From positions 124,001 to 188,000 of the forward strand of contig NZ_JACC01000006.1 in NCBI RefSeq assembly GCF_000520955.1: 64,000 nucleotides of DNA. Reading direction: 5' to 3'. The notes beneath the pieces are model-generated. The model saw nothing but the letters and a program-made list of their open reading frames with translations, was not told where the DNA came from and searched no databases. Of this stretch, positions 1 to 64,000 are shown one piece after another (position 1 is the first letter of the stretch; the number at the start of each line of letters is the position of its first letter). The DNA is from Aquimarina pacifica (GTDB lineage Bacteria > Bacteroidota > Bacteroidia > Flavobacteriales > Flavobacteriaceae). Position numbers and translations under genes: made by a program.

Positions 1-745
1 CTTTATACAATGCTTTACGTTGCATAACATCCAACAACGCTGTTTTGTAGTTTTTAACTTGTTCTTTATTTAATTTTGAACCTTTGTATTCAGTTGGTTT
101 GGATATTGGTAATAATTCTTTAGGCCAAATAATTAAATAATAGGTCATACTATAAAAAAGAAAAGCATATACGAGGAGAAGATAACTTTGGTATTGCACA
201 CTTTCTGATACGGCTATTGGTTTAAATTCAGCCAACTCGGCCACTTCATTAAAGTAATTAAATCCCATTAGCAGCACTATTGGTATTGTGAGGTATAAAA
301 TCCAATACTTTGATTTATTCTTAAACAAATCAAAAATGATGTAGACTAAATAACCCAAAAATGCAAAATCTATTAATTCTTCAGCAACTTCAACAAACAT
401 GGTTTCTTCACCCTCATTTAGTTCTATAGATTCCATAATAAAGTAAAGAATATTTGGTAAAAAAAACCATAAATCTTTTTTGTTGAAATGTGTTTTTTCC
501 GTTTTGTAATACTTAAAGAATAGAAATAAAAAAGTAATGAACAAAGTACTATCAGAAAGAAGCCAGTCTGCTCCTTCTTGAAAAAGATTATTGCTGTCAT
601 CACCAATTATGAATAAAAGAATAGAAATAATACTTCCAACAAATAACCAGAATGTTGGTGTCTTATATTTACTACGTTTATGAAATAAAACAAGCAGTAT
701 AAAGACCCCTTGTATAACAGCTATTATTTGTACAGTTTTTAACAT
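1..745 (-). CDS. Membrane-anchored AraC-type regulator, C-terminus cut by window edge
   Basis: Reading the minus strand from the ATG at 743-745 gives 248 uninterrupted codons to the window edge, so the gene is partial. The protein starts MLKTVQIIAVIQGVFILLVL and shows about six or seven hydrophobic segments over its first 200 residues. A cytoplasmic stretch follows (KGSKLNKEQVKNYKTALLDV near residue 220) that matches the linker just ahead of the AraC helix-turn-helix in flavobacterial 7TM-AraC regulators. The DNA-binding domain itself would lie outside the window, so its identity is inferred from this linker and the membrane topology. It is the first gene left of the copper island and is separated from it by a terminator-like hairpin, so it may be unrelated to it. 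Confidence 0.7.
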   Translation of the reverse strand, partial: MLKTVQIIAVIQGVFILLVLFHKRSKYKTPTFWLFVGSIISILLFIIGDDSNNLFQEGADWLLSDSTLFITFLFLFFKYYKTEKTHFNKKDLWFFLPNILYFIMESIELNEGEETMFVEVAEELIDFAFLGYLVYIIFDLFKNKSKYWILYLTIPIVLLMGFNYFNEVAELAEFKPIAVSESVQYQSYLLLVYAFLFYSMTYYLIIWPKELLPISKPTEYKGSKLNKEQVKNYKTALLDVMQRKALYK

Positions 746-804
746 CTTTAAATAAATATAAAATAATTTAGTTTTGGTTTTTCAAAAAAGTCTAATTTAA
801 AATG

Positions 805-829
805 CCCTCTATGGCAAAACCACAGAGGG
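805..829 (-). terminator. Hairpin downstream of the lipoprotein gene
   Basis: A 10-bp stem with one A-C mismatch (CCCTCTATGG / CCACAGAGGG) has a 5-nt loop. On the minus strand it is followed by a T-rich stretch. It lies just past the stop of the minus-strand lipoprotein gene and upstream of the 7TM-AraC start. The best reading is an intrinsic terminator ending the TonB/lipoprotein transcript. Confidence 0.6.
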
Positions 830-870
830 AATTCATTTTGTGGTAAGGAAAAGTGCGACTTAATTCAGAT

Positions 871-1425
871 TTACTCGATTGTTACATTAAAGGGTGCTGC
901 AATGTCTGTATTGCCACCTGCATCATCAAGCCCCGTATTTGGTTTAGTAGGCAGATGTCGCAATGTAAAGGTCAATACCCCTGAACTTGCTGCCCCAGCC
1001 GTAAGCGTGAATTCTGTACCTAACGGATTACCGTTGACGTCAAAATTGCCATACTCCGTTGTCACTTCGAGACCGCCAGCAGAAGTATAGAAAAACTGAT
1101 GGTCTACGTCTTCTAGTTCTATTTCATCAGTAATGTTTTCAGGAGGACTCACAGTTTCGTTAAGAATTACAATAGAACCATTGTAGGTAACTCCAGCACT
1201 TAGGTTGCCCGAAACGGTAACGACTGGTGGCTCTGGGCCATCGTCATCCAAATCGCGAGTCTGTAAAGTAATGGGTGTACCACCTCCATCCGGTTCAAGT
1301 GTTACCGTGAAAGTGGTTAGTGGTTCTTCTTCATTTACTGGTTTTGGCGCATCATCGTCATTTGAACACGATACGAACAAAACGGTTGCAAAAATTGCAG
1401 TGGCTAAAAATTTTACGTTTTTCAT
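871..1425 (-). CDS. Small lipoprotein paired with TonB receptor
   Basis: A 184-residue protein with a lipoprotein signal peptide (LFVSC, lipobox Cys near residue 20) followed by an acidic Asp/Glu-rich linker (NDDDAPK). This suggests a surface or periplasmic lipoprotein. The body is rich in Thr, Gly and Val with beta-strand character and no catalytic motif I recognise. It sits 19 bp downstream of the TonB receptor on the same strand and is probably co-transcribed. Similar lipoproteins beside TonB receptors in Flavobacteria are often annotated as 'type 1 periplasmic binding fold superfamily', but the fold is not visible here. A role as a substrate-binding partner of the receptor is inferred from the neighbourhood. 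Confidence 0.75.
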   Translation of the reverse strand: MKNVKFLATAIFATVLFVSCSNDDDAPKPVNEEEPLTTFTVTLEPDGGGTPITLQTRDLDDDGPEPPVVTVSGNLSAGVTYNGSIVILNETVSPPENITDEIELEDVDHQFFYTSAGGLEVTTEYGNFDVNGNPLGTEFTLTAGAASSGVLTFTLRHLPTKPNTGLDDAGGNTDIAAPFNVTIE

Positions 1426-1444
1426 ATGTTTTTGATTTAAAAAA

Positions 1445-3844
1445 TTAATAATTGAGTTTGAGATTTAATAAAAAGTTCCTGCCCAAATCGTCTGCGTAAA
1501 AGCGCAGGCGGTTCAGGTAATTTCTATAAGGCGTATTAAATAGGTTTGTAATGCCAAAGCCTATCGTGAGTGTTGATTTTTCCGTAACCTTAAAATCAAT
1601 ACTGGAATTAAAATTGATTAAATGAAATGCATCAGGTGGCGTGCTCACGTCTACAACTTCCATCGTTTGGGTGACTGGTAGGAACACTTCAAAATTGTTA
1701 TCTGGAAATTCGTTTTGACGAAATACATACTCGCTTTGTAGTGCCAGCCTTATATTCTTAGAGTTTGGGTTTTGATATACAATTTCGTTCTTTGTGTTTA
1801 TAGGCGGCATGTTTATCAAGGGCTCATCCCTTTTACTGTCGTATCCCTTTACGAGAGAAAATTGGTGGTTTAACCGAAGGTTTTGGGCAAAGGCGTATGA
1901 GGCATCAAAATCTACTCCCAAAAGTTGGGCATCTGTCTGTCTGTATTCCCAAACTTGAAAGCTACCTCGTATGGTTTGTTGGATTTCTACAGGTTCTATA
2001 ATGATAAAGTCTTTGATGATATTTATAAAAGGACTTATTGAAAAACTGAACTTTTCATTTTCACGCTGAAAGGTCAATGCGATTTTATTTCCGATTTCTG
2101 AATTGAAACTTAAATCGCCCAACTCAATACGAGAGGCAGATTGATGTAAGCCCTCACTAAAAAGTTCAGAAGGGTTTGGTGGACGAGATGCCAGTGAATA
2201 GTTAAAAAATAGCTTATATTCATCGCTAAAAGAGTACGTGGCACCCAGCGTTGCCGAAGCGTTGTAAAAATTAAGTTGTGGATTGGTCAAAATCTGATTT
2301 TCCAATTCTTCGACAACAATTTCAGGGAAGAGTTCTCCGTAATTACGGGATTCCCAAAAGGATGTTCGGTAAAATTTGAAAACGTCCATATATGTGAAAT
2401 CAAAACGTCCACCTGCTTCTAAAAGAAACTTGTCGTTTAAGTTATAATCCGCTATGGCATATATCCCAAAATCATATTTGTCATAATCGGGTATCAACCT
2501 GCGCACTCCCGTATTGGGGTCAGCAAAGTTGTTTTGATATCTTACCATTAAACCGGTTTTTAGGTCTACTGCATCGGTTAAGCGTGAATCTAAATCGAGC
2601 ATCAATGTGTGTGTATCCAATTGTAAATCCAATGAAGCCTTGTCCTTATCTGCACCACGCCTGATATCAAATTCCAAACGGTTATTACGCTGAAAATCAT
2701 ATTGTAGGCTCACTTTTCCGAAACCGTCGAACCTCTTAAAACCTTTTATTCGTACTAAATGGTGTGTGACATCTTGTTTTGGTGCAGCGATATCGTAGGT
2801 AAAGTCATTTATTATTAAAGGTCTGTCACTATTTAATGCCATAACTAAGTCTTGAATACCACCCAAATGAGATGCCCTTAAAATGCCAATTTCATTTTTA
2901 AAAAGTGAATAATACGCCTCGACGCCATAATCAAATTGATTTAAACCTACCTTCAAAGACAGGTTGCGCTCAAAAGTTCCCGTGTTACTCAGCGCATAGT
3001 CAGGTGCCTCAAAATCACCAAAGCGTTTTAATGTTCCCTGCAACGTTGCGTGCCATCCGTTTTGATAGCTTTTGGTCAATTGAGAAGTCAGGGAAGCACC
3101 ACGACCGTTGCTTGCTCCCGTTAGGAAAGTCTTACCGTAAATACTATCTTTAACGGGAACTTTTGAAGCTTCGACAACTATTACACCTCCCACAGCGTCT
3201 CCACTATATTGTAATGCTCCTGCTCCTTTAATCAACGTTAGGTTTCCTACGGAATTGATATCTACATTTGGGGCGTGCTCTGCTCCCCATTCTTGATCTT
3301 CCATCCTAACGCCGTTGTTGATGATGACAACACGACTACTGTGAAGTCCATTAATCAAAGGTTTTACAACTGTATTTCCTGTGTTGAGGGAAGATACACC
3401 GCTCAAGCTATTTAACGCGTCACCGAGTGTGCCACTGCTATAACGTTCCAATTCATCTTTTGAGATTGTGTTTTCCTGTATTGTTTTCGTCTTATTACCG
3501 TAAGCTTTTCCCTCCACGGTAACTTGGTTCAATTCTTCCAAATGATGCTCCAGTTTAAAGTTTTTGACCATGTTGCCAGATACCTTAACGGTAAACACTT
3601 TTGTTAGGCAGTAGGGATGTGAAACCTGTATATTATAAGTATCATTGCAGAGATTTCGAATTATAAATTTTCCATCGAGGCTTGTAACCACAGCTTGTTC
3701 AGAACCTGCAACAATAAGTGTTGCGCCTACAAGGATAGACCCATCATGAAGGTCTGTTACTGTACCGGAAAGGGTGTTATCACAATTTTGTGAAAAAGAT
3801 GTAATACTGCTCAATAGCAGTATCAATAATGCAGACTTGCGCAT
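1445..3844 (-). CDS. TonB-dependent outer-membrane receptor with CarboxypepD-like N-terminus
   Basis: A 799-residue outer-membrane receptor. A signal peptide (1-19, ending SFSQ) is followed by a carboxypeptidase-regulatory-like domain (about 25-100, LSGTVTDLHDGSILVGATL). The plug lies at about 110-225 (LGDALNSLSGVSSL, IKGAGALQYSGDAVGGVIVV), then a beta-barrel ending in an aromatic residue (NLKLNY). Such receptors import chelated metals or other ligands using TonB energy. Its substrate cannot be read from sequence; its place among copper genes and next to a Cys/His-rich peptide suggests a metal. It is preceded by the 109-residue peptide gene (43 bp gap) and followed by the lipoprotein, forming one minus-strand unit. 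Confidence 0.92.
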   Translation of the reverse strand: MRKSALLILLLSSITSFSQNCDNTLSGTVTDLHDGSILVGATLIVAGSEQAVVTSLDGKFIIRNLCNDTYNIQVSHPYCLTKVFTVKVSGNMVKNFKLEHHLEELNQVTVEGKAYGNKTKTIQENTISKDELERYSSGTLGDALNSLSGVSSLNTGNTVVKPLINGLHSSRVVIINNGVRMEDQEWGAEHAPNVDINSVGNLTLIKGAGALQYSGDAVGGVIVVEASKVPVKDSIYGKTFLTGASNGRGASLTSQLTKSYQNGWHATLQGTLKRFGDFEAPDYALSNTGTFERNLSLKVGLNQFDYGVEAYYSLFKNEIGILRASHLGGIQDLVMALNSDRPLIINDFTYDIAAPKQDVTHHLVRIKGFKRFDGFGKVSLQYDFQRNNRLEFDIRRGADKDKASLDLQLDTHTLMLDLDSRLTDAVDLKTGLMVRYQNNFADPNTGVRRLIPDYDKYDFGIYAIADYNLNDKFLLEAGGRFDFTYMDVFKFYRTSFWESRNYGELFPEIVVEELENQILTNPQLNFYNASATLGATYSFSDEYKLFFNYSLASRPPNPSELFSEGLHQSASRIELGDLSFNSEIGNKIALTFQRENEKFSFSISPFINIIKDFIIIEPVEIQQTIRGSFQVWEYRQTDAQLLGVDFDASYAFAQNLRLNHQFSLVKGYDSKRDEPLINMPPINTKNEIVYQNPNSKNIRLALQSEYVFRQNEFPDNNFEVFLPVTQTMEVVDVSTPPDAFHLINFNSSIDFKVTEKSTLTIGFGITNLFNTPYRNYLNRLRFYADDLGRNFLLNLKLNY

Positions 3845-3887
3845 ATAAATTCTTAATTAAAATAAAACGTATCAGTTAATTTGTCTA

Positions 3888-4217
3888 TTAAGAAAAAAAT
3901 GGGGGTGCGCGCAGCTGCTTATTGGTTATTTGAAGGGAATGGAACTGTGATGTCGTGAAGGTTTCATTAACCTTTACAAAAATAATAGGCAATAATAAAT
4001 CAGGGTATTTGGCTATATCGTAGTTGAGGGATGTAAAAAGAAAACTACATATTTCACATTTTGAAATGGATTTATGAATATGCGTGACCTTTTTTGTACA
4101 GGTGATATTTTCGTGGCCTTCGAGTGTATGAAAAAACTGAATGGCAGAAGGTGTCATTAATGCTACAAAGAGCACTAATGCAACTATACTTTTACCAATC
4201 TGTTTTTTATAATTCAC
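3888..4217 (-). CDS. Small secreted Cys/His peptide, HYC_CC_PP-like in layout
   Basis: A 109-residue protein with an N-terminal signal or anchor segment (about 8-28). A Cys/His-rich stretch follows (HENITCTKKVTHIHK, then SKCEICSF with CxxC), and the C-terminus carries a Pro-Pro element (RAPPFFS). I do not recognise a named family. The order of features resembles the two HYC_CC_PP peptides elsewhere in this window: signal peptide, paired cysteines, Pro-Pro near the C-terminus. Like one of them it neighbours a TonB receptor and an AraC regulator with a metal-binding N-terminus. Metal binding in the periplasm is inferred, not shown. Confidence 0.6.
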   Translation of the reverse strand: MNYKKQIGKSIVALVLFVALMTPSAIQFFHTLEGHENITCTKKVTHIHKSISKCEICSFLFTSLNYDIAKYPDLLLPIIFVKVNETFTTSQFHSLQITNKQLRAPPFFS

Positions 4218-4301
4218 TGTTCTTTCTTTATGTTATAATGTACAAGTTGTAAATTGTCACGTAAGTTGACCATATATCTTATTCTTTCATAAAAGAATTT
4301 A

Positions 4302-4868
4302 TTAAACATCGTCCAAAGATTTTAGGTTTTTGTCCACAGACTTCTTAAACTGTGTAGGTGTCATTCCTGTAACTTTTTTAAACTGATTACTCAAATAGGC
4401 TACACTACTATAATGTAGTTGAAAAGCTATCTCACTCAAGGTCAATTCATCGTAAACAATAAGTTCTTTTACACGTTCAATTTTTTGATTGATAATGTAT
4501 TGCTCAAACGTGATGCTTTCTACTGACGAGAATAGGGAACTTAAATATTTATAATCTAAGTTGAGCTCACCACTTATAATATCTGCCCATTTTTCATTGG
4601 TTTCTTCATTGGAATGATGTACTTTTTCAACTACAAGATTCTTCATTTGCTCAATAAGCTGTGATTTACGGTCATTAATTATATTAAAACCAGAATCTTT
4701 AAGTTTCCTGGCTAACGCCTCTCTTTGCAATTCGTTAAGTTTTGAAATCAATTCTACTTCACCCAACTTAATAGCCTTGAAGTCCAGATTTAAATCTGAC
4801 AAAATTTGCGATACTGTCGATATGCATCTCGGACATACCATATTTTTTATGTGAATAATTGAACTCAT
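4302..4868 (-). CDS. AraC-type regulator with N-terminal metal-binding (HMA-like) domain
   Basis: A 188-residue protein from the ATG at 4866-4868. An upstream in-frame ATG would add 32 residues that overlap the neighbouring gene and do not resemble the paralogue. The first 75 residues resemble a heavy-metal-associated fold with a CxxC loop (HIKNMVCPRCISTV). Residues about 110-180 form an AraC helix-turn-helix (LSEIAFQLHYSSVAYLSNQF, KKVTGMTPTQFKK). It looks like a one-component metal sensor in which the metal loop and DNA-binding domain share one chain. A paralogue at 23196-23777 has the same layout (MVCSRC). Its genes face copper efflux and TonB functions, so copper-responsive control is likely. 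Confidence 0.8.
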   Translation of the reverse strand: MSSIIHIKNMVCPRCISTVSQILSDLNLDFKAIKLGEVELISKLNELQREALARKLKDSGFNIINDRKSQLIEQMKNLVVEKVHHSNEETNEKWADIISGELNLDYKYLSSLFSSVESITFEQYIINQKIERVKELIVYDELTLSEIAFQLHYSSVAYLSNQFKKVTGMTPTQFKKSVDKNLKSLDDV

Positions 4869-4873
4869 TTTTT

Positions 4874-5050
4874 TTAAAATAGATTTACTCCTGCTTTTGA
4901 AAGTGAATAATAATATGCGGCTACAGCAGCAATTATAAATATGGTAACTATAGCCAGTATGCAAATGATTTTATCTTTTTGAGAAATATCATTTTTAGAC
5001 TGTCGCTTGTTCTTTTTAGCTTTTCTTCTATTTCTTCTACTTTCACTCAT
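4874..5050 (-). CDS. Small basic single-pass membrane protein
   Basis: About 58 residues from the ATG at 5048-5050; other ATGs lie 6, 18 and 24 nt upstream, so the start is uncertain. A strongly basic head (SRRNRRKAKKNKRQSK) precedes one hydrophobic helix (about 28-48, IICILAIVTIFIIAAVAAYY). It sits 5 bp from the AraC regulator and 70 bp from the CusB-type adaptor on the same strand. No family is recognised. The arrangement suggests a small inner-membrane accessory peptide of the copper operon. Confidence 0.5.
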   Translation of the reverse strand: MSESRRNRRKAKKNKRQSKNDISQKDKIICILAIVTIFIIAAVAAYYYSLSKAGVNLF

Positions 5051-5120
5051 CGTCATTTCTCTTACCATTACCATTGCAAACTTTTCTTAATGTAGATATT
5101 TGATTTAGTTTATAACCTTA

Positions 5121-6923
5121 TTATTCTAAAGTCTCTTTTACTTCACCACAGGTTAACATTGCTTCTCCGTAATATGGGTTACGAATTTCTTTTTCTAAAC
5201 TCAACCAATAGGCTCCCTTATAATTATCTGCCATAGGGCAAAACTCACTATATACTGTTTGGTTAATCCCAAAAAGCCTTACGCTACTTATCATATGTGC
5301 AGAAAGATGTTTAAAATGTCCTCTTTGCGCCGCTATGTTCGAATTTTTCTCAATAGCACTGGCAGAGTTTTTTAATTCTTTTTGTATGGTCATCCAATGG
5401 TTATGTGCTTCGTTATCGGACAACAATTTCATATCTACTTTTGCTAAATTCTTTCCTATGTTTTTTGCAACTGTTTGTGCTTCTTCAGAGTTGTCATTAA
5501 CAAGAGCATCTTTCAATAGAATATAATCATCAAAAACTTCCTTTAATTGATTTTGAAATTTATTGGGAACTTCGATTCTTTTATTCATCTTTGAATGGTT
5601 AGTATTTTCCTTCGCGTCTCCTGAACTATTCTCTTGCATACCTAGGTGTCCTTCGTGCCCAGTTGTTGTTTTACCTCCTTCGGTGTTCATCATAGATTTT
5701 TTACCCTGTAATTGGGCCGCTGCATCTACTGTAAATGTTCCATTAGTCACCACTTCATCTCCATTTTCAAGACCTTCTAATATTGTATAATTAGTGCCAT
5801 TGGTATTACCTAAAAGAACTTCTCTCATTTCAAAAACAGACTCATTTGGCTTTGTTTTAATATAAACCACAGAGCGTTCACCTGTCCACATTACAGCAGT
5901 AGCAGGAACCGTAACCGTACTTTTAGAACTCGATTGAATCCCTTCAACTTTACCTTCAACAAACATTCCTGGTTTAAACTTATCTTTTTTATTGTTGAGC
6001 ACTGCTCTTACAACGATAGTTCTGGTTGTTGAATTCAGTAATGGGTCTATGAAAGAAATCTTTGCATCAAAAACCTCATTGCGGTATGCATTTGTAGTAA
6101 CCTTAATAGATTGACCTTCTTTTAGCAAAGCAATTTGATTTTCATAGGCATCAAATTCTGCCCAAACCGTATTGAAATTGGCTATTTTATAAAGAGGTTG
6201 TCCTTGTTTTACGTAGTCACCTTCTTCTACCATTTTATGAGTTACCGTGCCTGAAACTGTTGCAAATACGGGAAAGTACTCTTGTACTTTTCCAGCAGAT
6301 TCAATAGCGTTTATTTGCTTTTCTGAAAGTTTCCAAAGTTTAAGTTTGTTTCTAACAGCTTTATATAATTCTGGCTGCGATTCTTTTAGGGATGAAGCCG
6401 TAAGCAATTCTTGCTGTGCAGCAACTAATTCTGGTGAGTAAATAGTTGCTAGACGCTGTCCAGCACCTACACGTTCTCCCGTAGAATTAACGTATAGTTT
6501 TTCAATTCTTCCGCCAAAATAAGTGACTTGTACTGCATTAGACTCTTCATTGGCCTTTATTTTACCTGATAACTTTAAAGAGTTATCTTCCATTTCTCCT
6601 TGTCCTACCACGGATGTTTGAATGTTAGCCAATGCTGTCGCATTGTCTGTCATTTTAATCTCATTTGCACTAAGACCATCTGCACCAGTTTCAGCTGGAA
6701 TTAAATCCATTCCGCAAATGGGGCAATCTCCTGCTTCCGGTTGCATAATTTGCGGATGCATAGAGCAGGTCCACATTTGATTGGAAGCAATTTCTTCTGA
6801 ATGATTGTGGTTATCCATAACCTCATTTGTTGCACTATCGGCAGAATCTCCACCAAAAATTAGAAAGCCGCCCAACAGGCCAACAATCAACGCAACACCT
6901 ATATAAATGATGTTTTTATTCAT
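5121..6923 (-). CDS. cusB: CusB-type RND periplasmic adaptor with HMBD and DUF3347 domains
   Basis: A 600-residue membrane-fusion protein of a tripartite Cu/Ag efflux pump. An N-terminal anchor (about 5-24) is followed by a heavy-metal-binding domain (about 51-76, WTCSMHPQIMQ...CPICGMDLIP). The adaptor core follows (about 95-400, with barrel-sandwich and hairpin regions such as GQRLATIYSPELVAAQQELL). A His/Met-rich linker leads to a C-terminal DUF3347 domain (about 450-600, FCPMADNYKGAYWLS, NPYYGEAMLTCGEV). DUF3347 also occurs as two stand-alone proteins nearby. The adaptor is about 8 kb from the matching CusA and TolC genes, an unusual split for this pump, although all lie on one strand. Confidence 0.92.
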   Translation of the reverse strand: MNKNIIYIGVALIVGLLGGFLIFGGDSADSATNEVMDNHNHSEEIASNQMWTCSMHPQIMQPEAGDCPICGMDLIPAETGADGLSANEIKMTDNATALANIQTSVVGQGEMEDNSLKLSGKIKANEESNAVQVTYFGGRIEKLYVNSTGERVGAGQRLATIYSPELVAAQQELLTASSLKESQPELYKAVRNKLKLWKLSEKQINAIESAGKVQEYFPVFATVSGTVTHKMVEEGDYVKQGQPLYKIANFNTVWAEFDAYENQIALLKEGQSIKVTTNAYRNEVFDAKISFIDPLLNSTTRTIVVRAVLNNKKDKFKPGMFVEGKVEGIQSSSKSTVTVPATAVMWTGERSVVYIKTKPNESVFEMREVLLGNTNGTNYTILEGLENGDEVVTNGTFTVDAAAQLQGKKSMMNTEGGKTTTGHEGHLGMQENSSGDAKENTNHSKMNKRIEVPNKFQNQLKEVFDDYILLKDALVNDNSEEAQTVAKNIGKNLAKVDMKLLSDNEAHNHWMTIQKELKNSASAIEKNSNIAAQRGHFKHLSAHMISSVRLFGINQTVYSEFCPMADNYKGAYWLSLEKEIRNPYYGEAMLTCGEVKETLE

Positions 6924-6928
6924 AATAT

Positions 6929-7639
6929 TTATTTTTTATTTTTTTTATTAATTTTTCTAATCGTTGGTGATGACGTATACCAAAGCAAGAATCCACTTAA
7001 AACGGTTATCAAACCTAAAAGTGAAAATGCTCTTAAAACAATGGTGTTGAAATTATCTCGTCCCTCATAGTCCATAGTATGCGTCATCCAAAGAAAATCG
7101 AACCATCGCCAGCTGCGATGTCTTACGGTTTGAAATTTTCCATCTTTTACAGAAACATATGCCTTTAGAGCGTCATCTGTTTTATAAGATATAACATAAG
7201 CAGGCAACAGTTTTTCTCGATACTCGTGATGTTTTCCAGTTTCTGTAATTTCCTCAACAGATTCTACCACCAAGTCGCTTTTCATATAGTTTTTGGCAAT
7301 ATAAAGTGCTTCATCCTTTGTAATACTATTTTTTGGACTTCCATCGATAGCGTTATACAATAGTTTATTGTTTACCCAATAATATGGTGTATTGCCAATA
7401 TCTCTTAACTCAATAGTATTAACTCCTGCAGATGTTCCTAGTTTTGAAGGACTTATTAAATTATTAAACGTTTTGGGTTGATACTCCAAGTTTTTAAATT
7501 GGTCTCCATGTATTTCATCAATATCTGTCCAACTAAAATACAAGCCACTAATAGTCCAAAACAGGAATTGAATCCCTAAAAAGAGACCCAAATACCTGTG
7601 GGTTTTTCTAATTTTTAAAGCTGTATGCCTGTTTACCAT
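6929..7639 (-). CDS. PepSY-domain membrane protein
   Basis: A 236-residue protein with the PepSY-TM start motif (KIRKTHRYLGLFLGIQFLFW), one membrane helix near 17-35 and another near 205-225 (LLGLITVLSGFLLWY). A periplasmic PepSY-like region lies between them (KDEALYIAKNYM). PepSY-TM proteins are often linked to metal or redox functions in the inner membrane; the exact reaction here is unknown. It is 5 bp upstream of the CusB-type gene and 3 bp downstream of the DUF2911 gene, so it belongs to the same transcript. Confidence 0.8.
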   Translation of the reverse strand: MVNRHTALKIRKTHRYLGLFLGIQFLFWTISGLYFSWTDIDEIHGDQFKNLEYQPKTFNNLISPSKLGTSAGVNTIELRDIGNTPYYWVNNKLLYNAIDGSPKNSITKDEALYIAKNYMKSDLVVESVEEITETGKHHEYREKLLPAYVISYKTDDALKAYVSVKDGKFQTVRHRSWRWFDFLWMTHTMDYEGRDNFNTIVLRAFSLLGLITVLSGFLLWYTSSPTIRKINKKNKK

Positions 7640-7642
7640 TTT

Positions 7643-8236
7643 TTAATTTTTTACTACAAAAGGAAACTCGATTTTTACTTTTTCCCAAGCAAGAGATATA
7701 GTGCCTTCCGTTTCATTTTTCTTCGTTACCTCATACTTTAAATGTTCAGTGATTTCCTCTGAAATTGTAGGTGTTACTTTAAATCGAATAACATCATCTT
7801 TTTCGTCATATTCATCTTTACCGTGTTGCTCCCAGTTTTTATTAATCATCACTGTCCAGTCGCCTTTTGATGGAATTGTAAAAAAGCCATATTTCCCTTT
7901 AGGAATCGTTTCTCCATTTATGATTAAATCTTTATTGGTTTCTATCCAGGTAGCCATATGCGCGCCTGCCTGCCACACTTGGTCATACCCTACCAAACCA
8001 CCAAAGATGATTCTATCTCTTACTCCTGGTGATGAATAATCAATATGGATATGAGCATCGCCTATCATTGCCATTGTTGATGTATGTGGGCTTAAAGGTT
8101 TCTTTTTATTTGGTTGTGTAGAAGTTTCTGAAGCTTTTTCCTCAACAACTACCTCTTTGACATCTTTTGTTTCTTGTTTGCAAGAGACGATTAGAAAAAC
8201 GATTAGTAATACAGAAAGGTGGATATGTTTTTTCAT
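7643..8236 (-). CDS. DUF2911 lipoprotein
   Basis: A 197-residue lipoprotein (LIVSCKQE, lipobox Cys at about 19). After a Lys/Glu/Ser/Pro-rich linker comes a DUF2911 domain (about 55-195) with the family's typical segments DYSSPGVRDRIIFGGLVGYD, VWQAGAHMATWIETNKD and GKYGFFTIPSKGDWTVMINK. DUF2911 proteins are common periplasmic proteins of Bacteroidota with no assigned reaction. Tight spacing places it in the PepSY/CusB transcript. Confidence 0.82.
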   Translation of the reverse strand: MKKHIHLSVLLIVFLIVSCKQETKDVKEVVVEEKASETSTQPNKKKPLSPHTSTMAMIGDAHIHIDYSSPGVRDRIIFGGLVGYDQVWQAGAHMATWIETNKDLIINGETIPKGKYGFFTIPSKGDWTVMINKNWEQHGKDEYDEKDDVIRFKVTPTISEEITEHLKYEVTKKNETEGTISLAWEKVKIEFPFVVKN

Positions 8237-8242
8237 TAGATT

Positions 8243-8713
8243 TTACTTTATATTTCTTGATGAAGAATGTGTTTTAATAATTTTCCATTTACCATCTATC
8301 TTCTTTAAAATTGATGTTGCCACTCCTTTTTTCTTTATAGTTCTAGAATTGCCCTTATCATCAGGGTTTAGAACGATGGTATAGATGTAGGTTTCTGTTG
8401 TAAATGCATAAGGTGCATCTACTTGTACATCGATTTCATAATCTGAAAATGTAAAACTTTTAAAGTGCCCTAATTCTGGACCCAAATGATGCTCTATATA
8501 GTGACTGTAAGTTCCTTCTACACCCCCAGATTCAAACACTTTAGAGTCTTTTGTAAATAACTCGAATGTACCTTCTGTAGTAAGGTTTTGTAGTGCGTCT
8601 TTATAGGTTTTCATTACAGAGGCGACTGCTTCTGAATCTTTGTTTTGCGACTGAATACTTGTGATAATAAATAAGGTGCATACTATTGTTAATGTTGTTT
8701 TTAAGGATTTCAT
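8243..8713 (-). CDS. Secreted NTF2-like (SnoaL/DUF4440-type) protein
   Basis: A 156-residue protein with a signal peptide (about 1-23, ending SIQSQ) and one NTF2-like alpha+beta cone domain: an N-terminal helix (VASVMKTYKDALQNLT), a Phe-rich stretch, and the C-terminal strand motif GKWKIIKTHSSSRN. Family members bind small ligands or act as enzymes, and no catalytic set is evident here. It lies 6 bp upstream of the DUF2911 gene in the same minus-strand cluster. Confidence 0.75.
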   Translation of the reverse strand: MKSLKTTLTIVCTLFIITSIQSQNKDSEAVASVMKTYKDALQNLTTEGTFELFTKDSKVFESGGVEGTYSHYIEHHLGPELGHFKSFTFSDYEIDVQVDAPYAFTTETYIYTIVLNPDDKGNSRTIKKKGVATSILKKIDGKWKIIKTHSSSRNIK

Positions 8714-8735
8714 CTTTTTTAATTTTTTTAGTTAT

Positions 8736-9380
8736 TTATTTTACTCCTGTATAGTAGCAATAACTACCTATTTTTGTATTTATATAATCTATTTCTGAAA
8801 CATTTTTAAACCCTGATTTTTTCATGTATTCTGGCATAAGTCCATTTACATTATCTGATGTTGTTTTAAACCCATCAAGCACTTGAACTATATAAAAAGT
8901 AAATCTCATAAACTTTGATTTCGCTTTTCCCCAATCCCCAATTATTATTTTTCCATCCGGTTTTAACACTCTATTGATTTCATTTAAACAAGAAGATTTT
9001 GTGTTTTTATCTAATTGATGAAAAACCAACGAGCTAAATACTTTATCAAAAGTATTGTCTGCGTATGGAAAAAGATTACCATCATATAAATCAAGCTTGA
9101 TTTTCAATCCTTTTTTCTTAAACTTTTCCTCAGCAATATGTTTTACCTTAGGGTCTATATCTAAGCCCACATAATATGTGCTATTGTTTCGATTGTTTGC
9201 AATAATTAAATTTTGTCCAGTGCCAAATCCAAATTCAAGAATTGTGTCACTATTCTTAGGATTTAGATAGTCTATTAATCTATTTCTGAATTTGCTTTCA
9301 GGCATTGTTAATTTAATCGCCCAATCATATAAGTTTGTTAACCAATTATAGCCTAATGCAGGGATATATTCTTTGCTCAT
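8736..9380 (-). CDS. Class I SAM-dependent methyltransferase
   Basis: About 214 residues from the ATG at 9378-9380 (an ATG 12 nt upstream is also possible). The Rossmann-type motif I is FGFGTGQNL, with an acidic loop (GLDIDPK) and motif-IV/post-I segments (FDKVFSSLVFHQL, EINRVLKPDGKIIIGDWG). This is the UbiE/MenG-like layout. The methyl acceptor is unknown. Methyltransferases of this type recur in metal-resistance islands, but no metal-binding Cys motif is visible here. A 45-residue Cys-containing membrane peptide lies 22 bp upstream. Confidence 0.82.
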   Translation of the reverse strand: MSKEYIPALGYNWLTNLYDWAIKLTMPESKFRNRLIDYLNPKNSDTILEFGFGTGQNLIIANNRNNSTYYVGLDIDPKVKHIAEEKFKKKGLKIKLDLYDGNLFPYADNTFDKVFSSLVFHQLDKNTKSSCLNEINRVLKPDGKIIIGDWGKAKSKFMRFTFYIVQVLDGFKTTSDNVNGLMPEYMKKSGFKNVSEIDYINTKIGSYCYYTGVK

Positions 9381-9402
9381 ATTTGTTGTCATTTTAAATT
9401 GG

Positions 9403-9540
9403 TTATTTACTTGTTAATTGAATCATTAATGCACTAATAACAATTATAGCAATGATTATATATACTATATAATTGAACCATTTTTTAATAACAGATTTTT
9501 CTGCTTTGTTTTGGCAACCGTCCTTGCAACAATCTTTCAT
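9403..9540 (-). CDS. 45-residue Cys-rich single-pass membrane peptide
   Basis: A short gene reading MKDCCKDGCQNKAEKSVIKK at its start, then a hydrophobic helix (about 24-41) and a short polar tail (TSK). The head carries a CC-x3-C cluster facing one side of the membrane. It sits between the hairpin array and the methyltransferase on the minus strand with a 22-bp gap. The Cys cluster and context suggest a metal-binding membrane peptide. There is no named family that I recognise, and expression is inferred from its position and intact frame. Confidence 0.5.
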   Translation of the reverse strand: MKDCCKDGCQNKAEKSVIKKWFNYIVYIIIAIIVISALMIQLTSK

Positions 9541-9599
9541 TACTTACTTTAGTTAAATTCAATTATAATTTTACTTTGTTATTATTTTCTCTTTAAACA

Positions 9600-9949
9600 G
9601 CACCTGAAAATGAGAGTTAGACGCTATCCATCAATCAAAAAACAGGTTCTTCTCTCAAAATCAAGTGCATTTAATTAAACTTCTCTTTTTCAAAAGCTTA
9701 TGTTTTGCCTGACAAAGGAAGAGAGATACTATATTATAGGGGGATTATTCTCTCTCCCTTGCACAGGCTGCTATTAACCAAATCAACTTTTCTTTTTCAG
9801 AAAATTCATTGTGCCTAATTAAGAGAAAGGGCCTCATAACCAACCAACTAAAAACATGCGCCCTTTCTCTTATTAGGACTTTTATTTTTGCCTGTCACGG
9901 GAAGGAACTAACACTAACCATCAACTATTTTCCCTTCCCACGACAGGGC
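9600..9949. repeat. Array of four long imperfect hairpins in a 498-bp intergenic region
   Basis: The gap 9541-10038 contains no gene. It holds four inverted repeats: 9600-9668 (left arm GCACCTGAAAATGAGAG), 9707-9768 (GCCTGACAAAGGAAGAGAGA), 9814-9877 (CCTAATTAAGAGAAAGGGC) and 9890-9949 (GCCTGTCACGGGAAGG). Each has a purine-rich left arm, a loop of about 20-35 nt, often with ACCATCAAC-like sequence, and a complementary pyrimidine-rich right arm. Stem sequences differ between copies while pairing is kept, which suggests selection on structure. T-rich spacers separate them. They lie downstream of the 10039-18962 genes and upstream of the 9540 gene, so they may terminate, stabilise or process mRNA. 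Confidence 0.65.
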
Positions 9950-10038
9950 TTCTAACTATTCAGATATCCTTGTCATTTTATCATCTTATGTTAACTAATA
10001 AACCAGAAGAATGTATAAAGACATAAGGAAGGGATTAT

Positions 10039-10566
10039 CTATTGAATAGTCTTTTGAACTTTCCCGCACTTAAGCATTTTACTTCCATAATATGGGTTTC
10101 TCACCTCTTCTTTTGTACTTAACCAAGCACTACCCTTATCGTACATTGGGCAAAACTGTTCATACAGCGTATTCTTAGTGCCAGTTATAGCTACCATATC
10201 CGTAATATCCTTACTTAATGTCTTAAAATGTTCTCTCTGATGGCCTATTTCACTTTTTGTAATATGCTCTGCGTGCTCTGTAGCATCTTCAATAATATCC
10301 GTCAATTCTTTTTGCTCTCCTGCGGTGTAATTTGACTTGTCAAATGCCTTTAGTGAAACCGCCAATTTAGAACCTGCCTCAGCTGCTTTTTTAGAATCAT
10401 CTGCCACCAAAGCATCCTTTAAGCTGAAATAATCACTTAAAATCGCTTCAGATTTCATATTCATCATTTTACCATGGTCCATTTTCATTTTTCCTTTTTC
10501 CTGTGCATTGGTAAAGGAAACTGCTAACAATAGCATTGTTGCTATACTCATTTTTATATTTTTCAT
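10039..10566 (-). CDS. Secreted DUF3347 protein
   Basis: A 175-residue protein with a signal peptide (about 1-22, ending FTNAQ), a short Met/His/Lys stretch ([13 protein letters not shown]), and a DUF3347 domain. The domain has helical segments, then [33 protein letters not shown] and [14 protein letters not shown]. The conserved Cys, Met and His residues suggest copper binding in the periplasm. It is a paralogue of 11040-11657 and of the CusB C-terminal domain. It is the last gene before the hairpin array. Confidence 0.85.
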
Positions 10567-10586
10567 TTTTTATATTTTAATATTAA

Positions 10587-11039
10587 CTATAAACTGTCTT
10601 TTAAATTTTCTATATACTCAACTAGCTGCTGGGTTTCTTCTTCTGAAAACTTTGCGTCTTTATGAATGAAAGTATAGGAACCTAAAGGCATCTCACCACT
10701 TTCAATCTGCTTAATCATAGACCTCAGTTTACTTACTTTCCTTCTACTTGAAAGAGAATCCCACTCATTAAAGTTTAACTCTGCTTTTCCTTCTTTGATA
10801 TGCTCTTCTAGAAACCAGGCTACCGGTTGCACCTTGTTGTACCAAGGATATTTTGTATTGTTACTGTGACAATCATAGCAAGAGACTTGCAATTTGTTCT
10901 TGATATCATTTGGGACATCATTTACCAACATAAAGTCGGTTTTTGGAACACCTTCACTTTGGTTGTGGTCTACAGGCACAAATTGTATACCTACAAAAGC
11001 AACCAACAAGATTATTGCTATGATTTTTACAATCTTCAT
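10587..11039 (-). CDS. Membrane-anchored haem-binding domain protein
   Basis: A 150-residue protein with an N-terminal membrane anchor (about 4-22) and a CxxCH site (C54, C57, H58: SCYDCHSNNTKYPWYNKVQP). The following segment (VAWFLEEHIKEGKAELNFNE) is typical of the Bacteroidota Haem_bd family. Covalent haem in the periplasm is expected. It lies between two DUF3347 genes, with its start codon adjoining the stop of the upstream one, implying co-expression and perhaps electron transfer for copper oxidation. Confidence 0.85.
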   Translation of the reverse strand: MKIVKIIAIILLVAFVGIQFVPVDHNQSEGVPKTDFMLVNDVPNDIKNKLQVSCYDCHSNNTKYPWYNKVQPVAWFLEEHIKEGKAELNFNEWDSLSSRRKVSKLRSMIKQIESGEMPLGSYTFIHKDAKFSEEETQQLVEYIENLKDSL

Positions 11040-11657
11040 TTAATTGATTTCCTTTTGAACTTTTCCGCATTTCAACATTTTACTACCGTAGTACGGATTT
11101 TTAATATCTTCACTCATACTCAACCAAGCACTACCACCATCATACATTGGGCAAAACTGTTGGTACAATGTATTTTGTGTACCAGTAATGGCTACCATAT
11201 CTGTAATATCTTTACTCAATACTTTGAAATGCTCACGCTGGTGTGCAATGTCACTTTCAGAAATATGTTCTGCGTGCTCTACAGCATCCTCAATAATATC
11301 TTTTAAATCTGCCTTTTGAGTGTCAGTATATTTTGAAATGTCAAGTTTTCCCAAAGTTGTTGCGAGGGTTGCACCAAGCCCTTTGGCTTTAGCATTATCA
11401 TCTGCTACCAAGGCATCTTTAAGAATGAAATAGTCATTTAATACAGTTTGTGAATTACCATTTCCACTCATTGCCATTTCCTTTTTATCCACATCGTGGT
11501 GGCCATCGGAATTATCGTGGTTCATTTTTGAATGGTCTTCCTCAGTACCGATTTCAGAATTGGTACTGCTTTCTGTTTTAGCATCTTTACAAGACACTAC
11601 TGTTAAGGTTACAAATGCTATTGCAACCACTCCAAATACTAATTTTAATTTGCTCAT
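11040..11657 (-). CDS. DUF3347 lipoprotein
   Basis: About 205 residues from the ATG at 11655-11657; the upstream in-frame ATG adds only eight unlikely residues. The lipobox is VVSCKD, followed by a His/Asp/Met-rich linker ([18 protein letters not shown]) and a DUF3347 domain with the same Cys/Met motifs as its paralogues ([28 protein letters not shown]). It is probably a periplasm-facing copper carrier. It sits 32 bp downstream of the multicopper oxidase gene. Confidence 0.85.
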
Positions 11658-11689
11658 TTTTATTTGTTTAAAGTTTATCATTTATAGTT

Positions 11690-14008
11690 TTAAAATCTGG
11701 CTAAAAGGCCACCACCCCAACCATATACATTATTATAATTTCCTTGTATTGAAAAATTTCTTGAAAGGATATAAGAAGCTCCTACCAACCATTGGGTCTC
11801 ACCTTCATAAGAACTATTATTTTCTAAATCATTGACCCAACCAAAGTCGGCTCTATATTCATATTCCCCTTCCAGAAAAATTCTTGGAAAAATCAATATC
11901 TCTCTATCCAACCGTATTCTTGGGCGCAATTGATGGTCAATACTCACATCTACGTTAAATCTGTAAGGCGTGAAATATTTTAAACCTACCAATCCTACGG
12001 TATTAAATTCATCATAAGAATTTGGGATTTCGGTTTCAGTATTTACACCTACATAAACACGTACCCAATCATTCAAATACCTGTTATAATTTACTTCTAT
12101 TTCGGCATTTTGGTCATAATCAAATTCGGCACGTAATCCAAATTCGTTACGAATGTTGCTCGTCGTTAAAAAGAGTTCATTAAAGTTTGAACCTATCCGC
12201 GCAGCTCCCCACGAGTAATACAGGTCTGTTTCATCCACTAGCTTTTGAGCTGGAAATTCTTTCATCCTTTCGTCTCTTGGTGTATCATAACTAAATACTC
12301 TTGCCATACCACCCATCATATGATATAGTACGTGACAATGAAAAATCCAATCACCAACTTCTTCATTATAGAACTCTATAATCACTTTTTGCATTGGTGG
12401 CACGTTAACCGTGTGCTTTAATGGTGAACGCTCCCCATTTTCATTAATCACCCTGAAAAAATGTCCGTGAAGGTGCATTGGGTGATGCATCATTGTTATG
12501 TTATTTAAGGTGATTCTTGTAACCTCACCGCCTTTAATTTTAATATTATCGGTTTCTGACAATGGTACGCCATTCATACTCCAAATGTATCGTTGCATAT
12601 TTCCGGTTAGATTAAGCAGTATCTCATTTACTGGCGCATCTGTCTCAAAAGTGGTATTCTCTTTTGCCTTTAAAAAATCATAGTTGAAATAGGTTTTACG
12701 AGTACTGTAATCGAAAACGGAACTGTCTTTTTTCATCTTGGACGTATCATGATTCATATGACCTTTCATTTTGTCCGATGTTTCGTTATGGTTCATTGAC
12801 ATCGAGTCCTTTTTCATCTCCATCGTATTGCCCATATTCATTTTCATCTGCCCATCCTTCATATCCATCTTCATCCCGTACTTTTGCATTAATACTTCTG
12901 GCGTTTTTTCCTTTTGATTGCCCACCATTGCAGGTGCACCCATCTTCATATCCATTTTTGCCATTTGCTTCATCATTTCCACTTTGTCTGGTCTGTCTAT
13001 TACAACTGCGGGAAAAAGTGTTCCTTGTCCTAGATGTAAAGAGGTGTTACCAGAACCATCTTGCGTTGTGGCAGTAATCTCTAAAGTACCTTCCGGGATA
13101 GTTACTATCACATCATAGGTTTCGGCTATTCCAAAAAGAAATCGGCTTTTATGCACAGGTTCCACATCTATACCGTCACTCGCAACTATGATTGGGTTGC
13201 CTCCACCAAAATCCATCCAATAATAGGTGGATGCTGAAGCATTTATAAAGCGAAGTCTGACCTTTTCACCTGGCTTAAATTCTGGGTATTCCGCTACTTT
13301 TTTACCATTGGTCAAAAATGCTGGATAGTAGATATCCGAAATGTCCGCACCTTCCATACGGTCTCGCCAAAACTTAAATTGTGCGCCCAATGCACCTTCT
13401 TTAATGACTCTACTCAATGGCACTGATGTACCTTTTTTTACCTGATACCACTCATTACCTCGTTTAAGGTTTCGTAATACATTTAGTGGTTTTTCATTGG
13501 TCCAGTCAGACAGCATTACAATCAAATCTTTATCATAATCCAATGTTTTTTCTTTGGGCTGAATGATAATTGAACCAAAAACTCCTTTTTGTTCTTGAAG
13601 CATTGTATGGGAATGGTACCAATAGGTACCAGATTGGTTAATAGGGATTCTGTATTGAAACGTCTCTCCAGGTTCAATTGGCGGTGTATTTAAATAAGGA
13701 ACACCGTCATAGAAATTTGGAAGTATCAACCCGTGCCAATGTACCGAGGTTTCTTCGTCCATTTTATTAGTTACATTGATTATGGCAAGGTCTCCTTCAT
13801 TAAATTCTAACGTTGGTCCAGGAATACTGCCATTTAAAGTCATTGCCTTAGCGGTGACACCTCCAAGTGTCATTTCCTTTTGCTCTATGGTAAGGTTATA
13901 CTCCTTAACTGGGCGACTTTCTTCTTTTCTGTCTTCACCATTTGTACCAACTTGGGCAAAAACTGAAGTGGTAAATAGTAATAATGTTATTATATTTATT
14001 ATTCTCAT
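11690..14008 (-). CDS. Multicopper oxidase fused to a CopB-like outer-membrane barrel
   Basis: A 772-residue protein with a signal peptide (1-19). The cupredoxin domains carry all four copper-ligand motifs: HWHG (about 90-93), HSH (about 132-134), HPMHLHGH (about 506) and HCHVLYHMMGGM (about 555). A Met/His-rich insert (about 350-440, repeated MKMDMK, MSMNHNE) resembles that of CopA/PcoA oxidases, which oxidise Cu(I). After about residue 600 the chain changes to an amphipathic beta-strand pattern (FGLRAEFDYDQNAEIEVNYN) ending in a terminal Phe, like CopB/PcoB. The oxidase and the outer-membrane protein thus appear joined in one chain. Confidence 0.9.
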   Translation of the reverse strand: MRIINIITLLLFTTSVFAQVGTNGEDRKEESRPVKEYNLTIEQKEMTLGGVTAKAMTLNGSIPGPTLEFNEGDLAIINVTNKMDEETSVHWHGLILPNFYDGVPYLNTPPIEPGETFQYRIPINQSGTYWYHSHTMLQEQKGVFGSIIIQPKEKTLDYDKDLIVMLSDWTNEKPLNVLRNLKRGNEWYQVKKGTSVPLSRVIKEGALGAQFKFWRDRMEGADISDIYYPAFLTNGKKVAEYPEFKPGEKVRLRFINASASTYYWMDFGGGNPIIVASDGIDVEPVHKSRFLFGIAETYDVIVTIPEGTLEITATTQDGSGNTSLHLGQGTLFPAVVIDRPDKVEMMKQMAKMDMKMGAPAMVGNQKEKTPEVLMQKYGMKMDMKDGQMKMNMGNTMEMKKDSMSMNHNETSDKMKGHMNHDTSKMKKDSSVFDYSTRKTYFNYDFLKAKENTTFETDAPVNEILLNLTGNMQRYIWSMNGVPLSETDNIKIKGGEVTRITLNNITMMHHPMHLHGHFFRVINENGERSPLKHTVNVPPMQKVIIEFYNEEVGDWIFHCHVLYHMMGGMARVFSYDTPRDERMKEFPAQKLVDETDLYYSWGAARIGSNFNELFLTTSNIRNEFGLRAEFDYDQNAEIEVNYNRYLNDWVRVYVGVNTETEIPNSYDEFNTVGLVGLKYFTPYRFNVDVSIDHQLRPRIRLDREILIFPRIFLEGEYEYRADFGWVNDLENNSSYEGETQWLVGASYILSRNFSIQGNYNNVYGWGGGLLARF

Positions 14009-14013
14009 TTTTA

Positions 14014-15228
14014 TTATGTTAAGTAATTAATCAAGGCATATTGTATATAATAGCCTTTAATAGATTCAATAAGATTGATTTGAAATTTTAACTGTAACTC
14101 CTGTACATCTAATACATCATTAAAATCAATAGTACCCGTCTCATAATTTTTTATCAGGATTTGTTCAGCATCATTGGCTTGTTTCAAATTATCTGATTGA
14201 ATATTGAACTTAATTCTTGTTGTCTCTCTACTATATTGCGCATCTGCAAGTAACGTCTCTAGTTTGTTTAGCCTATCTGCTTTTTGAGATTGTATTTGTA
14301 ATTGCTTTAATTCATTCTGCTTTGTTACAGACTTATACTTGTTATTGAAAATTGGAATTGAAATAGATAGCATTGGCATTACAATGTCTTTTCCGTTATC
14401 ACTGAAACTCAAATCAGGACGTTCAGAAACTGGCACATAATCCAAACCAAAACCTATGTTGGGTGCACTTTCTTTCTGATTTAATAACTCTGATTGTTCA
14501 ACCGATTCGTATAACTTATCATACCTCAGCAGTTCAGGATTTAACTGAAGATTTTCGGTTAATATTAATGCATCCTCCTCTGGAATAAACATCTCCTCAA
14601 CAACGGTTACCGCAATAGTTTCATCACGATTTAATAGATTGTTGAAAGCTACTTGTTCAGCAAGGTAATCTTGCTCCAGTACATCTTTTTTCTGTACAAG
14701 TTCATTTTGTCTTATTTGAAGGCGCAGTACATCCACTGCAGATGCCTTACCAACTTCTACCGAGGTTAGTGCAAGGCGTTCATAAGTTTCTAAAAGCTCA
14801 ATATTCTCATCTAAAACACGTTGTTTTGCTCTGATGGCATATAGCTTATAATAAGATTGAGATACTGCTAGGGCAAGTTTTCGCTTGGCAATCGCAATAT
14901 CTACATATTGAGTTTCTGCCATTGAACTTGCGTAATTTTCTCTAGCTGTAATGGTTCCAAACCAAGGCAACATTTGCTTTACTGAAAAACGTGCGCGTTG
15001 TGCTCCTGTGCGGGTTTCGGGTTCACTCACAAAATAGCCAGCACTTACTTGAGTATCTGGTAAGGTATTGACCTCATTTACTTTTTCTTCGGCTATGTTA
15101 TACCGCAATTCAAAAGCCTGAATTTCTGGATTATTCCTTTCAGCTTCCTGAATATAAGACACTAACTCTTGTGCATTTGTTTTCGTGAAAGCGAAAACAA
15201 CTATTCCTATTAAAATTATATATCTCAT
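14014..15228 (-). CDS. TolC-family outer-membrane efflux factor
   Basis: A 404-residue protein with a signal peptide (about 1-19, ending TNAQ) and two repeats of long coiled-coil helices (YNIAEEKVNEVNTLPDTQVS, KQNELKQLQIQSQKADRLNK), typical of TolC/CusC outer-membrane channels. Its start overlaps the CusA stop by 4 bp (ATGA type), and the oxidase follows after 5 bp. It should form the exit duct for the CusA pump. Confidence 0.9.
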   Translation of the reverse strand: MRYIILIGIVVFAFTKTNAQELVSYIQEAERNNPEIQAFELRYNIAEEKVNEVNTLPDTQVSAGYFVSEPETRTGAQRARFSVKQMLPWFGTITARENYASSMAETQYVDIAIAKRKLALAVSQSYYKLYAIRAKQRVLDENIELLETYERLALTSVEVGKASAVDVLRLQIRQNELVQKKDVLEQDYLAEQVAFNNLLNRDETIAVTVVEEMFIPEEDALILTENLQLNPELLRYDKLYESVEQSELLNQKESAPNIGFGLDYVPVSERPDLSFSDNGKDIVMPMLSISIPIFNNKYKSVTKQNELKQLQIQSQKADRLNKLETLLADAQYSRETTRIKFNIQSDNLKQANDAEQILIKNYETGTIDFNDVLDVQELQLKFQINLIESIKGYYIQYALINYLT

Positions 15229-18200
15229 TTTGTAGCTCTTTTTAATTGAAACTCGTGTTTCCAGCTAAATAAAACTGGCACAACAAATAAGGTTACTAAG
15301 GCAATTAGCATTCCTCCAAAAGAAGGGATGGCCATTGGTATCATTATATCACTACCGCGGCCTGTTGATGTGAGTACAGGCAGTAAAGCAAGAATGGTAG
15401 TTGCTGTTGTCATCAAACAAGGTCGAATACGTTTCTCTCCAGCTTCGACCACAGATGCCCTTATTCCTTTTCTGTCTTTAGGTTTGTTTTTGTCAAAGGT
15501 TTGCGTTAGATAAGTTGCCATTACTACACCATCATCTGTTGCAATACCAAATAAGGCAATGAATCCCACCCATACAGCAACACTCAAGTTTATGGTATGC
15601 ATTTGAAAAAGGTCTCGAAGGTTTTCACCAAAGAAGTTAAAATTCAAAAACCAGTCTTGTCCGTAGAACCAAATCATTAAAAATCCACCGGCAAATGCAA
15701 CTGCGATACCTGTAAATACCATTAATGATGTACCAACAGAACGGAACTGGAAATAGAGAATAAGAAATATTATTGCTAGTGCTAACGGCACAACCACAGA
15801 CAGGGTTTTTTCAGCGCGCAATTGATTCTCATATGTACCAGTAAATAGGTAGTTAATTCCTTTGGGAACAATTAATTCGCCGCTATCAATTTTTTCTTGA
15901 ATGAGCGCTTGTGCATTTTCAACAACATCTACTTCAGCATATCCATCTAATTTGTCAAACAGGACATAGCCTACCAAAAATGTGTCCTCACTTTTAATAA
16001 TCTGTGGACCCTGTTCGTAACGAATAGTAACCAGTTCACTTAATGGAATTGGATTACCTTTTTCTACAGGCACATAAATATCTTTTAAATCACTTGGATT
16101 TGCACGTAGCTCTCTCGGATATCGCACACGTATACCATATCGCTCTCTACCCTCAACGGTTTGAGTTAGCACCATTCCACCAACAGATACCTGAATGACT
16201 TGCTGTACTTGTTCTATGGAAATTCCATAACGCGCAAGCCGTTCTCTATCAATATCCAAAAGCAGATAAGGTTTCCCTACAATACGGTCGGCAAAAACAG
16301 CTTCATCCTTAACACCATCGGCTTGCTTGAGAATATCTTCTAATTGTACTCCAAATGCTTCAATCTCATTCAAATCTTGGCCTTTTACCTTAATTCCCAT
16401 TGGTGCTCGCATACCTGTTTGTAGCATTACCAAGCGTGTTTCAATAGGTTGCAGTTTTGGCGCTGAAGTAACTCCTGGTAGTTTGGTGGCTTTTACAATC
16501 TCTTTCCAAATATCATCTGGGGATTCAATTTCAGGTCGCCAGTTTCTGTAGTATTCACCATCATCATCTGGTATCAGTTGTGAACGACGAACTGAAAATG
16601 GGTCTTTGGTTTTTGAAATATCGTAGTCAGCCGCTTCATTTATTTCGCTATTAGGGTTGACAACGAAGCTTCCATCTTTGAGAATGAATAGTCCGTCTTC
16701 ATCTACTTTAAAACGTTGTCTAGCTCTTTTATCATTTAATATATATTCTGATTTATATTGAATGACATTCTCATACATTGATAATGGTGCAGGATCTAAT
16801 GCCGATTCTGTACGCCCAGATTTCCCAACTACAGTTTCAATTTCCGGGATACTGGCAACTGCCATATCCAATTGCTGCAACACCCGTTTGTTTTCTTCAA
16901 CACCGGCGTGTGGCATTGAAGTGGGCATAAGCAGAAAAGAGCCTTCATTAAGGGACGGCATAAATTCTTTACCAGTATTACGCATAATCATTACTCCAAA
17001 AATTACAATGGCAGTAGGTACTGAAAGAAATAACAGCTTATTGCGCAATGCCCAATTTAAAATTCGCACATAGTAATTTCTAAATAAGGTAAATACGCCA
17101 AGAAGACCAAAACAGATAAGACCAACGAAGATTAAGTTTATAAGAATGCTTCTATCTACTCCCAATGGTCTCCAATACTCTGCCAGTAAAAATATGATAG
17201 CGAAAGCCGAAACAAATATGTTAATGATATTAGCACGTTTTGGGGTAATTTTTTCTTTTAGTGAAAGAAAACCAACAACACCAAATGCTATTAATATTAA
17301 CCCAAGAGGATAGCCAAAAATAATGGAAAGAATACCTAGAATAATCATTGCTCCATTGAGCATATAACTAAAGGAAGTCTTAATGTTTCGCTTTTTAAAC
17401 AAATATGCTGCAAAGGGTGGTATTAAAAACAAGGCTACAATAAGGGATGCCGTTAATGCAGAAGTTTTGGTAAAAGCCAACGGTCTAAATAATTTTCCTT
17501 CCGCACCAATCATCGTGAATACAGGAATGAAACTTATAATAGTTGTCATTACCGCTGTCAATATGGCTCCAGAGACTTCGGCAGTTGCATTATACACAAC
17601 GGTATTCATTGGTAGGTTTTCATCATTATCATCAATATGCCGTAGCACATTTTCGGATAGAATAACACCTACATCGACCATTGTACCAATAGCAATAGCG
17701 ATACCTGATAAAGCCACTATATTGGCATCTACATTAAATAGTTTCATTGAAATAAAAACCATTAATACAGCTACAGGCAATAATCCCGAAATAAGCACAG
17801 AAGCTCTTAAATTGAATACCATTATTATAATCACGAAAATGGTAATCAAAATCTCTAACGTCAGTGCTTCATCAAGTGTACCCAAGGTTTCTTGTATAAG
17901 TTCAGTTCTATCATAAAAGGGAACGATGGTTAACTGCGATGTTCTACCATCACTCAACGTTTTTGATGGTAAACCAGAACTTAATTCACTTATTTTCTCT
18001 TTTACATTATTAATAACCGCCATAGGGTTTGCACCATATCGCGCCACAACTACTCCTCCCACAACTTCGGCACCTTCTTTATCTAAAAGTCCTCTCCTGG
18101 TTGCAGGACCGTGAGATACTTTTGCAATGTCTTTTAAACGTATTGAAGTAAAATCTTCTGATGTAACTACCGCATTCTCCAAGTCGGAAATGGACTTGAC

Positions 18201-18962
18201 GTATCCTAAACCACGAATAAGATATTCTGCTTGATTGATTTCTAATGTTTGAGCTCCAACATCTCGATTACTTTGTTTAACTGCCTTTACAACTTCATTT
18301 AAACCAATTTTATATTGTTTCATCAACTCTGGGTTGACATCTACTTGGTATTCCAAAACGTAACCACCAATTGAAGCCACTTCTGAAACACCGCTTGCGG
18401 ATGACAGCGCATATTTTACATAGAAATCCTGAATGCTACGCAATTCCTGTAAATCCCAACCACCAGTTACATTTCCATTTTCGTCACGGCCTTCTAGGGT
18501 GTACCAATATATCTGTCCAAGACCTGTCGCATCAGGGCCAAGTGCAGGATTAACACCACTGGGTAGCAAACCTGCCGGCAATGAATTTAATTTTTCGAGA
18601 ATACGACTTCGGCTCCAGTAGAACTCAATATCTTCTTCAAAAATGATGTAGATACTGGAAAAGCCAAACATCGAAGAGCTACGTATGGTTTTAACTCCAG
18701 GAATTCCCAGAAGTGATGTGGTTAGTGGATAGGTAATTTGGTCCTCAATATCTTGAGGGGAACGACCATCCCATTTTGTAAATACAATTTGTTGGTTTTC
18801 ACCTATATCGGGTATGGCGTCTACGGCTACAGGATTACGTGGTAAAGAACCAGTATTCCATTCAAAAGGTGCATTTACAACACCCCATGCCACGAATAAA
18901 GCTAGTAACAAAACAGCTACTAATTTATTTTCTATTAAAAATTTGATGCTTTTATTTAGCAT
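15225..18962 (-). CDS. cusA: CusA-type heavy-metal RND efflux permease
   Basis: A 1245-residue inner-membrane proton/metal antiporter of the HME-RND class. The TM4 signature GIAIAIGTMVDVGVILSEN matches the Cu/Ag (CusA) subgroup rather than the Zn/Co (CzcA) acidic version. The chain is about 200 residues longer than usual. Around residues 530-625 there are additional hydrophobic segments (GAMIILGILSIIFGYPLGLI, IINIFVSAFAIIFLLAEY), and the second periplasmic part has an extra acidic loop (DKRARQRFKVDEDG). It is transcribed ahead of the TolC gene, while the CusB partner lies about 8 kb downstream on the same strand. Confidence 0.95.
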   Translation of the reverse strand: MLNKSIKFLIENKLVAVLLLALFVAWGVVNAPFEWNTGSLPRNPVAVDAIPDIGENQQIVFTKWDGRSPQDIEDQITYPLTTSLLGIPGVKTIRSSSMFGFSSIYIIFEEDIEFYWSRSRILEKLNSLPAGLLPSGVNPALGPDATGLGQIYWYTLEGRDENGNVTGGWDLQELRSIQDFYVKYALSSASGVSEVASIGGYVLEYQVDVNPELMKQYKIGLNEVVKAVKQSNRDVGAQTLEINQAEYLIRGLGYVKSISDLENAVVTSEDFTSIRLKDIAKVSHGPATRRGLLDKEGAEVVGGVVVARYGANPMAVINNVKEKISELSSGLPSKTLSDGRTSQLTIVPFYDRTELIQETLGTLDEALTLEILITIFVIIIMVFNLRASVLISGLLPVAVLMVFISMKLFNVDANIVALSGIAIAIGTMVDVGVILSENVLRHIDDNDENLPMNTVVYNATAEVSGAILTAVMTTIISFIPVFTMIGAEGKLFRPLAFTKTSALTASLIVALFLIPPFAAYLFKKRNIKTSFSYMLNGAMIILGILSIIFGYPLGLILIAFGVVGFLSLKEKITPKRANIINIFVSAFAIIFLLAEYWRPLGVDRSILINLIFVGLICFGLLGVFTLFRNYYVRILNWALRNKLLFLSVPTAIVIFGVMIMRNTGKEFMPSLNEGSFLLMPTSMPHAGVEENKRVLQQLDMAVASIPEIETVVGKSGRTESALDPAPLSMYENVIQYKSEYILNDKRARQRFKVDEDGLFILKDGSFVVNPNSEINEAADYDISKTKDPFSVRRSQLIPDDDGEYYRNWRPEIESPDDIWKEIVKATKLPGVTSAPKLQPIETRLVMLQTGMRAPMGIKVKGQDLNEIEAFGVQLEDILKQADGVKDEAVFADRIVGKPYLLLDIDRERLARYGISIEQVQQVIQVSVGGMVLTQTVEGRERYGIRVRYPRELRANPSDLKDIYVPVEKGNPIPLSELVTIRYEQGPQIIKSEDTFLVGYVLFDKLDGYAEVDVVENAQALIQEKIDSGELIVPKGINYLFTGTYENQLRAEKTLSVVVPLALAIIFLILYFQFRSVGTSLMVFTGIAVAFAGGFLMIWFYGQDWFLNFNFFGENLRDLFQMHTINLSVAVWVGFIALFGIATDDGVVMATYLTQTFDKNKPKDRKGIRASVVEAGEKRIRPCLMTTATTILALLPVLTSTGRGSDIMIPMAIPSFGGMLIALVTLFVVPVLFSWKHEFQLKRATK

Positions 18963-19021
18963 AAAAATGAGTTTTTAAGTAATTATAATTTTTGTTTTAA
19001 AAAACAAAAGACAAGCAGCTT

Positions 19022-19046
19022 AGTCCAAACAATTTAATGTTGGACT
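19022..19046 (-). terminator. Hairpin downstream of the first HYC_CC_PP gene
   Basis: An inverted repeat (AGTCCAAACA / TGTTGGACT, one bulge, 6-nt loop) lies just past the stop of the minus-strand gene. On that strand it is followed by T-rich sequence. It probably separates the small peptide transcript from the CusA transcript. Confidence 0.5.
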
Positions 19047-19067
19047 ACAGTACTAATTACTTAAAAA

Positions 19068-19487
19068 TCAAATAAGGAAGGTTTGGTCTAAAACTTGAAC
19101 GTCCCTGACCAAGGGAGGAGGAGAATAATCTCTAAAAGAAGTGTTTTCTGTTTGTTGTTCAGTAAACAGATTTATGTATGAATAGATGAAAGTAGCAACC
19201 AATAACTGTTGTTCCTTATCTAATTTATCGAAAGAAATTTTTAAATTATCTTGCCCATCAACAACCAACTGCTCATCACTACAACAGTTTTTCTTGTTAA
19301 TAAGGTCACATTCTTTTGAAGATGGTTTCTGCTGAACTTCCATACCACAAGATTCAACTGAACCAAACACAGAAGAATCCACTAAAACATCGCCACAGTA
19401 ATGACTCTCAATAGTGAAAGACAATGTTGAGACAAACACTAAAAGTGCCATGCAAAAAGATGCTATTTTAAGAAAAATCTTCTTCAT
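19068..19487 (-). CDS. HYC_CC_PP-family secreted peptide
   Basis: A 139-residue protein with a signal peptide and the family's signature order: HYC (ESHYCGDVLVD), a later Cys pair (KKNCCSDEQLV), and a Pro-rich C-terminal element (YSPPPLVRDVQVLDQTFLI). Family function is not established; the conserved Cys and His residues and repeated location next to TonB receptors and metal-efflux genes suggest periplasmic metal binding. A paralogue lies at 22591-23013. The start lies only 8 nt beyond a -7-like element, so the transcript may have a very short leader. Confidence 0.85.
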   Translation of the reverse strand: MKKIFLKIASFCMALLVFVSTLSFTIESHYCGDVLVDSSVFGSVESCGMEVQQKPSSKECDLINKKNCCSDEQLVVDGQDNLKISFDKLDKEQQLLVATFIYSYINLFTEQQTENTSFRDYSPPPLVRDVQVLDQTFLI

Positions 19488-19495
19488 TGATTGTG

Positions 19496-19535
19496 CAAAG
19501 CTACAAAAATTTTAACACTTTAATTTTGTTTAACA
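19496..19535 (-). promoter_or_regulatory. Candidate promoter of the first HYC_CC_PP gene
   Basis: On the minus strand a TAGCTTTG box (19496-19503) matches the Bacteroidota -7 consensus TAnnTTTG and ends 8 nt before the start codon. Further upstream is the 14-mer TGTTAAACAAAATT (19522-19535), which is repeated exactly upstream of the paralogue (22562-22575). The shared 14-mer may be an operator or a promoter part. Confidence 0.5.
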
Positions 19536-19548
19536 TAATTTTAAATTC

Positions 19549-19977
19549 CTATTTGGCTGATTGACTCAATTCTATAATATAGTCTACAAGGCCTTTAATC
19601 TCTAATGGCGGGTTGCCGTGGTCAAAGCTAGGTGACTCATATAAATCATCTTTGTAAAGAACTTTTAACTTCGAATGAGCAGCGCCATCAAATTTTCGTT
19701 TTTCAGACGGAGCTTTTAAAGAAGATAGATTTTTGAGTTTAATTTCATCTACTAATTCTAGTATTTTATTCCATTGTTTATTGTTCAGTTTTACCGTACT
19801 GCTCTTTTTTACAGTTCTATCTTCACTAAAAACAAGTGTCTCTTTGTTAACCTTAATTTTCTGATAAAAACCTCGGGTAACAGCTTCATATTCAAAAGCA
19901 AATTCATTTATCTTTTCTTGAGATACCATTGATTGTCCAACGATAAGGACTAGGAATATTATCACTAATTTCTTCAT
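19549..19977 (-). CDS. Small secreted protein of unknown function
   Basis: A 142-residue protein with a signal peptide (about 1-19, ending GQSMVSQ), then a mixed alpha/beta, Lys-rich body (KKSSTVKLNNKQWNKILELV) and a C-terminal segment GNPPLEIKGLVDYIIELSQ. No conserved catalytic motif is visible and I do not recognise the family. It is transcribed away from the FecA-type receptor gene and shares the 20000-20190 regulatory region with it. Confidence 0.65.
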   Translation of the reverse strand: MKKLVIIFLVLIVGQSMVSQEKINEFAFEYEAVTRGFYQKIKVNKETLVFSEDRTVKKSSTVKLNNKQWNKILELVDEIKLKNLSSLKAPSEKRKFDGAAHSKLKVLYKDDLYESPSFDHGNPPLEIKGLVDYIIELSQSAK

Positions 19978-20037
19978 GGGAAATACATTTTTGATTAAAA
20001 AACTGAATTCACAAATTTAATAAACAGCTTTTTAGCG

Positions 20038-20059
20038 AAATATGATAAAAATCACATTT
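20038..20059. promoter_or_regulatory. FNR/CRP-like palindrome
   Basis: The sequence contains TGAT-AAAA-ATCA, matching the TGAT-N4-ATCA core of FNR/CRP-family sites. It lies between the divergent genes ending at 19977 and starting at 20190. A closely similar palindrome (TGAT-ATAT-ATCA) lies at 22430-22451. It could be an operator for a CRP/FNR-type regulator; no such regulator is in the window. Confidence 0.35.
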
Positions 20060-20097
20060 ATTGTATTTGTCTAGCTATTATCTAGAGATATAAAATA

Positions 20098-20179
20098 TTA
20101 TTTAGAATAATTATAAATAATACTTGGTTTTTAAAAATATCATTTTATATTTGCCCTTATTTAAAATCATTCTAAATAA
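20098..20179 (+). promoter_or_regulatory. FecA-type promoter flanked by two inverted 23-bp operators
   Basis: A TTG (-33, 20124-20126) and TATATTTG (-7, 20146-20153) with 19-bp spacing fit the Bacteroidota promoter. It is bracketed by two 23-bp sites, 20098-20120 and 20157-20179. The second, read on the other strand, matches the first at 21 of 23 positions (shared core TTATTTAGAAT with a TAAATAA end). Each is itself an imperfect palindrome. The arrangement is that of a repressor site pair around the transcription start, and Fur-type iron control is the likeliest reading for this receptor. Confidence 0.65.
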
Positions 20180-20189
20180 TTTATAACAA

Positions 20190-22418
20190 ATGAGAACTCT
20201 ATTTTTCCTACTATTTATCTTACAATTTACAAATATATGGGCGCAAACTAATCCCCCAAAAAAGGATACTGTCCAACAAAAAACGGAACAGTTAAAAGAG
20301 GTTATTGTCTCTGGAAATACTATACTCGGTAGTAGATTTGAAGTTAAAAACAAAACTGGCTCTGCAAGTTATATCTCCAAAGAAGAATTAAAAAAATTCT
20401 CTTATACTAATATCAATAGGGTTTTACAAACAGTTCCAGGAATTAACATCTATGAAGAAGATGGATTTGGATTACGTCCAAATATAAGTTTAAGAGGAAC
20501 ATCGCCTGAGCGTAGTGCAAAAATCAACTTGATGGAAGACGGCGTACTCATTGCACCAGCCCCTTACAGTGCCCCAGCCGCTTATTATTTTCCAACAATA
20601 GCTCGAATGGAAGCCATAGAAATATTAAAAGGAAGTAGTCAAATTCAATACGGACCCAATACTACAGGTGGTGCCATTAATATGATGTCTTCTCAAATCC
20701 CGGACAAATTTTCTGGAAAGGCTTCAATTGCTGTAGGAAATTATGATTCCAGAAACACACAATTAGTTATTGGTGATAGCTATAAAAACTTTGGATTTGT
20801 AACAGACTATTTCAACTATAATTCCAATGGTTTTAAAGAACTTGATGGCGGTGGCAATACAGGGTTTGACAAATCTGATTATTTGGCCAAGTTTAGGGTC
20901 AACTCAAATTTAGATGCAAAAATATATCAGTCGTTAACATTTAAAATCCAATATTCTGAAGAAGAGGCAAACGAAACTTACTTGGGATTGACGGATGAAG
21001 ATTTTGAGGAAAACCCTTATAGAAGATACAGGGCCTCGTCCGAAGATGTAATGAACGCCGAACATCAACAATACCAGCTAACCCATTTTATACAGGTATC
21101 CCCGTCGTTAAATATAAGTACTACCGGTTACCTGAATAAGTTCAAACGGAATTGGTACAAATTGGACGACGTAAATTTAGGCGAAAGGGTGAGCATTAGT
21201 GATATTCTGTCATCACCAATGGATTACCCCTTAGAATACCAGTCCATTTTGGGTAATGAAAATACCCAAGACGATGTTATGGGCGTAAAGGCAAACAACA
21301 GAACATATACGTCAAATGGTGTTCAGTCCATTGCCAAATTACGATGGGGTTCTGATTGGCTACAAACTCTGGAAGCAGGGATTCGTTACCACGAAGATGA
21401 CGAGGACCGATTTCAATGGGTGGACAGGTATGCGTTTCAAAATAAAGAATTAATACGGACTACAGTAGGCGAAAAGGGTGCAGATGCCAATCGTATAAGT
21501 AGCGCAAAAGCATTGGCGACGCACCTCTTGTACACAATTAAAATTAAGAACCTGACCTTAACACCTGGCTTGCGATATGAAAATATAACCCTTACCCGAA
21601 CGGATTATGGCACCAATGACCCAAACAGAACTGGTCAGGATTTAGCTATTCGCGAAAACAATGTAGATGTGTGGATTCCAGGCATAGGTGCAAATTACAG
21701 ATTCAATAACTATATATCGGTTTTCGGTGGGGTACACAAAGGGTTTTCGCCACCAAGCAATACGCCAGGACAAAATGCCGAAGAAAGTATTAATTATGAG
21801 CTGGGTTCTCGATTTGGTTTTAAAGGTTTTTCAGGGGAACTTGTCGGGTTCTACAATGATTATAAAAATCTACTGGGAAGTGATTTGGCAGCAACAGGGG
21901 GTACCGGAAGCCTTGACCAATTTAATGCAGGTGAAGTTCGCGTAAGCGGCATTGAATTTTTACTAAATTACAATTTGCTATATAATACCTCAGAGAAATT
22001 TAAACTTCCTCTATCGATTTCCTATACGCTTACCGATACCGAATTCCTGACCAGTTTTGACAGTAACGAAGATATTTATGGCGTAGTGACCAAAGGGGAT
22101 GAAATACCATACATTGCAAGAAATCAATTAAATGCAATATTAGGTCTACAGCATAAGAAATTTGAAGTAAACTTGAATTCACGATATACTGGTGCATTTA
22201 GAACTAGAGCTGGTTCAGGAGCGATTCCAGAAAATTTCAAAGTGGATTCTAATTTCATTTTTGACTTATCTGCGCACTATTTTCTCAATGAAAATTTTGC
22301 ACTAACAACAAACGTAATCAACCTGTTTGACACAGAGTACACTGTATCTCGCGTACCAGCAGGTTTACGTCCTGGTCATCCCTTTGGGATTAATTTTGCA
22401 GTCAGATATCGATTTTAA
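20190..22418 (+). CDS. FecA-type TonB-dependent receptor
   Basis: A 742-residue outer-membrane receptor with a signal peptide (1-19, ending IWAQ) and no CarboxypepD domain. The plug lies at about 45-170, with motifs typical of the ferric-dicitrate receptor group (RPNISLRGTSPERSAKINLM, EDGVLIAPAPYSAPAAYYFP). The barrel ends FAVRYRF. It should import a ferric or other metal chelate. The operator-flanked promoter upstream supports metal-responsive control. A HYC_CC_PP peptide and an HMA-like/AraC regulator follow on the same strand. Confidence 0.92.
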   Translation: MRTLFFLLFILQFTNIWAQTNPPKKDTVQQKTEQLKEVIVSGNTILGSRFEVKNKTGSASYISKEELKKFSYTNINRVLQTVPGINIYEEDGFGLRPNISLRGTSPERSAKINLMEDGVLIAPAPYSAPAAYYFPTIARMEAIEILKGSSQIQYGPNTTGGAINMMSSQIPDKFSGKASIAVGNYDSRNTQLVIGDSYKNFGFVTDYFNYNSNGFKELDGGGNTGFDKSDYLAKFRVNSNLDAKIYQSLTFKIQYSEEEANETYLGLTDEDFEENPYRRYRASSEDVMNAEHQQYQLTHFIQVSPSLNISTTGYLNKFKRNWYKLDDVNLGERVSISDILSSPMDYPLEYQSILGNENTQDDVMGVKANNRTYTSNGVQSIAKLRWGSDWLQTLEAGIRYHEDDEDRFQWVDRYAFQNKELIRTTVGEKGADANRISSAKALATHLLYTIKIKNLTLTPGLRYENITLTRTDYGTNDPNRTGQDLAIRENNVDVWIPGIGANYRFNNYISVFGGVHKGFSPPSNTPGQNAEESINYELGSRFGFKGFSGELVGFYNDYKNLLGSDLAATGGTGSLDQFNAGEVRVSGIEFLLNYNLLYNTSEKFKLPLSISYTLTDTEFLTSFDSNEDIYGVVTKGDEIPYIARNQLNAILGLQHKKFEVNLNSRYTGAFRTRAGSGAIPENFKVDSNFIFDLSAHYFLNENFALTTNVINLFDTEYTVSRVPAGLRPGHPFGINFAVRYRF

Positions 22419-22429
22419 GTTAAAATCTA

Positions 22430-22451
22430 AAATATGATATATATCATATTT
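22430..22451. promoter_or_regulatory. Perfect 22-bp palindrome after the FecA-type receptor
   Basis: A perfect inverted repeat (arms AAATATGATAT) contains TGAT-ATAT-ATCA, an FNR/CRP-like core. It is 12 bp after the receptor stop and about 140 bp before the HYC_CC_PP start, so it could be a terminator stem or an operator for the next gene. Its similarity to 20038-20059 favours an operator. Confidence 0.4.
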
Positions 22452-22561
22452 CTGTTTAACCTTTAACATTACTTTTGAATAATTAAAATATTGGTTGCAA
22501 ACATAAATATCTGATTTTTAATGTGTTAAATATATTAATTTGATTTTATCAATTTTTCAAA

Positions 22562-22590
22562 TGTTAAACAAAATTTCTTAACTTTACAAT
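22562..22590 (+). promoter_or_regulatory. Shared 14-mer and -7-like box before the second HYC_CC_PP gene
   Basis: TGTTAAACAAAATT (22562-22575) is identical to the 14-mer upstream of the paralogue at 19522-19535. A TAACTTTA box, close to TAnnTTTG, follows and ends only a few bases before the start codon, again implying a very short leader. Confidence 0.4.
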
Positions 22591-23013
22591 GTGAAAACAT
22601 TTTTTACTAAAATATTGTCTTTCTTTTTGGCGGCATCTATATTGTTGTCAACTACTTCCTTTACGGTGAACATGCATTTTTGCTGTGACAAATTAGTAGA
22701 TATGGCATTTTTCAGTAAAGCTAAAGCCTGTAAGGATAAGGTTCAAAAAAAAGATAATCCTTTTAAAAAGTGCTCCACTTTACAAGAAAAAGATTGTTGT
22801 GACAATCAGACTATTCTAAAAGAAGCTAGTGATACTTTTAAAAAATCAAATCCCATTTTAGAAGTAGACACTTTAGTTTTCTTAAATACATTTATTTACT
22901 CGTATATCAACCTTTTTGAAGGACTAGAAAAAAACACAGTTCCTTTTGAGGCGTATAGGCCGCCCTTACTATCCAAGGAGATACATATTCTACACGAGAC
23001 TTACTTAATTTGA
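22591..23013 (+). CDS. HYC_CC_PP-family secreted peptide (GTG start)
   Basis: A 140-residue paralogue of the 19068-19487 product, with a signal peptide, Cys/His motif (MHFCCDKLVDM, where the family's HYC reads HFC), later Cys pair (EKDCCDNQTIL) and C-terminal YRPPLLSKEIHILHETYLI. The start is GTG at 22591; the overlapping ATG at 22589 is out of frame and runs directly into TGA. It lies between a FecA-type receptor and an HMA-like/AraC regulator, the same company as in the left part of the island. Confidence 0.82.
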   Translation: MKTFFTKILSFFLAASILLSTTSFTVNMHFCCDKLVDMAFFSKAKACKDKVQKKDNPFKKCSTLQEKDCCDNQTILKEASDTFKKSNPILEVDTLVFLNTFIYSYINLFEGLEKNTVPFEAYRPPLLSKEIHILHETYLI

Positions 23014-23023
23014 TTTTCTTCCT

Positions 23024-23110
23024 TGCAGATTGAACGCATCAATCTGCACACTCAATTATAGCCAAAGAATTACTTCTGGCTAAGCGTTGTTGTACTCGTT
23101 TTCCAACAAC
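23024..23110. repeat. Three consecutive hairpins
   Basis: Within 87 bp there are a perfect 10-bp stem with 5-nt loop (TGCAGATTGA / TCAATCTGCA, 23024-23048), a 24-bp hairpin (TAGCCA / TGGCTA with inner AGAA/TTCT pairing, 23059-23082) and a 7-bp stem (GTTGTTG / CAACAAC, 23086-23110). They fill the space between the HYC_CC_PP stop and the AraC gene. The first may terminate transcription, and the series may form a structured leader for the regulator mRNA. Confidence 0.5.
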
Positions 23111-23195
23111 ATAATTTATCAAATAAATTAAACCTGTAAGGCCAATGCCTTACAAACTATTGAGCGTAGTGCGCAATGGCAATACCAGTTATATA

Positions 23196-23777
23196 ATGAG
23201 TTCGCCAAAAGAATTTTGGATTAAGAATATGGTCTGCAGTAGATGTCTGAAGGTAATAAAGCAGGAGCTGCATGAATTGGGTATTACAGTACTCTCACTA
23301 GAGTTAGGAAGGCTATTGGTGGAAGCACCTCATGAAAATGACAATACAATTACCGAAAACGTGGCAAATGTGCTTCACGCTAATGGTTTTGAAATAGTTC
23401 AAAGTGAAGAGGAAATGATAGTTGAAAGAATTAAAATTCTTCTAATAGAAGAACTTGCTGAATTACCGTTGCACATAAAAGTAAAGACTTCAGAACTCTT
23501 ATCCTCAGCGTTACACCGTGACTATAAAATGTTAAGCAAACTATTTTCTGCTAATGAAAAAATAACTATTGAAAAGTTCTTTATCAAATTAAAAATAGAA
23601 AAAGTCAAGGAACTCATTCAGCTAAAACAGCATTCATTTTCTGATATAGGCTACTTATTAGACTATAGCAGTGTAAACCACTTGTCAAGACAATTCAAAG
23701 CAGAAACAGGAATGAGCATGACAGACTATAAAAATACTGAGGATTGGGAACGAAGCTTCTACGATGAAATTATATAA
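23196..23777 (+). CDS. AraC-type regulator with N-terminal metal-binding (HMA-like) domain
   Basis: A 193-residue protein from the ATG at 23196, chosen because its start then aligns with the paralogue at 4302-4868 (MSS...IKNMVC in both); an in-frame ATG lies 51 nt upstream. The N-terminal domain has the CxxC loop KNMVCSRCLKVIKQ. The C-terminal AraC helix-turn-helix reads FSDIGYLLDYSSVNHLSRQF and KAETGMSMTDYKN. It is a likely one-component copper or metal sensor for the FecA/HYC group or the downstream cytochrome/chaperone genes. Confidence 0.8.
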   Translation: MSSPKEFWIKNMVCSRCLKVIKQELHELGITVLSLELGRLLVEAPHENDNTITENVANVLHANGFEIVQSEEEMIVERIKILLIEELAELPLHIKVKTSELLSSALHRDYKMLSKLFSANEKITIEKFFIKLKIEKVKELIQLKQHSFSDIGYLLDYSSVNHLSRQFKAETGMSMTDYKNTEDWERSFYDEII

Positions 23778-23848
23778 AAAACAACGAAAGTTATGCAGAT
23801 ATAGGTTTAGTACAACCATTAATTTTAACAAATTAAATCAAACTAAAA

Positions 23849-24451
23849 ATGAAAAAATTTGTCATTACATTACTGCTTATTCCATATTTTGGAATAGCTC
23901 AAACTCTAGAAAACTTAGATTATATATCACCTTTTCATAACGAGGTTGCATCTGTAAAAAAAGGAAGCCAATGGGGTTTTATTGACCTAAACGGAAAATT
24001 AATCGTTGATTTTAGAGATGATTTGGTACTCACCAAAACAGACAACGCCAACTATCCAATTTTTAAAAACGATAGATGTTTGATTACTCATCAAAAGGAT
24101 GGGGTTCTATACTACGGATATATAAATAAAAAAGGGGTAACTATTATTAAACCCCAATTCCTTAATGCCATTAATTTTAATGAAGGAAAGGCACTAGCAC
24201 TAACGGTACATAAAGAGATTATAGGCTATAATGATATTTTTAAAAAAGACGTTGTCAATTATCATTATTTTGAAGTGGTTATAGATAGTATTGGAACTAC
24301 AATTGACCACTTAAGTCAACTAGCCATACATATTTCCCCGAAATACACAAAAAGGAAAAATCCACCGCCAATAACATCAAAACTTGTTTCTACCAATTTG
24401 GTTGCTGTAAAAGGAAACGACGATAAATGGCAGATTAAAAAAATAAACTAA
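23849..24451 (+). CDS. WG-repeat secreted protein
   Basis: A 200-residue protein with a signal peptide (about 1-17, ending FGIAQ) and about two WG-type repeats (GSQWGFIDLNGKLIVDF; YYGYINKKGVTIIKPQF, NFNEGKALAL). WG repeats form small beta units of unassigned function and are common in Bacteroidota. It is followed after 22 bp by the cytochrome c gene. Confidence 0.75.
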   Translation: MKKFVITLLLIPYFGIAQTLENLDYISPFHNEVASVKKGSQWGFIDLNGKLIVDFRDDLVLTKTDNANYPIFKNDRCLITHQKDGVLYYGYINKKGVTIIKPQFLNAINFNEGKALALTVHKEIIGYNDIFKKDVVNYHYFEVVIDSIGTTIDHLSQLAIHISPKYTKRKNPPPITSKLVSTNLVAVKGNDDKWQIKKIN

Positions 24452-24473
24452 ACAACTAACAAAATCAATAATT

Positions 24474-24905
24474 ATGAAAACAAAACAAATCTTAGTGAGT
24501 AGCATTTTTGCGAGCTTGATGTATGTCTTGTTTGTAAGTTTTACTCATAATCCCAAAAATGAATACGAAGCTGTACAGCAAAAAAAATGGGTAGCACCTG
24601 CTAGTGCAGATAAAATACAAAATCCTTTAAAAGGAGATGCAAAAACTCTAGCCTCAGGTAAGAAAGTGTATAAGATGTTGTGCTTTGTATGCCATGGGCC
24701 AAAAGGTAAAGGAGATGGTATGGGCGGAGCAGGGTTAACACCAAAACCAGCGGATTTGACAAGCCCAACTTTTCAGTCGCAGTCAGACGGTGCAATATTT
24801 TGGAAAATAGAACAAGGACGATCACCCATGCCCTCTTATAAGACATCGATTCCAGAAAAAAAGCGTTGGGAAATTATTAATTATCTAAGAACTCTTAAAC
24901 AATGA
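24474..24905 (+). CDS. Class I cytochrome c, anchored or secreted
   Basis: A 143-residue protein with an N-terminal signal or anchor (about 5-24). The haem site CFVCH (C70, C73, H74) is followed by GPKGKGDGMGGAG, and the probable axial Met is in RSPMPSYK. The C-terminal helix is KKRWEIINYLRTLKQ. It carries electrons in the periplasm. Its stop overlaps the porin start by 4 bp (ATGA), indicating translational coupling. Confidence 0.88.
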   Translation: MKTKQILVSSIFASLMYVLFVSFTHNPKNEYEAVQQKKWVAPASADKIQNPLKGDAKTLASGKKVYKMLCFVCHGPKGKGDGMGGAGLTPKPADLTSPTFQSQSDGAIFWKIEQGRSPMPSYKTSIPEKKRWEIINYLRTLKQ

Positions 24906-26089
24906 AAAAGCTAATTCTAATAACAGTAATCATTGTATTTACTCAAATGGCATTTAGCCAAACATATAATGATTTTAATACTGATAGTACAAGAACCTCA
25001 GAACCTTTTAAACCAAGTAAAACTCAGTTTATGATTAGAGGTTATGGCCATACAGGTCTGAATACATTAAGTAATGATGAAGAAACCGAATCATCTTATG
25101 TAGGGTCTGCCTTTGCACCCATCTTTTTATTCAAACATTCTGATAGGCTTCTGTTCGAGGCAGAGTTAGAGTTTGTATTAGAAGGTAATGAGCTTGAAGT
25201 TGGTTTAGAATATGCTGACGTCATGTATGTGCTTAATAAAAACATGACCGTTAGAGCTGGTAAGTTTCTGCTTCCATTTGGTACGTTTATGGAAAGATTA
25301 CACCCAGCTTGGATAAACAGGCTTCCCACAAGGCCATTGGGTTTTGGACATGATGGTATTGCACCTTCTTCTGGCATTGGCGTAGAACTTCGAGGCGCTT
25401 TTGATCTTGGAGGACCAAAATTGAATTATTCTGTGTATTCTACAAATGGTCCAAGACTAAAGGATGGCAGTGAAGAACCTGAAGAAGCAGGAATGCTATT
25501 GTTTCAAAATTTTGAAGACAACAATAACAGTAAAGCTTTTGGAGGACGTATTGGGTTATTACCTTTTGCAGATTCTTCAACTGAAATAGGTTTTTCTACA
25601 TATTCAACAAGTAAAGTTGGCGCTAGAGATTCAGATTACGAAAATGTTGGTGCGTTCTTATATGCAATCGATTTTGCTTTTATAAAACAAATACCTGCTA
25701 TTAAAGGGTTTATTGATATTAAAGGACAATACAATAATTCTAATATTGATGATGCTACTTTTACCGAAGTTCATGAAGATGGAGATGAAGAGGAATATAC
25801 CTTCGACAATAAAAGCAACTCGTTCTATGCCCAAATAAGCTATCGTCCAACAATGGCTAGTAGTGATTTCATGAAAAAGTTAGAGCTCGTTGGTAGGTAT
25901 TCAAATCTCAATACACCGGAAGGCGCTGAATGGGAAGAACAATCTGATCAATATGCCTTTGGGCTAAACTATTGGCTAACCTGGAGGTCAGTTATAAAAG
26001 TGGCATACCAGACAACCGACGCTGTTGGTGGTCATGATGGTGGTGGCACAACTAATGGCTTCTTTGTACACTGGGCAATTGGATTCTAA
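24902..26089 (+). CDS. Outer-membrane porin-like protein
   Basis: A 395-residue protein with a signal peptide (about 1-19, ending MAFSQ) and alternating beta-barrel strands throughout (RLLFEAELEFVLEGNELEVG, MTVRAGKFLLPFGTFMERL), ending in Phe (VHWAIGF). The AGKFLLPFG segment is typical of phosphate-selective and related porins. Substrate is unknown. It is coupled to cytochrome c genes on both sides, hinting at a redox or metal-stress role. Confidence 0.75.
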   Translation: MKKLILITVIIVFTQMAFSQTYNDFNTDSTRTSEPFKPSKTQFMIRGYGHTGLNTLSNDEETESSYVGSAFAPIFLFKHSDRLLFEAELEFVLEGNELEVGLEYADVMYVLNKNMTVRAGKFLLPFGTFMERLHPAWINRLPTRPLGFGHDGIAPSSGIGVELRGAFDLGGPKLNYSVYSTNGPRLKDGSEEPEEAGMLLFQNFEDNNNSKAFGGRIGLLPFADSSTEIGFSTYSTSKVGARDSDYENVGAFLYAIDFAFIKQIPAIKGFIDIKGQYNNSNIDDATFTEVHEDGDEEEYTFDNKSNSFYAQISYRPTMASSDFMKKLELVGRYSNLNTPEGAEWEEQSDQYAFGLNYWLTWRSVIKVAYQTTDAVGGHDGGGTTNGFFVHWAIGF

Positions 26090-26111
26090 TAAACATATAA
26101 ATACAGAAATC

Positions 26112-26417
26112 ATGAAAACAATATATAAAATAGTTTTAATCGGTTTAATGCTGCTTATAACAGGGGCGGTAATTGTAAGCTGTTCCTCTACAAAGGATAA
26201 ATATACAGCTGTTACAGATGTTGAAGACGAATTTAAAATTGAAAAATCTGGCGCACAATTATGGGGAGAAACTTGTAACAGGTGTCATTTGGCACCTTCA
26301 CCAGCAGACTATAATGATACTGATTGGGAGACCATAAGTTTACATATGAGAGTTCGGGCAAATTTAACAGAAAAGGAAAGTAATAAGATATTGGAATTTC
26401 TAAAATCTGCCAATTAA
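26112..26417 (+). CDS. Small c-type cytochrome lipoprotein
   Basis: 101 residues from the ATG at 26112; a longer frame runs back into the porin gene and is rejected. The lipobox is IVSC (C24) and the haem site CNRCH (C55, C58, H59), with a Met in LHMRVRANL as possible axial ligand. It is 22 bp after the porin in the same transcript and is probably an outer-membrane or periplasmic electron carrier. Confidence 0.82.
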   Translation: MKTIYKIVLIGLMLLITGAVIVSCSSTKDKYTAVTDVEDEFKIEKSGAQLWGETCNRCHLAPSPADYNDTDWETISLHMRVRANLTEKESNKILEFLKSAN

Positions 26418-26427
26418 TAGCTTATAA

Positions 26428-26471
26428 CACATTTCCCTTACCTATAGTTTAAAATGGATTTTGGGAATGTG
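26428..26471. terminator. Imperfect hairpin after the cytochrome lipoprotein
   Basis: CACATTTCCC pairs with GGGAATGTG across a 25-nt loop. There is no clear T-run. It fills the longest gap (95 bp) in the plus-strand gene run between 24474 and 56339 and may mark a transcript boundary. Confidence 0.3.
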
Positions 26472-26512
26472 ATTATTAATTACAAATGAATGTTTAACTA
26501 AAAACAAATATT

Positions 26513-26800
26513 ATGAAAAAACTAGCAATTATTTTATCTGCGATTGGGCTTTTAAGCTTAAACAGTTGCAGTCAAGAAACTGATGTAAAGGCAATGCTTG
26601 AAAATTCTGAAACACGGAGTGAAATCATAAAAACCATTTCAGAAAACCACGATTTCATGACAGAATTCATGGCAACTATGCGAGGCAATAATCACGCCAT
26701 GCAAATGATGCAGGGCAACAAAAAAATGACGGGAAATATGATGAACAATAATGATGAGGGTTCCCAACCAAATGAAGAAGACCATTCTTCACATCACTAA
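26513..26800 (+). CDS. Met/His-rich small lipoprotein
   Basis: A 95-residue lipoprotein (LLSLNSC, Cys about 19). A helical segment (ENHDFMTEFMATMRGNNHAM) is followed by a Met/Asn-rich stretch (QMMQGNKKMTGNMMNN) and a tail ending HSSHH. Methionine and histidine clusters of this kind bind Cu(I)/Cu(II), so a periplasmic copper buffer is likely. No named family is recognised. Confidence 0.7.
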   Translation: MKKLAIILSAIGLLSLNSCSQETDVKAMLENSETRSEIIKTISENHDFMTEFMATMRGNNHAMQMMQGNKKMTGNMMNNNDEGSQPNEEDHSSHH

Positions 26801-26816
26801 TCTAAAAAAAGAGACA

Positions 26817-27080
26817 ATGAAAAATCACTGGATATGGATGGTCATCGGATGTGGCCTACCACTACTGTTCATCTTTTTAGCGCCATCATTTGGTATAGGA
26901 GACGGTTCATCCCTCTTCATTTTCATCATTTTCATGTTCGCCATCCACCTATTTATGCCTCATGGCTCACATGGCCATGGAGGGCATAACCATTCTGAAA
27001 AACAGAATAATCATAAACATGGTGAAGGAACATCTTCGGCTGAGACAAAAAAAGAACACAAAGGGCATCAACATCACTAA
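26817..27080 (+). CDS. Small His-rich membrane protein (DUF2933-like)
   Basis: 87 residues from the ATG at 26817; an upstream ATG would overlap the lipoprotein gene. Two hydrophobic helices (MKNHWIWMVIGCGLPLLFIF, then FIFIIFMFAIHLFM) are followed by a His-rich tail (HGSHGHGGHNH ... GHQHH). The first helix resembles DUF2933 small membrane proteins that travel with copper genes. It is likely a metal-binding inner-membrane peptide. Confidence 0.65.
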   Translation: MKNHWIWMVIGCGLPLLFIFLAPSFGIGDGSSLFIFIIFMFAIHLFMPHGSHGHGGHNHSEKQNNHKHGEGTSSAETKKEHKGHQHH

Positions 27081-27092
27081 ATACTTAAAACA

Positions 27093-27308
27093 ATGAAGCA
27101 AAAATTTCAAATAAACGGTATTAGTTGTGGTGGATGTGTTTCACGCGTCAAGAAAAACTTAGAAGCACATCCCAACATAGAAAAAGCAGAAATTTTTCTA
27201 GCACCAAAAGGGGCTACACTCATTAAGATGAAGGAAAACCTTTCAATTGCTGAATTGCAAAAACAGCTCAGCAAACTTAACGGATATACAATAACAGAAA
27301 TAAATTAA
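27093..27308 (+). CDS. HMA-domain copper chaperone (CopZ-like)
   Basis: A 71-residue single-domain protein with the HMA metal loop GISCGGCVSRVKKNLE and the full beta-alpha-beta-beta-alpha-beta layout (KAEIFLAPKGATLIKM). It would carry Cu(I) in the cytoplasm to an ATPase or regulator. The CPH-type copper ATPase at 51767 is a possible partner. It lies 12 bp after the His-rich membrane protein. Confidence 0.88.
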   Translation: MKQKFQINGISCGGCVSRVKKNLEAHPNIEKAEIFLAPKGATLIKMKENLSIAELQKQLSKLNGYTITEIN

Positions 27309-27330
27309 TAACAACTAAAAATTAAAGATT

Positions 27331-27549
27331 ATGCATTTTTACGACGGACATTTTGGAGGCATGCACCTAATATGGTGGATTATATGGATAGCATTCATTG
27401 CTTGGATATTCTTTATCCCAGCAGACATCCCATATCAAAAAACAAAGAAAGACAGCCCATTGGATATTTTAAAAAAGCGTTTAGCAAAAGGTGAGATATC
27501 CAAGGAGGAATATGAAGAGTCAAAAAAGATTTTAAACGCTAACAACTAA
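27331..27549 (+). CDS. SHOCT-domain membrane peptide
   Basis: A 72-residue protein with one membrane helix (LIWWIIWIAFIAWIFFI) and a C-terminal SHOCT motif (DILKKRLAKGEISKEEYEES). SHOCT peptides are small interaction or assembly elements, often in metal-efflux clusters. Function is unknown. Confidence 0.8.
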   Translation: MHFYDGHFGGMHLIWWIIWIAFIAWIFFIPADIPYQKTKKDSPLDILKKRLAKGEISKEEYEESKKILNANN

Positions 27550-27565
27550 TTAAAAACTAGAAATT

Positions 27566-27844
27566 ATGAATCGATTTAATGTAAAAAAACTAGGATTTGC
27601 CTTCGGTCTTACTGGTGCCTTAATTTATATAGGCTGTATGATTGTAATGGCAACGGCAGGTCAAGAAGGTACAATATCTTTTTTTAATAGCCTTTTACAC
27701 GGGTTAGATACTACTAGTATTATAAGAATGGATGTACCACTATTGGAAGCGTTCTTTGGTATTGTACAAACATTTATTATAGGATGGCTTATTGGTGCTT
27801 GTATTGGAGCCTTTTACAATGCACAAATAAAAGTGAAAAAATAA
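27566..27844 (+). CDS. DUF5676-like two-helix membrane protein
   Basis: A 92-residue protein with two hydrophobic helices (AFGLTGALIYIGCMIVMA; GIVQTFIIGWLIGACIGAFY) separated by a short loop, matching the DUF5676 membrane family seen beside copper genes. Function unknown. It is 16 bp after the SHOCT gene. Confidence 0.7.
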   Translation: MNRFNVKKLGFAFGLTGALIYIGCMIVMATAGQEGTISFFNSLLHGLDTTSIIRMDVPLLEAFFGIVQTFIIGWLIGACIGAFYNAQIKVKK

Positions 27845-27854
27845 AAAAGATAAG

Positions 27855-28565
27855 ATGCAATACGTCTGGTTTATATGGTCACTTATAATTCTCGCTCTCT
27901 GGGCGGCAATCTATTTGTCAAAAAAAAGACATAGAAAAGAAATGCTCAAAATGAGCCTCATCACTATGCCTTTCGGGTTAACAGAGCCCTTATTTGTTCC
28001 AGAATATTGGTTTCCACCTTCGCTGTTCGATTTGACAGAAAAAACAGGTTTCGACATAGAGAGCCTTATTTTTTCTTTTGCTATTGGAGGGATTGGTGCG
28101 GTACTTTACAACCTTATTTTTAAGCGAAGCCTCGTTGAAATTCCGCATAGCGAGCGTGGTCAACAAAGACATCGATTGCATATTTATATTCTCTTTATAC
28201 CAGCGCTTGTATTTCTTACACTTGCCCTATTTACTTCACTTAACCATATTTATTGTGGCATTATAGCCTTATTTATTGGTGGATTGGCAACACTCTATTG
28301 TCGCCCAGATTTGAAAGGAAAGATTTGGGTTGGGGGAATCTTGTTTACCATACTGTACTTCATTTATTTCGGAAGTATTCTTCCGTTTTATCCTCAATAT
28401 GTGGAGCTGTACTGGAATCTCGACAACCTAACCCATATTCTTTTCTTGGGCATTCCAATAGAAGAATTGCTGTTCGCATTCACTTTTGGAATGTACTGGT
28501 CGGGATTATTTGAGCATTTGTATTGGCATAAACTAATAAGCATAAATAAAACTTATAATCAATAA
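27855..28565 (+). CDS. Lycopene-cyclase-domain-like membrane protein
   Basis: A 236-residue integral membrane protein with about seven helices. Two internal repeats each carry a Pro/Glu motif (MPFGLTEPLFVPEYWFPP; FLGIPIEELLFAFTFGMYW). The second is the PxEE pattern of CrtY-type / lycopene cyclase domains. No other carotenoid gene is in the window, so lycopene is unlikely to be its substrate here. It sits 10 bp after the DUF5676 gene and 2 bp before a TRASH-like protein gene, so it belongs to the metal/stress transcript. Confidence 0.65.
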   Translation: MQYVWFIWSLIILALWAAIYLSKKRHRKEMLKMSLITMPFGLTEPLFVPEYWFPPSLFDLTEKTGFDIESLIFSFAIGGIGAVLYNLIFKRSLVEIPHSERGQQRHRLHIYILFIPALVFLTLALFTSLNHIYCGIIALFIGGLATLYCRPDLKGKIWVGGILFTILYFIYFGSILPFYPQYVELYWNLDNLTHILFLGIPIEELLFAFTFGMYWSGLFEHLYWHKLISINKTYNQ

Positions 28566-28567
28566 AA

Positions 28568-29095
28568 ATGAAACAAATGAAACAAAGATCATTCAAACAA
28601 AAGAACCAAAAAACTATAGTATTAACGGCAGAAAACCCAATCGGAAGAATATTAAAACTGTCCATTAGCATTCTAGTCCTACTAGTAGCCTTCTTAATAT
28701 TTATTTCATGTTCCGACAAGAAAAAACAAAAGGCTGAAACAGCAACACTAACAGTCACAAAAACAAAACCCATTCAAACGAATTCAACTGTTTCTTCTCA
28801 AGTAACTTATGAAATCGTACCAAATGAAAAAGTCTGTATGGTAAACGACAGATTTATGGGTGTAAAACAAATACCTATAGATGTAGATGGAACAACTTAC
28901 TTCGGGTGTTGTCAAGGTTGTGTTGAAAAATTACAGAAAAATATAGATGATGTCCGCTTCGGAAGTAATCCACTCAATGATAAAAAAGTAGATAAAGCTT
29001 CGGCAGTTATTGTTCAGGACAAAGGCAACGGAAGTGTTTTTTATTTCGCTTCTAAAGAAGATGCCCAAGATTTTATAAGTAAGAATAAAGCATAA
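28568..29095 (+). CDS. Lipoprotein-like protein with TRASH-type metal motif
   Basis: A 175-residue protein with an N-terminal basic region, one hydrophobic segment ending FLIFISCSDKKKQK (possible lipobox), a Thr-rich linker, and a C-terminal domain. That domain has KVCMVNDRFMG then TTYFGCCQGCVEKLQK, a YHS/TRASH-like metal pattern. A role in copper sensing or delivery outside the cytoplasm is inferred. It starts 2 bp after the cyclase-like gene; an in-frame ATG 9 nt later is an alternative start. Confidence 0.7.
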   Translation: MKQMKQRSFKQKNQKTIVLTAENPIGRILKLSISILVLLVAFLIFISCSDKKKQKAETATLTVTKTKPIQTNSTVSSQVTYEIVPNEKVCMVNDRFMGVKQIPIDVDGTTYFGCCQGCVEKLQKNIDDVRFGSNPLNDKKVDKASAVIVQDKGNGSVFYFASKEDAQDFISKNKA

Positions 29096-29120
29096 TAAAC
29101 ATAATTGATAAAACATTTAA

Positions 29121-29585
29121 ATGATGAAAATAGTGTTAGCAATAGACGGTTCAGAATTTAGCAAAGCTGCTGTAGATGAACTCAATAAAATGACATTACC
29201 GTCATATACTGAAATCTACATTATAAATGTATATGAATATCCTAAAACAACCGGTTTGGGGTTGCATACTATGGGCGGAAGGACAGGAAATTACATAGAA
29301 GAAATTAGAAGTAACGCTCAAAAATTGGGAAACAAAATCGTTTCAGAAGCTTCCGATAAAATCAAAGCTGAAAACAAGGCACTCACCATAACCACAAATG
29401 TTGTTAGTGGACTGCCCAAAAGTGCCATTCTCGAAAAAGCTGAAGATTGGGATGCCGATTTAATCGTAGTTGGCTCTCAAGGGCAGGGAGCATTTTCACG
29501 CTTTCTATTAGGCTCTGTTTCCCAGTATTTGGCAACACACGCCAAATGTTCAGTAATGATTGTAAAAGACAAGGGCGTAAAGTAA
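29121..29585 (+). CDS. Universal stress protein, single domain
   Basis: A 154-residue UspA fold (MKIVLAIDGSEFSKAAVDEL) with the ATP-binding signature GSQGQGAFSRFLLGSVSQYL near the C-terminus. It is expected to bind ATP and act in energy-stress adaptation. It opens the stress/energy part of the plus-strand cluster. The ATG at 29121 is doubled, so the start may be 29124. Confidence 0.9.
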   Translation: MMKIVLAIDGSEFSKAAVDELNKMTLPSYTEIYIINVYEYPKTTGLGLHTMGGRTGNYIEEIRSNAQKLGNKIVSEASDKIKAENKALTITTNVVSGLPKSAILEKAEDWDADLIVVGSQGQGAFSRFLLGSVSQYLATHAKCSVMIVKDKGVK

Positions 29586-29618
29586 ACTATTGCCAACACC
29601 AATAATAAAAAAATAAAT

Positions 29619-31013
29619 ATGAATGTCAAACACGCAAATAATAGCACAAATAACTCTAGCTGCAAGGTAATGGATGATATCTGCCTTCCAGATTCTGATC
29701 TACCTCGCGTAGTTATCATTGGTGGTGGATTTGCTGGTCTGGCATTGATAGAAAAATTGAAACACAAAGAGGTACAAGTTGTGTTGTTCGATAAAAATAA
29801 CTTCCATCAATTTCAACCCTTATTCTATCAAGTGGCAACAAGTGCCTTGGAACCTGACAGCATTGTTTTTCCATTTAGAAAACAATTTAAGGGCTATAAA
29901 AATGTAGTGTTCCGTTTGGCCGAAGTCGAGGAAATTCAACCCTCATCAAATACACTAATAACTTCAAAAGGAAAAGTTCACTTCGACTATTTGGTACTTG
30001 CAACTGGTACGACCACCAATTTTTTCGGAATGGATTCCGTAGCCCAGAACAGTTTGGGAATGAAGGATATTCGCGATTCCCTGAACATTCGTCATATGAT
30101 GTTGCAAAACCTGGAACAAGCAGCCATTACCTGCGATGATGATGTACGGGATGCCCTAACAAATTTTGTTATCGTTGGAGGTGGTCCCGCTGGCGTAGAA
30201 ATGGCAGGAGCTTTGGCTGAATTTTGCAAATACATTCTACCGAAGGATTATCCAGAGTACCCTTCTTCCATTATGAACATTTACTTAATAGAAGCTAATG
30301 AGGAGTTGTTAAGCACAATGTCAGACAAAGCATCATCAAAAACTTTAAAGTATTTGAAAGACTTGAATGTAAAAGTACTATTCAATGAGTCGGTAAGTGA
30401 CTATGATGGCTCGCAGGTTACCACAAAAAATGGAAAGAAAATTTTAGCAAAAAACCTAATCTGGACAGCTGGCGTAAAAGGTCAATTCCCAAAAGGTGTA
30501 GAAGAAAAACACGTAGTAAAAGGCAACCGGATTAAAACCGATTCCTATTTAAAAGTAGAAGGTTTTGAAAACATTTTTGCCATAGGCGACATAGCGGCTA
30601 TGATTACAGAAAACACACCAAAAGGGCATCCACAGGTGGCTCAAACAGCGATTCAACAAGGCAAATATCTTGGTGAATCCTTGTTGAGGCTTATGAAAAA
30701 CAAACACATAGAACCTTTTCACTATAAAGATAAAGGTTCCTTGGCTACTGTAGGAAAGCGTAAGGCAGTCGCTGATTTGGGCAAATTCAAATTTGCAGGT
30801 TATTTCGCTTGGCTCTTATGGTCAATTGTACACTTATTATCCATAAGCGGATTTAGAAATAGATTGATGGTTGGTTTTAATTGGGCGGTAAGCTATTTCA
30901 CTTATGAAAAGAGCAACCGCCTGATTATTAGAAATTTTAAGCCACAAACCGTTAGTCAACAAACAAAACTTAAAATAGATAATAAAGAAGAAGTTGAAAA
31001 TATAACCCGATAA
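29619..31013 (+). CDS. Type II NADH dehydrogenase (NDH-2-like)
   Basis: A 464-residue FAD/NAD oxidoreductase. FAD motif at about 29-46 (RVVIIGGGFAGLALIEKL), NAD motif at about 185-200 (FVIVGGGPAGVEMAGALAEF), second FAD motif FAIGDIAAM, and a C-terminal hydrophobic helix region (YFAWLLWSIVHLLSI) for membrane attachment. It would oxidise NADH and reduce quinone without pumping protons, useful when redox balance matters more than yield. Its stop overlaps the nhaA start by 1 bp. Confidence 0.9.
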   Translation: MNVKHANNSTNNSSCKVMDDICLPDSDLPRVVIIGGGFAGLALIEKLKHKEVQVVLFDKNNFHQFQPLFYQVATSALEPDSIVFPFRKQFKGYKNVVFRLAEVEEIQPSSNTLITSKGKVHFDYLVLATGTTTNFFGMDSVAQNSLGMKDIRDSLNIRHMMLQNLEQAAITCDDDVRDALTNFVIVGGGPAGVEMAGALAEFCKYILPKDYPEYPSSIMNIYLIEANEELLSTMSDKASSKTLKYLKDLNVKVLFNESVSDYDGSQVTTKNGKKILAKNLIWTAGVKGQFPKGVEEKHVVKGNRIKTDSYLKVEGFENIFAIGDIAAMITENTPKGHPQVAQTAIQQGKYLGESLLRLMKNKHIEPFHYKDKGSLATVGKRKAVADLGKFKFAGYFAWLLWSIVHLLSISGFRNRLMVGFNWAVSYFTYEKSNRLIIRNFKPQTVSQQTKLKIDNKEEVENITR

Positions 31014-32353
31014 TGTTGAAAACTAAAACATATAGTGGAATTCATAGTGTATTCAATGCTACCTCAAAAGGCTTGAACAACACAGGTATTGTACTTCTCA
31101 TTGCGGTCATCATTGCAATGGTATGGGCCAATTCACCTTGGCAAGAAATCTACCGCGGTTTAATGAAAACTAACATCTCATTTACCATAGGCCGTTTTGA
31201 AATTACTGAACCGCTGTTACTTTGGATTAACGATGGGCTGATGGCATTGTTCTTCCTTCAAGTAGGACTAGAATTAAAAAGAGAAATATTGGGCGGAAAG
31301 CTTTCAACTCTTCAAAATGCTGTACTTCCTATTGGGGCTGCCGTAGGTGGCATGGTTTTTCCTGCCTTTATTTATTTTCTATTTAATACCACAGGTGAAG
31401 CTTCTCAAGGCTGGGGCATTCCTATGGCAACAGATATTGCATTTTCTTTGGGTGTATTGGCACTTTTTGGAAAGCGTTTACCCGTAGCTCTGCGCGTATT
31501 TTTGGTAACGCTTGCAATCGTTGATGACTTGGGAGGTGTCTTGGTGATAGCGCTCTTTTATACATCGGGCATTTCAACAATGGATTTGTTCCACGCACTA
31601 CTTTTCTTCGGCTTATTGATAATTGGCAATTATGCAGGCGTCAGAAAAACTTGGTTTTATGCCATTATAGGGATAGGTGGTGTATGGTTGGCTTTCTTTT
31701 TCTCTGGAGTTCATCCTACTATTGCCGGTATACTGACAGCTATTGCTATTCCAGGACGTGTAAAAATTAAGGAAGATACTTTTCTAAAACGTTTAAGTAC
31801 GCTTCATTCACGTTTTACGAAAATAAAACCAGTAAAAGGAGCACTCATTTCTAGTGAGCAACTCGAAATACTGGAAGAAATCAAGTCAACAAGTTCCCAA
31901 GCAGAAACACCTCTTCAAAAGCTAGAAAAAGCATTAAATCCTATTGTTAGCTTTTTAGTGCTGCCTCTTTTTGCGTTGGCAAATGCAGGGATTCACTTGC
32001 ACGGTGAAGTTGGTCAGGTTTTACTCAATCCCATTAGTTTAGGTATTGGCGCAGGATTAGTTTTAGGAAAGTCCATTGGCATTGTATCAATTTCAAGGCT
32101 ACTTGTGGCTTTAAAACTAGCCAAATTACCCGATGCAGTAAATTGGAATCAACTATATGGTGTCGCCTTTCTGGCAGGAATCGGATTCACAATGTCTTTG
32201 TTCATCAATGAATTGGCTTTTGTAAATGAAGAATTCATTTATACGGCAAAAATCGGCATTCTGTTTTCCTCTCTTATTGCAGGAATAATCGGTTCAATCA
32301 TTTTAATTAAAAGTTCAAAAAAAATAATAACAAATAAAATAGTAAAACAATGA
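31013..32353 (+). CDS. nhaA: Na+/H+ antiporter NhaA
   Basis: A 446-residue membrane antiporter with the NhaA signature TDIAFSLGVLALFGKRLP and the paired aspartates in TLAIVDDLGGVLVIALFY. A cytoplasmic loop insert (about 255-305, charged) lies before the last helices. It exchanges Na+ for protons and could maintain pH or sodium balance under low energy. It overlaps NDH-2 upstream and the GAPDH gene downstream by 1 and 4 bp, so expression is coupled. Confidence 0.95.
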   Translation: MLKTKTYSGIHSVFNATSKGLNNTGIVLLIAVIIAMVWANSPWQEIYRGLMKTNISFTIGRFEITEPLLLWINDGLMALFFLQVGLELKREILGGKLSTLQNAVLPIGAAVGGMVFPAFIYFLFNTTGEASQGWGIPMATDIAFSLGVLALFGKRLPVALRVFLVTLAIVDDLGGVLVIALFYTSGISTMDLFHALLFFGLLIIGNYAGVRKTWFYAIIGIGGVWLAFFFSGVHPTIAGILTAIAIPGRVKIKEDTFLKRLSTLHSRFTKIKPVKGALISSEQLEILEEIKSTSSQAETPLQKLEKALNPIVSFLVLPLFALANAGIHLHGEVGQVLLNPISLGIGAGLVLGKSIGIVSISRLLVALKLAKLPDAVNWNQLYGVAFLAGIGFTMSLFINELAFVNEEFIYTAKIGILFSSLIAGIIGSIILIKSSKKIITNKIVKQ

Positions 32354-33363
32354 AAAAAATAGCAGTAATAGGATATGGTGTCATTGGTAAAAGGGTTGCT
32401 GATGCAATTGCACTACAGGATGATATGGAACTAACAGGTGTTTGCGATATCATAAGCGATTGGCGCATACAAAACGCCGTTAGAAAAGAGTATGATATCT
32501 ACGCAGCCACTGAAGAAGCAGCTGATAAAATGAAGTCTGAAGGAATTTCAGTAAAAGGAAGTATGCAGGAACTTTTGAAAAAAGCTGATTTGGTAGTGGA
32601 CTGTACGCCAAAAAACATAGCCGCTAAAAATGTAGAAATCTATAAAGCAAAAGGCATAAAATTTATTGTTCAAGGAGGCGAAAAACACAAAACCACAGGG
32701 CATTCCTTTAGTGCCGAAAATAATTATCAATCAGCTATAAACTTGGATGCTACAAGAGTTGTTTCTTGTAATACCACGTCTATTTTAAGAACCTTGACCG
32801 CTTTAAAAAGAGCTGATTTATTAGACTATGCAAGGGGAACACTTTTAAGAAGGGCTACAGACCCTTGGGAAAGTCATTTGGGCGGTATTATGAACACAAT
32901 GGTTCCCGAAAGAGATATTCCCAGTCATCAAGGACCCGATGCCCAAACTGTTGATTCTGATTTAGATGTCGTCACTTCTGCAGTAAAAGTACCTGAAACC
33001 TTAAGCCATATGCACTATTGGAATGTGAAGTTGAAAAGACAAGCCACAAAAGAGGAAGTGCTTAACGCCCTTAAAACATCTAACCGTATTAAACTAATTC
33101 AATATGACCAAGGTCTAGTTTCAAACAATACCATTAAAGAAATGTTCTTGGATATGGGAAGACCGTGGGGCGATATGTACGAAGTGGCTCTTTGGGAAGA
33201 TATGCTTAAAGTACAGGGAGACGAACTTTTTTATGCATACGTGGTCGATAACCAGGCCATTGTTATCCCTGAAACTATCGATGCTATTAGGGCACTTACA
33301 GGAATTGAAACAGATGGGGCTAAATCCATCTTGAAAACAAATCAAAGCTTATCTATTGCATAA
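32350..33363 (+). CDS. Type II (archaeal-type) glyceraldehyde-3-phosphate dehydrogenase
   Basis: A 337-residue enzyme with a Rossmann start (IAVIGYGVIGKRVADAI) and the archaeal-type catalytic segment RVVSCNTTSILRTL, with the nucleophile at Cys140. The bacterial type I signature (SCTTNC) is absent. It converts glyceraldehyde-3-phosphate to 1,3-bisphosphoglycerate and usually accepts NADP as well as NAD. Bacterial genomes rarely carry this type, and a housekeeping type I gene is expected elsewhere. It sits beside an FbaB aldolase and phosphofructokinase, making a glycolytic set on this island. Confidence 0.88.
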   Translation: MKKIAVIGYGVIGKRVADAIALQDDMELTGVCDIISDWRIQNAVRKEYDIYAATEEAADKMKSEGISVKGSMQELLKKADLVVDCTPKNIAAKNVEIYKAKGIKFIVQGGEKHKTTGHSFSAENNYQSAINLDATRVVSCNTTSILRTLTALKRADLLDYARGTLLRRATDPWESHLGGIMNTMVPERDIPSHQGPDAQTVDSDLDVVTSAVKVPETLSHMHYWNVKLKRQATKEEVLNALKTSNRIKLIQYDQGLVSNNTIKEMFLDMGRPWGDMYEVALWEDMLKVQGDELFYAYVVDNQAIVIPETIDAIRALTGIETDGAKSILKTNQSLSIA

Positions 33364-33373
33364 AGAAATACGA

Positions 33374-33991
33374 ATGTCCAACAATAGAAAAATAAAAAAT
33401 CGCTACAACAGAATAGCCAAATATTTTGACTCATTAGAAAGACCAATGGGAACAAGTGGTTTTGCTAAATGGCGAAAGGAGATAGTGTCACAAGCAACTG
33501 GTAAAACCTTGGAGGTTGGCGTTGGAACGGGCAAAAACATTCCTTTTTATCCCGAAAATATTGACATAACTGCAATTGATTTTAGTAAAAAAATGCTTGA
33601 AAAAGCCAAAGCAAAGTATCAGAATAGTCCGCTCAAAATCAATTTCCTTGAAATGGATGTGCAAAATATGGACTTTGAAGATAACACTTTCGATACCGTG
33701 ATTACAAGTTGTGTATTCTGTTCTGTTCCAGATCCTGTAAAAGGTTTAAAAGAGATTAAAAGAGTGCTAAAGCCAAATGGCCAGCTTATTATGTTGGAAC
33801 ACGTTAGAAGTAATGGTAAAGTGTTAGGCAAACTAATGGATTGGTTCAATTTCATACCACTAAATATTATGGGCGCTAACATTAATCGTAAAACCAAACA
33901 GAATTTAATAAAAGCTGGTTTCAACGATGTTAAGGTAACTGAACTATGGAAGGATATTGTAAAATACTTCTATGTGAAAAATGAAAATTAA
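33374..33991 (+). CDS. Class I SAM-dependent methyltransferase
   Basis: About 205 residues from the ATG at 33374; a TTG at 33356 overlaps the GAPDH end and is less likely. Motif I is LEVGVGTGKNIPFY, then ITAIDFSKKMLEKA, VITSCVFCSVPDP and EIKRVLKPNGQLIMLEHVRS, the UbiE/phospholipid-methyltransferase-like pattern. The acceptor is unknown. It is placed between GAPDH and aldolase in a tight cluster. Confidence 0.85.
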   Translation: MSNNRKIKNRYNRIAKYFDSLERPMGTSGFAKWRKEIVSQATGKTLEVGVGTGKNIPFYPENIDITAIDFSKKMLEKAKAKYQNSPLKINFLEMDVQNMDFEDNTFDTVITSCVFCSVPDPVKGLKEIKRVLKPNGQLIMLEHVRSNGKVLGKLMDWFNFIPLNIMGANINRKTKQNLIKAGFNDVKVTELWKDIVKYFYVKNEN

Positions 33992-34018
33992 TATAAGGAA
34001 GCTATAAAAAATAGAATT

Positions 34019-35080
34019 ATGAGTACATATGAAAACATAATACAAAACCTTGGTGAAAAAGCTGATTTCTACTTGAATCATATTTGTGAAAAAATAACAA
34101 AAGATGAATTGCAGACACCAAGTGATAAAAATCTTGATAAGGTTTTTACAAATAGTAACAGAAATCCACAGGTACTTAGAAGCCTTAACCAATTATACAA
34201 CCACGGAAATCTTGGTGGCTCAGGCTACTTGAGCATCCTTCCTGTAGACCAAGGCATTGAGCATAGTGCTACTTTCTCATTCTATAAAAATCCGGATTAT
34301 TTTGACCCGGAAAATATCATAAAACTCGCCATTGAGGCAGGTTGTAATGGTGTGGCTTCCACCTTTGGTGTTTTGGGACTGAATGCGCGAAAATATGCCC
34401 ATAAAATACCTTTTATCGTAAAGATTAACCATAATGAGCTGCTTACCTATCCCAATAAATATGACCAAACGCTATTCGGAAAGGTAAAATCGGCTTGGGA
34501 TATGGGAGCAATTGCCGTAGGAGCTACGATTTATTTTGGCTCACAGGAAAGTAACAAACAGCTTAAGGAAATAGCCGAAGCTTTTGAAGAAGCACATAAT
34601 TTGGGAATGGCCACCATCCTATGGTGCTATACCCGAAATGAAGCTTTTAAAACTAAAAAAGAAGATTATCACGCAGCTGCTGATGTTACAGGGCAAGCAA
34701 ATCATTTGGGTGTAACTATTCAAGCAGATATCATTAAGCAAAAGTTACCTGTAAACAACTTTGGTTTTAAAGAGATAGGCTTCGGAAAATATGATGATGA
34801 TATGTATAAAACCCTCACTACCGACCACCCTATTGACCTGTGCAGATTACAAGTCGCAAATTGCTATATGGGTAAAATAGGACTGATAAATTCAGGAGGC
34901 GGTTCCAAAGGTGAATCGGATTTAACCGAAGCTATTACAACAGCAGTAGTTAATAAGCGTGCAGGAGGCTCAGGACTAATATTAGGAAGAAAGGCTTTCC
35001 AAAGGCCTTTTGGTGAAGGAGTAGAGCTATTGAGGTTGGTACAAAGTGTTTATTTGGATTCAAAAATTAATATTGCTTAA
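34019..35080 (+). CDS. fbaB: Class I fructose-bisphosphate aldolase, FbaB/DhnA type
   Basis: A 353-residue enzyme collinear with E. coli Fba[65 protein letters not shown] (with the Schiff-base Lys region) and [16 protein letters not shown], ending YLDSKINIA. It cleaves or forms fructose-1,6-bisphosphate through a lysine imine rather than a metal, so it would not be poisoned by copper or need zinc, which suits a metal-stress island. Confidence 0.95.
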
Positions 35081-35091
35081 CAAAACAAAAA

Positions 35092-36441
35092 ATGTTTGAT
35101 ACGGAGATAAAATCACTTAAATCACTCAATCACTACCTTTTAAAACTGGTAGAAAGTCGTCTATGGCTAAAAGTTATCATTGCCCTATTCTTGGGTGTTG
35201 GATTTGGTCTGCTATTGAGTCCACAAAATGGCTGGATAACGAAAGAAACTGCAGATGTTCTAGGTAACTGGTTGGCATTACCTGGTGTCTTATTTCTAAA
35301 ATTGGTACAGATGATTATGATTCCATTGATTGTGGCTTCCATCATCACAGGAATCGCCAGTAATGATAAGGATAGTCTAAAGAAATTAGGTGGTGGCGTA
35401 TTATTATATTTTCTGGGCACTACCATAGTTTCGGTTAGTCTCGGAGTTATACTATCACAACTATTCAAACCTGGACGTTTTCTACATCAACAATCTTTAG
35501 TAGAACATAACGATGTAACCGCAACCAATAGTGAAAGTGCTGAACTATCCTTCGGAATCGAAACGATTCCAGATGCCATTTCTAACCTGCTTCCTGAAAA
35601 TCCTCTGGCATCAATGGTAAGTGGTGAAATGTTAAGTATTGTGATTTTCACAATCATTATTGGTGTAGCTGTGCTATCTCTTGAAAATGCTTTACTGCGC
35701 CCAGTAAAGCTTCTTTTAAGTGCTATTCAGGAAGTCTGTATGACGGTGGTAAAATGGTCAATGCTTCTAGTGCCTATTGCCGTTTTTGGTCTTATGGCGC
35801 AGCTTACCTCTAGTGTTGGTTTGAGTTCTCTATCTGGTCTTACCTACTATGTAGTTGTTGTCCTGCTTGGTCTGTTGTTTTTGGTAATTTTCTATTTAGG
35901 GCTGATTGTTCTTCTGGGAAAAGCAAACCCTATGCATTTCCTTAAAAAAATAAGGGATGTTCAATTATTGGCTTTTTCAACCACAAGCTCTGCTGCTGTG
36001 ATGCCACTTTCTCTTCAAACAGCCGAGGAAGAACTAAAAGTAGACAAGACTATTAGCAATTTTATCATTCCCATAGGCGCCACCGTCAATATGGATGGAA
36101 CAGCACTCTATCAAACCATAACCACTCTATTCATAGCTCAAGCCTATGGATTGGAAATGAGTTTACTAAACATTATTGTGGTCATCGTTACCATCGTTGC
36201 TGCTTCCATTGGCACACCTGCAATTCCAGGAGGTGGTGTGGTGATACTCGCTTCTGTTTTGGGAAGTGTCGGTATACCAGCCGAAGGCATCATCATTATT
36301 ATTGGTGTAGAAAGATTACTCGGAATGTTCAGGACTGCTGTAAACGTAACGGGTGACCTTACAGCTTGTATGGTTTTTAATAGGTTTTATGGGAAAGCCC
36401 CAGTCTTAATTAAGGATAAAACTGATGTTAACTTTAAATAA
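35092..36441 (+). CDS. Dicarboxylate/amino-acid:cation symporter (DAACS, GltP-like)
   Basis: A 449-residue membrane protein with about eight helices and the family's re-entrant loops. Motifs are PLIVASIITGIAS, AFSTTSSAAVMPLSLQTAEE (the serine-rich HP1 loop), GATVNMDGTALYQTITTLFI and GTPAIPGGGVVILASVLGSVG. It would import C4-dicarboxylates or acidic amino acids with Na+ or H+, which pairs sensibly with the Na+ extruder NhaA upstream. It lies 11 bp after fbaB. Confidence 0.92.
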   Translation: MFDTEIKSLKSLNHYLLKLVESRLWLKVIIALFLGVGFGLLLSPQNGWITKETADVLGNWLALPGVLFLKLVQMIMIPLIVASIITGIASNDKDSLKKLGGGVLLYFLGTTIVSVSLGVILSQLFKPGRFLHQQSLVEHNDVTATNSESAELSFGIETIPDAISNLLPENPLASMVSGEMLSIVIFTIIIGVAVLSLENALLRPVKLLLSAIQEVCMTVVKWSMLLVPIAVFGLMAQLTSSVGLSSLSGLTYYVVVVLLGLLFLVIFYLGLIVLLGKANPMHFLKKIRDVQLLAFSTTSSAAVMPLSLQTAEEELKVDKTISNFIIPIGATVNMDGTALYQTITTLFIAQAYGLEMSLLNIIVVIVTIVAASIGTPAIPGGGVVILASVLGSVGIPAEGIIIIIGVERLLGMFRTAVNVTGDLTACMVFNRFYGKAPVLIKDKTDVNFK

Positions 36442-36447
36442 CCAAAT

Positions 36448-37368
36448 ATGACATTACTTCTAATATCCATATTGTTCATTTTTCCTGTTGTCGCTATAGC
36501 AGGATATCAACATTATAAGATTGTTAAGCACCCAGATTATGATGCCAACAAAACACTCTTAAATTATGAAATAGTAGGTTCTGGAAGAAGTAAACTCGTT
36601 TTATTGCACGGTTTAACAGGCTCGCTGAATTATTGGAAACGCAATTTAGAAAGTATTTCAAATACACACACTTTGCTATTAATAGACCTTCTGGGTTTTG
36701 GTGATTCACCTAAACCACAAAATGATTATTCGCTTTCAGTTCAACTAAAAGCTTTAGAATTGGTTTTACAAAAAGAAGGATTCAATGATGGAAGAACGAT
36801 TATAGGAGGGCATTCAATGGGTGCTATAATTTCAATGGCCCTATTGGAAAAACACTCAAATTGGTTCAAAGCAGGCATTTTTATTGGAATACCTGTTTAT
36901 AAGGATGCAGATGAATTTAAGAAAGTTATGTCCTCACATTCCTTTGTGGATAGGATATCAACAAGCAAATTCTCTAAATACATCTGTATGATTCATCCCA
37001 TTTTTATGTCGCGTGCATTTAAACCAGACAACCTCACGGATGATGTTTATGAAGATGCAAAAAAACATCATTGGCAGAGCTATTATTATTCGCTTACGAG
37101 GGTAATTCTAAAAACAGATTTATACAGGATTGCAAGAAAGATTAGAGATAGAAAAGTGCTTTTCATCCACGGAGCAAAAGACACTACCGCACCACTCAAG
37201 AATGCCATAGACTTGTCGAGGGTATTTACAAACGTAAAAACTGCTATCTCTACGGAGGGTGACCATCAGTTCTTTCTAAAAGAAGCAGAATTTGTATGGG
37301 ATACAATTCAAGATTTTTCTGTTTCAGATAAAAAATTACAAAAAACAATATCAAATGAGCACAAATAA
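36448..37368 (+). CDS. Alpha/beta hydrolase
   Basis: A 306-residue protein with an N-terminal hydrophobic segment (signal anchor) and a hydrolase fold: oxyanion loop LLHGLTGSLNYW, nucleophile elbow IIGGHSMGAIISM (Ser), acid in FIHGAKDTTAPLK and catalytic His in EGDHQFFLKE. Substrate is unknown; esterase or lipase activity is plausible. Its end overlaps the pfkA start by 14 bp. Confidence 0.88.
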   Translation: MTLLLISILFIFPVVAIAGYQHYKIVKHPDYDANKTLLNYEIVGSGRSKLVLLHGLTGSLNYWKRNLESISNTHTLLLIDLLGFGDSPKPQNDYSLSVQLKALELVLQKEGFNDGRTIIGGHSMGAIISMALLEKHSNWFKAGIFIGIPVYKDADEFKKVMSSHSFVDRISTSKFSKYICMIHPIFMSRAFKPDNLTDDVYEDAKKHHWQSYYYSLTRVILKTDLYRIARKIRDRKVLFIHGAKDTTAPLKNAIDLSRVFTNVKTAISTEGDHQFFLKEAEFVWDTIQDFSVSDKKLQKTISNEHK

Positions 37369-38344
37369 AATAAAACATATAGGTGTATTTACCTCTGGAG
37401 GTGATAGTCCGGGAATGAACGCTGCATTATACGCTATTACAAAATCTCCGGAAGTAAATGGTATAAAAGTAAGTGGTTTTCGAAAAGGATATGAAGGATT
37501 GATAGACGGTGACTTGGTTCAATTAAAGTCGCACGAATTACAAAAACTGACCCAAAAAGGAGGCACTATCCTAAAGACCGCAAGAAGCAAACGTTTTCTG
37601 GAATTGGAAGGTCGAAAAAAAGCCTTGCAAACCCTAAACGCAAACAAAATAGATGCGTTGATTGCCATTGGTGGTGATGGCACATTTAAAGGACTACTCG
37701 CTTTTTCAGAAATATGCAACATTCCGTTCATAGGCATTCCTGGCACTATAGATAATGATATCTCAGGTACGGATTATACCCTTGGTTTTGATTCCGCAGT
37801 AAACACAGCCATTGAAAATATTGATAAAATAAGGGATACTGCCGAATCTCACAATCGGGTATTTATTGTGGAAGTAATGGGACGGGATTCAGGTTACATC
37901 GGCATTCATTCAGGACTAATGGTTGGTGCGGATGCCATACTAATTCCAGAAAGCGATACGGACTTTATGTATCTATTGGATAAAGTAAAAAATTACGACA
38001 GTGAGGATGCTTTTCTAATCGTAGTTTCTGAAGGCGATGAAATAGGTGCCGAACTCGTTTCTTCAAAAATAAAGGAAGTCAATCCCAATGTCGATTTACG
38101 TATTACCAAGCTTGGCCACGTACAACGAGGTGGAAATCCTTCTGCTTTAGATAGAATGTTGGGCATTAGGCTCGGCGTTGCTGCTGTAAACGCCCTTTTA
38201 CAAGGTAGAAGCAACGTAATGGCTGGTGTTTTAAACAATCAATTACACTTTACTTCTTTTGAAGAAGTGGTCAAACAGCATGAAGTAAATAAAGAGTTGA
38301 AAGAACTTTTAGAACTATTTGGTAAACAAAAACGAGAAAAATGA
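37355..38344 (+). CDS. pfkA: 6-phosphofructokinase
   Basis: About 329 residues from the ATG at 37355 inside the hydrolase end; an earlier in-frame ATG adds an unrelated leader. Motifs are GVFTSGGDSPGMNAALYAIT, ALIAIGGDGTFKGLLAF, catalytic PGTIDNDISGTDYTLGFDSA and EVMGRDSGYIGIHSGL. The GGDG loop points to ATP rather than pyrophosphate as donor. It makes fructose-1,6-bisphosphate for the nearby aldolase. Its stop overlaps the cupin start by 4 bp. Confidence 0.94.
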   Translation: MSTNKIKHIGVFTSGGDSPGMNAALYAITKSPEVNGIKVSGFRKGYEGLIDGDLVQLKSHELQKLTQKGGTILKTARSKRFLELEGRKKALQTLNANKIDALIAIGGDGTFKGLLAFSEICNIPFIGIPGTIDNDISGTDYTLGFDSAVNTAIENIDKIRDTAESHNRVFIVEVMGRDSGYIGIHSGLMVGADAILIPESDTDFMYLLDKVKNYDSEDAFLIVVSEGDEIGAELVSSKIKEVNPNVDLRITKLGHVQRGGNPSALDRMLGIRLGVAAVNALLQGRSNVMAGVLNNQLHFTSFEEVVKQHEVNKELKELLELFGKQKREK

Positions 38345-38691
38345 AAACATACACAGAGGAAAGACCTTGGGGAAACTTTGAACGCTTTACCCATAATGAA
38401 ATAAGCACCGTAAAAATACTTACGGTCAATCCAAACGAAGAGCTAAGCCTACAGTTTCACCATAACAGGGAGGAATTCTGGAGAGTAATGGATGGAACGG
38501 GAAGTTTCGTAATTGGCGACAAAATAAAAGTTGGCCGGAAAGGGGACGATTTTTTTATCCCGAAGGAAACCGTACATCAAATAAAAACATCTGATTCTTC
38601 GGTAAGTATCCTTGAAATTTCTTTTGGAAATTTTGATGAAAACGATATTGTCAGGCTAAAGGACAAATACAACAGGGAAGACCCCAAATAA
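38341..38691 (+). CDS. Cupin, mannose-6-phosphate-isomerase type II-like
   Basis: A 116-residue single cupin with the PMI-type start (ERPWGNFERFTHNE), metal-ligand motif SLQFHHNREEFWRVMDGTG and second motif FIPKETVHQIKTSD. It matches the C-terminal isomerase cupin of mannose-1-phosphate guanylyltransferase/PMI proteins, standing alone here. It would interconvert mannose- and fructose-6-phosphate, linking glycolysis to the mannoside genes that follow. Confidence 0.82.
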   Translation: MKTYTEERPWGNFERFTHNEISTVKILTVNPNEELSLQFHHNREEFWRVMDGTGSFVIGDKIKVGRKGDDFFIPKETVHQIKTSDSSVSILEISFGNFDENDIVRLKDKYNREDPK

Positions 38692-38701
38692 ATATTACAA
38701 T

Positions 38702-39772
38702 ATGGAACATACACATCAAATTAATACCAGAATACCCATAGAGAAAAAAGGGATACTGCTCAGTCCCACTAAATTGAAATTTGAGAGCAATGGGGTTTTA
38801 AACCCTGGAATATTTCAAGAAGGTGAAGAGGTGCATATCTTTTACCGTGCGGTGGAAGATGGCAATTACTCCACCATTGGATATGCCAAAACCAATGAGC
38901 ATTTAGATCTCATAGAAAGGAAATCAAGCCCGTTAATAACTCGTGATTTTGATTATGAAAAACATGGTGTGGAAGATGCTCGTATTGTTAAAATTGAAGA
39001 TATCTATTATTTAACTTATACAGCTTATGACGGCATCAATGCCATGGGTGCTTTGGCAACTTCAAAAGACCTGAAACATTTTGAGAAAAAGGGGATAATC
39101 ACACCGTTCATTACCTACAATGAATATAAATACCATTTGGAGCATTGTAATCAGGAAAGATTGAATCCTAAGTATTATTATTACTACAACTTGTTTGCAC
39201 AAATTGGATTGGTAGATGAAAAACATAGGTATCTGAGGGATAAGGACATTGTCTTATTCCCAAAAAAAATCAATGGTAAATTTGTAATGCTCCACCGTAT
39301 ATGGCCAGGAATACAAATAGTACAGTTTGAAAAATGGGAAGACCTTACCAAAGAGTTTTGGGAAGATCATATAAAGAACCTTCATGATCATATCCTCATG
39401 GATCCCCTATTTGATTTTGAAGTGAATTATCTCGGTGCCGGATGCCCTCCCATACAAACAAAAGATGGTTGGCTGATGATATACCACGGAGTTTGTGAAA
39501 CCCACGTTGGAAAGACCTATCACGCCGCCGCTGCATTACTGGATATTGATGACCCCTCAAAAGTAATTGGACGATTGCCCTATCCCCTATTTTCCCCGGT
39601 AGAGGAGTGGGAACTGAAAGGTGTAGTAAACCACGTGGTGTTCCCAACAGGTACGGCATTGTTCGGGGACGACCTCCATATCTATTATGGAGCGGCCGAC
39701 AAGCATACGGCTGTAGCCAAAGTAAGCCTGAAAGCATTATTAAATGAATTAAAAAAAACAGCTATATCATGA
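38702..39772 (+). CDS. GH130 family beta-mannoside phosphorylase/glycosidase
   Basis: A 356-residue five-blade propeller enzyme of the GH130 type: EGEEVHIFYRAVEDGNYSTI, the catalytic-region motif HGVEDARIVKIEDIYYLTYT, GAGCPPIQTKDGWLMIYHGV and a C-terminal LHIYYGAADKHTAVAKVSL. Family members phosphorolyse or hydrolyse beta-mannosides. Its stop overlaps the GT4 glycosyltransferase start (ATGA), so the two enzymes should act on one polysaccharide or storage glycan. Confidence 0.9.
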   Translation: MEHTHQINTRIPIEKKGILLSPTKLKFESNGVLNPGIFQEGEEVHIFYRAVEDGNYSTIGYAKTNEHLDLIERKSSPLITRDFDYEKHGVEDARIVKIEDIYYLTYTAYDGINAMGALATSKDLKHFEKKGIITPFITYNEYKYHLEHCNQERLNPKYYYYYNLFAQIGLVDEKHRYLRDKDIVLFPKKINGKFVMLHRIWPGIQIVQFEKWEDLTKEFWEDHIKNLHDHILMDPLFDFEVNYLGAGCPPIQTKDGWLMIYHGVCETHVGKTYHAAAALLDIDDPSKVIGRLPYPLFSPVEEWELKGVVNHVVFPTGTALFGDDLHIYYGAADKHTAVAKVSLKALLNELKKTAIS

Positions 39773-42087
39773 AAAATCATAAAATTTTATTCGTTTGCTC
39801 ATATCCTCCACGCGAGTGCGGAATTGCTACTTTTTCACAAGATTTAATTACATCCCTAAAAAAAGGCTTTGGTACTACAATGCAAATCGAGGTGTGTGCA
39901 CTAGAAAATGAGTGCTGCGACGCTAATGATTATCCAGAAGAAGTTACATATAAAATAGATGCCCAAGAGTTAAGTTCCTTTTTCAAAGTAGCTAATAAGT
40001 TAAATGAAAGGGACGATATTGGGATGGTTTGTGTACAACACGAGTTTGGGCTGTTTGGAGGTGACTACGGTAGCCATTTAGTGGCTTTCCTTCTTAAGTT
40101 AGACATCCCAATCTCTTGTGTGTTTCATACGGTTCTTCCCAATCCTGATAAAAAAAGAACTAAAATAATGCAGGCGTTGGATGATCTTTCCGAGAAACTG
40201 ATTGTACTCACAAACAAATCCGCAGAAATACTAGAAATTGATTATCATATTGATACTAACAAAATAGCTGTCATACCCCATGGCACCCATATTGTGCTGT
40301 GGAAAGAAAAACAACGTCTTAAAAATAAATATGGCTTTCAAAATAAAAATGTGCTATCTACATTTGGTTTATTAAGTGAGAATAAAAATATAGAAACAGC
40401 ACTCCGTGCATTGCCAAAAATACTCCAAAAATTCCCTAACACAGTTTATCTGGTTTTAGGCAAAACACATCCTGAAATACTAAAGAGAGAAGGCGAAACA
40501 TATAGAGATACGCTTTTAAAAATAGTCGATAACTTGGGCATTAAGGACCATGTCATTTTTATAAACGAATATTTGGAACTTACCAGGTTGCTGGAATACC
40601 TATCCTTATCCGATGTTTACTTATTTTCATCTAAAGACCCCAACCAGGCCGTTAGTGGTACTTTTGCTTACGCCATGAGTTGCGGAAACCCGGTTATATC
40701 CACACCTATTCCCCATTCCAAAGAATGTCTTGATCCCAGTACTGGTATTCTATTGAATGATTTTGAAGATCCCATAGAAATTAGTAACGCTGTTATCGAT
40801 TTGCTGGAACAACCGCTAATAGCAACATCCATGGGAAAAAACGCCTTTCTTAAAATGCGTGCTTTTAGTTGGGAAAATGTAGCCATTTCCTATTCCGATA
40901 TTTTTCAGGATTATTTGCAACACAATGATTCTTTGGATTTTAGTTTGCCACCCATAAAAACAGACCATATTGAAGACATGACTACTGACTTTGGGATGCT
41001 TCAATTTTCAAATTTTAGTGTCCCGGACACGTCTTTTGGTTATACGCTTGATGATAATGCGAGGGCGCTAATAGCAATGCTTATGTATTATAAGCAAAAA
41101 AGAACGGACAAAGTCCTGCGACTCATTGAAATTTATATGGATTTCATTGTGTTTTGCCAACAGGACGATGGACTGTTCTATAATTATGTGGATTTTGAAG
41201 GGCAATTTACTGTTCAGAATACCGAAGTGAACCTGGAAGATTCCAATGGCAGAGCCATTTGGGCGCTTGGCTATGTGTTGTCTGATACGGAAAACCTACC
41301 AAAAAGTTTAGTAGCCAAAGCAGAAAACTGTTTTAAGAACGTCATACAAAATGTAGCAGATTTTAATTCCCCACGAGCCATTAGCTTTATATTAAAAGGA
41401 CTTTATTATTATCAAGAAAATGAGCCTAAAACCCAATATAATCAGTTAGCAGATACATTGGCCGAAGAGCTCTTGCGCATTTTTAATATTACCAGTGATA
41501 AAAAATGGGAATGGTTTGAAGATTACCTGACCTATGCCAATAGTATATTACCAGAAGCACTTTTATATGCGTGGCTTATCACAAAAAATAAAAAATACAA
41601 GGACGTTGCCGAAACTACTTTTGACTTTTTATTGTCACAATATTTTATGAAAGGACAAATTAAAGTCATTTCTAATGACGGATGGTTTCACAAAAGAAAC
41701 AAACGTACCTTTCATGGTGAACAACCCATTGAGGTGGCTTATACCATTCTTTCATTGGACCTGTTTTATAGAGTTACCCATAAAAAGAAATACGCCAAAC
41801 AGCTTCATACCGCATTTAGTTGGTTTTTAGGCAATAACCATCTCAAACAAATTATGTACAATCCTGTTAATGGCGCTTGTTATGATGGTCTCGAAGAAGA
41901 TAATATTAATATAAATCAAGGTGCAGAATCCAGTTTGTGCTACTTAATGGCGCGTTTAGTTGTTGAGAATTACCCTTTGGAGGTGGGTCTTAAAGAAACT
42001 AAATCAGATTTAAAGTTAAAAGAAGGAATTGGTTTTAAGACATTGTCAAAGATATCGTCCAAGAAAAGCACATCGGTCAAAGTTTAA
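39769..42087 (+). CDS. GT4 glycosyltransferase with C-terminal alpha/alpha-barrel domain
   Basis: A 772-residue two-part protein. Residues 1-400 are a GT-B/GT4 glycosyltransferase (FVCSYPPRECGIATFSQDL, VQHEFGLFGG, STFGLLSENKNIETALRALP, AVSGTFAYAMSCGNPVIST). Residues about 410-750 form a helical six-hairpin-like domain (DTSFGYTLDDNARALIAMLM, NLEDSNGRAIWALGYVL, TYANSILPEALLYAWL). The combination, coupled to GH130, suggests it builds or edits a mannose-containing glycan. The role of the C-terminal part is unknown and could bind or trim the chain. Confidence 0.85.
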   Translation: MKNHKILFVCSYPPRECGIATFSQDLITSLKKGFGTTMQIEVCALENECCDANDYPEEVTYKIDAQELSSFFKVANKLNERDDIGMVCVQHEFGLFGGDYGSHLVAFLLKLDIPISCVFHTVLPNPDKKRTKIMQALDDLSEKLIVLTNKSAEILEIDYHIDTNKIAVIPHGTHIVLWKEKQRLKNKYGFQNKNVLSTFGLLSENKNIETALRALPKILQKFPNTVYLVLGKTHPEILKREGETYRDTLLKIVDNLGIKDHVIFINEYLELTRLLEYLSLSDVYLFSSKDPNQAVSGTFAYAMSCGNPVISTPIPHSKECLDPSTGILLNDFEDPIEISNAVIDLLEQPLIATSMGKNAFLKMRAFSWENVAISYSDIFQDYLQHNDSLDFSLPPIKTDHIEDMTTDFGMLQFSNFSVPDTSFGYTLDDNARALIAMLMYYKQKRTDKVLRLIEIYMDFIVFCQQDDGLFYNYVDFEGQFTVQNTEVNLEDSNGRAIWALGYVLSDTENLPKSLVAKAENCFKNVIQNVADFNSPRAISFILKGLYYYQENEPKTQYNQLADTLAEELLRIFNITSDKKWEWFEDYLTYANSILPEALLYAWLITKNKKYKDVAETTFDFLLSQYFMKGQIKVISNDGWFHKRNKRTFHGEQPIEVAYTILSLDLFYRVTHKKKYAKQLHTAFSWFLGNNHLKQIMYNPVNGACYDGLEEDNININQGAESSLCYLMARLVVENYPLEVGLKETKSDLKLKEGIGFKTLSKISSKKSTSVKV

Positions 42088-42151
42088 AAATAACAAGAAA
42101 TGTATCAAACAGTTAGCGATTTTAACCCTACCAAGCAATAAAAAAGTAGTC

Positions 42152-43420
42152 ATGACAGAGGCCTTTAAAAATATCAACCCTTTTATCATTGGATTACTCA
42201 TTAGTATGGGTATAGGTCTGATCCTTGGATTGGAACGTGAGTACGACAAGTTGAAAGAGGAAGAAGGTTTTGCAGGCATAAGAACCTTCCCAATTGTGGC
42301 AATCATCGGTTTTATATTAGGAAACCTTACCACAGCTTACACACCTTGGTTGGTCATTATTATTGGGGCAGCATTTCTCTTGTTTTTGGCTTTGAGTCAT
42401 CTTTCTATCGTGCAAAAACACCTAATGACGGGGATAACAACCAATATGGCATTGTTCGCTACGTTAATTTTAGGTGTTATGGTTGCTAATCATTTGCATA
42501 AAGAAGCAGTTGCCACCGCAGTTATAGTGGTTACTCTGTTATCGTTAAAAACCACCTTCAATACATTCATAAAGAATATTACTTCAGAAGAGCTTTTTGC
42601 CTTTATAAAGTTTTCAATTATCGCGCTTCTTATTTTGCCTTTCTTACCAAATCAAGACTATGGACCCGAAGGTTTATTAAACCCTTTTGAGATTGGAGCA
42701 ATTATAGTGATTGTCTCTTTTCTGAACTTTATCGGCTACTTTCTTGTAAAATATGTAGGTTCTAAACGTGGTATTTTGCTCACCGCGATTTTAGGCGGAT
42801 TGATTTCAAGTACTGCTGTAGCTTGGATATATGCTTCCCGAAGTAAGGAATCGCCAGAACTTTCAAAAGAATATGCTGCCGGTATCATTATAGCTTCTGC
42901 CATAATGTTTCCCAGACTCGCTATTCTGGCCTATATTTTCAATAGTGCCATACTTTCCTATTTAGTTATTCCATTTACCATTCTTACCCTTATCTGTTTG
43001 GTAAGTGCACTCTTATTCATCAAAAAGAATACAGATGTCCCAAAAACAGCTATCAACCTTGGCAATCCTCTCAATATTTGGAACGCCCTTGGGTTTGGTG
43101 GTATTTATGTGATTATCCTGTTTGCCGTTTTTTATGGAAATCAATTTTTTGGCGAAAGCGGTTTATACTATTCGGCACTCATTGCGGGATTGGCAGACAC
43201 CGATGCAATAACTATTAGTATGGCAAAATTTGGGTCTTTGGAAGAAAAACTCGCACTGGCAACCAATGTCATTATAACAGCCACCATAAGTAATATGATT
43301 GTAAAACTTGGGATTACCTATTTCAAAGGCTCTAAAAAAACGGGGAAACTCGTGATGCTAATTTTTGGAACTGTTATCCTTGTCGGGATAGTCTACATTT
43401 TAATACAATTAGGAATTTAA
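42152..43420 (+). CDS. MgtC/SapB-DUF4010 membrane protein
   Basis: A 422-residue membrane protein from the ATG at 42152; a longer frame begins inside the previous gene and is rejected. The N-terminal MgtC-like part (LLISMGIGLILGLEREYDKL, GIRTFPIVAIIGFILGNLT) is followed by a DUF4010 part with many helices (LLTAILGGLISSTAVAWIYA, ALIAGLADTDAITISMAKFG). Function is not established; links to Mg2+ or membrane energy have been proposed for MgtC relatives. Confidence 0.85.
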   Translation: MTEAFKNINPFIIGLLISMGIGLILGLEREYDKLKEEEGFAGIRTFPIVAIIGFILGNLTTAYTPWLVIIIGAAFLLFLALSHLSIVQKHLMTGITTNMALFATLILGVMVANHLHKEAVATAVIVVTLLSLKTTFNTFIKNITSEELFAFIKFSIIALLILPFLPNQDYGPEGLLNPFEIGAIIVIVSFLNFIGYFLVKYVGSKRGILLTAILGGLISSTAVAWIYASRSKESPELSKEYAAGIIIASAIMFPRLAILAYIFNSAILSYLVIPFTILTLICLVSALLFIKKNTDVPKTAINLGNPLNIWNALGFGGIYVIILFAVFYGNQFFGESGLYYSALIAGLADTDAITISMAKFGSLEEKLALATNVIITATISNMIVKLGITYFKGSKKTGKLVMLIFGTVILVGIVYILIQLGI

Positions 43421-43431
43421 AAATGAAAATA

Positions 43432-44427
43432 ATGAAAACAACCATATTCAGTACACATAAATTTGAAGAACCTTATTTGATAAAGGCAAATAATAGTAGA
43501 CACGAATTAAAACTATTGGAAAGCCGTTTGACCAAAGAAACAGCTATTCTCGCAACAGGCTCTGAAGCCGTTAGCCTATTTACAGGTGATGATGCCTCGG
43601 CGCATATCGTTGAAAAATTAAGTGCGATTGGTGTTAAGTATATCGCCCTACGTTCAGCAGGGTTCAATCACGTTGATTTAGAAAAAGTAGCTGAAATGAA
43701 TATGAAAGTGGCTCGTGTTCCTGCTTATTCGCCATACGCTATTGCAGAACACACTCTGGCACTCATCTTAGCCCTAAACCGAAAAATAATTAGAGCACAC
43801 AATAGAGTTAGAGAACAAAATTTCTCACTGAACGGACTCACAGGATTCGACCTAAATGGTAAAACAGTAGGTGTTATTGGAACAGGAAAAATAGGTGCAG
43901 TACTTGTAAAAATACTTCATGGTTTGGGTTGTAAGATATTAGCTCAAGATGTTGCTGAAGATAAGAATCTGATAGATTTATATGATGTCATTTATACCAA
44001 CTGTACCACTATCTGCAAGCAAGCAGATATAATTAGCCTGCACGTTCCATTGACACCATCAACTCAGCACTTAATAGATAAAGAACATATCGCTTTAATG
44101 AAAGAAGGAGTTATGCTCATTAACACAAGCCGAGGTGGTCTTGTGGACACCAAGGCGGTTATTGAAGGATTAAAATCTGGTAAGATTGGGTATTTCGGCA
44201 TCGATGTGTATGAGGAGGAAGAAGGATTGTTTTTTGAAGACCATTCCGAAGATATATTACAAGACGATGTCATTGCTCGGTTAATGACATTCCCCAATGT
44301 TTTGATTACTAGCCACCAGGCTTTCTTAACCGAAACAGCACTAACAAATATTGCAGAAACGACAATATATAATTTGGGTTGTTTTGACAAAGAAATCCCC
44401 TCTGGAAATGAAATATCTGTCAATTAA
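43432..44427 (+). CDS. ldhA: D-2-hydroxyacid dehydrogenase (D-lactate dehydrogenase-like)
   Basis: 331 residues from the ATG at 43432 (another ATG is 9 nt upstream). The NAD-binding motif is GKTVGVIGTGKIGAVLVKIL. The catalytic Arg, Glu and His are in NTSRGGLVDTKAVIEG, FGIDVYEEEE and LITSHQAFLTETAL. This is the LdhA pattern. It would reduce pyruvate to D-lactate and regenerate NAD+, completing a fermentative route from the island's glycolytic enzymes. Confidence 0.9.
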   Translation: MKTTIFSTHKFEEPYLIKANNSRHELKLLESRLTKETAILATGSEAVSLFTGDDASAHIVEKLSAIGVKYIALRSAGFNHVDLEKVAEMNMKVARVPAYSPYAIAEHTLALILALNRKIIRAHNRVREQNFSLNGLTGFDLNGKTVGVIGTGKIGAVLVKILHGLGCKILAQDVAEDKNLIDLYDVIYTNCTTICKQADIISLHVPLTPSTQHLIDKEHIALMKEGVMLINTSRGGLVDTKAVIEGLKSGKIGYFGIDVYEEEEGLFFEDHSEDILQDDVIARLMTFPNVLITSHQAFLTETALTNIAETTIYNLGCFDKEIPSGNEISVN

Positions 44428-44451
44428 TTTAAATAATTAAAACATAAAAAA

Positions 44452-45282
44452 ATGAAAAATATACTAGTACCCACCGATTTCTCTGAAAACTGTGTAAAAG
44501 CTGCAAATCTTGGCATCAAAATAGCTAAACGTTACGATGCAGAGATACATTTTTTGCATTTAATGAAAACACCTGTGGACTGGGTTAAATTGGATAAACA
44601 AAAAGAAAAGCGATATCCAGAAACATTAAAGAAAATAGGAATTGCCAAGTCCGCTCTAAGAGAATTGGATAAAAAGGCAGAACGTAGTGGACTTAAATGT
44701 CGCACTTTTCTTCAATATGATGCTGGACAAGGAGATATTTTAGAACATTCTGGTCATTTTCATCACGATTTCATCATTACCGGCAGTAGCGGAACCAAAG
44801 GCGTTATCAGGGAAATAACAGGTAGTAACGTAGAAGAAATCGTTCGAAAAGCAAATGCGCCAGTAATTGTGGTAAAAGATGAAGATGTAACATTCCCGTT
44901 CAAAAATATTGTATTTGTTTCAGATTTCGAGGAAGATATAAGTGAGGCTTTTAGTCAGGTAATATCTATTGCAAAAAAATGTGATGCTCGCATTCATTTA
45001 TTACGAATAAATACCAAGACAGATTTTAACAGCATAAAACTTGGTTTAAATCCTATAGAACAGCTATTGGGCAAGTACCCAGAATTAAATGACTACTCAA
45101 TGGCAGTTTATAATGAGCCCTCTGTAGAAGCTGGCATTAATACTTTTATAAAGCAAAATCCAATAGACTTAATAGCAATGGTCACTCATGGCAAGACTGG
45201 TTTTTTAAGCTTGTTTTCCAAGAGTATTGTTGAAGGTGTCACCAATCATTCAACGTTACCTGTAATGACCATACATCTTTAA
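44452..45282 (+). CDS. Tandem universal stress protein
   Basis: A 276-residue protein with two UspA domains. The first (NILVPTDFSENCVKAANLGI) ends with a GSSGTKGVIREITGSNVEEI signature, the second (FKNIVFVSDFEEDISEAFSQ) with THGKTGFLSLFSKSIVEGVT. Both resemble ATP-binding Usp motifs. It probably acts in energy-stress adaptation like the single-domain protein at 29121. Confidence 0.88.
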   Translation: MKNILVPTDFSENCVKAANLGIKIAKRYDAEIHFLHLMKTPVDWVKLDKQKEKRYPETLKKIGIAKSALRELDKKAERSGLKCRTFLQYDAGQGDILEHSGHFHHDFIITGSSGTKGVIREITGSNVEEIVRKANAPVIVVKDEDVTFPFKNIVFVSDFEEDISEAFSQVISIAKKCDARIHLLRINTKTDFNSIKLGLNPIEQLLGKYPELNDYSMAVYNEPSVEAGINTFIKQNPIDLIAMVTHGKTGFLSLFSKSIVEGVTNHSTLPVMTIHL

Positions 45283-45296
45283 AAAAACATATTCAT

Positions 45297-45851
45297 ATGT
45301 CTGATAGATTAAATAAAATTCGAGAAAAATCATTCTTCAAATTACTCTTTGGAAGAACCGCATTACCTGCATTTATAATCTTTGGGATAGCTCTTGTTTA
45401 TGTTTTATTAATGTCACTAATCGATCATAGTTCTTTTCCATTTCATATAATTATTGCAACGGCAGCATTTATAAAAACTATAGTAATTACAGTGACCACC
45501 CTAAAACAACTTTCAAAACTGATAGATATTTGCCATTCAGTAAAGCAGTTACTATGGGTTTTTGGGGCGATAGTATTTATTAGTATTTTTTCATTTGCAA
45601 CTGATTACACCTGTCTTTACCAATTCGATCATACGACATTTGAAGGAATTGCTGTTCATTCAAATTCATACATATATAATCTGTACCACTTTTTTTACTT
45701 CAGTGTAATTACCTTTTCAACTGTTGGATATGGCGATATTACCCCAGTTTCCGAAGTAGCGAGATTTGTTGTTATGCTCGAAATATTTTTAAGCTTTTTA
45801 TTAATCGTTTTTGCTTTGGCAAATATCAAAAAAATACACCTTAATGAATGA
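45297..45851 (+). CDS. Potassium-channel-like protein (2TM pore domain)
   Basis: A 184-residue protein with four hydrophobic segments and one pore loop with the K+ selectivity filter TFSTVGYGDITP. A single subunit would give a tetrameric channel. No cytoplasmic RCK domain is present, so gating is unclear. It overlaps the next gene by 8 bp. Control of membrane potential or osmotic balance under stress is inferred. Confidence 0.88.
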   Translation: MSDRLNKIREKSFFKLLFGRTALPAFIIFGIALVYVLLMSLIDHSSFPFHIIIATAAFIKTIVITVTTLKQLSKLIDICHSVKQLLWVFGAIVFISIFSFATDYTCLYQFDHTTFEGIAVHSNSYIYNLYHFFYFSVITFSTVGYGDITPVSEVARFVVMLEIFLSFLLIVFALANIKKIHLNE

Positions 45852-46683
45852 TATAAATATTATAAAAGCAAGTGGAGAAGAAGTCCCTTTTCAAATCGAA
45901 AAATTGATAAGTTCGTTGCAAAGAGCAGGCGCTGATAGAGTGATAATTGATCAAATAGTAGAAAATATTGAAGGCACAATTTATAATGGAATTACCACAA
46001 AAAAAATCTATCAGAAGGCATTTAAAATGCTCAAGGGTAAATCTCGTGTAAGTGCTTCAAAATACAAACTCAAAAAGGCGATTATGGAATTAGGACCATC
46101 AGGATTTCCTTTTGAAAAATTTATTGGTAAGATTTTAGAGATGGAAGGCTTTAGCGCAAATGTAGGAGTTATTGTTCAAGGTAACTGTGTAAAGCACGAA
46201 GTTGATGTTATCGCCCAAAAAGAAGACAAACACTATATGATTGAATGCAAATACCACAGCGACCAAGGCAGGTTTTGCAATGTAAAAATCCCATTGTATA
46301 TCCATTCACGGTTTTTGGACGTGGAAAAGCAATGGGAACACCAAAAAGGTCACGAGGCTAAACTTCATAAAGGAGGGGTTTACACTAATACCCGGTTCAC
46401 AACAGATGCCATTCAGTACGGGAAATGTGCTGGAATGCTTATGACCAGTTGGGATTATCCAAAAGGAAATGGTCTCAAGGACAGAATAGATAAATCGGGG
46501 CTTCATCCCTTAACCGCTTTAACAACACTTAGCAAAGCTGAAAAAACAAAACTACTGGACAAAGGCATTGTACTGTGTAAAGAGCTTCACGAAAAACCTG
46601 CATTATTAGAGGAGACAGGAATTGATAAAACACGACATAAAAAGATTTTAGAAGATTCGGAAGCGTTGTGCACAATACATTAA
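45844..46683 (+). CDS. ATP-cone domain fused to Mrr/PD-(D/E)xK nuclease
   Basis: 279 residues from the ATG at 45844, overlapping the channel end. The N-terminal ATP-cone domain (about 1-90: IIKASGEEVPFQIEKLISSL, GITTKKIYQKAFKML) is a nucleotide-level sensor in ribonucleotide reductases and NrdR. The C-terminal part (about 95-200) is a restriction-endonuclease-like fold with the core HEVDVIAQ...HYMIECKYHS (D-x(n)-ExK). A nuclease whose activity is set by ATP/dATP level is the natural reading. The target (DNA or RNA) is unknown. Confidence 0.85.
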   Translation: MNDINIIKASGEEVPFQIEKLISSLQRAGADRVIIDQIVENIEGTIYNGITTKKIYQKAFKMLKGKSRVSASKYKLKKAIMELGPSGFPFEKFIGKILEMEGFSANVGVIVQGNCVKHEVDVIAQKEDKHYMIECKYHSDQGRFCNVKIPLYIHSRFLDVEKQWEHQKGHEAKLHKGGVYTNTRFTTDAIQYGKCAGMLMTSWDYPKGNGLKDRIDKSGLHPLTALTTLSKAEKTKLLDKGIVLCKELHEKPALLEETGIDKTRHKKILEDSEALCTIH

Positions 46684-46735
46684 AAGAACAAAAAAATAAT
46701 TAAATAAACAGTCATTAATTCTAAAAACAATACAG

Positions 46736-46990
46736 ATGAAAACCGAAGAAATGCAAAAAAAGAACAGTATAGATCTTGAGCCATTTTACCAAGCATTGGA
46801 AGATGACCCCAAATTACTTGATGAGGCTCTTGAAATATTGCTTGAGATGGTAAATTTTGAGCCTAAATCCATAAAGAAGCTGGCACTTGTAATAAAAGAG
46901 GATTCCCGTAACCTATACAATGAAATAGTAGAATTGAGCAAATCGGGGCAAAACAAAGGAAATACACCGTCCTGTTGTGGTGGACATTAA
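46736..46990 (+). CDS. Small helical protein with C-terminal CCGGH motif
   Basis: An 84-residue, mostly helical acidic protein (DLEPFYQALEDDPKLLDEAL) with a short tail ending PSCCGGH, a possible metal site. No family is recognised. It lies 15 bp before the beta-CASP gene and 52 bp after the ATP-cone nuclease, inside the nucleotide-recycling module. Confidence 0.6.
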   Translation: MKTEEMQKKNSIDLEPFYQALEDDPKLLDEALEILLEMVNFEPKSIKKLALVIKEDSRNLYNEIVELSKSGQNKGNTPSCCGGH

Positions 46991-47005
46991 ATAAATGCTA
47001 TAAAG

Positions 47006-48382
47006 ATGAAAAACAACAAAATAAATGTCCATTTTTTAGGAGCTGCAGGCACCGTAACCGGTTCAAAATATCTGGTAGATACAGGAGATAGAAAGATACT
47101 GATAGACTGCGGTCTTTTTCAGGGATTGAAAGAATTACGCCTTAAAAACTGGGAGTACCCACCTGTTAATGTTGCTGACATTGATGCTGTTTTGCTTACC
47201 CACGGCCATATGGACCATACAGGTTATCTGCCAAGATTGGTAAAGCAAGGGTTTAATGGTCCCATCTATGGCACTAATCCCACCTTGGATATAGCAAAAA
47301 TCATTTTGAATGATAGTGCTAAAATCCAAGAACAAGAAGCCGAACGTGCCAATAAAGAAGGCTATTCCAAACATAATCCTGCAGAACCACTTTACGATTT
47401 AAGCGATGTAGAAAAAACAATCCCTTACTTCAAAGGGGTACCACCCTCGCAATGGCTACCCATTCTCAAAGATGTAAAGGCGAGGTTTCAATACAATGGA
47501 CATATCCTTGGTGCTACACACATTGAGTTAGATATACGTGGAAAACGTTTTGTGTTTTCAGGTGATATAGGCAGAACAAACGATTTACTGCTTTTTCCAC
47601 CCTTAAAACCAAAAAAGGCAGATGTATTATTCATTGAATCCACCTATGGAGGAAGGTTTCATCCTGATGAAGTGGAAGCCATTCCGAAGATTGAAAAATT
47701 AGTCAACGACACTATAAATAGAGGTGGCAGCCTATTTATCCCAAGTTTTTCGGTAGAACGTGCCCAATTGATGATGCTTATTTTTTGGAGATTACTTAAA
47801 GAGAACAAAATACCTAAAGTACAAATGATAATGGATAGCCCTATGGGAGCTAATGTTTTGGAGTTATTTCATCGTACTAGGGATTGGCACAAACTTGAAG
47901 AGCACGAATGTGATGAGATGTGCTCTTATTTCACGGTTGTTAGGAGTTATCGCGAAACAATGGAATTAAGAACGGACAACATACCAAAAATCGTGATTGC
48001 AGGAAGCGGAATGCTCACAGGAGGACGTATGCTAAACTATCTTGAAACTCAAGCGCAAAACCCAAATAACACTTTGCTTTTTATAGGCTATCAAGCTGAA
48101 GGCACTCGTGGAAGAAAATTGTTGAAAGGCGAAAAAGAATTAAAGGTGTATGGAAAATGGGTGCCATTCAAAATGGAAGTTGCAGAAATTGAAGGTCTCT
48201 CGGCACACGCTGACCACACAGAACTAATGGATTGGATGAGTAAGATAAAAAATAAACCTGAAAGAATCTTTATCGTTCACGGCGAGAAAGAAGGCGCAGA
48301 AGCATTACAAAAGGATATAAAAGATACTTATGGATGGGATTCAGAAATTCCACAATTGTATAGTATCGAAGAAATAGAATAA
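47006..48382 (+). CDS. Beta-CASP metallo-beta-lactamase ribonuclease-like protein
   Basis: A 458-residue MBL/beta-CASP protein with HxHxDH (LLTHGHMDHTGYLPRL), GHILGATH, FSGDIG, the beta-CASP acid ESTYGG and the C-terminal RMMBL motif LSAHADHTELMDWM. Homologues of the CPSF/RNase J superfamily cut RNA with a di-zinc centre, so RNA cleavage is the best-supported role. It is 21 bp upstream of the AMP-phosphorylase-type gene, and its products could supply nucleotides to that enzyme. Confidence 0.9.
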   Translation: MKNNKINVHFLGAAGTVTGSKYLVDTGDRKILIDCGLFQGLKELRLKNWEYPPVNVADIDAVLLTHGHMDHTGYLPRLVKQGFNGPIYGTNPTLDIAKIILNDSAKIQEQEAERANKEGYSKHNPAEPLYDLSDVEKTIPYFKGVPPSQWLPILKDVKARFQYNGHILGATHIELDIRGKRFVFSGDIGRTNDLLLFPPLKPKKADVLFIESTYGGRFHPDEVEAIPKIEKLVNDTINRGGSLFIPSFSVERAQLMMLIFWRLLKENKIPKVQMIMDSPMGANVLELFHRTRDWHKLEEHECDEMCSYFTVVRSYRETMELRTDNIPKIVIAGSGMLTGGRMLNYLETQAQNPNNTLLFIGYQAEGTRGRKLLKGEKELKVYGKWVPFKMEVAEIEGLSAHADHTELMDWMSKIKNKPERIFIVHGEKEGAEALQKDIKDTYGWDSEIPQLYSIEEIE

Positions 48383-48403
48383 ATCATCATAATTAATAAA
48401 AAT

Positions 48404-49906
48404 ATGGACCAACACTCAAATATATTAAAATACAAACATCTCGGAATCTACACCCAAAATGAAAACGTGGTGTATATGAGAGAAGATTGCCACGTCTGTA
48501 TTTCAGAAGGGTTTGAGGCACTGACCCGAATTAGAATATCCAATGCAACAACCTCAATCGTAGCAAGTCTAAATGTTTTAAATTCAGATATTCTGTTGTC
48601 AAATGAAATTGGATTATCAGATGCTGCCGCGAAAAAACTTAATGTTACGCAAAATGACACGCTGTACGTTTCCCACTTGGAACCTATTGAATCGTTAAGC
48701 TATGTTAGGGCTAAAATCTATAATCAAAAACTAGATTATAAAGCTTACAGCGAAATTATAACCGATATCGTGGAAGGCGATTATTCAAATATTCATCTTT
48801 CAGCATTCATAACTGCATGCGCTGGTGACCGAATGGATATTGATGAAATATCCGACCTCACTAAAGCGATGATAGCTTCCGGAAAGCAACTGAATTGGAA
48901 AAAAGATATTGTAGTCGATAAGCATTGCATCGGCGGATTGCCTGGCAATAGAACAACGCCATTGGTAGTTGCCATCGTTGCTGCTTATGGGCTTACAATG
49001 CCCAAAACATCTTCGCGTGCTATCACTTCCCCAGCAGGTACAGCAGATACAATGGAAGTACTGACCAATGTGACGCTCTCTTCCGAAGAAATAAAGACCG
49101 TAGTAGAAAAGGAAGGTGGATGTTTTGTTTGGGGTGGTACCGCGCAATTAAGTCCTGCGGATGATGTGCTCATCAAAATTGAAAAAGCCTTGGATATCGA
49201 TAGTGAAGGCCAGCTCATCGCTTCAGTACTTTCAAAGAAAGCTGCGGCAGGTTCCACTCACGTGGTAATTGATATTCCCGTGGGCGAAACCGCGAAGGTT
49301 CGTAGTACCGAAATGGCAGAAAAACTAAAAAATCATATGGAAACCGTTGGAACTGCCGTTGGGTTGAATGTAAAAGTTGTAGTTACGGATGGCACGCAGC
49401 CTGTTGGAAGGGGTATTGGTCCAACTTTAGAAGCCATTGATATATTAAAAGTTTTGAAAAATGAGGAAGATGCACCCAAAGACTTAACAGAAAGAGCATT
49501 GTTTTTAGCTGCTGAACTAATAGAACTTTCTGGAAAAGTAGAAAAAGGAAAAGGATTGGAAACCGCACATAGAATTCTCAAATCTGGAAAAGCATATGAA
49601 AAATTCATAGCCATTTGTAAAGCACAAGGTCAGTTTTCAAAACCAGTTTTAGCACCTTATAAAATTGAAATTACGGCCGAAAAGTCAGGGGTTTTAAACA
49701 GAATTGATAACCGAAAAATTGCAAAACTTGCCAAGCTTTCGGGAGCACCTCAATCTAAATCAGCAGGGATTCTTTTAAATACCCATTTAGGAGAACAAAT
49801 CAAAGAAAACCAACTGCTATATACTATATATGCTGAATCCAAAGGTGAACTTAACTATGCCTTGGAATATAAAAACAATCATAACGACATCATAACTATA
49901 ATTTAA
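48404..49906 (+). CDS. AMP phosphorylase-type nucleotide phosphorylase
   Basis: A 500-residue protein of the thymidine/AMP phosphorylase superfamily with an extra N-terminal beta domain (about 1-95), as in archaeal AMP phosphorylase; DeoA-type thymidine phosphorylases lack it. Key segments are DKHCIGGLPGNRTTPL and SRAITSPAGTADTMEVL, which match the AMP phosphorylase group and not the thymidine form (KHSTGG). It should convert a nucleoside monophosphate and phosphate to base and ribose-1,5-bisphosphate. The PRPP synthase gene follows after 6 bp. Confidence 0.85.
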   Translation: MDQHSNILKYKHLGIYTQNENVVYMREDCHVCISEGFEALTRIRISNATTSIVASLNVLNSDILLSNEIGLSDAAAKKLNVTQNDTLYVSHLEPIESLSYVRAKIYNQKLDYKAYSEIITDIVEGDYSNIHLSAFITACAGDRMDIDEISDLTKAMIASGKQLNWKKDIVVDKHCIGGLPGNRTTPLVVAIVAAYGLTMPKTSSRAITSPAGTADTMEVLTNVTLSSEEIKTVVEKEGGCFVWGGTAQLSPADDVLIKIEKALDIDSEGQLIASVLSKKAAAGSTHVVIDIPVGETAKVRSTEMAEKLKNHMETVGTAVGLNVKVVVTDGTQPVGRGIGPTLEAIDILKVLKNEEDAPKDLTERALFLAAELIELSGKVEKGKGLETAHRILKSGKAYEKFIAICKAQGQFSKPVLAPYKIEITAEKSGVLNRIDNRKIAKLAKLSGAPQSKSAGILLNTHLGEQIKENQLLYTIYAESKGELNYALEYKNNHNDIITII

Positions 49907-49912
49907 AAAACT

Positions 49913-50806
49913 ATGAAAACAATATTATTCAGTCTTCCCGGAAATGAAGAACTCACAGAACTAATGGCTACAAAAATGGATGCTGAAGTGGGCAAAGCCA
50001 CTTTGCGTAATTTTCCCGATGGGGAATCGTACACGCGCATATTATCTGATGTTAAAGATAAATGTGTGGTGCTGGTATGCACCTTGCACGAACCAGACGA
50101 GAAACTGTTGCCACTATATTTTTTAAGCCACACAGCCAAATCATTAGGAGCTATGTGTACCTGTTTGGTAGCACCCTATTTGGCATATATGCGACAGGAC
50201 AAAGTTTTTAACGAAGGCGAAGGAGTAACTTCTGGTTTTTTCGGAAAATTGATTTCAGGTTTTGCCGATAGCATTACCACGGTTGACCCACACCTACATA
50301 GAATTAGTGCTTTAGGAGAAGTATATCAAATTCCAAATAAAGTGATTCACGCTGCCGATGCCATTTCAGAATGGATAAAAGAAAACATTGAAAACCCGGT
50401 ACTTATTGGACCCGATTCGGAAAGTGAACAATGGGTTTCCGAAGTCGCCAAAAATGCCGGAGCACCTTTTACGGTATTACAAAAGGTACGTCACGGTGAC
50501 CGTGATGTAGAAGTCTCTGTTCCCGATGTGGATAAATATAAAGATGCTACACCCATTTTGGTAGATGATATTATTTCCACAGCGCGGACAATGATTGAAA
50601 CCGTACAACATTTGAATAAAGCAGGAATGAAACCACCTATCTGCGTAGGTATTCACGCCGTTTTTTCAGGAAACGCTTATCAAGATTTGTTGGATTCTGG
50701 GGCAGAAAAAATAGTGACTTGTAATACCATCCCGCACTCTTCAAACGGAATAGATTTAAGTGATATTATGGCAAAAGAGGTGAAAAAATTGATGCATCAC
50801 ATATGA
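49913..50806 (+). CDS. prs: Ribose-phosphate pyrophosphokinase (PRPP synthase)
   Basis: A 297-residue enzyme of the shorter, archaeal-like length. RNFPDGESYTRI, RQDKVFNEGEGVTSGFF, TVDPHLHRI and the PRPP-binding loop PILVDDIISTARTMIE are present. It links ribose-5-phosphate and ATP to PRPP and AMP, reversibly. Adjacent to the AMP phosphorylase-type gene it could either feed PRPP to base salvage or run backward to make ATP. A housekeeping copy is expected elsewhere. Its end overlaps the next start by 4 bp. Confidence 0.88.
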   Translation: MKTILFSLPGNEELTELMATKMDAEVGKATLRNFPDGESYTRILSDVKDKCVVLVCTLHEPDEKLLPLYFLSHTAKSLGAMCTCLVAPYLAYMRQDKVFNEGEGVTSGFFGKLISGFADSITTVDPHLHRISALGEVYQIPNKVIHAADAISEWIKENIENPVLIGPDSESEQWVSEVAKNAGAPFTVLQKVRHGDRDVEVSVPDVDKYKDATPILVDDIISTARTMIETVQHLNKAGMKPPICVGIHAVFSGNAYQDLLDSGAEKIVTCNTIPHSSNGIDLSDIMAKEVKKLMHHI

Positions 50807-51447
50807 GAAAACAAAGTTTCATAGTACTATTTATCTTATTCAGCATTATAATGAATGGACAAACTGAAATGCTCATTGGGCAGATTTCAGGTAGAGTTGT
50901 CATTCGAGAAAATTTTGACGAAAAAGGCTCTTTTCTAAACAAACAAACTTTTGAAGCCGGTGAAACAATAAAGAAGAATGAATATTATGAAATTAAGGTG
51001 GTTACAGAATTGTTTGATGAGGACAAAAAGTCTACGGATAAATATACAACAACATATCGCTGTAGGCCTAATGAAGCAAGTGTAATGGTAATGGCTTTTC
51101 CGTTTTCTAATCCAAAATCAAAAGAGACCGAAATTAATACCACCTCTGAAAAATTTAAAGAGCTCTATGATTTGAATAACCTTGAAGATATAGAATTGGA
51201 AATGACTTTTGACTCGGGCTTATTGAATTTTTTTGGTTCAAAAAGCGTCATAAAGATTTACGACCGAACATTAGATGGCAACAAAAATAATATTAATTCA
51301 AAAATCAATATTAAGGCCTATGCCTGGGGAATTCGCATTAAGCAACTCAACTATACTGTCAATGAAAAAATAAATGGTAAAGGCTTATTGACCTTTCAGA
51401 AATTTACAGAGGAAGATAATAGTTATTTTACAATGACTTATAAATAG
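50803..51447 (+). CDS. Secreted protein of unknown function
   Basis: A 214-residue protein with a signal peptide (about 1-20, ending IIMNGQ) and a beta-rich body (EYYEIKVVTELFDEDKKSTD, YTTTYRCRPNEASVMVMAFP, LEDIELEMTFDSGLLNFFGS). I do not recognise the family. It overlaps the PRPP synthase stop by 4 bp, so it is translated with it, yet it should be exported. Confidence 0.65.
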   Translation: MRKQSFIVLFILFSIIMNGQTEMLIGQISGRVVIRENFDEKGSFLNKQTFEAGETIKKNEYYEIKVVTELFDEDKKSTDKYTTTYRCRPNEASVMVMAFPFSNPKSKETEINTTSEKFKELYDLNNLEDIELEMTFDSGLLNFFGSKSVIKIYDRTLDGNKNNINSKINIKAYAWGIRIKQLNYTVNEKINGKGLLTFQKFTEEDNSYFTMTYK

Positions 51448-51454
51448 AAAGAAA

Positions 51455-51748
51455 ATGAACAACTACGACACACTTTCAGAAGCAATTAACGATTTGCAGG
51501 CAAATGGTTATACATACGATTTTAACCTAAAACCTGAATGTTTGGAGTGTGCCTCACTAAAAATTGAATTACACCCAGAAGACTTTGAAGTGGATAAAAC
51601 CTATCGCTTTGAAGGCATGAGCAGTACCGACGATAACAGTGTGCTTTATGCTATTTCATCAAAAAATGGGATTAAAGGACTTTTGGTGGATGCCTATGGC
51701 GTCTATGCCGAAAACATTTCGGAAGCTATGAGAAAAAAATTACGATAA
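51455..51748 (+). CDS. Small protein commonly labelled 'phosphoribosylpyrophosphate synthetase'
   Basis: A 97-residue soluble protein (LSEAINDLQANGYTYDFNLK, KPECLECASLKIELHPEDFE, DNSVLYAISSKNGIKGLLVD). Similar small proteins are often annotated by neighbourhood as PRPP synthetase, but the sequence has no PRPP loop and is far too short. A partner or regulator of the adjacent nucleotide enzymes is possible. It lies 7 bp after the secreted protein and 18 bp before the copper ATPase. Confidence 0.7.
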   Translation: MNNYDTLSEAINDLQANGYTYDFNLKPECLECASLKIELHPEDFEVDKTYRFEGMSSTDDNSVLYAISSKNGIKGLLVDAYGVYAENISEAMRKKLR

Positions 51749-51766
51749 CACTTAAACAAGACAATA

Positions 51767-53869
51767 ATGGAAAATCACGAACATCACAATCACGAAGAAA
51801 TGGACCATTCAAAAATGGACCATTCTAAGAAAAAACAAAAAAAAGAAGACCATTCTAAAATGAATCACGGAGGTGGAGACCATTCAGGTCATAATCCGGG
51901 ACACGGTCAAATGGGTCACGACCATCATAAAATGATGATAGCAGACTTTAGAAAACGGTTTTGGGTAACACTTGTGCTTACCATTCCCATATTGTTTTTC
52001 TCGCCAATGATTCAGGAATTTTTTGGTTATGAATTTTTACTTCCAGGAAATCCATATATCCTTTTTGCACTTTCCACTGTTGTATATTTTTATGGTGGTT
52101 GGCCATTTTTAAAAGGGTTTTGGTCTGAAGTCAAAAAAGGTGCACCAGGAATGATGACCTTGATTTCTATGGCAATTTCTGTAGCTTATTTTTATAGTAC
52201 TGCTACCGTTTTTGGCTTAAGAGGTGAAGACTTTTTCTGGGAACTATCAACACTTATAGCCATAATGTTGCTTGGCCATTGGATAGAAATGAAAAGTGTG
52301 CTAGGTGCTTCAAAAGCCTTACAGTTACTGGTAAGTATGATGCCTGCGGAAGCGCACAGGGTAAAAGGTGACACCATAGAGGACATCCCTCTCGAAGATT
52401 TACTGAAGGATGATGTGATATTGGTAAAACCTGGGGAGAAAGTTCCAGCAGATGGAATAATAGTAGACGGTTCCAGTTACCTGAATGAATCTATGCTTAC
52501 AGGCGAATCCAAACCTGTAAAAAAGGATGAAAACGATAAGGTTATTGGTGGTTCGGTAAATGGCAATAGTACCTTAAAAGTAAAGGTTGAACATACTGGA
52601 AAAGATAGCTACCTCAACAAAGTCATCAAGATGGTAGAGGAAGCGCAAAAAACCAAATCCAAGATGCAAAATCTTTCAGATAGGGCTGCAAAATGGCTAA
52701 CCTACATCGCTTTGGCAATTGGTTTTGGTACGTTGGCAGTTTGGTTGATTTTAGGCTTTCCATTTGTTTACGCTTTAGAAAGAATGGTTACCGTTATGGT
52801 AATTGCTTGTCCACACGCATTGGGTCTTGCCATTCCACTTGTGGTTGCTATTTCTACCGCTGTATCTGCCCAAAATGGATTGCTTATCCGAAATAGGACT
52901 GCGTTTGAAGAGTCGAGGAAAATTTCAGCTTTGCTTTTTGATAAAACAGGAACATTAACCAAAGGTGATTTTGGTGTTACTCGAATCGAGTCTGTTAACA
53001 AGGCTTATTCATCAAAAGAAATTTTAAGACTTTCAAGTGCATTGGAACAAAGTTCTGAACACCCAATAGCTGTTGGGATTATCAAAAAAGTAAAAGAAGA
53101 TAATATTACTATCCCTAGCCCAGAAAACTTCAATGCAATTACTGGTAAAGGTGTAGAGGCCATTGTAGAAGGTAAGCAAGTTAAGGTAGTAAGTCCTGGT
53201 TTTTTAAGAGATGAGAAAATTACCATTCCTGAAGATGCATACAGCGATGCAGCGGAAACTGTAGTATTTGTTTTAATTGATGGTGAATTGGCAGGTTATA
53301 TTGCGCTTGCTGACGAAATAAGACCAGAATCTGCTGAAGCCATCAAAATATTCAAAAAAAATAATATTAAAGTCTTAATGGCAACAGGTGACAATGAAAA
53401 AACAGCTAAAGCCGTAAGTGAGAAACTTGGTTTAGATGGTTACTACGCTGAAGTATTACCACACCAAAAAGTAGAAATAGTTGAAGAACTACAAATAAAA
53501 GGAGAGTTTGTAGCTATGACGGGTGATGGTGTAAATGATGCACCAGCCCTTGCAAAAGCTAATGTAGGAATTGCCGTAGGCTCTGGTACTGATGTAGCTG
53601 CTGAAACTGCCGATATTATTCTGGTAAACAGCAATCCACAGGACATTGCCAACTTAATTTTATTTGGAAAGGCTACCTACAATAAAATGATTCAGAATTT
53701 AATATGGGCTACAGGTTATAATGTCGTAGCCATTCCTTTAGCAGCTGGTGTACTATATTCCTCGGGCTTTGTTTTAGGACCTGCGGTAGGTGCGGTATTT
53801 ATGAGTTTAAGTACGATTATAGTAGCCATTAATGCACAATTATTAAAACGAAAACTCGGTAAAAAATAA
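51767..53869 (+). CDS. copB: P1B-type copper ATPase, CopB-type (CPH motif)
   Basis: A 700-residue P-type ATPase. A His/Met/Asp-rich N-terminal metal-binding tail (about 1-55) is followed by membrane helices, the actuator motif LTGESKPV, the ion-site motif CPH at about residue 348 (VIACPHALGLAIP), phosphorylation motif DKTGTLTKG (about 391), HP locus SSEHPIAVG and hinge TGDGVNDAPAL. The CPH signature marks the CopB subgroup, linked to Cu2+/Cu+/Ag+ export, not the CPC CopA group. It ends the stress island and shares its stop with the MFS start (TAATG). Confidence 0.95.
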   Translation: MENHEHHNHEEMDHSKMDHSKKKQKKEDHSKMNHGGGDHSGHNPGHGQMGHDHHKMMIADFRKRFWVTLVLTIPILFFSPMIQEFFGYEFLLPGNPYILFALSTVVYFYGGWPFLKGFWSEVKKGAPGMMTLISMAISVAYFYSTATVFGLRGEDFFWELSTLIAIMLLGHWIEMKSVLGASKALQLLVSMMPAEAHRVKGDTIEDIPLEDLLKDDVILVKPGEKVPADGIIVDGSSYLNESMLTGESKPVKKDENDKVIGGSVNGNSTLKVKVEHTGKDSYLNKVIKMVEEAQKTKSKMQNLSDRAAKWLTYIALAIGFGTLAVWLILGFPFVYALERMVTVMVIACPHALGLAIPLVVAISTAVSAQNGLLIRNRTAFEESRKISALLFDKTGTLTKGDFGVTRIESVNKAYSSKEILRLSSALEQSSEHPIAVGIIKKVKEDNITIPSPENFNAITGKGVEAIVEGKQVKVVSPGFLRDEKITIPEDAYSDAAETVVFVLIDGELAGYIALADEIRPESAEAIKIFKKNNIKVLMATGDNEKTAKAVSEKLGLDGYYAEVLPHQKVEIVEELQIKGEFVAMTGDGVNDAPALAKANVGIAVGSGTDVAAETADIILVNSNPQDIANLILFGKATYNKMIQNLIWATGYNVVAIPLAAGVLYSSGFVLGPAVGAVFMSLSTIIVAINAQLLKRKLGKK

Positions 53870-55092
53870 TGAATAGGAAAGAAAAACTCAACAGGATATC
53901 TTTAATCCTGTTGAGTTTATTTGTAGTAATGTTGGGCTATGGTATTTTATTACCAACCCTTCCCTACTACACCGAAAGATTAGCACTAAAAGACAATCTC
54001 GACACCGACCTTATTAACTTTCACATTGGTCTGCTCACGAGCATTTATCCCTTTTTCCAACTGCTATTCGTAGTGATATGGGGAAAGTTATCTGACAAAT
54101 ATGGTCGTAAACCCATAATCATTATTGGTTTGATTGGATTTGTAATCATGCAATTACTAACAGGTCTTGCTACATCCTTGACCATGCTATATACTGCACG
54201 TATTTTTGGAGGAATATTTACTTCTTCTGTTATCCCAGTTAGCAATGCATATTTAAGTGATATTACATCCGAGAAACGAAGAACTAAAGTTATGGCATGG
54301 TCCGGAGTTGCGATAAGCACTGGTGTTATCTTTGGTCCCGTCATAGGAGGTTTACTATCTCAAACAGATATACATTTAGAATATTCCCTTGGACTACTGC
54401 ATCTAGACCGATTTTCAGTACCATTCCTTTTTGCTTCGCTGTTAGGATTCATAGTTTTACTAATTACATCAAAATGGTTAAAAAATACAGCAAAAGTAAT
54501 TAAGTTTAATACAGAGAAACGAAGCTTACGGTTTTCATTTAGTAAATACTTCATCATTATTTTAATGATTTCTTTTGTCATGCAGTTTGTCGTCACACTA
54601 TTTGAAACTGTGTTTTCCATTTATGGTAAAGACGAATTGGCATTTAATAGTAACCAAGTTGGTATCGGCTTCATGATTTGTGGTTCAGTAATGGCAATTT
54701 TACAGCCTGTCTTTGCCAGTTATGGGGAAAAGGTCTTAGCTGCTAAAAAGCAAATCGTTTTAGGATTACTCATTTCAGGAATTTCATTAATTGCCTTTCC
54801 TTTTTTCAAAAACGAGTTTTTAGTGTACGGATTAATTGTTGTCTTCGCAGCAGGTGGTGCGATGGTAACACCAAACCTACTTTCAGCGGTCTCATTAATA
54901 TCCCAAGAGAATACTGGTAGAAATATTTCCATACAAAGTTCTACCAATAGTATTGGCCAGATTTTGGGTCCAATTATAGGAACCTGGTTAGTTGCTGCTG
55001 GTTTTTATTATCCTTTTATTATTGCTGGGTCGGTTATTTTAATCTCAATAGGATTTGTTTTACCCTCAATGAAATTGAAAGATGAAATGTGA
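53869..55092 (+). CDS. Major facilitator superfamily transporter, TetA/drug-proton type
   Basis: A 407-residue 12-helix transporter with motif A (GKLSDKYGRKPIIIIGLIGF), a motif C-like helix (AWSGVAISTGVIFGPVIGGL), and the second-half motif ENTGRNISIQSSTNSIGQIL. It exports a drug or metabolite with proton exchange; the substrate is unknown. Its start overlaps the copper ATPase stop by 1 bp, and a strong hairpin covers codons 6-17. Confidence 0.9.
   Translation: MNRKEKLNRISLILLSLFVVMLGYGILLPTLPYYTERLALKDNLDTDLINFHIGLLTSIYPFFQLLFVVIWGKLSDKYGRKPIIIIGLIGFVIMQLLTGLATSLTMLYTARIFGGIFTSSVIPVSNAYLSDITSEKRRTKVMAWSGVAISTGVIFGPVIGGLLSQTDIHLEYSLGLLHLDRFSVPFLFASLLGFIVLLITSKWLKNTAKVIKFNTEKRSLRFSFSKYFIIILMISFVMQFVVTLFETVFSIYGKDELAFNSNQVGIGFMICGSVMAILQPVFASYGEKVLAAKKQIVLGLLISGISLIAFPFFKNEFLVYGLIVVFAAGGAMVTPNLLSAVSLISQENTGRNISIQSSTNSIGQILGPIIGTWLVAAGFYYPFIIAGSVILISIGFVLPSMKLKDEM
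53884..53918 (+). terminator. Perfect 14-bp hairpin inside the start of the MFS gene
   Basis: AAACTCAACAGGAT pairs exactly with ATCCTGTTGAGTTT across a 7-nt loop, followed by a short T-rich run (ATTTG). It lies within codons 6-17 of the MFS frame, right after the copper ATPase stop. It has the form of an intrinsic terminator or attenuator, so it could end the ATPase transcript or damp MFS expression. Confidence 0.55.
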
Positions 55093-55148
55093 TACATACC
55101 TTAACGTGAAATATAAATTTCAAAAAAATAAATCATAATAAACATTTG

Positions 55149-56339
55149 ATGATTCATAAATCAACAACTGAAGAACAAAAAAAACAATTACACGATAGTA
55201 AAAGTGATAATGCGTATATTCAATTGCTGCATTCTGGCGAAGCGTATTTTATCCGACTAAAAAATATAATCCGAGATGCACAAAAAGAAATACATCTGCA
55301 AACCTATATTTATGAGAACGACGAAACGGGAAATGATATAGCCACCTGCCTCAAAGAAGCTGCTCAACGAGATGTAAAAGTTTATGTTTTACTGGATGCA
55401 TATGGAAGTGTGGCTCTTCCTGATAGTTTTATACAGAATTTGATTCAGCACGGTGTTTTAATTCGTTTCTTTTCCCCTTTGTTTTCCGTGAATAATTTTT
55501 ATCTAGGTAGGCGTATGCACCATAAAGTACTAGTTGCTGATGGAAAAATGGCACTGATAGGTGGTATCAATATTGCTAATAAGTACCATGGAACTTTGAA
55601 ATCTGAACCTTGGCTTGATTATGCCGTACAACTAGATTGCCCTGCAGCCGAGGATTTGCAGAAACTGTGCAGAGATTATTTTTTTAGAAAAGGAAGCTCA
55701 AAAAAAATAAAGCCAGTCTTACATTCGGCCGGTAAAGCACTTGTTGGAATTACACAAAACGACTGGTTAAAAAGTAAAACAGAAGTATGTGACGCATATA
55801 CAAATGCAATATTTAGGGCAAAAAAAGAAATAGTCATATTGGGTTCATATTTTTTACCTGGAAGAAAGATGTCTAAGGCATTGAAAAAAGCTAGTGAAAG
55901 AGGTGTGAAAATAACGGTAATTTTGGCGGGTATAAGTGATGTTCCATTGGTGCGTAGGGCGACCGAACATTTATATGCAAACTTTCTACATAATCAAATT
56001 CAAATATATGAATGGGAAAAGTCTGTACTACACGGCAAAGCTGCTCTTGTAGATAATCAGTGGTCAACAATAGGTTCTTTTAATCTAAACAGCCTTAGCT
56101 GCTATGGTAGTATAGAAATGAACGTGGAAATATATTCGTCTGCTTTTGCCGAAACATTACGTTCGGATTTTAACCGGGTTATAAGTGAGTGTAGGGAAGT
56201 CACCAAGACTAACTTTAAACAAAAAACGACTATCCTTAATAAGCTTGCAGATTGGTTATCTTATCACATGATAACATTTACGATGCATCTTTTGACCTTT
56301 TTGCCACACTTAAGGGCTTTGAAAAAATTTAGATTATGA
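55149..56339 (+). CDS. Cardiolipin-synthase-like phospholipase D protein
   Basis: 396 residues from the ATG at 55149 (a TTG just before it is unlikely). Two HKD sites are present: MHHKVLVADGKMALIGGINI at about 124 and LHGKAALVDNQWSTIGSFNL at about 295. This is the two-site layout of the PLD-type cardiolipin synthases. The hydrophobic N-terminal helices of ClsA are absent; a C-terminal hydrophobic segment (MITFTMHLLTFLPHL) may attach it to the membrane. Membrane lipid remodelling under stress is inferred. Confidence 0.88.
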   Translation: MIHKSTTEEQKKQLHDSKSDNAYIQLLHSGEAYFIRLKNIIRDAQKEIHLQTYIYENDETGNDIATCLKEAAQRDVKVYVLLDAYGSVALPDSFIQNLIQHGVLIRFFSPLFSVNNFYLGRRMHHKVLVADGKMALIGGINIANKYHGTLKSEPWLDYAVQLDCPAAEDLQKLCRDYFFRKGSSKKIKPVLHSAGKALVGITQNDWLKSKTEVCDAYTNAIFRAKKEIVILGSYFLPGRKMSKALKKASERGVKITVILAGISDVPLVRRATEHLYANFLHNQIQIYEWEKSVLHGKAALVDNQWSTIGSFNLNSLSCYGSIEMNVEIYSSAFAETLRSDFNRVISECREVTKTNFKQKTTILNKLADWLSYHMITFTMHLLTFLPHLRALKKFRL

Positions 56340-56370
56340 TAGATTATCAATAAGATTTAAATAGCATAAT

Positions 56371-56397
56371 AAATATAAAATTGTCTATTTTATATTT
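56371..56397 (+). terminator. Perfect A/T hairpin after the PLD gene
   Basis: An 11-bp perfect stem (AAATATAAAAT / ATTTTATATTT) with a 5-nt loop follows the last gene of the plus-strand run by 31 bp. It is purely A/T in the stem, so stability is modest. It probably marks the end of the long transcript series. Confidence 0.45.
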
Positions 56398-56527
56398 AAA
56401 AATTCAATTACGGAGTGTCATTCGATGTGTAACCATGAAGTTAAATTTATAAACTAATAATCAAAAACTTCTGCTAACTTTATGGAGGGAAAATTCTAAC
56501 TTTTGGAAATGCTTAAAAACCTTTTTA

Positions 56528-57013
56528 ATGATTAAAATATTAACTACAGGTGGAACTATTGAAGGGTTAGATTATGTAGGTGATAAGGGAATCAAAAAAA
56601 CGAATATATCTATAGGGGATTTTCTCGATAGGGCAAATGTAGATTTTGAATACGATATTGAGAGTATATTTAAAAAATATAGTCGGGCTATAGATGAAAA
56701 TGACCTTAAACTACTAGTAAGTAAAGTTAGGGAAGCCAATGCGAAGAAAATATTAATAACACACGGGACTTTCACAATGTAAAACACCGCAAAATATATA
56801 GGAAAACTCAACCTTGGTAAAACCATTATTTTAGTTGGGTCATTTATTTTAGGGTCTTCTGAAAATACAGACGCCCCATTTAATTTAGGGTATGCAATCA
56901 GCTCATTGCAATTTCTAAAACCGGATGTTTATATTGCTATGAACGGACAAGTATTTCACTGGAACAATGTTTCCAAAAATTTTGAAACTAACAAATTTGA
57001 GCGTAATGAATAG
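56528..57013 (+). pseudogene. Short-form asparaginase-like protein with one in-frame stop
   Basis: The frame opens MIKILTTGGTIEGLDYVGDK, the type II/short asparaginase start, and runs to TAA at 56780-56782. Beyond the TAA the same frame continues with homologous-looking sequence (NTAKYIGKLNLGKTIILVG, ENTDAPFNLGYAISSLQFLK, VYIAMNGQVFHWNNV) to a TAG at 57011-57013. The full 161-codon length suggests a whole gene with a single nonsense change. The family's HGTDTM catalytic segment reads HGTFTM here, so the Thr-Asp dyad is also lost. A functional product is unlikely. A broken LuxR regulator follows after 11 bp. Confidence 0.8.
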
Positions 57014-57024
57014 TTATATATTAA

Positions 57025-57959
57025 ATGTTTGGAACATCAATACATTGGACAACGTTTTTCTATCTATTAATAGATACATTCATTGTATTGTTTACGCTTT
57101 ACTTTTCAAGAAAGAGAACACGCAGTAGTCTTAAACATTTTCTATTTCTTGGATTGTTATTTGTTACTTACAATGCCTCTGGTGGATTCCTTCCAACTGA
57201 TAATTTCCCTGGGCCTTTAATACTTCAATACATTATAACTTACGGCGTAGCTATAACATTATGCGTTTTTACTGTCTATTACCTTTATAAAGAATATGAT
57301 ATCGTTGTTTTGAAATTTAATTCGTCCATACGTAATCTAGCTATATTTACAATAGCCAGCTACATCATTTTATTTTTAGTTCCTTAATTTATTAAAAAAT
57401 CTTTGGAATCAGCTAGATTATTATTCACTGTACCAATATCGATGGCTGCCATTGTTTTTCTCTTCATATTTTATCGACGAATTTCCAATCCAACCAATCC
57501 AAACGCTTTTATATTAAGACTAAGTAAATTGTCAACCATAAGTGTAACAAGCATAGCATTACTACCTATTTGTACCGTAATTGGTGATTATCAATGGATT
57601 ACTTTTACTGTAATGAATATGGCATTTTTTGCCATAACTGTAATAGAAACAGATAGATATTTATTTTTTCAGAAAACAATACTAGAATTTTTGAGGTATT
57701 CGCTCTGAAGAAAAAGCAAAGAGGCGAATCTATAGAACATAAAATTATTTATGAGGATTTATCCCGACGAGAGATTGAGATTTCCTTGTCAATTCTCAGT
57801 AATTTGAGTTATAAGAATATTGCCAAAGACTTGTTTATTGCTGAAAACACCGTGTCTAAACACGCTTCTAATATCTTTAAAAAAACAGGGGTAAAAAATA
57901 GGCTAGAATTTTTACAGCGATTTAGAAAAAAAGCCGATAGAAAAGGACATAGTCTCTAA
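57025..57959 (+). pseudogene. 7TM-LuxR regulator broken by a stop and a frameshift
   Basis: Three pieces read as one ancestral gene. The first (57025-57387) encodes four or five helices and ends at an in-frame TAA; the same frame then continues (FIKKSLESARLLFTVPISMA) through further helices to TGA at 57706-57708. The LuxR helix-turn-helix (LSRREIEISLSILSNLSYKN, IAENTVSKHASNIFKKTG) is in a different frame from about 57690 to the TAA ending at 57959. This 7TM plus LuxR layout is common in Flavobacteria. One stop and one frameshift make a working protein very unlikely unless they are sequencing errors. Confidence 0.82.
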
Positions 57960-58441
57960 AGCGTCATCTATACTAGATTACAGTATTTTCCGCATAAATA
58001 TACGGGGTATTACGTAATTAAATACGGTGTGTTTTCTTTGTATTATTACTTTGTAAAATTATCTTCCCAAAAGTTCCCTAAAATGCAGTAATGAGCCACA
58101 AATTTTATGAAGTGAGGCAATGATTATCAACATTTTGCAGAACTATAAAAACATTAATTCAACCTTATCAGCTAAATCCCATTCTTATGATTTCCAACAT
58201 TAAAGTACCTGCTTATGAATTAACAATTATTATCAAAGGATCTGCTGAAGGAATTGGATAAAATAAAAAATCATACTATTCAAGATGAAATAAAATTCTT
58301 TAAAGAGACCAGTTATAACAAATAATCCATACAGTTTATAAAGTAATGGCAATTACAGAAAATCATGGATTTTAGCACTTTCCATTATTTTTTTGCTTGT
58401 CATGATCAAAATTTCAAAAGATTAGTCAGCGATCAAAGCAT
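57960..58441. other. 482-bp stretch without an intact gene; possible degraded reading frame
   Basis: No intact gene is seen. A short frame from the ATG at 58187 (MISNIKVPAYELTIII) ends after 24 codons; a shifted frame downstream (SKDLLKELDKIKNHTIQDEI, to TAA at 58323-58325) looks like the rest of a small helical protein. Together they may be a frameshifted remnant of a DNA-binding or accessory protein, but support is weak. Near 58000 is a partial repeat (ATACGGGGT / ATACGGTGT). The stretch separates the two broken genes from the phage-like repressor module. Confidence 0.35.
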
Positions 58442-59284
58442 TTAATATGGTGTTTCAAAATCATCATCGCAGTTAATTTTTATATCATATTCTTCTTTGC
58501 TAATGTGTCCTTTCACTTCCCATAATTGTTCAATAGTAAGATTTCCGTTCAAATCAAATTGTCGTTTATCAAGCTGCACAAGTCCTATAGAACCTCTGTA
58601 CCATCGAATTTGTCCAATAAGAATATCCTTTCCATTGATAGGGTCATTAATAATGACTACATATAAGTTTTCTTTTCTAACTAAATCATAATGTTCTATC
58701 AAAGTATCAGTATATACAAAATCACCTTGATTCATACCTAAATGATCTAAATCTTCTCCAGATACTTCGAAACAAAAACCACTTTGAATCTCATCAATAG
58801 TAATTCTATGTAAAAATTGATCTAAATACAATTCATCAAAGTAATTGTCTATGTAACTTTCAAAATCTATCTTTGAAACCACAGTTGTGTTGCCACTTTT
58901 ATCCTTTTGATGTTCATTACGTTGTTCTACCAGATAATCTCTAATGACTGCTCTAGCCTTTGTTTTTTCAAGCTCTTCCTTTAATTTTAAATTTTCCACT
59001 TTTATATTGGCATAGTCTCCCAACAACAGCCGGAACCTTTCCTCTGCAGAGATAGGTCTTGGGAAAAAGTCCTTTGGCAATTCTAAATAAGCTATTATTT
59101 TTTTTTGATGAGACAGTTTTATCACTTCTTGGCTATATAAAATGTAAACTCCTTGTCTTGTCAAATTTAATTCCTCAGCTAATTTATTTATACCTCCTTT
59201 TTTATTGATGCTATTCTTTTTTACGTATGCTTTTAGCAGCTTTCCGTGATGATTTGAGTATATCTGATATAATAATTCTTCCAT
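58442..59284 (-). CDS. Phage-like repressor with S24-type C-terminal domain
   Basis: A 280-residue protein. The N-terminal helix-turn-helix (about 25-75: GGINKLAEELNLTRQGVYIL) is followed by a coiled segment (NIKVENLKLKEELEKTKARA), then a C-terminal S24/LexA-like fold (FCFEVSGEDLDHLGMNQGDF, NLYVVIINDPINGKDILIGQ). The catalytic Ser/Lys pair for self-cleavage is not obvious. It is transcribed away from the small DNA-binding gene, as in a phage cI/cro arrangement, with palindromes between them. Confidence 0.8.
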   Translation of the reverse strand: MEELLYQIYSNHHGKLLKAYVKKNSINKKGGINKLAEELNLTRQGVYILYSQEVIKLSHQKKIIAYLELPKDFFPRPISAEERFRLLLGDYANIKVENLKLKEELEKTKARAVIRDYLVEQRNEHQKDKSGNTTVVSKIDFESYIDNYFDELYLDQFLHRITIDEIQSGFCFEVSGEDLDHLGMNQGDFVYTDTLIEHYDLVRKENLYVVIINDPINGKDILIGQIRWYRGSIGLVQLDKRQFDLNGNLTIEQLWEVKGHISKEEYDIKINCDDDFETPY

Positions 59285-59302
59285 AATATAAATCTACTAT
59301 TG

Positions 59303-59379
59303 GACAAATTTGTCTCAACAAAGTTACAAAATGTAAATAAAAATACTTTACATTTGTTGAAGAAATTTTCTTGCAAGAA
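59303..59379. promoter_or_regulatory. Palindromes between the repressor and the Cro-like gene
   Basis: A perfect 12-bp palindrome GACAAATTTGTC (59303-59314) lies 18 bp before the repressor start. It is followed by TTACA-AAA-TGTAA (59324-59336), a related TTTACATTTGT (59347-59357) and a perfect TTCTTGCAAGAA (59368-59379). A partial second copy, GACAAATTTTTGT, begins at 59400. The sites have the spacing of repressor operators controlling divergent promoters. Confidence 0.5.
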
Positions 59380-59534
59380 GAAAAATATGTTCTTAAAAAG
59401 ACAAATTTTTGTTTGGAATACAGGTTTTATAATCAAATTGGGGATGGTTTTATAACAGAATTTCTGAATCCCTGTATTTTCTATAAATTATTTGTCAATA
59501 TAATTGGTTTACATAAATATAAAAATTAAAACTT

Positions 59535-59816
59535 ATGAAAGACTATAAGTATTGTATTAAGGAAAAATTGGCAGAGCTACCTGTAGCAAAATACAGGGCT
59601 ACTAAAGAAAAGATCATCATGGGGTTAAAAAAAACAGCAAGGACTTTTAATCGCTATTGTAATTTACTGGCAGATGACCACGCAGATATCCCTGCTCAGG
59701 ATCTAGATATGATTGCATCTCATTTGGAATGTACTGCGGATGAACTGAAAAACTATAAAGTAAACAAATCTACAGTTATGTATAAAATTAAGCGGAGATC
59801 GAGAAAAGTGGTATAA
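59535..59816 (+). CDS. Small DNA-binding (Cro-like) protein
   Basis: A 93-residue basic protein with a helix-turn-helix-like central part (ATKEKIIMGLKKTARTFNRY, DIPAQDLDMIASHLECTADE) and a basic C-terminus (YKIKRRSRKVV). It is divergent from the phage-like repressor and probably acts as its opposing regulator or activates the primase genes downstream. Confidence 0.65.
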   Translation: MKDYKYCIKEKLAELPVAKYRATKEKIIMGLKKTARTFNRYCNLLADDHADIPAQDLDMIASHLECTADELKNYKVNKSTVMYKIKRRSRKVV

Positions 59817-59839
59817 TCTTTATACACTTCTATTTTTTG

Positions 59840-59854
59840 ACATACAGCGTATGT
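59840..59854. promoter_or_regulatory. Inverted repeat upstream of the primase genes
   Basis: ACATAC-AGC-GTATGT, a 6-bp-arm palindrome, lies 23 bp after the Cro-like stop in the 248-bp gap before the BT4734-type gene. It could be an operator or a short transcript-ending stem. Confidence 0.35.
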
Positions 59855-60064
59855 ATGCCTACCTATTGCGCTGTTATTGATCTACTATGCATACTACCAT
59901 TTCTATTAAAGAAATTCTAGTAGTATTTCACATCACCATCACTATTAACTTACTAAAGCACTCTAATAGAGCGTATTCCTATTTCTTGTTAAACAAGTGC
60001 CGGGTATGTATTGTCTTTTTTGAATGTATTTTAAAAAGAGCTAAGATCACTTAAAAGGTTACTT

Positions 60065-61015
60065 ATGATTACCAAACAACATATTTTAAAGAAAACCCAT
60101 TACGGGCTAAAGATATTTGCCTATATCTTACAACAATATTATCCAAAAGAAACAGTACTTCGAGTAAGTGGAAACAAATGCAAACCAACCTACAATCCTT
60201 TTGCTGTTCATCATAGAAAAAGCTTACAAATAACAGTAATAAATAATACTGCTGTTTATCAGGGTTTGGAAAACAAAGATTTCAACGGCGATGTATTTGA
60301 TTTTGCACAGCTATATTTTAAAGAAGACACTGAAACAGAACTGTTAATTAAGATCAATGACATTATGCACTTGAATTTAGAAACAAAACGATCCACCTAT
60401 GAACTTAGACAAGAAGATATTCAGAATTTTCTGGATGGTATACCAGATACCGAATGGGAACCACGGTTTAGTTATTTTTCTAAAAACCTGTATAATCTTG
60501 CTCCCACAAAAACTATTGGTTTATTAGAGGTCTACCAGATGCTTACGAACACCTCCCGTAAGCATCATACTGCACATTTACGCAAACTCTCTTCAGAAAA
60601 AGAACAAAAAGACTACAAGAAAAAACATTTTGACTATGTAACTTTTTCTGGAGTGTTTACAAAACGAAACAACAATTGCCTTCGTACACATTCTAAACTG
60701 TTAACGATCGATATTGATGGAATCCCAAACAAACAGGAATTAACAGATATTAGAAAGACGCTACTAAAAGACCCTTGTCTTCCTTCTCAACTGTTATTTA
60801 TATCCCCCAGGGGAAATGGTCTGAAATGGATTATTAAAATCTCATTGGATGAATTTTCACATACTGAATACTTTCGGTCAGTAATAAACTATCTAAAGGA
60901 AACCTATAACATCCAGGTGGATGCATCCGGAAGTGACATAAGCAGGGGATGTCTTTTACCATATGACCCTGATCCTTATATCCATCCAAAATACAAAGCT
61001 GATGCCAAAATTTGA
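60065..61015 (+). CDS. BT4734/BF3469-type (VirE-N) primase-like protein
   Basis: A 316-residue protein. An N-terminal region has a zinc-finger-primase-like look (SGNKCKPTYNPFAVHHRKSL, NGDVFDFAQLYF). It is followed by the BT4734/VirE-N domain (YVTFSGVFTKRNNNCLRTHS, LLTIDIDGIPNKQELTDIRK, LLFISPRGNGLKWIIKIS, VDASGSDISRGCLLPYDPDP). Such proteins are found on Bacteroidota mobile elements and are thought to start DNA synthesis. The gene overlaps the DUF3987 gene by 14 bp. Confidence 0.82.
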   Translation: MITKQHILKKTHYGLKIFAYILQQYYPKETVLRVSGNKCKPTYNPFAVHHRKSLQITVINNTAVYQGLENKDFNGDVFDFAQLYFKEDTETELLIKINDIMHLNLETKRSTYELRQEDIQNFLDGIPDTEWEPRFSYFSKNLYNLAPTKTIGLLEVYQMLTNTSRKHHTAHLRKLSSEKEQKDYKKKHFDYVTFSGVFTKRNNNCLRTHSKLLTIDIDGIPNKQELTDIRKTLLKDPCLPSQLLFISPRGNGLKWIIKISLDEFSHTEYFRSVINYLKETYNIQVDASGSDISRGCLLPYDPDPYIHPKYKADAKI

Positions 61016-62813
61016 TCCACAAAAATATTTAAAAAAAACACCTGATCGTCAGGATGAAAAAACGAATACATCAAAAACACAAACAAACCCACTATCGCAT
61101 GATGACTATAACAAAGTAAAAGAAGTAGTCTCTCAATTAGAAACTTTGGGAATTGATATTACTGCAAGTTATGACAACTGGATTAAAATTGGATTTGCCT
61201 TTGCAGATGCTTTTGGAAGTATGGGAGAAGCACTTTTTCATAGTGTGAGTAGTAATTATCCAGAGTATGATGCAGAAAGTTGCAGAAAACAATACCAAAA
61301 ATGTTTAGATAGTACAAATTCAGGAGCTACCTTAGGTACATTTTTTCATTTGGCAAAAGAAGCTGGGGTAACTCCTTCATCACACAAACAAAAGGTGTAT
61401 ACATTAGCCACATCTCAAAGGGCTTCGGTAGCGCAGGAAGAACCGGAAGAAGAGCAAATAACACAAGAACAAGAACCTTCTTTACCCGTCATACCTTCGT
61501 CCGTTTACAAGCTATTGCCCAAATTTTTAGAAGAAGTAACCAAATGTGCAGCAAGGGATCAGGAACGGGATTTATTGTTGTTGGGAAGCCTAACAGTAAT
61601 GAGCAGCTGCTTACCAAACGTATACGGGATGTATGATCAAAATATTGTATATCCTAATCTATTCCTATTTGTTACTGCCCCAGCTTCTTCTGGAAAAGGA
61701 AGAATCAATCTTTGCAGAAAATTAGTGTATCCCATTCATAAACAAAAAAGGGACGCTACAAATTCTCAAAAAGTGCAATACGAAGTAGAACTGTCCGAAT
61801 ACTACGATCTCAAGAAAACCCAAAAAGGAAGTACACCTCAAAAACCGGAAGAGCCCAGAGATCAAATGTTGTTTCTTCCGGCTAATAACAGTGCAACAGG
61901 AGCTTTTGAACTATTGGCAAATAACGATGGTAAAGGACTGATCTTTGAAACTGAAGGAGACACCCTTGCGCAAGCCTTTAAAAGCGAACACGGCAATTAT
62001 AGTGATGGATTTAGAAAAGCCTTCCACCACGAAGAAATTAGTTACTATAGGCGTACAGCAAGTGAATATGTAGATATTAAAAGTCCTCAGTTATCCGCTG
62101 TACTTTCTGGCACACCAGATCAAGTATTGTCTTTAATGCCGGATTCAGAAAATGGACTATTCAGTAGGTTTATATTTTACAAAATGCAACGGCAAAAACA
62201 ATGGAAAAATGTATTTGCCAATACCAGCAAGGAATCACTGGATAGCATCTTTGATGAGCTGGGCGATCAATATTTGAAATATTACCAAATACTGGAAGGT
62301 TTTGGCAGTGGAATAAAGATTAATTTACGAGAGCACCAAATTGAACAGTTCAATGCTTTCTTTAGCAAAGAATATGACAAATTCCTGTTTTTACAAAAAA
62401 CAGGTTTAGAAGCTTCCTTGTTTCGATTAGGGCTTATCTGCTATCGTATGGCAATGATCTTTACTATTATTCGATCATTGGAAAACAACTCACTTACTAA
62501 TATTTTACATTGCCAGGATATCGATATGGAAAACGCTATTACCATTGTGGAAAGTTTGCTTAACCACACTCAAATAGTATATCGATACTTACCAGAAAAG
62601 AAACAAACATTACCAAAAATCAAAAACCTGAAAGAAAGTTTTTTAGATGAATTAACTACCTCTTTTTCTACTCAGAAGTACAAGAGTATAGCTAATAAGC
62701 TTAAAATACCGGAAAAGACTTCAGAACGCTACATAAAGCAGTTTGTTGAAAAAGGATATCTACAGCGTATTGGTCACGGGCAGTATCTTCACGGACTGAA
62801 AAAAGAAGGTTAA
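61002..62813 (+). CDS. DUF3987 primase-helicase-type protein
   Basis: 603 residues from the ATG at 61002, inside the end of the primase gene; a longer frame starting at 60963 has no matching leader. The N-terminal part has a PriCT-like region (YDNWIKIGFAFADAFGSMGE, CRKQYQKCLDS). The DUF3987 core is at about 165-520, with an ATP-loop-like APASSGKGRINLCRKLV near 226. A helix-turn-helix end follows (YKSIANKLKIPEKTSERYIK). Together with the upstream gene it should prime or unwind element DNA. Confidence 0.82.
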   Translation: MPKFDPQKYLKKTPDRQDEKTNTSKTQTNPLSHDDYNKVKEVVSQLETLGIDITASYDNWIKIGFAFADAFGSMGEALFHSVSSNYPEYDAESCRKQYQKCLDSTNSGATLGTFFHLAKEAGVTPSSHKQKVYTLATSQRASVAQEEPEEEQITQEQEPSLPVIPSSVYKLLPKFLEEVTKCAARDQERDLLLLGSLTVMSSCLPNVYGMYDQNIVYPNLFLFVTAPASSGKGRINLCRKLVYPIHKQKRDATNSQKVQYEVELSEYYDLKKTQKGSTPQKPEEPRDQMLFLPANNSATGAFELLANNDGKGLIFETEGDTLAQAFKSEHGNYSDGFRKAFHHEEISYYRRTASEYVDIKSPQLSAVLSGTPDQVLSLMPDSENGLFSRFIFYKMQRQKQWKNVFANTSKESLDSIFDELGDQYLKYYQILEGFGSGIKINLREHQIEQFNAFFSKEYDKFLFLQKTGLEASLFRLGLICYRMAMIFTIIRSLENNSLTNILHCQDIDMENAITIVESLLNHTQIVYRYLPEKKQTLPKIKNLKESFLDELTTSFSTQKYKSIANKLKIPEKTSERYIKQFVEKGYLQRIGHGQYLHGLKKEG

Positions 62814-62834
62814 ACTTGTATAAAGAAATTTTAG

Positions 62835-62881
62835 AAAACCTTAAAAACCTCAAAATAGACTAGTGAGGTTTTTAAGGTTTT
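62835..62881 (+). terminator. Perfect 17-bp inverted repeat after the DUF3987 gene
   Basis: AAAACCTTAAAAACCTC pairs exactly with GAGGTTTTTAAGGTTTT across a 13-nt loop, 21 bp past the stop codon. It is probably a terminator. Its GAGGTTTT element recurs just downstream, so it may also be part of the repeat region. Confidence 0.6.
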
Positions 62882-62997
62882 TGAGGTTTTGAGTGTAACG
62901 AAGCTTATTTCTTTCAAGTATTTAGCTGTAAGATCCTACAAAAGGAGTAAAACCTCAATAACCTCAAATCCCACAGTTCCTTTTTTTGAGGTTTTGA
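62865..62997. repeat. Cluster of TTGAGGTT / AACCTCAA motifs
   Basis: TTGAGGTTTTGA occurs identically at 62881-62892 and 62986-62997, and AACCTCAA occurs in the opposite sense at 62951-62958 and 62960-62967, beside the inverted repeat at 62835-62881. Five or more copies in both senses over 130 bp suggest protein-binding sites or a strong secondary structure. Confidence 0.5.
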
Positions 62998-63224
62998 TCT
63001 TTACGGACACACCAATCAAATTATCAAAACTTAAGTCAATTCAAATTAATATACGTGTAGCTACATTATCATACTTGTAATATGCGTTGTATGGGTATGT
63101 ATTAATTTATGTTAGGTATAAAATCAAGTCGGATAAGGATCATTAAACAAACAGAAGTTTAAGGGTAAGAAGCTTTTATTTATCTCCTTACGCGTACCTA
63201 TATTGAATTAAAAATAAACACCCC

Positions 63225-63464
63225 AATCGGGATGTGTATTTCTACAAAATATGCATCCCGATTACAATTTATTTTTCAGCGATGTTTTTTAACTCAGGAT
63301 ACACATCCCGATTGAGAATTTAGTCTAAAATTGGAAAAGTTAATAAAAATTGGATGTTTAACGGTTTTTGGGATCAGTATTTCTATAAAATACACATCCC
63401 GATCAAGCACAGAATACACATCCCGATCGAGGTTTGTATTTTGGATAAATACAGACCCCGATTT
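63225..63464. repeat. Family of approximately 40-bp palindromes built from an AAATACACATCCCGAT half-site
   Basis: Three palindromic units are present: 63225-63263 (arms AATCGGGATGTGTATTT), 63367-63404 and 63425-63463. Each pairs an inverted and a direct copy of AAATACACATCCCGATY. Two further single half-sites lie at 63297-63313 and 63412-63428. No intact gene covers the region. The pattern is that of multiple binding sites for one protein, such as an initiator or transfer protein. Confidence 0.65.
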
Positions 63465-63565
63465 ACGCTTAATTATTTTAAAGTTTTATGAGAATTATTT
63501 CGCTACACTTCGTACCCCTTTTTAATATTTCCAAATTGATTATAATTTATCTTTTTTCAAATGGT

Positions 63566-63830
63566 AATGACCAAGTATTTCCTATAAGGATGACACGCAA
63601 CTTTTTACTATAGCAATGACCAAGTATTTCCTATAGGGATGACACGTAACTTTTTACTATAACAATGACCAAGTATTTCCTATAGGGATGACACGCAACT
63701 TTTTACTATAACAATGACTAAGTATTTCCTATAGGAATGACACGCAACTTTTTACTATAACAATGACTAAGTATTTCCTATAGGGATGGCACATAACTTT
63801 TTACTATAGCAATGACTAAGTATTTCCTAC
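63566..63830. repeat. 49-bp tandem repeat, five full units plus a partial unit
   Basis: Units start at 63566, 63615, 63664, 63713, 63762 and 63811 with exactly 49-bp spacing and only a few substitutions. Each begins AATGACYAAGTATTTCCTAT and ends ACTTTTTACTATARC. Each unit is itself two related parts of about 26 and 23 bp (CCTATAGGG-type and ACTATARC-type). Stops in all frames rule out a repeat protein. Confidence 0.8.
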
Positions 63831-64000
63831 AGCAGTGAGTTACAACTTTTCCCTATAGGAGTGAGCTACAACTTTTCCCTATAGGAGTGAGCTACAACTT
63901 TTCCCTATAGGAGTGAGCTACAACTTTTCCCTATAGGAGTGAGCTACAACTTTTCCCTATAGGAGTGAGCTACAACTTTTCCCTATAGGAGTGAGCTACA
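63831..64000. repeat. 26-bp tandem repeat running off the window
   Basis: Six full units (AGGAGTGAGCTACAACTTTT then CCCTAT) start at 63831, 63857, 63883, 63909, 63935 and 63961, with a seventh cut by the window end. All but the first are identical. The unit resembles the halves of the adjoining 49-bp repeat (shared AACTTTT and CCTATAG), so both arrays probably arose from one monomer. Confidence 0.8.

Follow-up and report, generated by a model that had tools for sequence, protein, structure and literature searches.

An archaeal-type phosphorylase gene and a PRPP-synthase-like gene as neighbors in Aquimarina pacifica and other bacteria

The gene cluster and its products

In the window (the whole 64,000-nucleotide stretch analyzed, positions 124,001 to 188,000 of Aquimarina pacifica contig NZ_JACC01000006.1), five closely packed genes on one strand occupied positions 45844-50806. 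They encode an ATP-cone protein with an Mrr/AF1548-type nuclease domain, an 84-aa protein, a beta-CASP hydrolase, a phosphorylase, and a PRPP-synthase-like (PRPS-like) protein (Table 1). The four genes named in an earlier note on this DNA were found where it had placed them, the ATP-cone ORF beginning at the ATG at 45844 (45847, one codon later, in our searches) and the PRPS-like ORF ending at 50806. The note had overlooked three genes: that for the 84-aa protein, within the cluster (46736-46990), and two conserved ones directly after the cluster (50803-51447 and 51455-51748). None of their products had a Pfam or NCBIfam match. The ATP-cone gene overlapped an upstream K+-channel gene by 8 bp, and the 214-aa gene, whose product gave a poor structure model (pLDDT 65.6), overlapped the PRPS-like gene by 4 bp. 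Of the island enzymes upstream, the aldolase is presumably of the archaeal FBA type, and the GAPDH-like protein was 56% and 58% identical to the products of plasmid genes annotated as type II glyceraldehyde-3-phosphate dehydrogenase.

Table 1. Features of the cluster and its surroundings, in window positions; neighbor counts refer to the 80 loci retained from 117 relatives.
Feature	Position	Strand	Basis
Type II (archaeal-type) GAPDH-like	32350..33363	+	weak Gp_dh Pfam matches
Class I aldolase, DeoC/LacD type	34019..35080	+	Pfam PF01791, 201 bits; 46/80 loci
6-Phosphofructokinase, same island	37352..38344	+	Pfam PF00365, 336.5 bits; 45/80 loci within 10 kb
D-2-hydroxyacid (lactate-type) dehydrogenase	43423..44427	+	Pfam PF02826/PF00389; 57/80 loci
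Tandem universal stress protein, upstream	44452..45282	+	Pfam PF00582, two stretches; 77/80 loci
ATP-cone + Mrr/Hjc/AF1548-like PD-(D/E)XK nuclease	45844..46683	+	Pfam PF03477, PF04471, PF01870 over cut-offs
84-aa protein, no family, conserved C-terminal SCC(G)G	46736..46990	+	68/80 homologous loci
Beta-CASP metallo-hydrolase with RMMBL domain (RNase TTHA0252/aCPSF-like)	47006..48382	+	Pfam, phmmer
Archaeal-type NMP/thymidine phosphorylase with N-terminal domain	48404..49906	+	NCBIfam models, solved relatives
PRPP-synthase-like protein, altered pyrophosphate loop (GPDSESEQW)	49913..50806	+	NF005537, loop alignment, AF2 model
Conserved 214-aa protein, no family; hydrophobic N-terminus by eye	50803..51447	+	80/80 homologous loci
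97-aa protein, no family match	51455..51748	+	78/80 loci
P-type ATPase, heavy-metal/copper-type by similarity, travels with cluster	51767..53869	+	Pfam PF00122/PF00702; 79/80 loci

The ATP-cone protein exceeded the Pfam cut-offs for ATP-cone (31 bits; cut-off 25.8) and Mrr_cat (26.4 bits; cut-off 21) and matched AF1548 (1y88; phmmer E = 1.1e-31), with its PFE, HE.DV, and IECK motifs conserved in 95% or more of 81 homologs. Mrr-like nucleases mostly cleave DNA, and for that reason the earlier proposal that the nucleases release NMPs when ATP falls was not supported as stated and is unproven. The beta-CASP protein had the motif and domains expected of a beta-CASP ribonuclease (MBL HxHxDH; Beta-Casp domain, 109.6 bits; RMMBL domain, 70.3 bits), and its metal motif, LTH.H.DH.G, was conserved in 95% or more of 102 homologs. 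It resembled RNase TTHA0252 in that motif and in a match over residues 11-436 (phmmer, 6.5e-71); the window's putative RNase differs in being linked to a phosphorylase gene.

The phosphorylase passed the NCBIfam cut-offs of an archaeal-type family that includes the N-terminal domain (NF003338, 690.8 bits, cut-off 434; TIGR02645, 602.5 bits, cut-off 434.6). The match began at residue 8, which bears out the extra N-terminal domain reported earlier. Against the curated AMP phosphorylase model TIGR03327, the protein scored below the cut-off (494.3 bits; cut-off 535). Its Pfam domains were Glycos_trans_3N, Glycos_transf_3, and PYNP_C, and its family database name is "putative thymidine phosphorylase." The nearest solved structures were 4ga5 (4.3e-97), which we take to be an enzyme from Thermococcus, and 4ga4 (8.4e-95), whereas pyrimidine phosphorylases matched at 6e-40 or worse. 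GG.PGN(R/K)T, SSRAIT, and Glu260 were common to the phosphorylase and 4ga5; the pyrimidine phosphorylase 3h5q has Arg at the position of Glu260, presumably as a contact to the pyrimidine.

The PRPS-like protein exceeded NF005537 (396.7 bits; cut-off 322), contained Pfam domains Pribosyltran_N and Pribosyltran, and was modeled by AF2 with a PRPP-synthase fold (pLDDT 93.9). With class III (archaeal) PRPP synthases (1u9y, 3mbi) it shared the fold and what we take to be the ATP site (RQD and His), the catalytic loop (Lys/Arg), and the ribose-5-phosphate loop (DD). The pyrophosphate loop differed: in place of the D-x-G-A/G of class III enzymes, every copy that could be read had D-x-E-S or D-x-E-A. 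All 123 readable homologs had Glu at position 170 and lacked the Gly-containing loop, whereas the 9 housekeeping copies read all had Gly. Because this loop is remodeled (Gly to Glu), the ordinary PRPP synthase chemistry of the earlier note was not supported as stated and should not be assumed. A housekeeping PRPS was also present in 16 of 16 genomes tested, and the PRPS-like protein is, judged from sequence, an extra, divergent paralog.

Conservation, linkage, and mobility

The PRPS-like, beta-CASP, and ATP-cone genes were each found in 79 of the 80 loci, so the gene order of the cluster is not due to chance. The one exception for the PRPS-like gene (L078) was masked by N across the gene, and the sole miss of the other two (L021) was ended by a contig end.

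Among 398 Pseudomonadota genomes, 45 (approximately one in nine) had the phosphorylase, in 44 of them above its family cut-off; 41 had the PRPS-like gene, and 40 had both (Fisher P = 3e-48, genomes treated as independent); the co-occurrence was reciprocal. The phosphorylase was also found in 4 of 296 Bacteroidota genomes and in 115 plasmid records. The two genes were neighbors in 39/40 Pseudomonadota loci vs. 1/40 control stretches, and a beta-CASP gene was near 18/40 vs. 0/40, the controls being hand-placed at round coordinates rather than at random; 3 controls and 7 island loci among these sets of 40 were shorter than 15 kb. The pair was adjacent on 11 of 13 plasmids examined, the other two having no PRPS-like neighbor; at least 6 of the 48 phosphorylase loci in Pseudomonadota likewise had none, and one PRPS-like gene stood alone. 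Linkage therefore reached well beyond close relatives for the phosphorylase, the PRPS-like gene, and, less often, the beta-CASP gene (Pseudomonadota and plasmids), and one of the two outcomes that the earlier note named as refuting its proposal, a lack of such co-occurrence, did not arise for these three. Linkage did not reach as far for the ATP-cone nuclease, which was present at 0/40 Pseudomonadota loci and on 2/13 plasmids; this part of the module proposed earlier is not a general member.

Horizontal transfer was evident. Approximately 100 kb around the cluster was nearly identical in Aquimarina latercula, and island PRPS proteins were 89-98% identical where housekeeping PRPS proteins were only 46-81% identical. 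The PRPS-like proteins of Pseudomonadota were 29-50% identical to that of the window, and the pair was equally tight there, including on multi-megabase contigs.

Low-oxygen regulation and the fate of ribose-1,5-bisphosphate

The bll3117-bll3116-bll3115 operon of Bradyrhizobium diazoefficiens has the same three named products, a likeness judged by product name; according to excerpts of the two papers, it is induced in microoxia (PMC6515984) and FixK2-dependent (PMC9104804). In the excerpted 2019 table (PMC6515984), its genes carried neither the mark of a direct FixK2 target nor that of induction in soybean bacteroids. The energy-stress idea of the earlier note thus gained from the published induction and FixK2 dependence but not from these markings. 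The operon differs from the window in gene order and, in the excerpts, in naming no ATP-cone gene. The window also had no FNR/FixK-type box under the strict pattern used, which the published Bradyrhizobium motif does not fit. Directly upstream of the cluster, boxes were no more common than elsewhere (1/45 loci vs. 4/559 control starts), and such a box was rejected as a general feature. Over whole stretches, boxes were more frequent in island loci (23 in 860 kb) than in controls of near-equal G+C (6 in 734 kb; binomial P = 0.008), which gives mild support for a low-oxygen role.

In archaea, according to an excerpt of PMC9700705, phosphorolysis of NMPs forms ribose-1,5-bisphosphate (R15P), which passes to R15P isomerase and often RuBisCO. 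The window's phosphorylase resembles the Thermococcus NMP (AMP) phosphorylase of this pentose bisphosphate pathway in family, N-terminal domain, active-site motifs, and expected product (R15P), and differs in falling under the TIGR03327 cut-off. The locus differs in its neighboring PRPS-like gene, and the hosts differ as follows. No R15P isomerase exceeded the cut-off in 50 host genomes (19 had matches of 139-180 bits; cut-off 314). RuBisCO was found in neither the window's genome nor 11 other island genomes (0/12), in agreement with the earlier note, which rules out a RuBisCO link in the genome of the window. Of 8 other Pseudomonadota tested, 5 had RuBisCO. PhnN was found in 0/12 island genomes.

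On a Criblamydia plasmid, phosphoketolase and acetate kinase genes flanked the cluster. Phosphoketolase was near 3/40 and acetate kinase near 4/40 Pseudomonadota loci (controls, 0/40 each); two of the three phosphoketolase matches were merely 23-24% identical, and a Pfam model confirmed one of these two genomes. Neither the window's genome nor 10 of the 11 other island genomes had phosphoketolase; it was rejected as a universal sink (1/12 island genomes) and retained as an optional companion. R15P activates phosphofructokinase in mammals, and the island has a phosphofructokinase gene; none of the literature matches listed concerned this activation, and an action of R15P on the island enzyme stays an idea.

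A putative salvage pair and its alternatives

Our preferred explanation, which we advance tentatively and as a whole, is that the core is a two-gene unit of phosphorylase and PRPS-like genes, often joined by the beta-CASP RNase and carried in many bacteria on mobile DNA, and that the pair, as predicted from its genes, serves ribose-phosphate and energy salvage in respiratory stress. The phosphorylase would most likely convert NMP and phosphate to base and R15P. Because the route by which archaea are known to dispose of R15P was not seen in the hosts, the PRPS-like partner is likely the next enzyme, using R15P or the adjacent AMP/PRPP pool; its step would return ribose-5-phosphate to central metabolism and help to restore ATP. 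The pair would act under limited respiration, whether from low oxygen or from metal poisoning, and would draw on RNA fragments for feedstock; here we infer the substrates, the direction of flux, and the roles of the nucleases. In favor of this explanation are the co-occurrence and adjacency of the two genes, the PRPS-like copy in addition to a housekeeping PRPS, the results for R15P isomerase, RuBisCO, and PhnN, the phosphorylase motifs shared with 4ga5, the phosphoketolase and acetate kinase neighbors, the Bradyrhizobium expression data, and the excess of boxes over whole stretches. The missed TIGR03327 cut-off, the phosphorylase loci with no PRPS-like neighbor, the solitary PRPS-like gene, the absence of phosphoketolase from 11 of the 12 island genomes, the lack of an upstream box, and the missing marks in the 2019 Bradyrhizobium table count against it, and the metal linkage suggests a stress different from low respiration.

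That linkage bears on the main rival, a copper-tolerant back-up of central metabolism, which we consider possible but unlikely. The island would supply stand-ins for enzymes poisoned by copper (PRPP synthase and GAPDH, perhaps also a metal-dependent aldolase), with the phosphorylase as a nucleotide salvage enzyme that keeps PRPP and nucleotides available under copper stress. In Staphylococcus aureus, Prs is inhibited by Cu(I), and copper inhibition is also reported for GapA (PMC10249872, excerpt). Type II GAPDH genes occurred in the window and on 3/13 plasmids. The P-type ATPase was present in 79/80 of the nearest loci and at 9/40 Pseudomonadota loci (controls, 1/40), but was not matched in the stretch read around 31/40 Pseudomonadota pairs. 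Copper or heavy-metal genes were near 12/12 annotated plasmid copies (the thirteenth record is unannotated), but such genes abound on plasmids in any case. Simple PRPP back-up would leave unexplained both why the pyrophosphate loop is changed and why a phosphorylase partner is almost always present.

A more specific possibility, which appears distinctly unlikely, is that the PRPS-like protein is an R15P phosphotransferase (e.g., R15P + ADP -> R5P + ATP), forming with the NMP phosphorylase a mobile, RuBisCO-free route to ATP from RNA-derived nucleotides. On this reading, the pyrophosphate site would be lost through the Gly-to-Glu change, whereas the ATP site, the catalytic Lys/Arg, and the ribose-5-phosphate loop are intact. 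The PRPS-like gene was also found almost exclusively alongside the phosphorylase (40 of the 41 Pseudomonadota genomes with it).

Ordinary thymidine/pyrimidine nucleoside salvage, with the phosphorylase degrading thymidine or uridine and a PRPP synthase supporting base salvage, is very unlikely; the database name and the common PYNP_C and Glycos_transf_3 domains fit it, but the far closer matches to 4ga5 and 4ga4, the Glu in place of the pyrimidine-phosphorylase Arg, as in 4ga5, and the archaeal-type N-terminal domain argue against it. Hitchhiking, in which the genes travel together through mobility of the element and share no pathway, accords with the near-identical 100 kb and the excess identity of the island PRPS, but is highly improbable because the pair stays together in diverged copies, where hitchhiking should have separated it. 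A nuclease-based defense or damage module, in which foreign or damaged nucleic acid is the target of the ATP-cone nuclease and beta-CASP protein and the metabolic pair clears the products, is extremely improbable: the Mrr-like domain, a low-scoring match in PADLOC (23.6 bits) to a CARF-PDDEXK protein, and a resemblance of the beta-CASP protein to the NCBIfam Cas14 profile (390 bits; cut-off 800) stand against neighbors that are stress, metal, and carbon genes, and against Pseudomonadota loci with no ATP-cone match in 40/40 and no beta-CASP match in 22/40 (7/40 shorter than 15 kb). An anti-phage defense system was rejected, as PADLOC gave no system gene and its matches were weak and to single genes (23.6 and 17.2 bits).

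For the salvage explanation, an archaeal kind of phosphorylase occurs in bacteria mostly with a different partner (PRPS-like) than in archaea. If R15P is really made, hosts such as that of the window must consume it by a route not yet known. If the explanation is true, genes labeled "putative thymidine phosphorylase" and "ribose-phosphate pyrophosphokinase" would acquire a function, and hypoxia regulons, metal-resistance plasmids, and RNA turnover would be connected; the pair may let cells whose respiration fails regain energy and sugar phosphate from the building blocks of RNA. No paper among the open-licence PMC matches listed treated these genes as one pathway, and the PRPS-like partner is uncharacterized in the literature searched. 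A table of P. aeruginosa genes, seen in an excerpt of PMC5467263, includes a strain-specific thymidine phosphorylase gene.

Composition and conservation of the gene set

The earlier note had described an ATP-cone nuclease, a beta-CASP hydrolase, a phosphorylase and a PRPP-synthase-like (PRPS-like) protein at 45844-50806 as a candidate four-gene module that would recycle RNA to phosphoribosyl compounds under energy stress. All its open reading frames were confirmed in place on the + strand, with intergenic gaps of -8 to 52 bp. Its domain assignments were borne out by profile search (ATP-cone with Mrr_cat/Hjc, beta-CASP with RMMBL, archaeal-type phosphorylase and PRPP-synthase-like protein). The gene list was correct for the genes it named and overlooked an 84-aa protein gene and the two genes that follow the PRPS-like gene. 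The tail of the 84-aa protein is a conserved SCC(G)G, perhaps a metal-binding motif.

Features of the window in and near the cluster
Feature	Position	Strand	Location or content
84-aa protein gene	46736-46990	+	between nuclease and beta-CASP genes
Conserved gene (214 aa), no family match	50803-51447	+	directly after PRPS-like gene
Conserved gene (97 aa), no family match	51455-51748	+	directly after PRPS-like gene
Grouped sugar-phosphate genes	32350-38344		type II GAPDH-like, DeoC/LacD-type class I aldolase, PFK

Between approximately 29 and 55 kb of the window, the same strand carries two Usp genes and genes for NDH-2, NhaA, a K+ channel, a P-type ATPase, an MFS transporter, a type II GAPDH-like protein, a DeoC/LacD-type aldolase, PFK and a D-hydroxyacid dehydrogenase. 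Taken together, the GAPDH-like, aldolase and PFK genes look like an additional upper glycolysis of archaeal flavour, carried by mobile DNA.

From 117 relatives of the phosphorylase we retained the 80 nearest loci and counted genes within ≤10 kb; these loci differ in length, and some are truncated by contig ends. The PRPS-like gene (the 80th locus was N-masked), beta-CASP, ATP-cone nuclease and P-type ATPase were each found in 79 loci. Downstream of the PRPS-like gene, all 80 loci carried the 214-aa gene and 78 the 97-aa gene; next in frequency came Usp (77), MFS (68), the 84-aa gene (68), D-LDH (57), aldolase (46), PFK (45), GAPDH (40) and the K+ channel (17).

Among 398 Pseudomonadota genomes, the phosphorylase was found in 45 (48 places), the PRPS-like family NF005537 in 41, and both in 40. 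When 40 of the 48 places were compared with 40 stretches from elsewhere in the same genomes, the PRPS-like gene (39 vs. 1) and beta-CASP (18 vs. 0) were more frequent at the phosphorylase, as were P-type ATPase (9 vs. 1), CusA (3 vs. 1), acetate kinase (4 vs. 0) and phosphoketolase (3 vs. 0). The ATP-cone gene was found in none of the 40 places and none of the 40 controls. At the remaining eight places, the PRPS-like gene adjoined the phosphorylase in two, was not seen in five, and one place was split between contigs. On 13 plasmids of Chlamydiota, Bacteroidota and Pseudomonadota, hand-picked among 60 listed of 115 matching records, the PRPS-like gene adjoined the phosphorylase in 11; on 10 plasmids beta-CASP lay next to the pair, and 2 contained the ATP-cone gene. 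The order on the Criblamydia plasmid was phosphoketolase, glucan phosphorylase, ATP-cone, beta-CASP, phosphorylase, PRPS-like and acetate kinase.

The original observation is sound, and more general than its author could know. Beyond close relatives, co-occurrence held for the phosphorylase, the PRPS-like gene and often beta-CASP, and mostly failed for the ATP-cone gene. The proposed pathway is partly supported: the conserved unit is the phosphorylase/PRPS-like pair, with the beta-CASP RNase as a frequent partner and the ATP-cone nuclease as a lineage-specific extra.

Phosphorylase copies with no PRPS-like neighbor occurred at loci L144, L231, L233 and L235-L239 (the L239 copy has an in-frame stop); such copies could belong to a second class by function, or be in decay. 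Locus L234 has a PRPS-like gene and no phosphorylase in its 19.5 kb.

The two enzymes and the fate of the predicted ribose-1,5-bisphosphate

The best solved relative of the phosphorylase was 4ga5, a Thermococcus enzyme. Both have the GG.PGN(R/K)T and SSRAIT motifs, and the window protein has Glu260 where the pyrimidine phosphorylase 3h5q has Arg. It scored below the cut-off of the curated AMP-phosphorylase model, so by its sequence it is a putative NMP phosphorylase.

All 16 genomes tested had a normal PRPS (341-390 bits) in addition to the cluster copy (170-207 bits). A partial third PRPS-like match (136 bits) lies on the window's own contig (G000:C6:6272-6997), and the Aquimarina latercula genome has a comparable 143-bit match. 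We surveyed residues in 124 cluster copies (L078 partly masked), compared with 9 housekeeping copies and two class III sequences. All readable cluster copies kept the residues assigned to the ATP site (RQD and His127), the catalytic loop (Lys191 and Arg193) and the ribose-5-phosphate loop (Asp218 and Asp219). The pyrophosphate loop read GPD-x-E-S-x-Q-W: position 170 was Glu in all 123 readable copies, and position 171 was Ser in 120 and Ala in 3, compared with Gly-Gly in the 9 housekeeping copies and Gly-Ala in the two class III sequences. The predicted structure (pLDDT 93.9) matched archaeal and other PRPP synthases. Glu where the pyrophosphate of the product is expected suggests altered chemistry.

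If the host makes ribose-1,5-bisphosphate (R15P), no onward enzyme was found among R15P isomerase, RuBisCO and PhnN. None of 50 host genomes had R15P isomerase above its cut-off (314 bits); weaker matches (139-180 bits), perhaps methylthioribose-phosphate isomerase, were seen in 19 of them. Neither RuBisCO nor PhnN above cut-off was found in 12 island genomes, the window's included; all 12 had weak PhnN matches, which may be guanylate kinase. In 8 other Pseudomonadota, RuBisCO was present in 5 and PhnN in 3. The strongest new lead is that the altered PRPS-like enzyme may supply the missing step in handling R15P.

Mobility of the island

The window and its flanks (contig positions G000:C6:104001 to approximately C6:203960) were 99.9-100% identical to an A. 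latercula scaffold, apart from a repeat, near window 63.9 kb, whose length differs. The shared stretch is approximately 100 kb as far as compared, its left end lying beyond the compared part. The following 0.9 kb showed 96% identity before the match stopped, and this right end (approximately G000:C6 204.9 kb; L252:15143-16900) is just past an ORF judged by eye to be serine-recombinase-like. Housekeeping sequence of the two species was 78.9% identical over 2.6 kb. Contamination is a possible source of the near-identity. Among the genes carried on the stretch are one for AcrB/Cus-type efflux and those for a multicopper oxidase and a TonB receptor.

As to mobility in other hosts, island PRPS was 98% identical to that of the window in Galbibacter (housekeeping PRPS, 81%), 98% in Membranihabitans (56%), 96% in a Cyclobacterium MAG (58%) and 89% in the gammaproteobacterium Marinicella (46%). 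The phosphorylase was sparse in Bacteroidota (4 of 296 genomes, including the window's own; one of the four below the family cut-off).

Expression setting and stress

The Bradyrhizobium diazoefficiens genes bll3117-bll3115 were likened to the window cluster only by published gene names. As reported in PMC6515984, microoxia raised bll3115, bll3116 and bll3117 by log2 2.9, 4.4 and 2.1 in protein and by 15.4-, 7.7- and 5.1-fold in transcript; the table there leaves them unmarked as direct FixK2 targets or as bacteroid-induced. In a later table (PMC9104804), fixK2 mutation lowers bll3117 6.6-fold and bll3115 30.6-fold; the table places a FixK2 motif at -74 of their operon and also includes a phosphoketolase-acetate kinase operon. 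FNR-type boxes were commoner in island loci overall; such a box beside the cluster was rejected as a general feature.

Metal genes were frequent near the cluster and point to a second setting, metal stress. In Staphylococcus aureus, copper inhibits Prs and GapA, according to PMC10249872.
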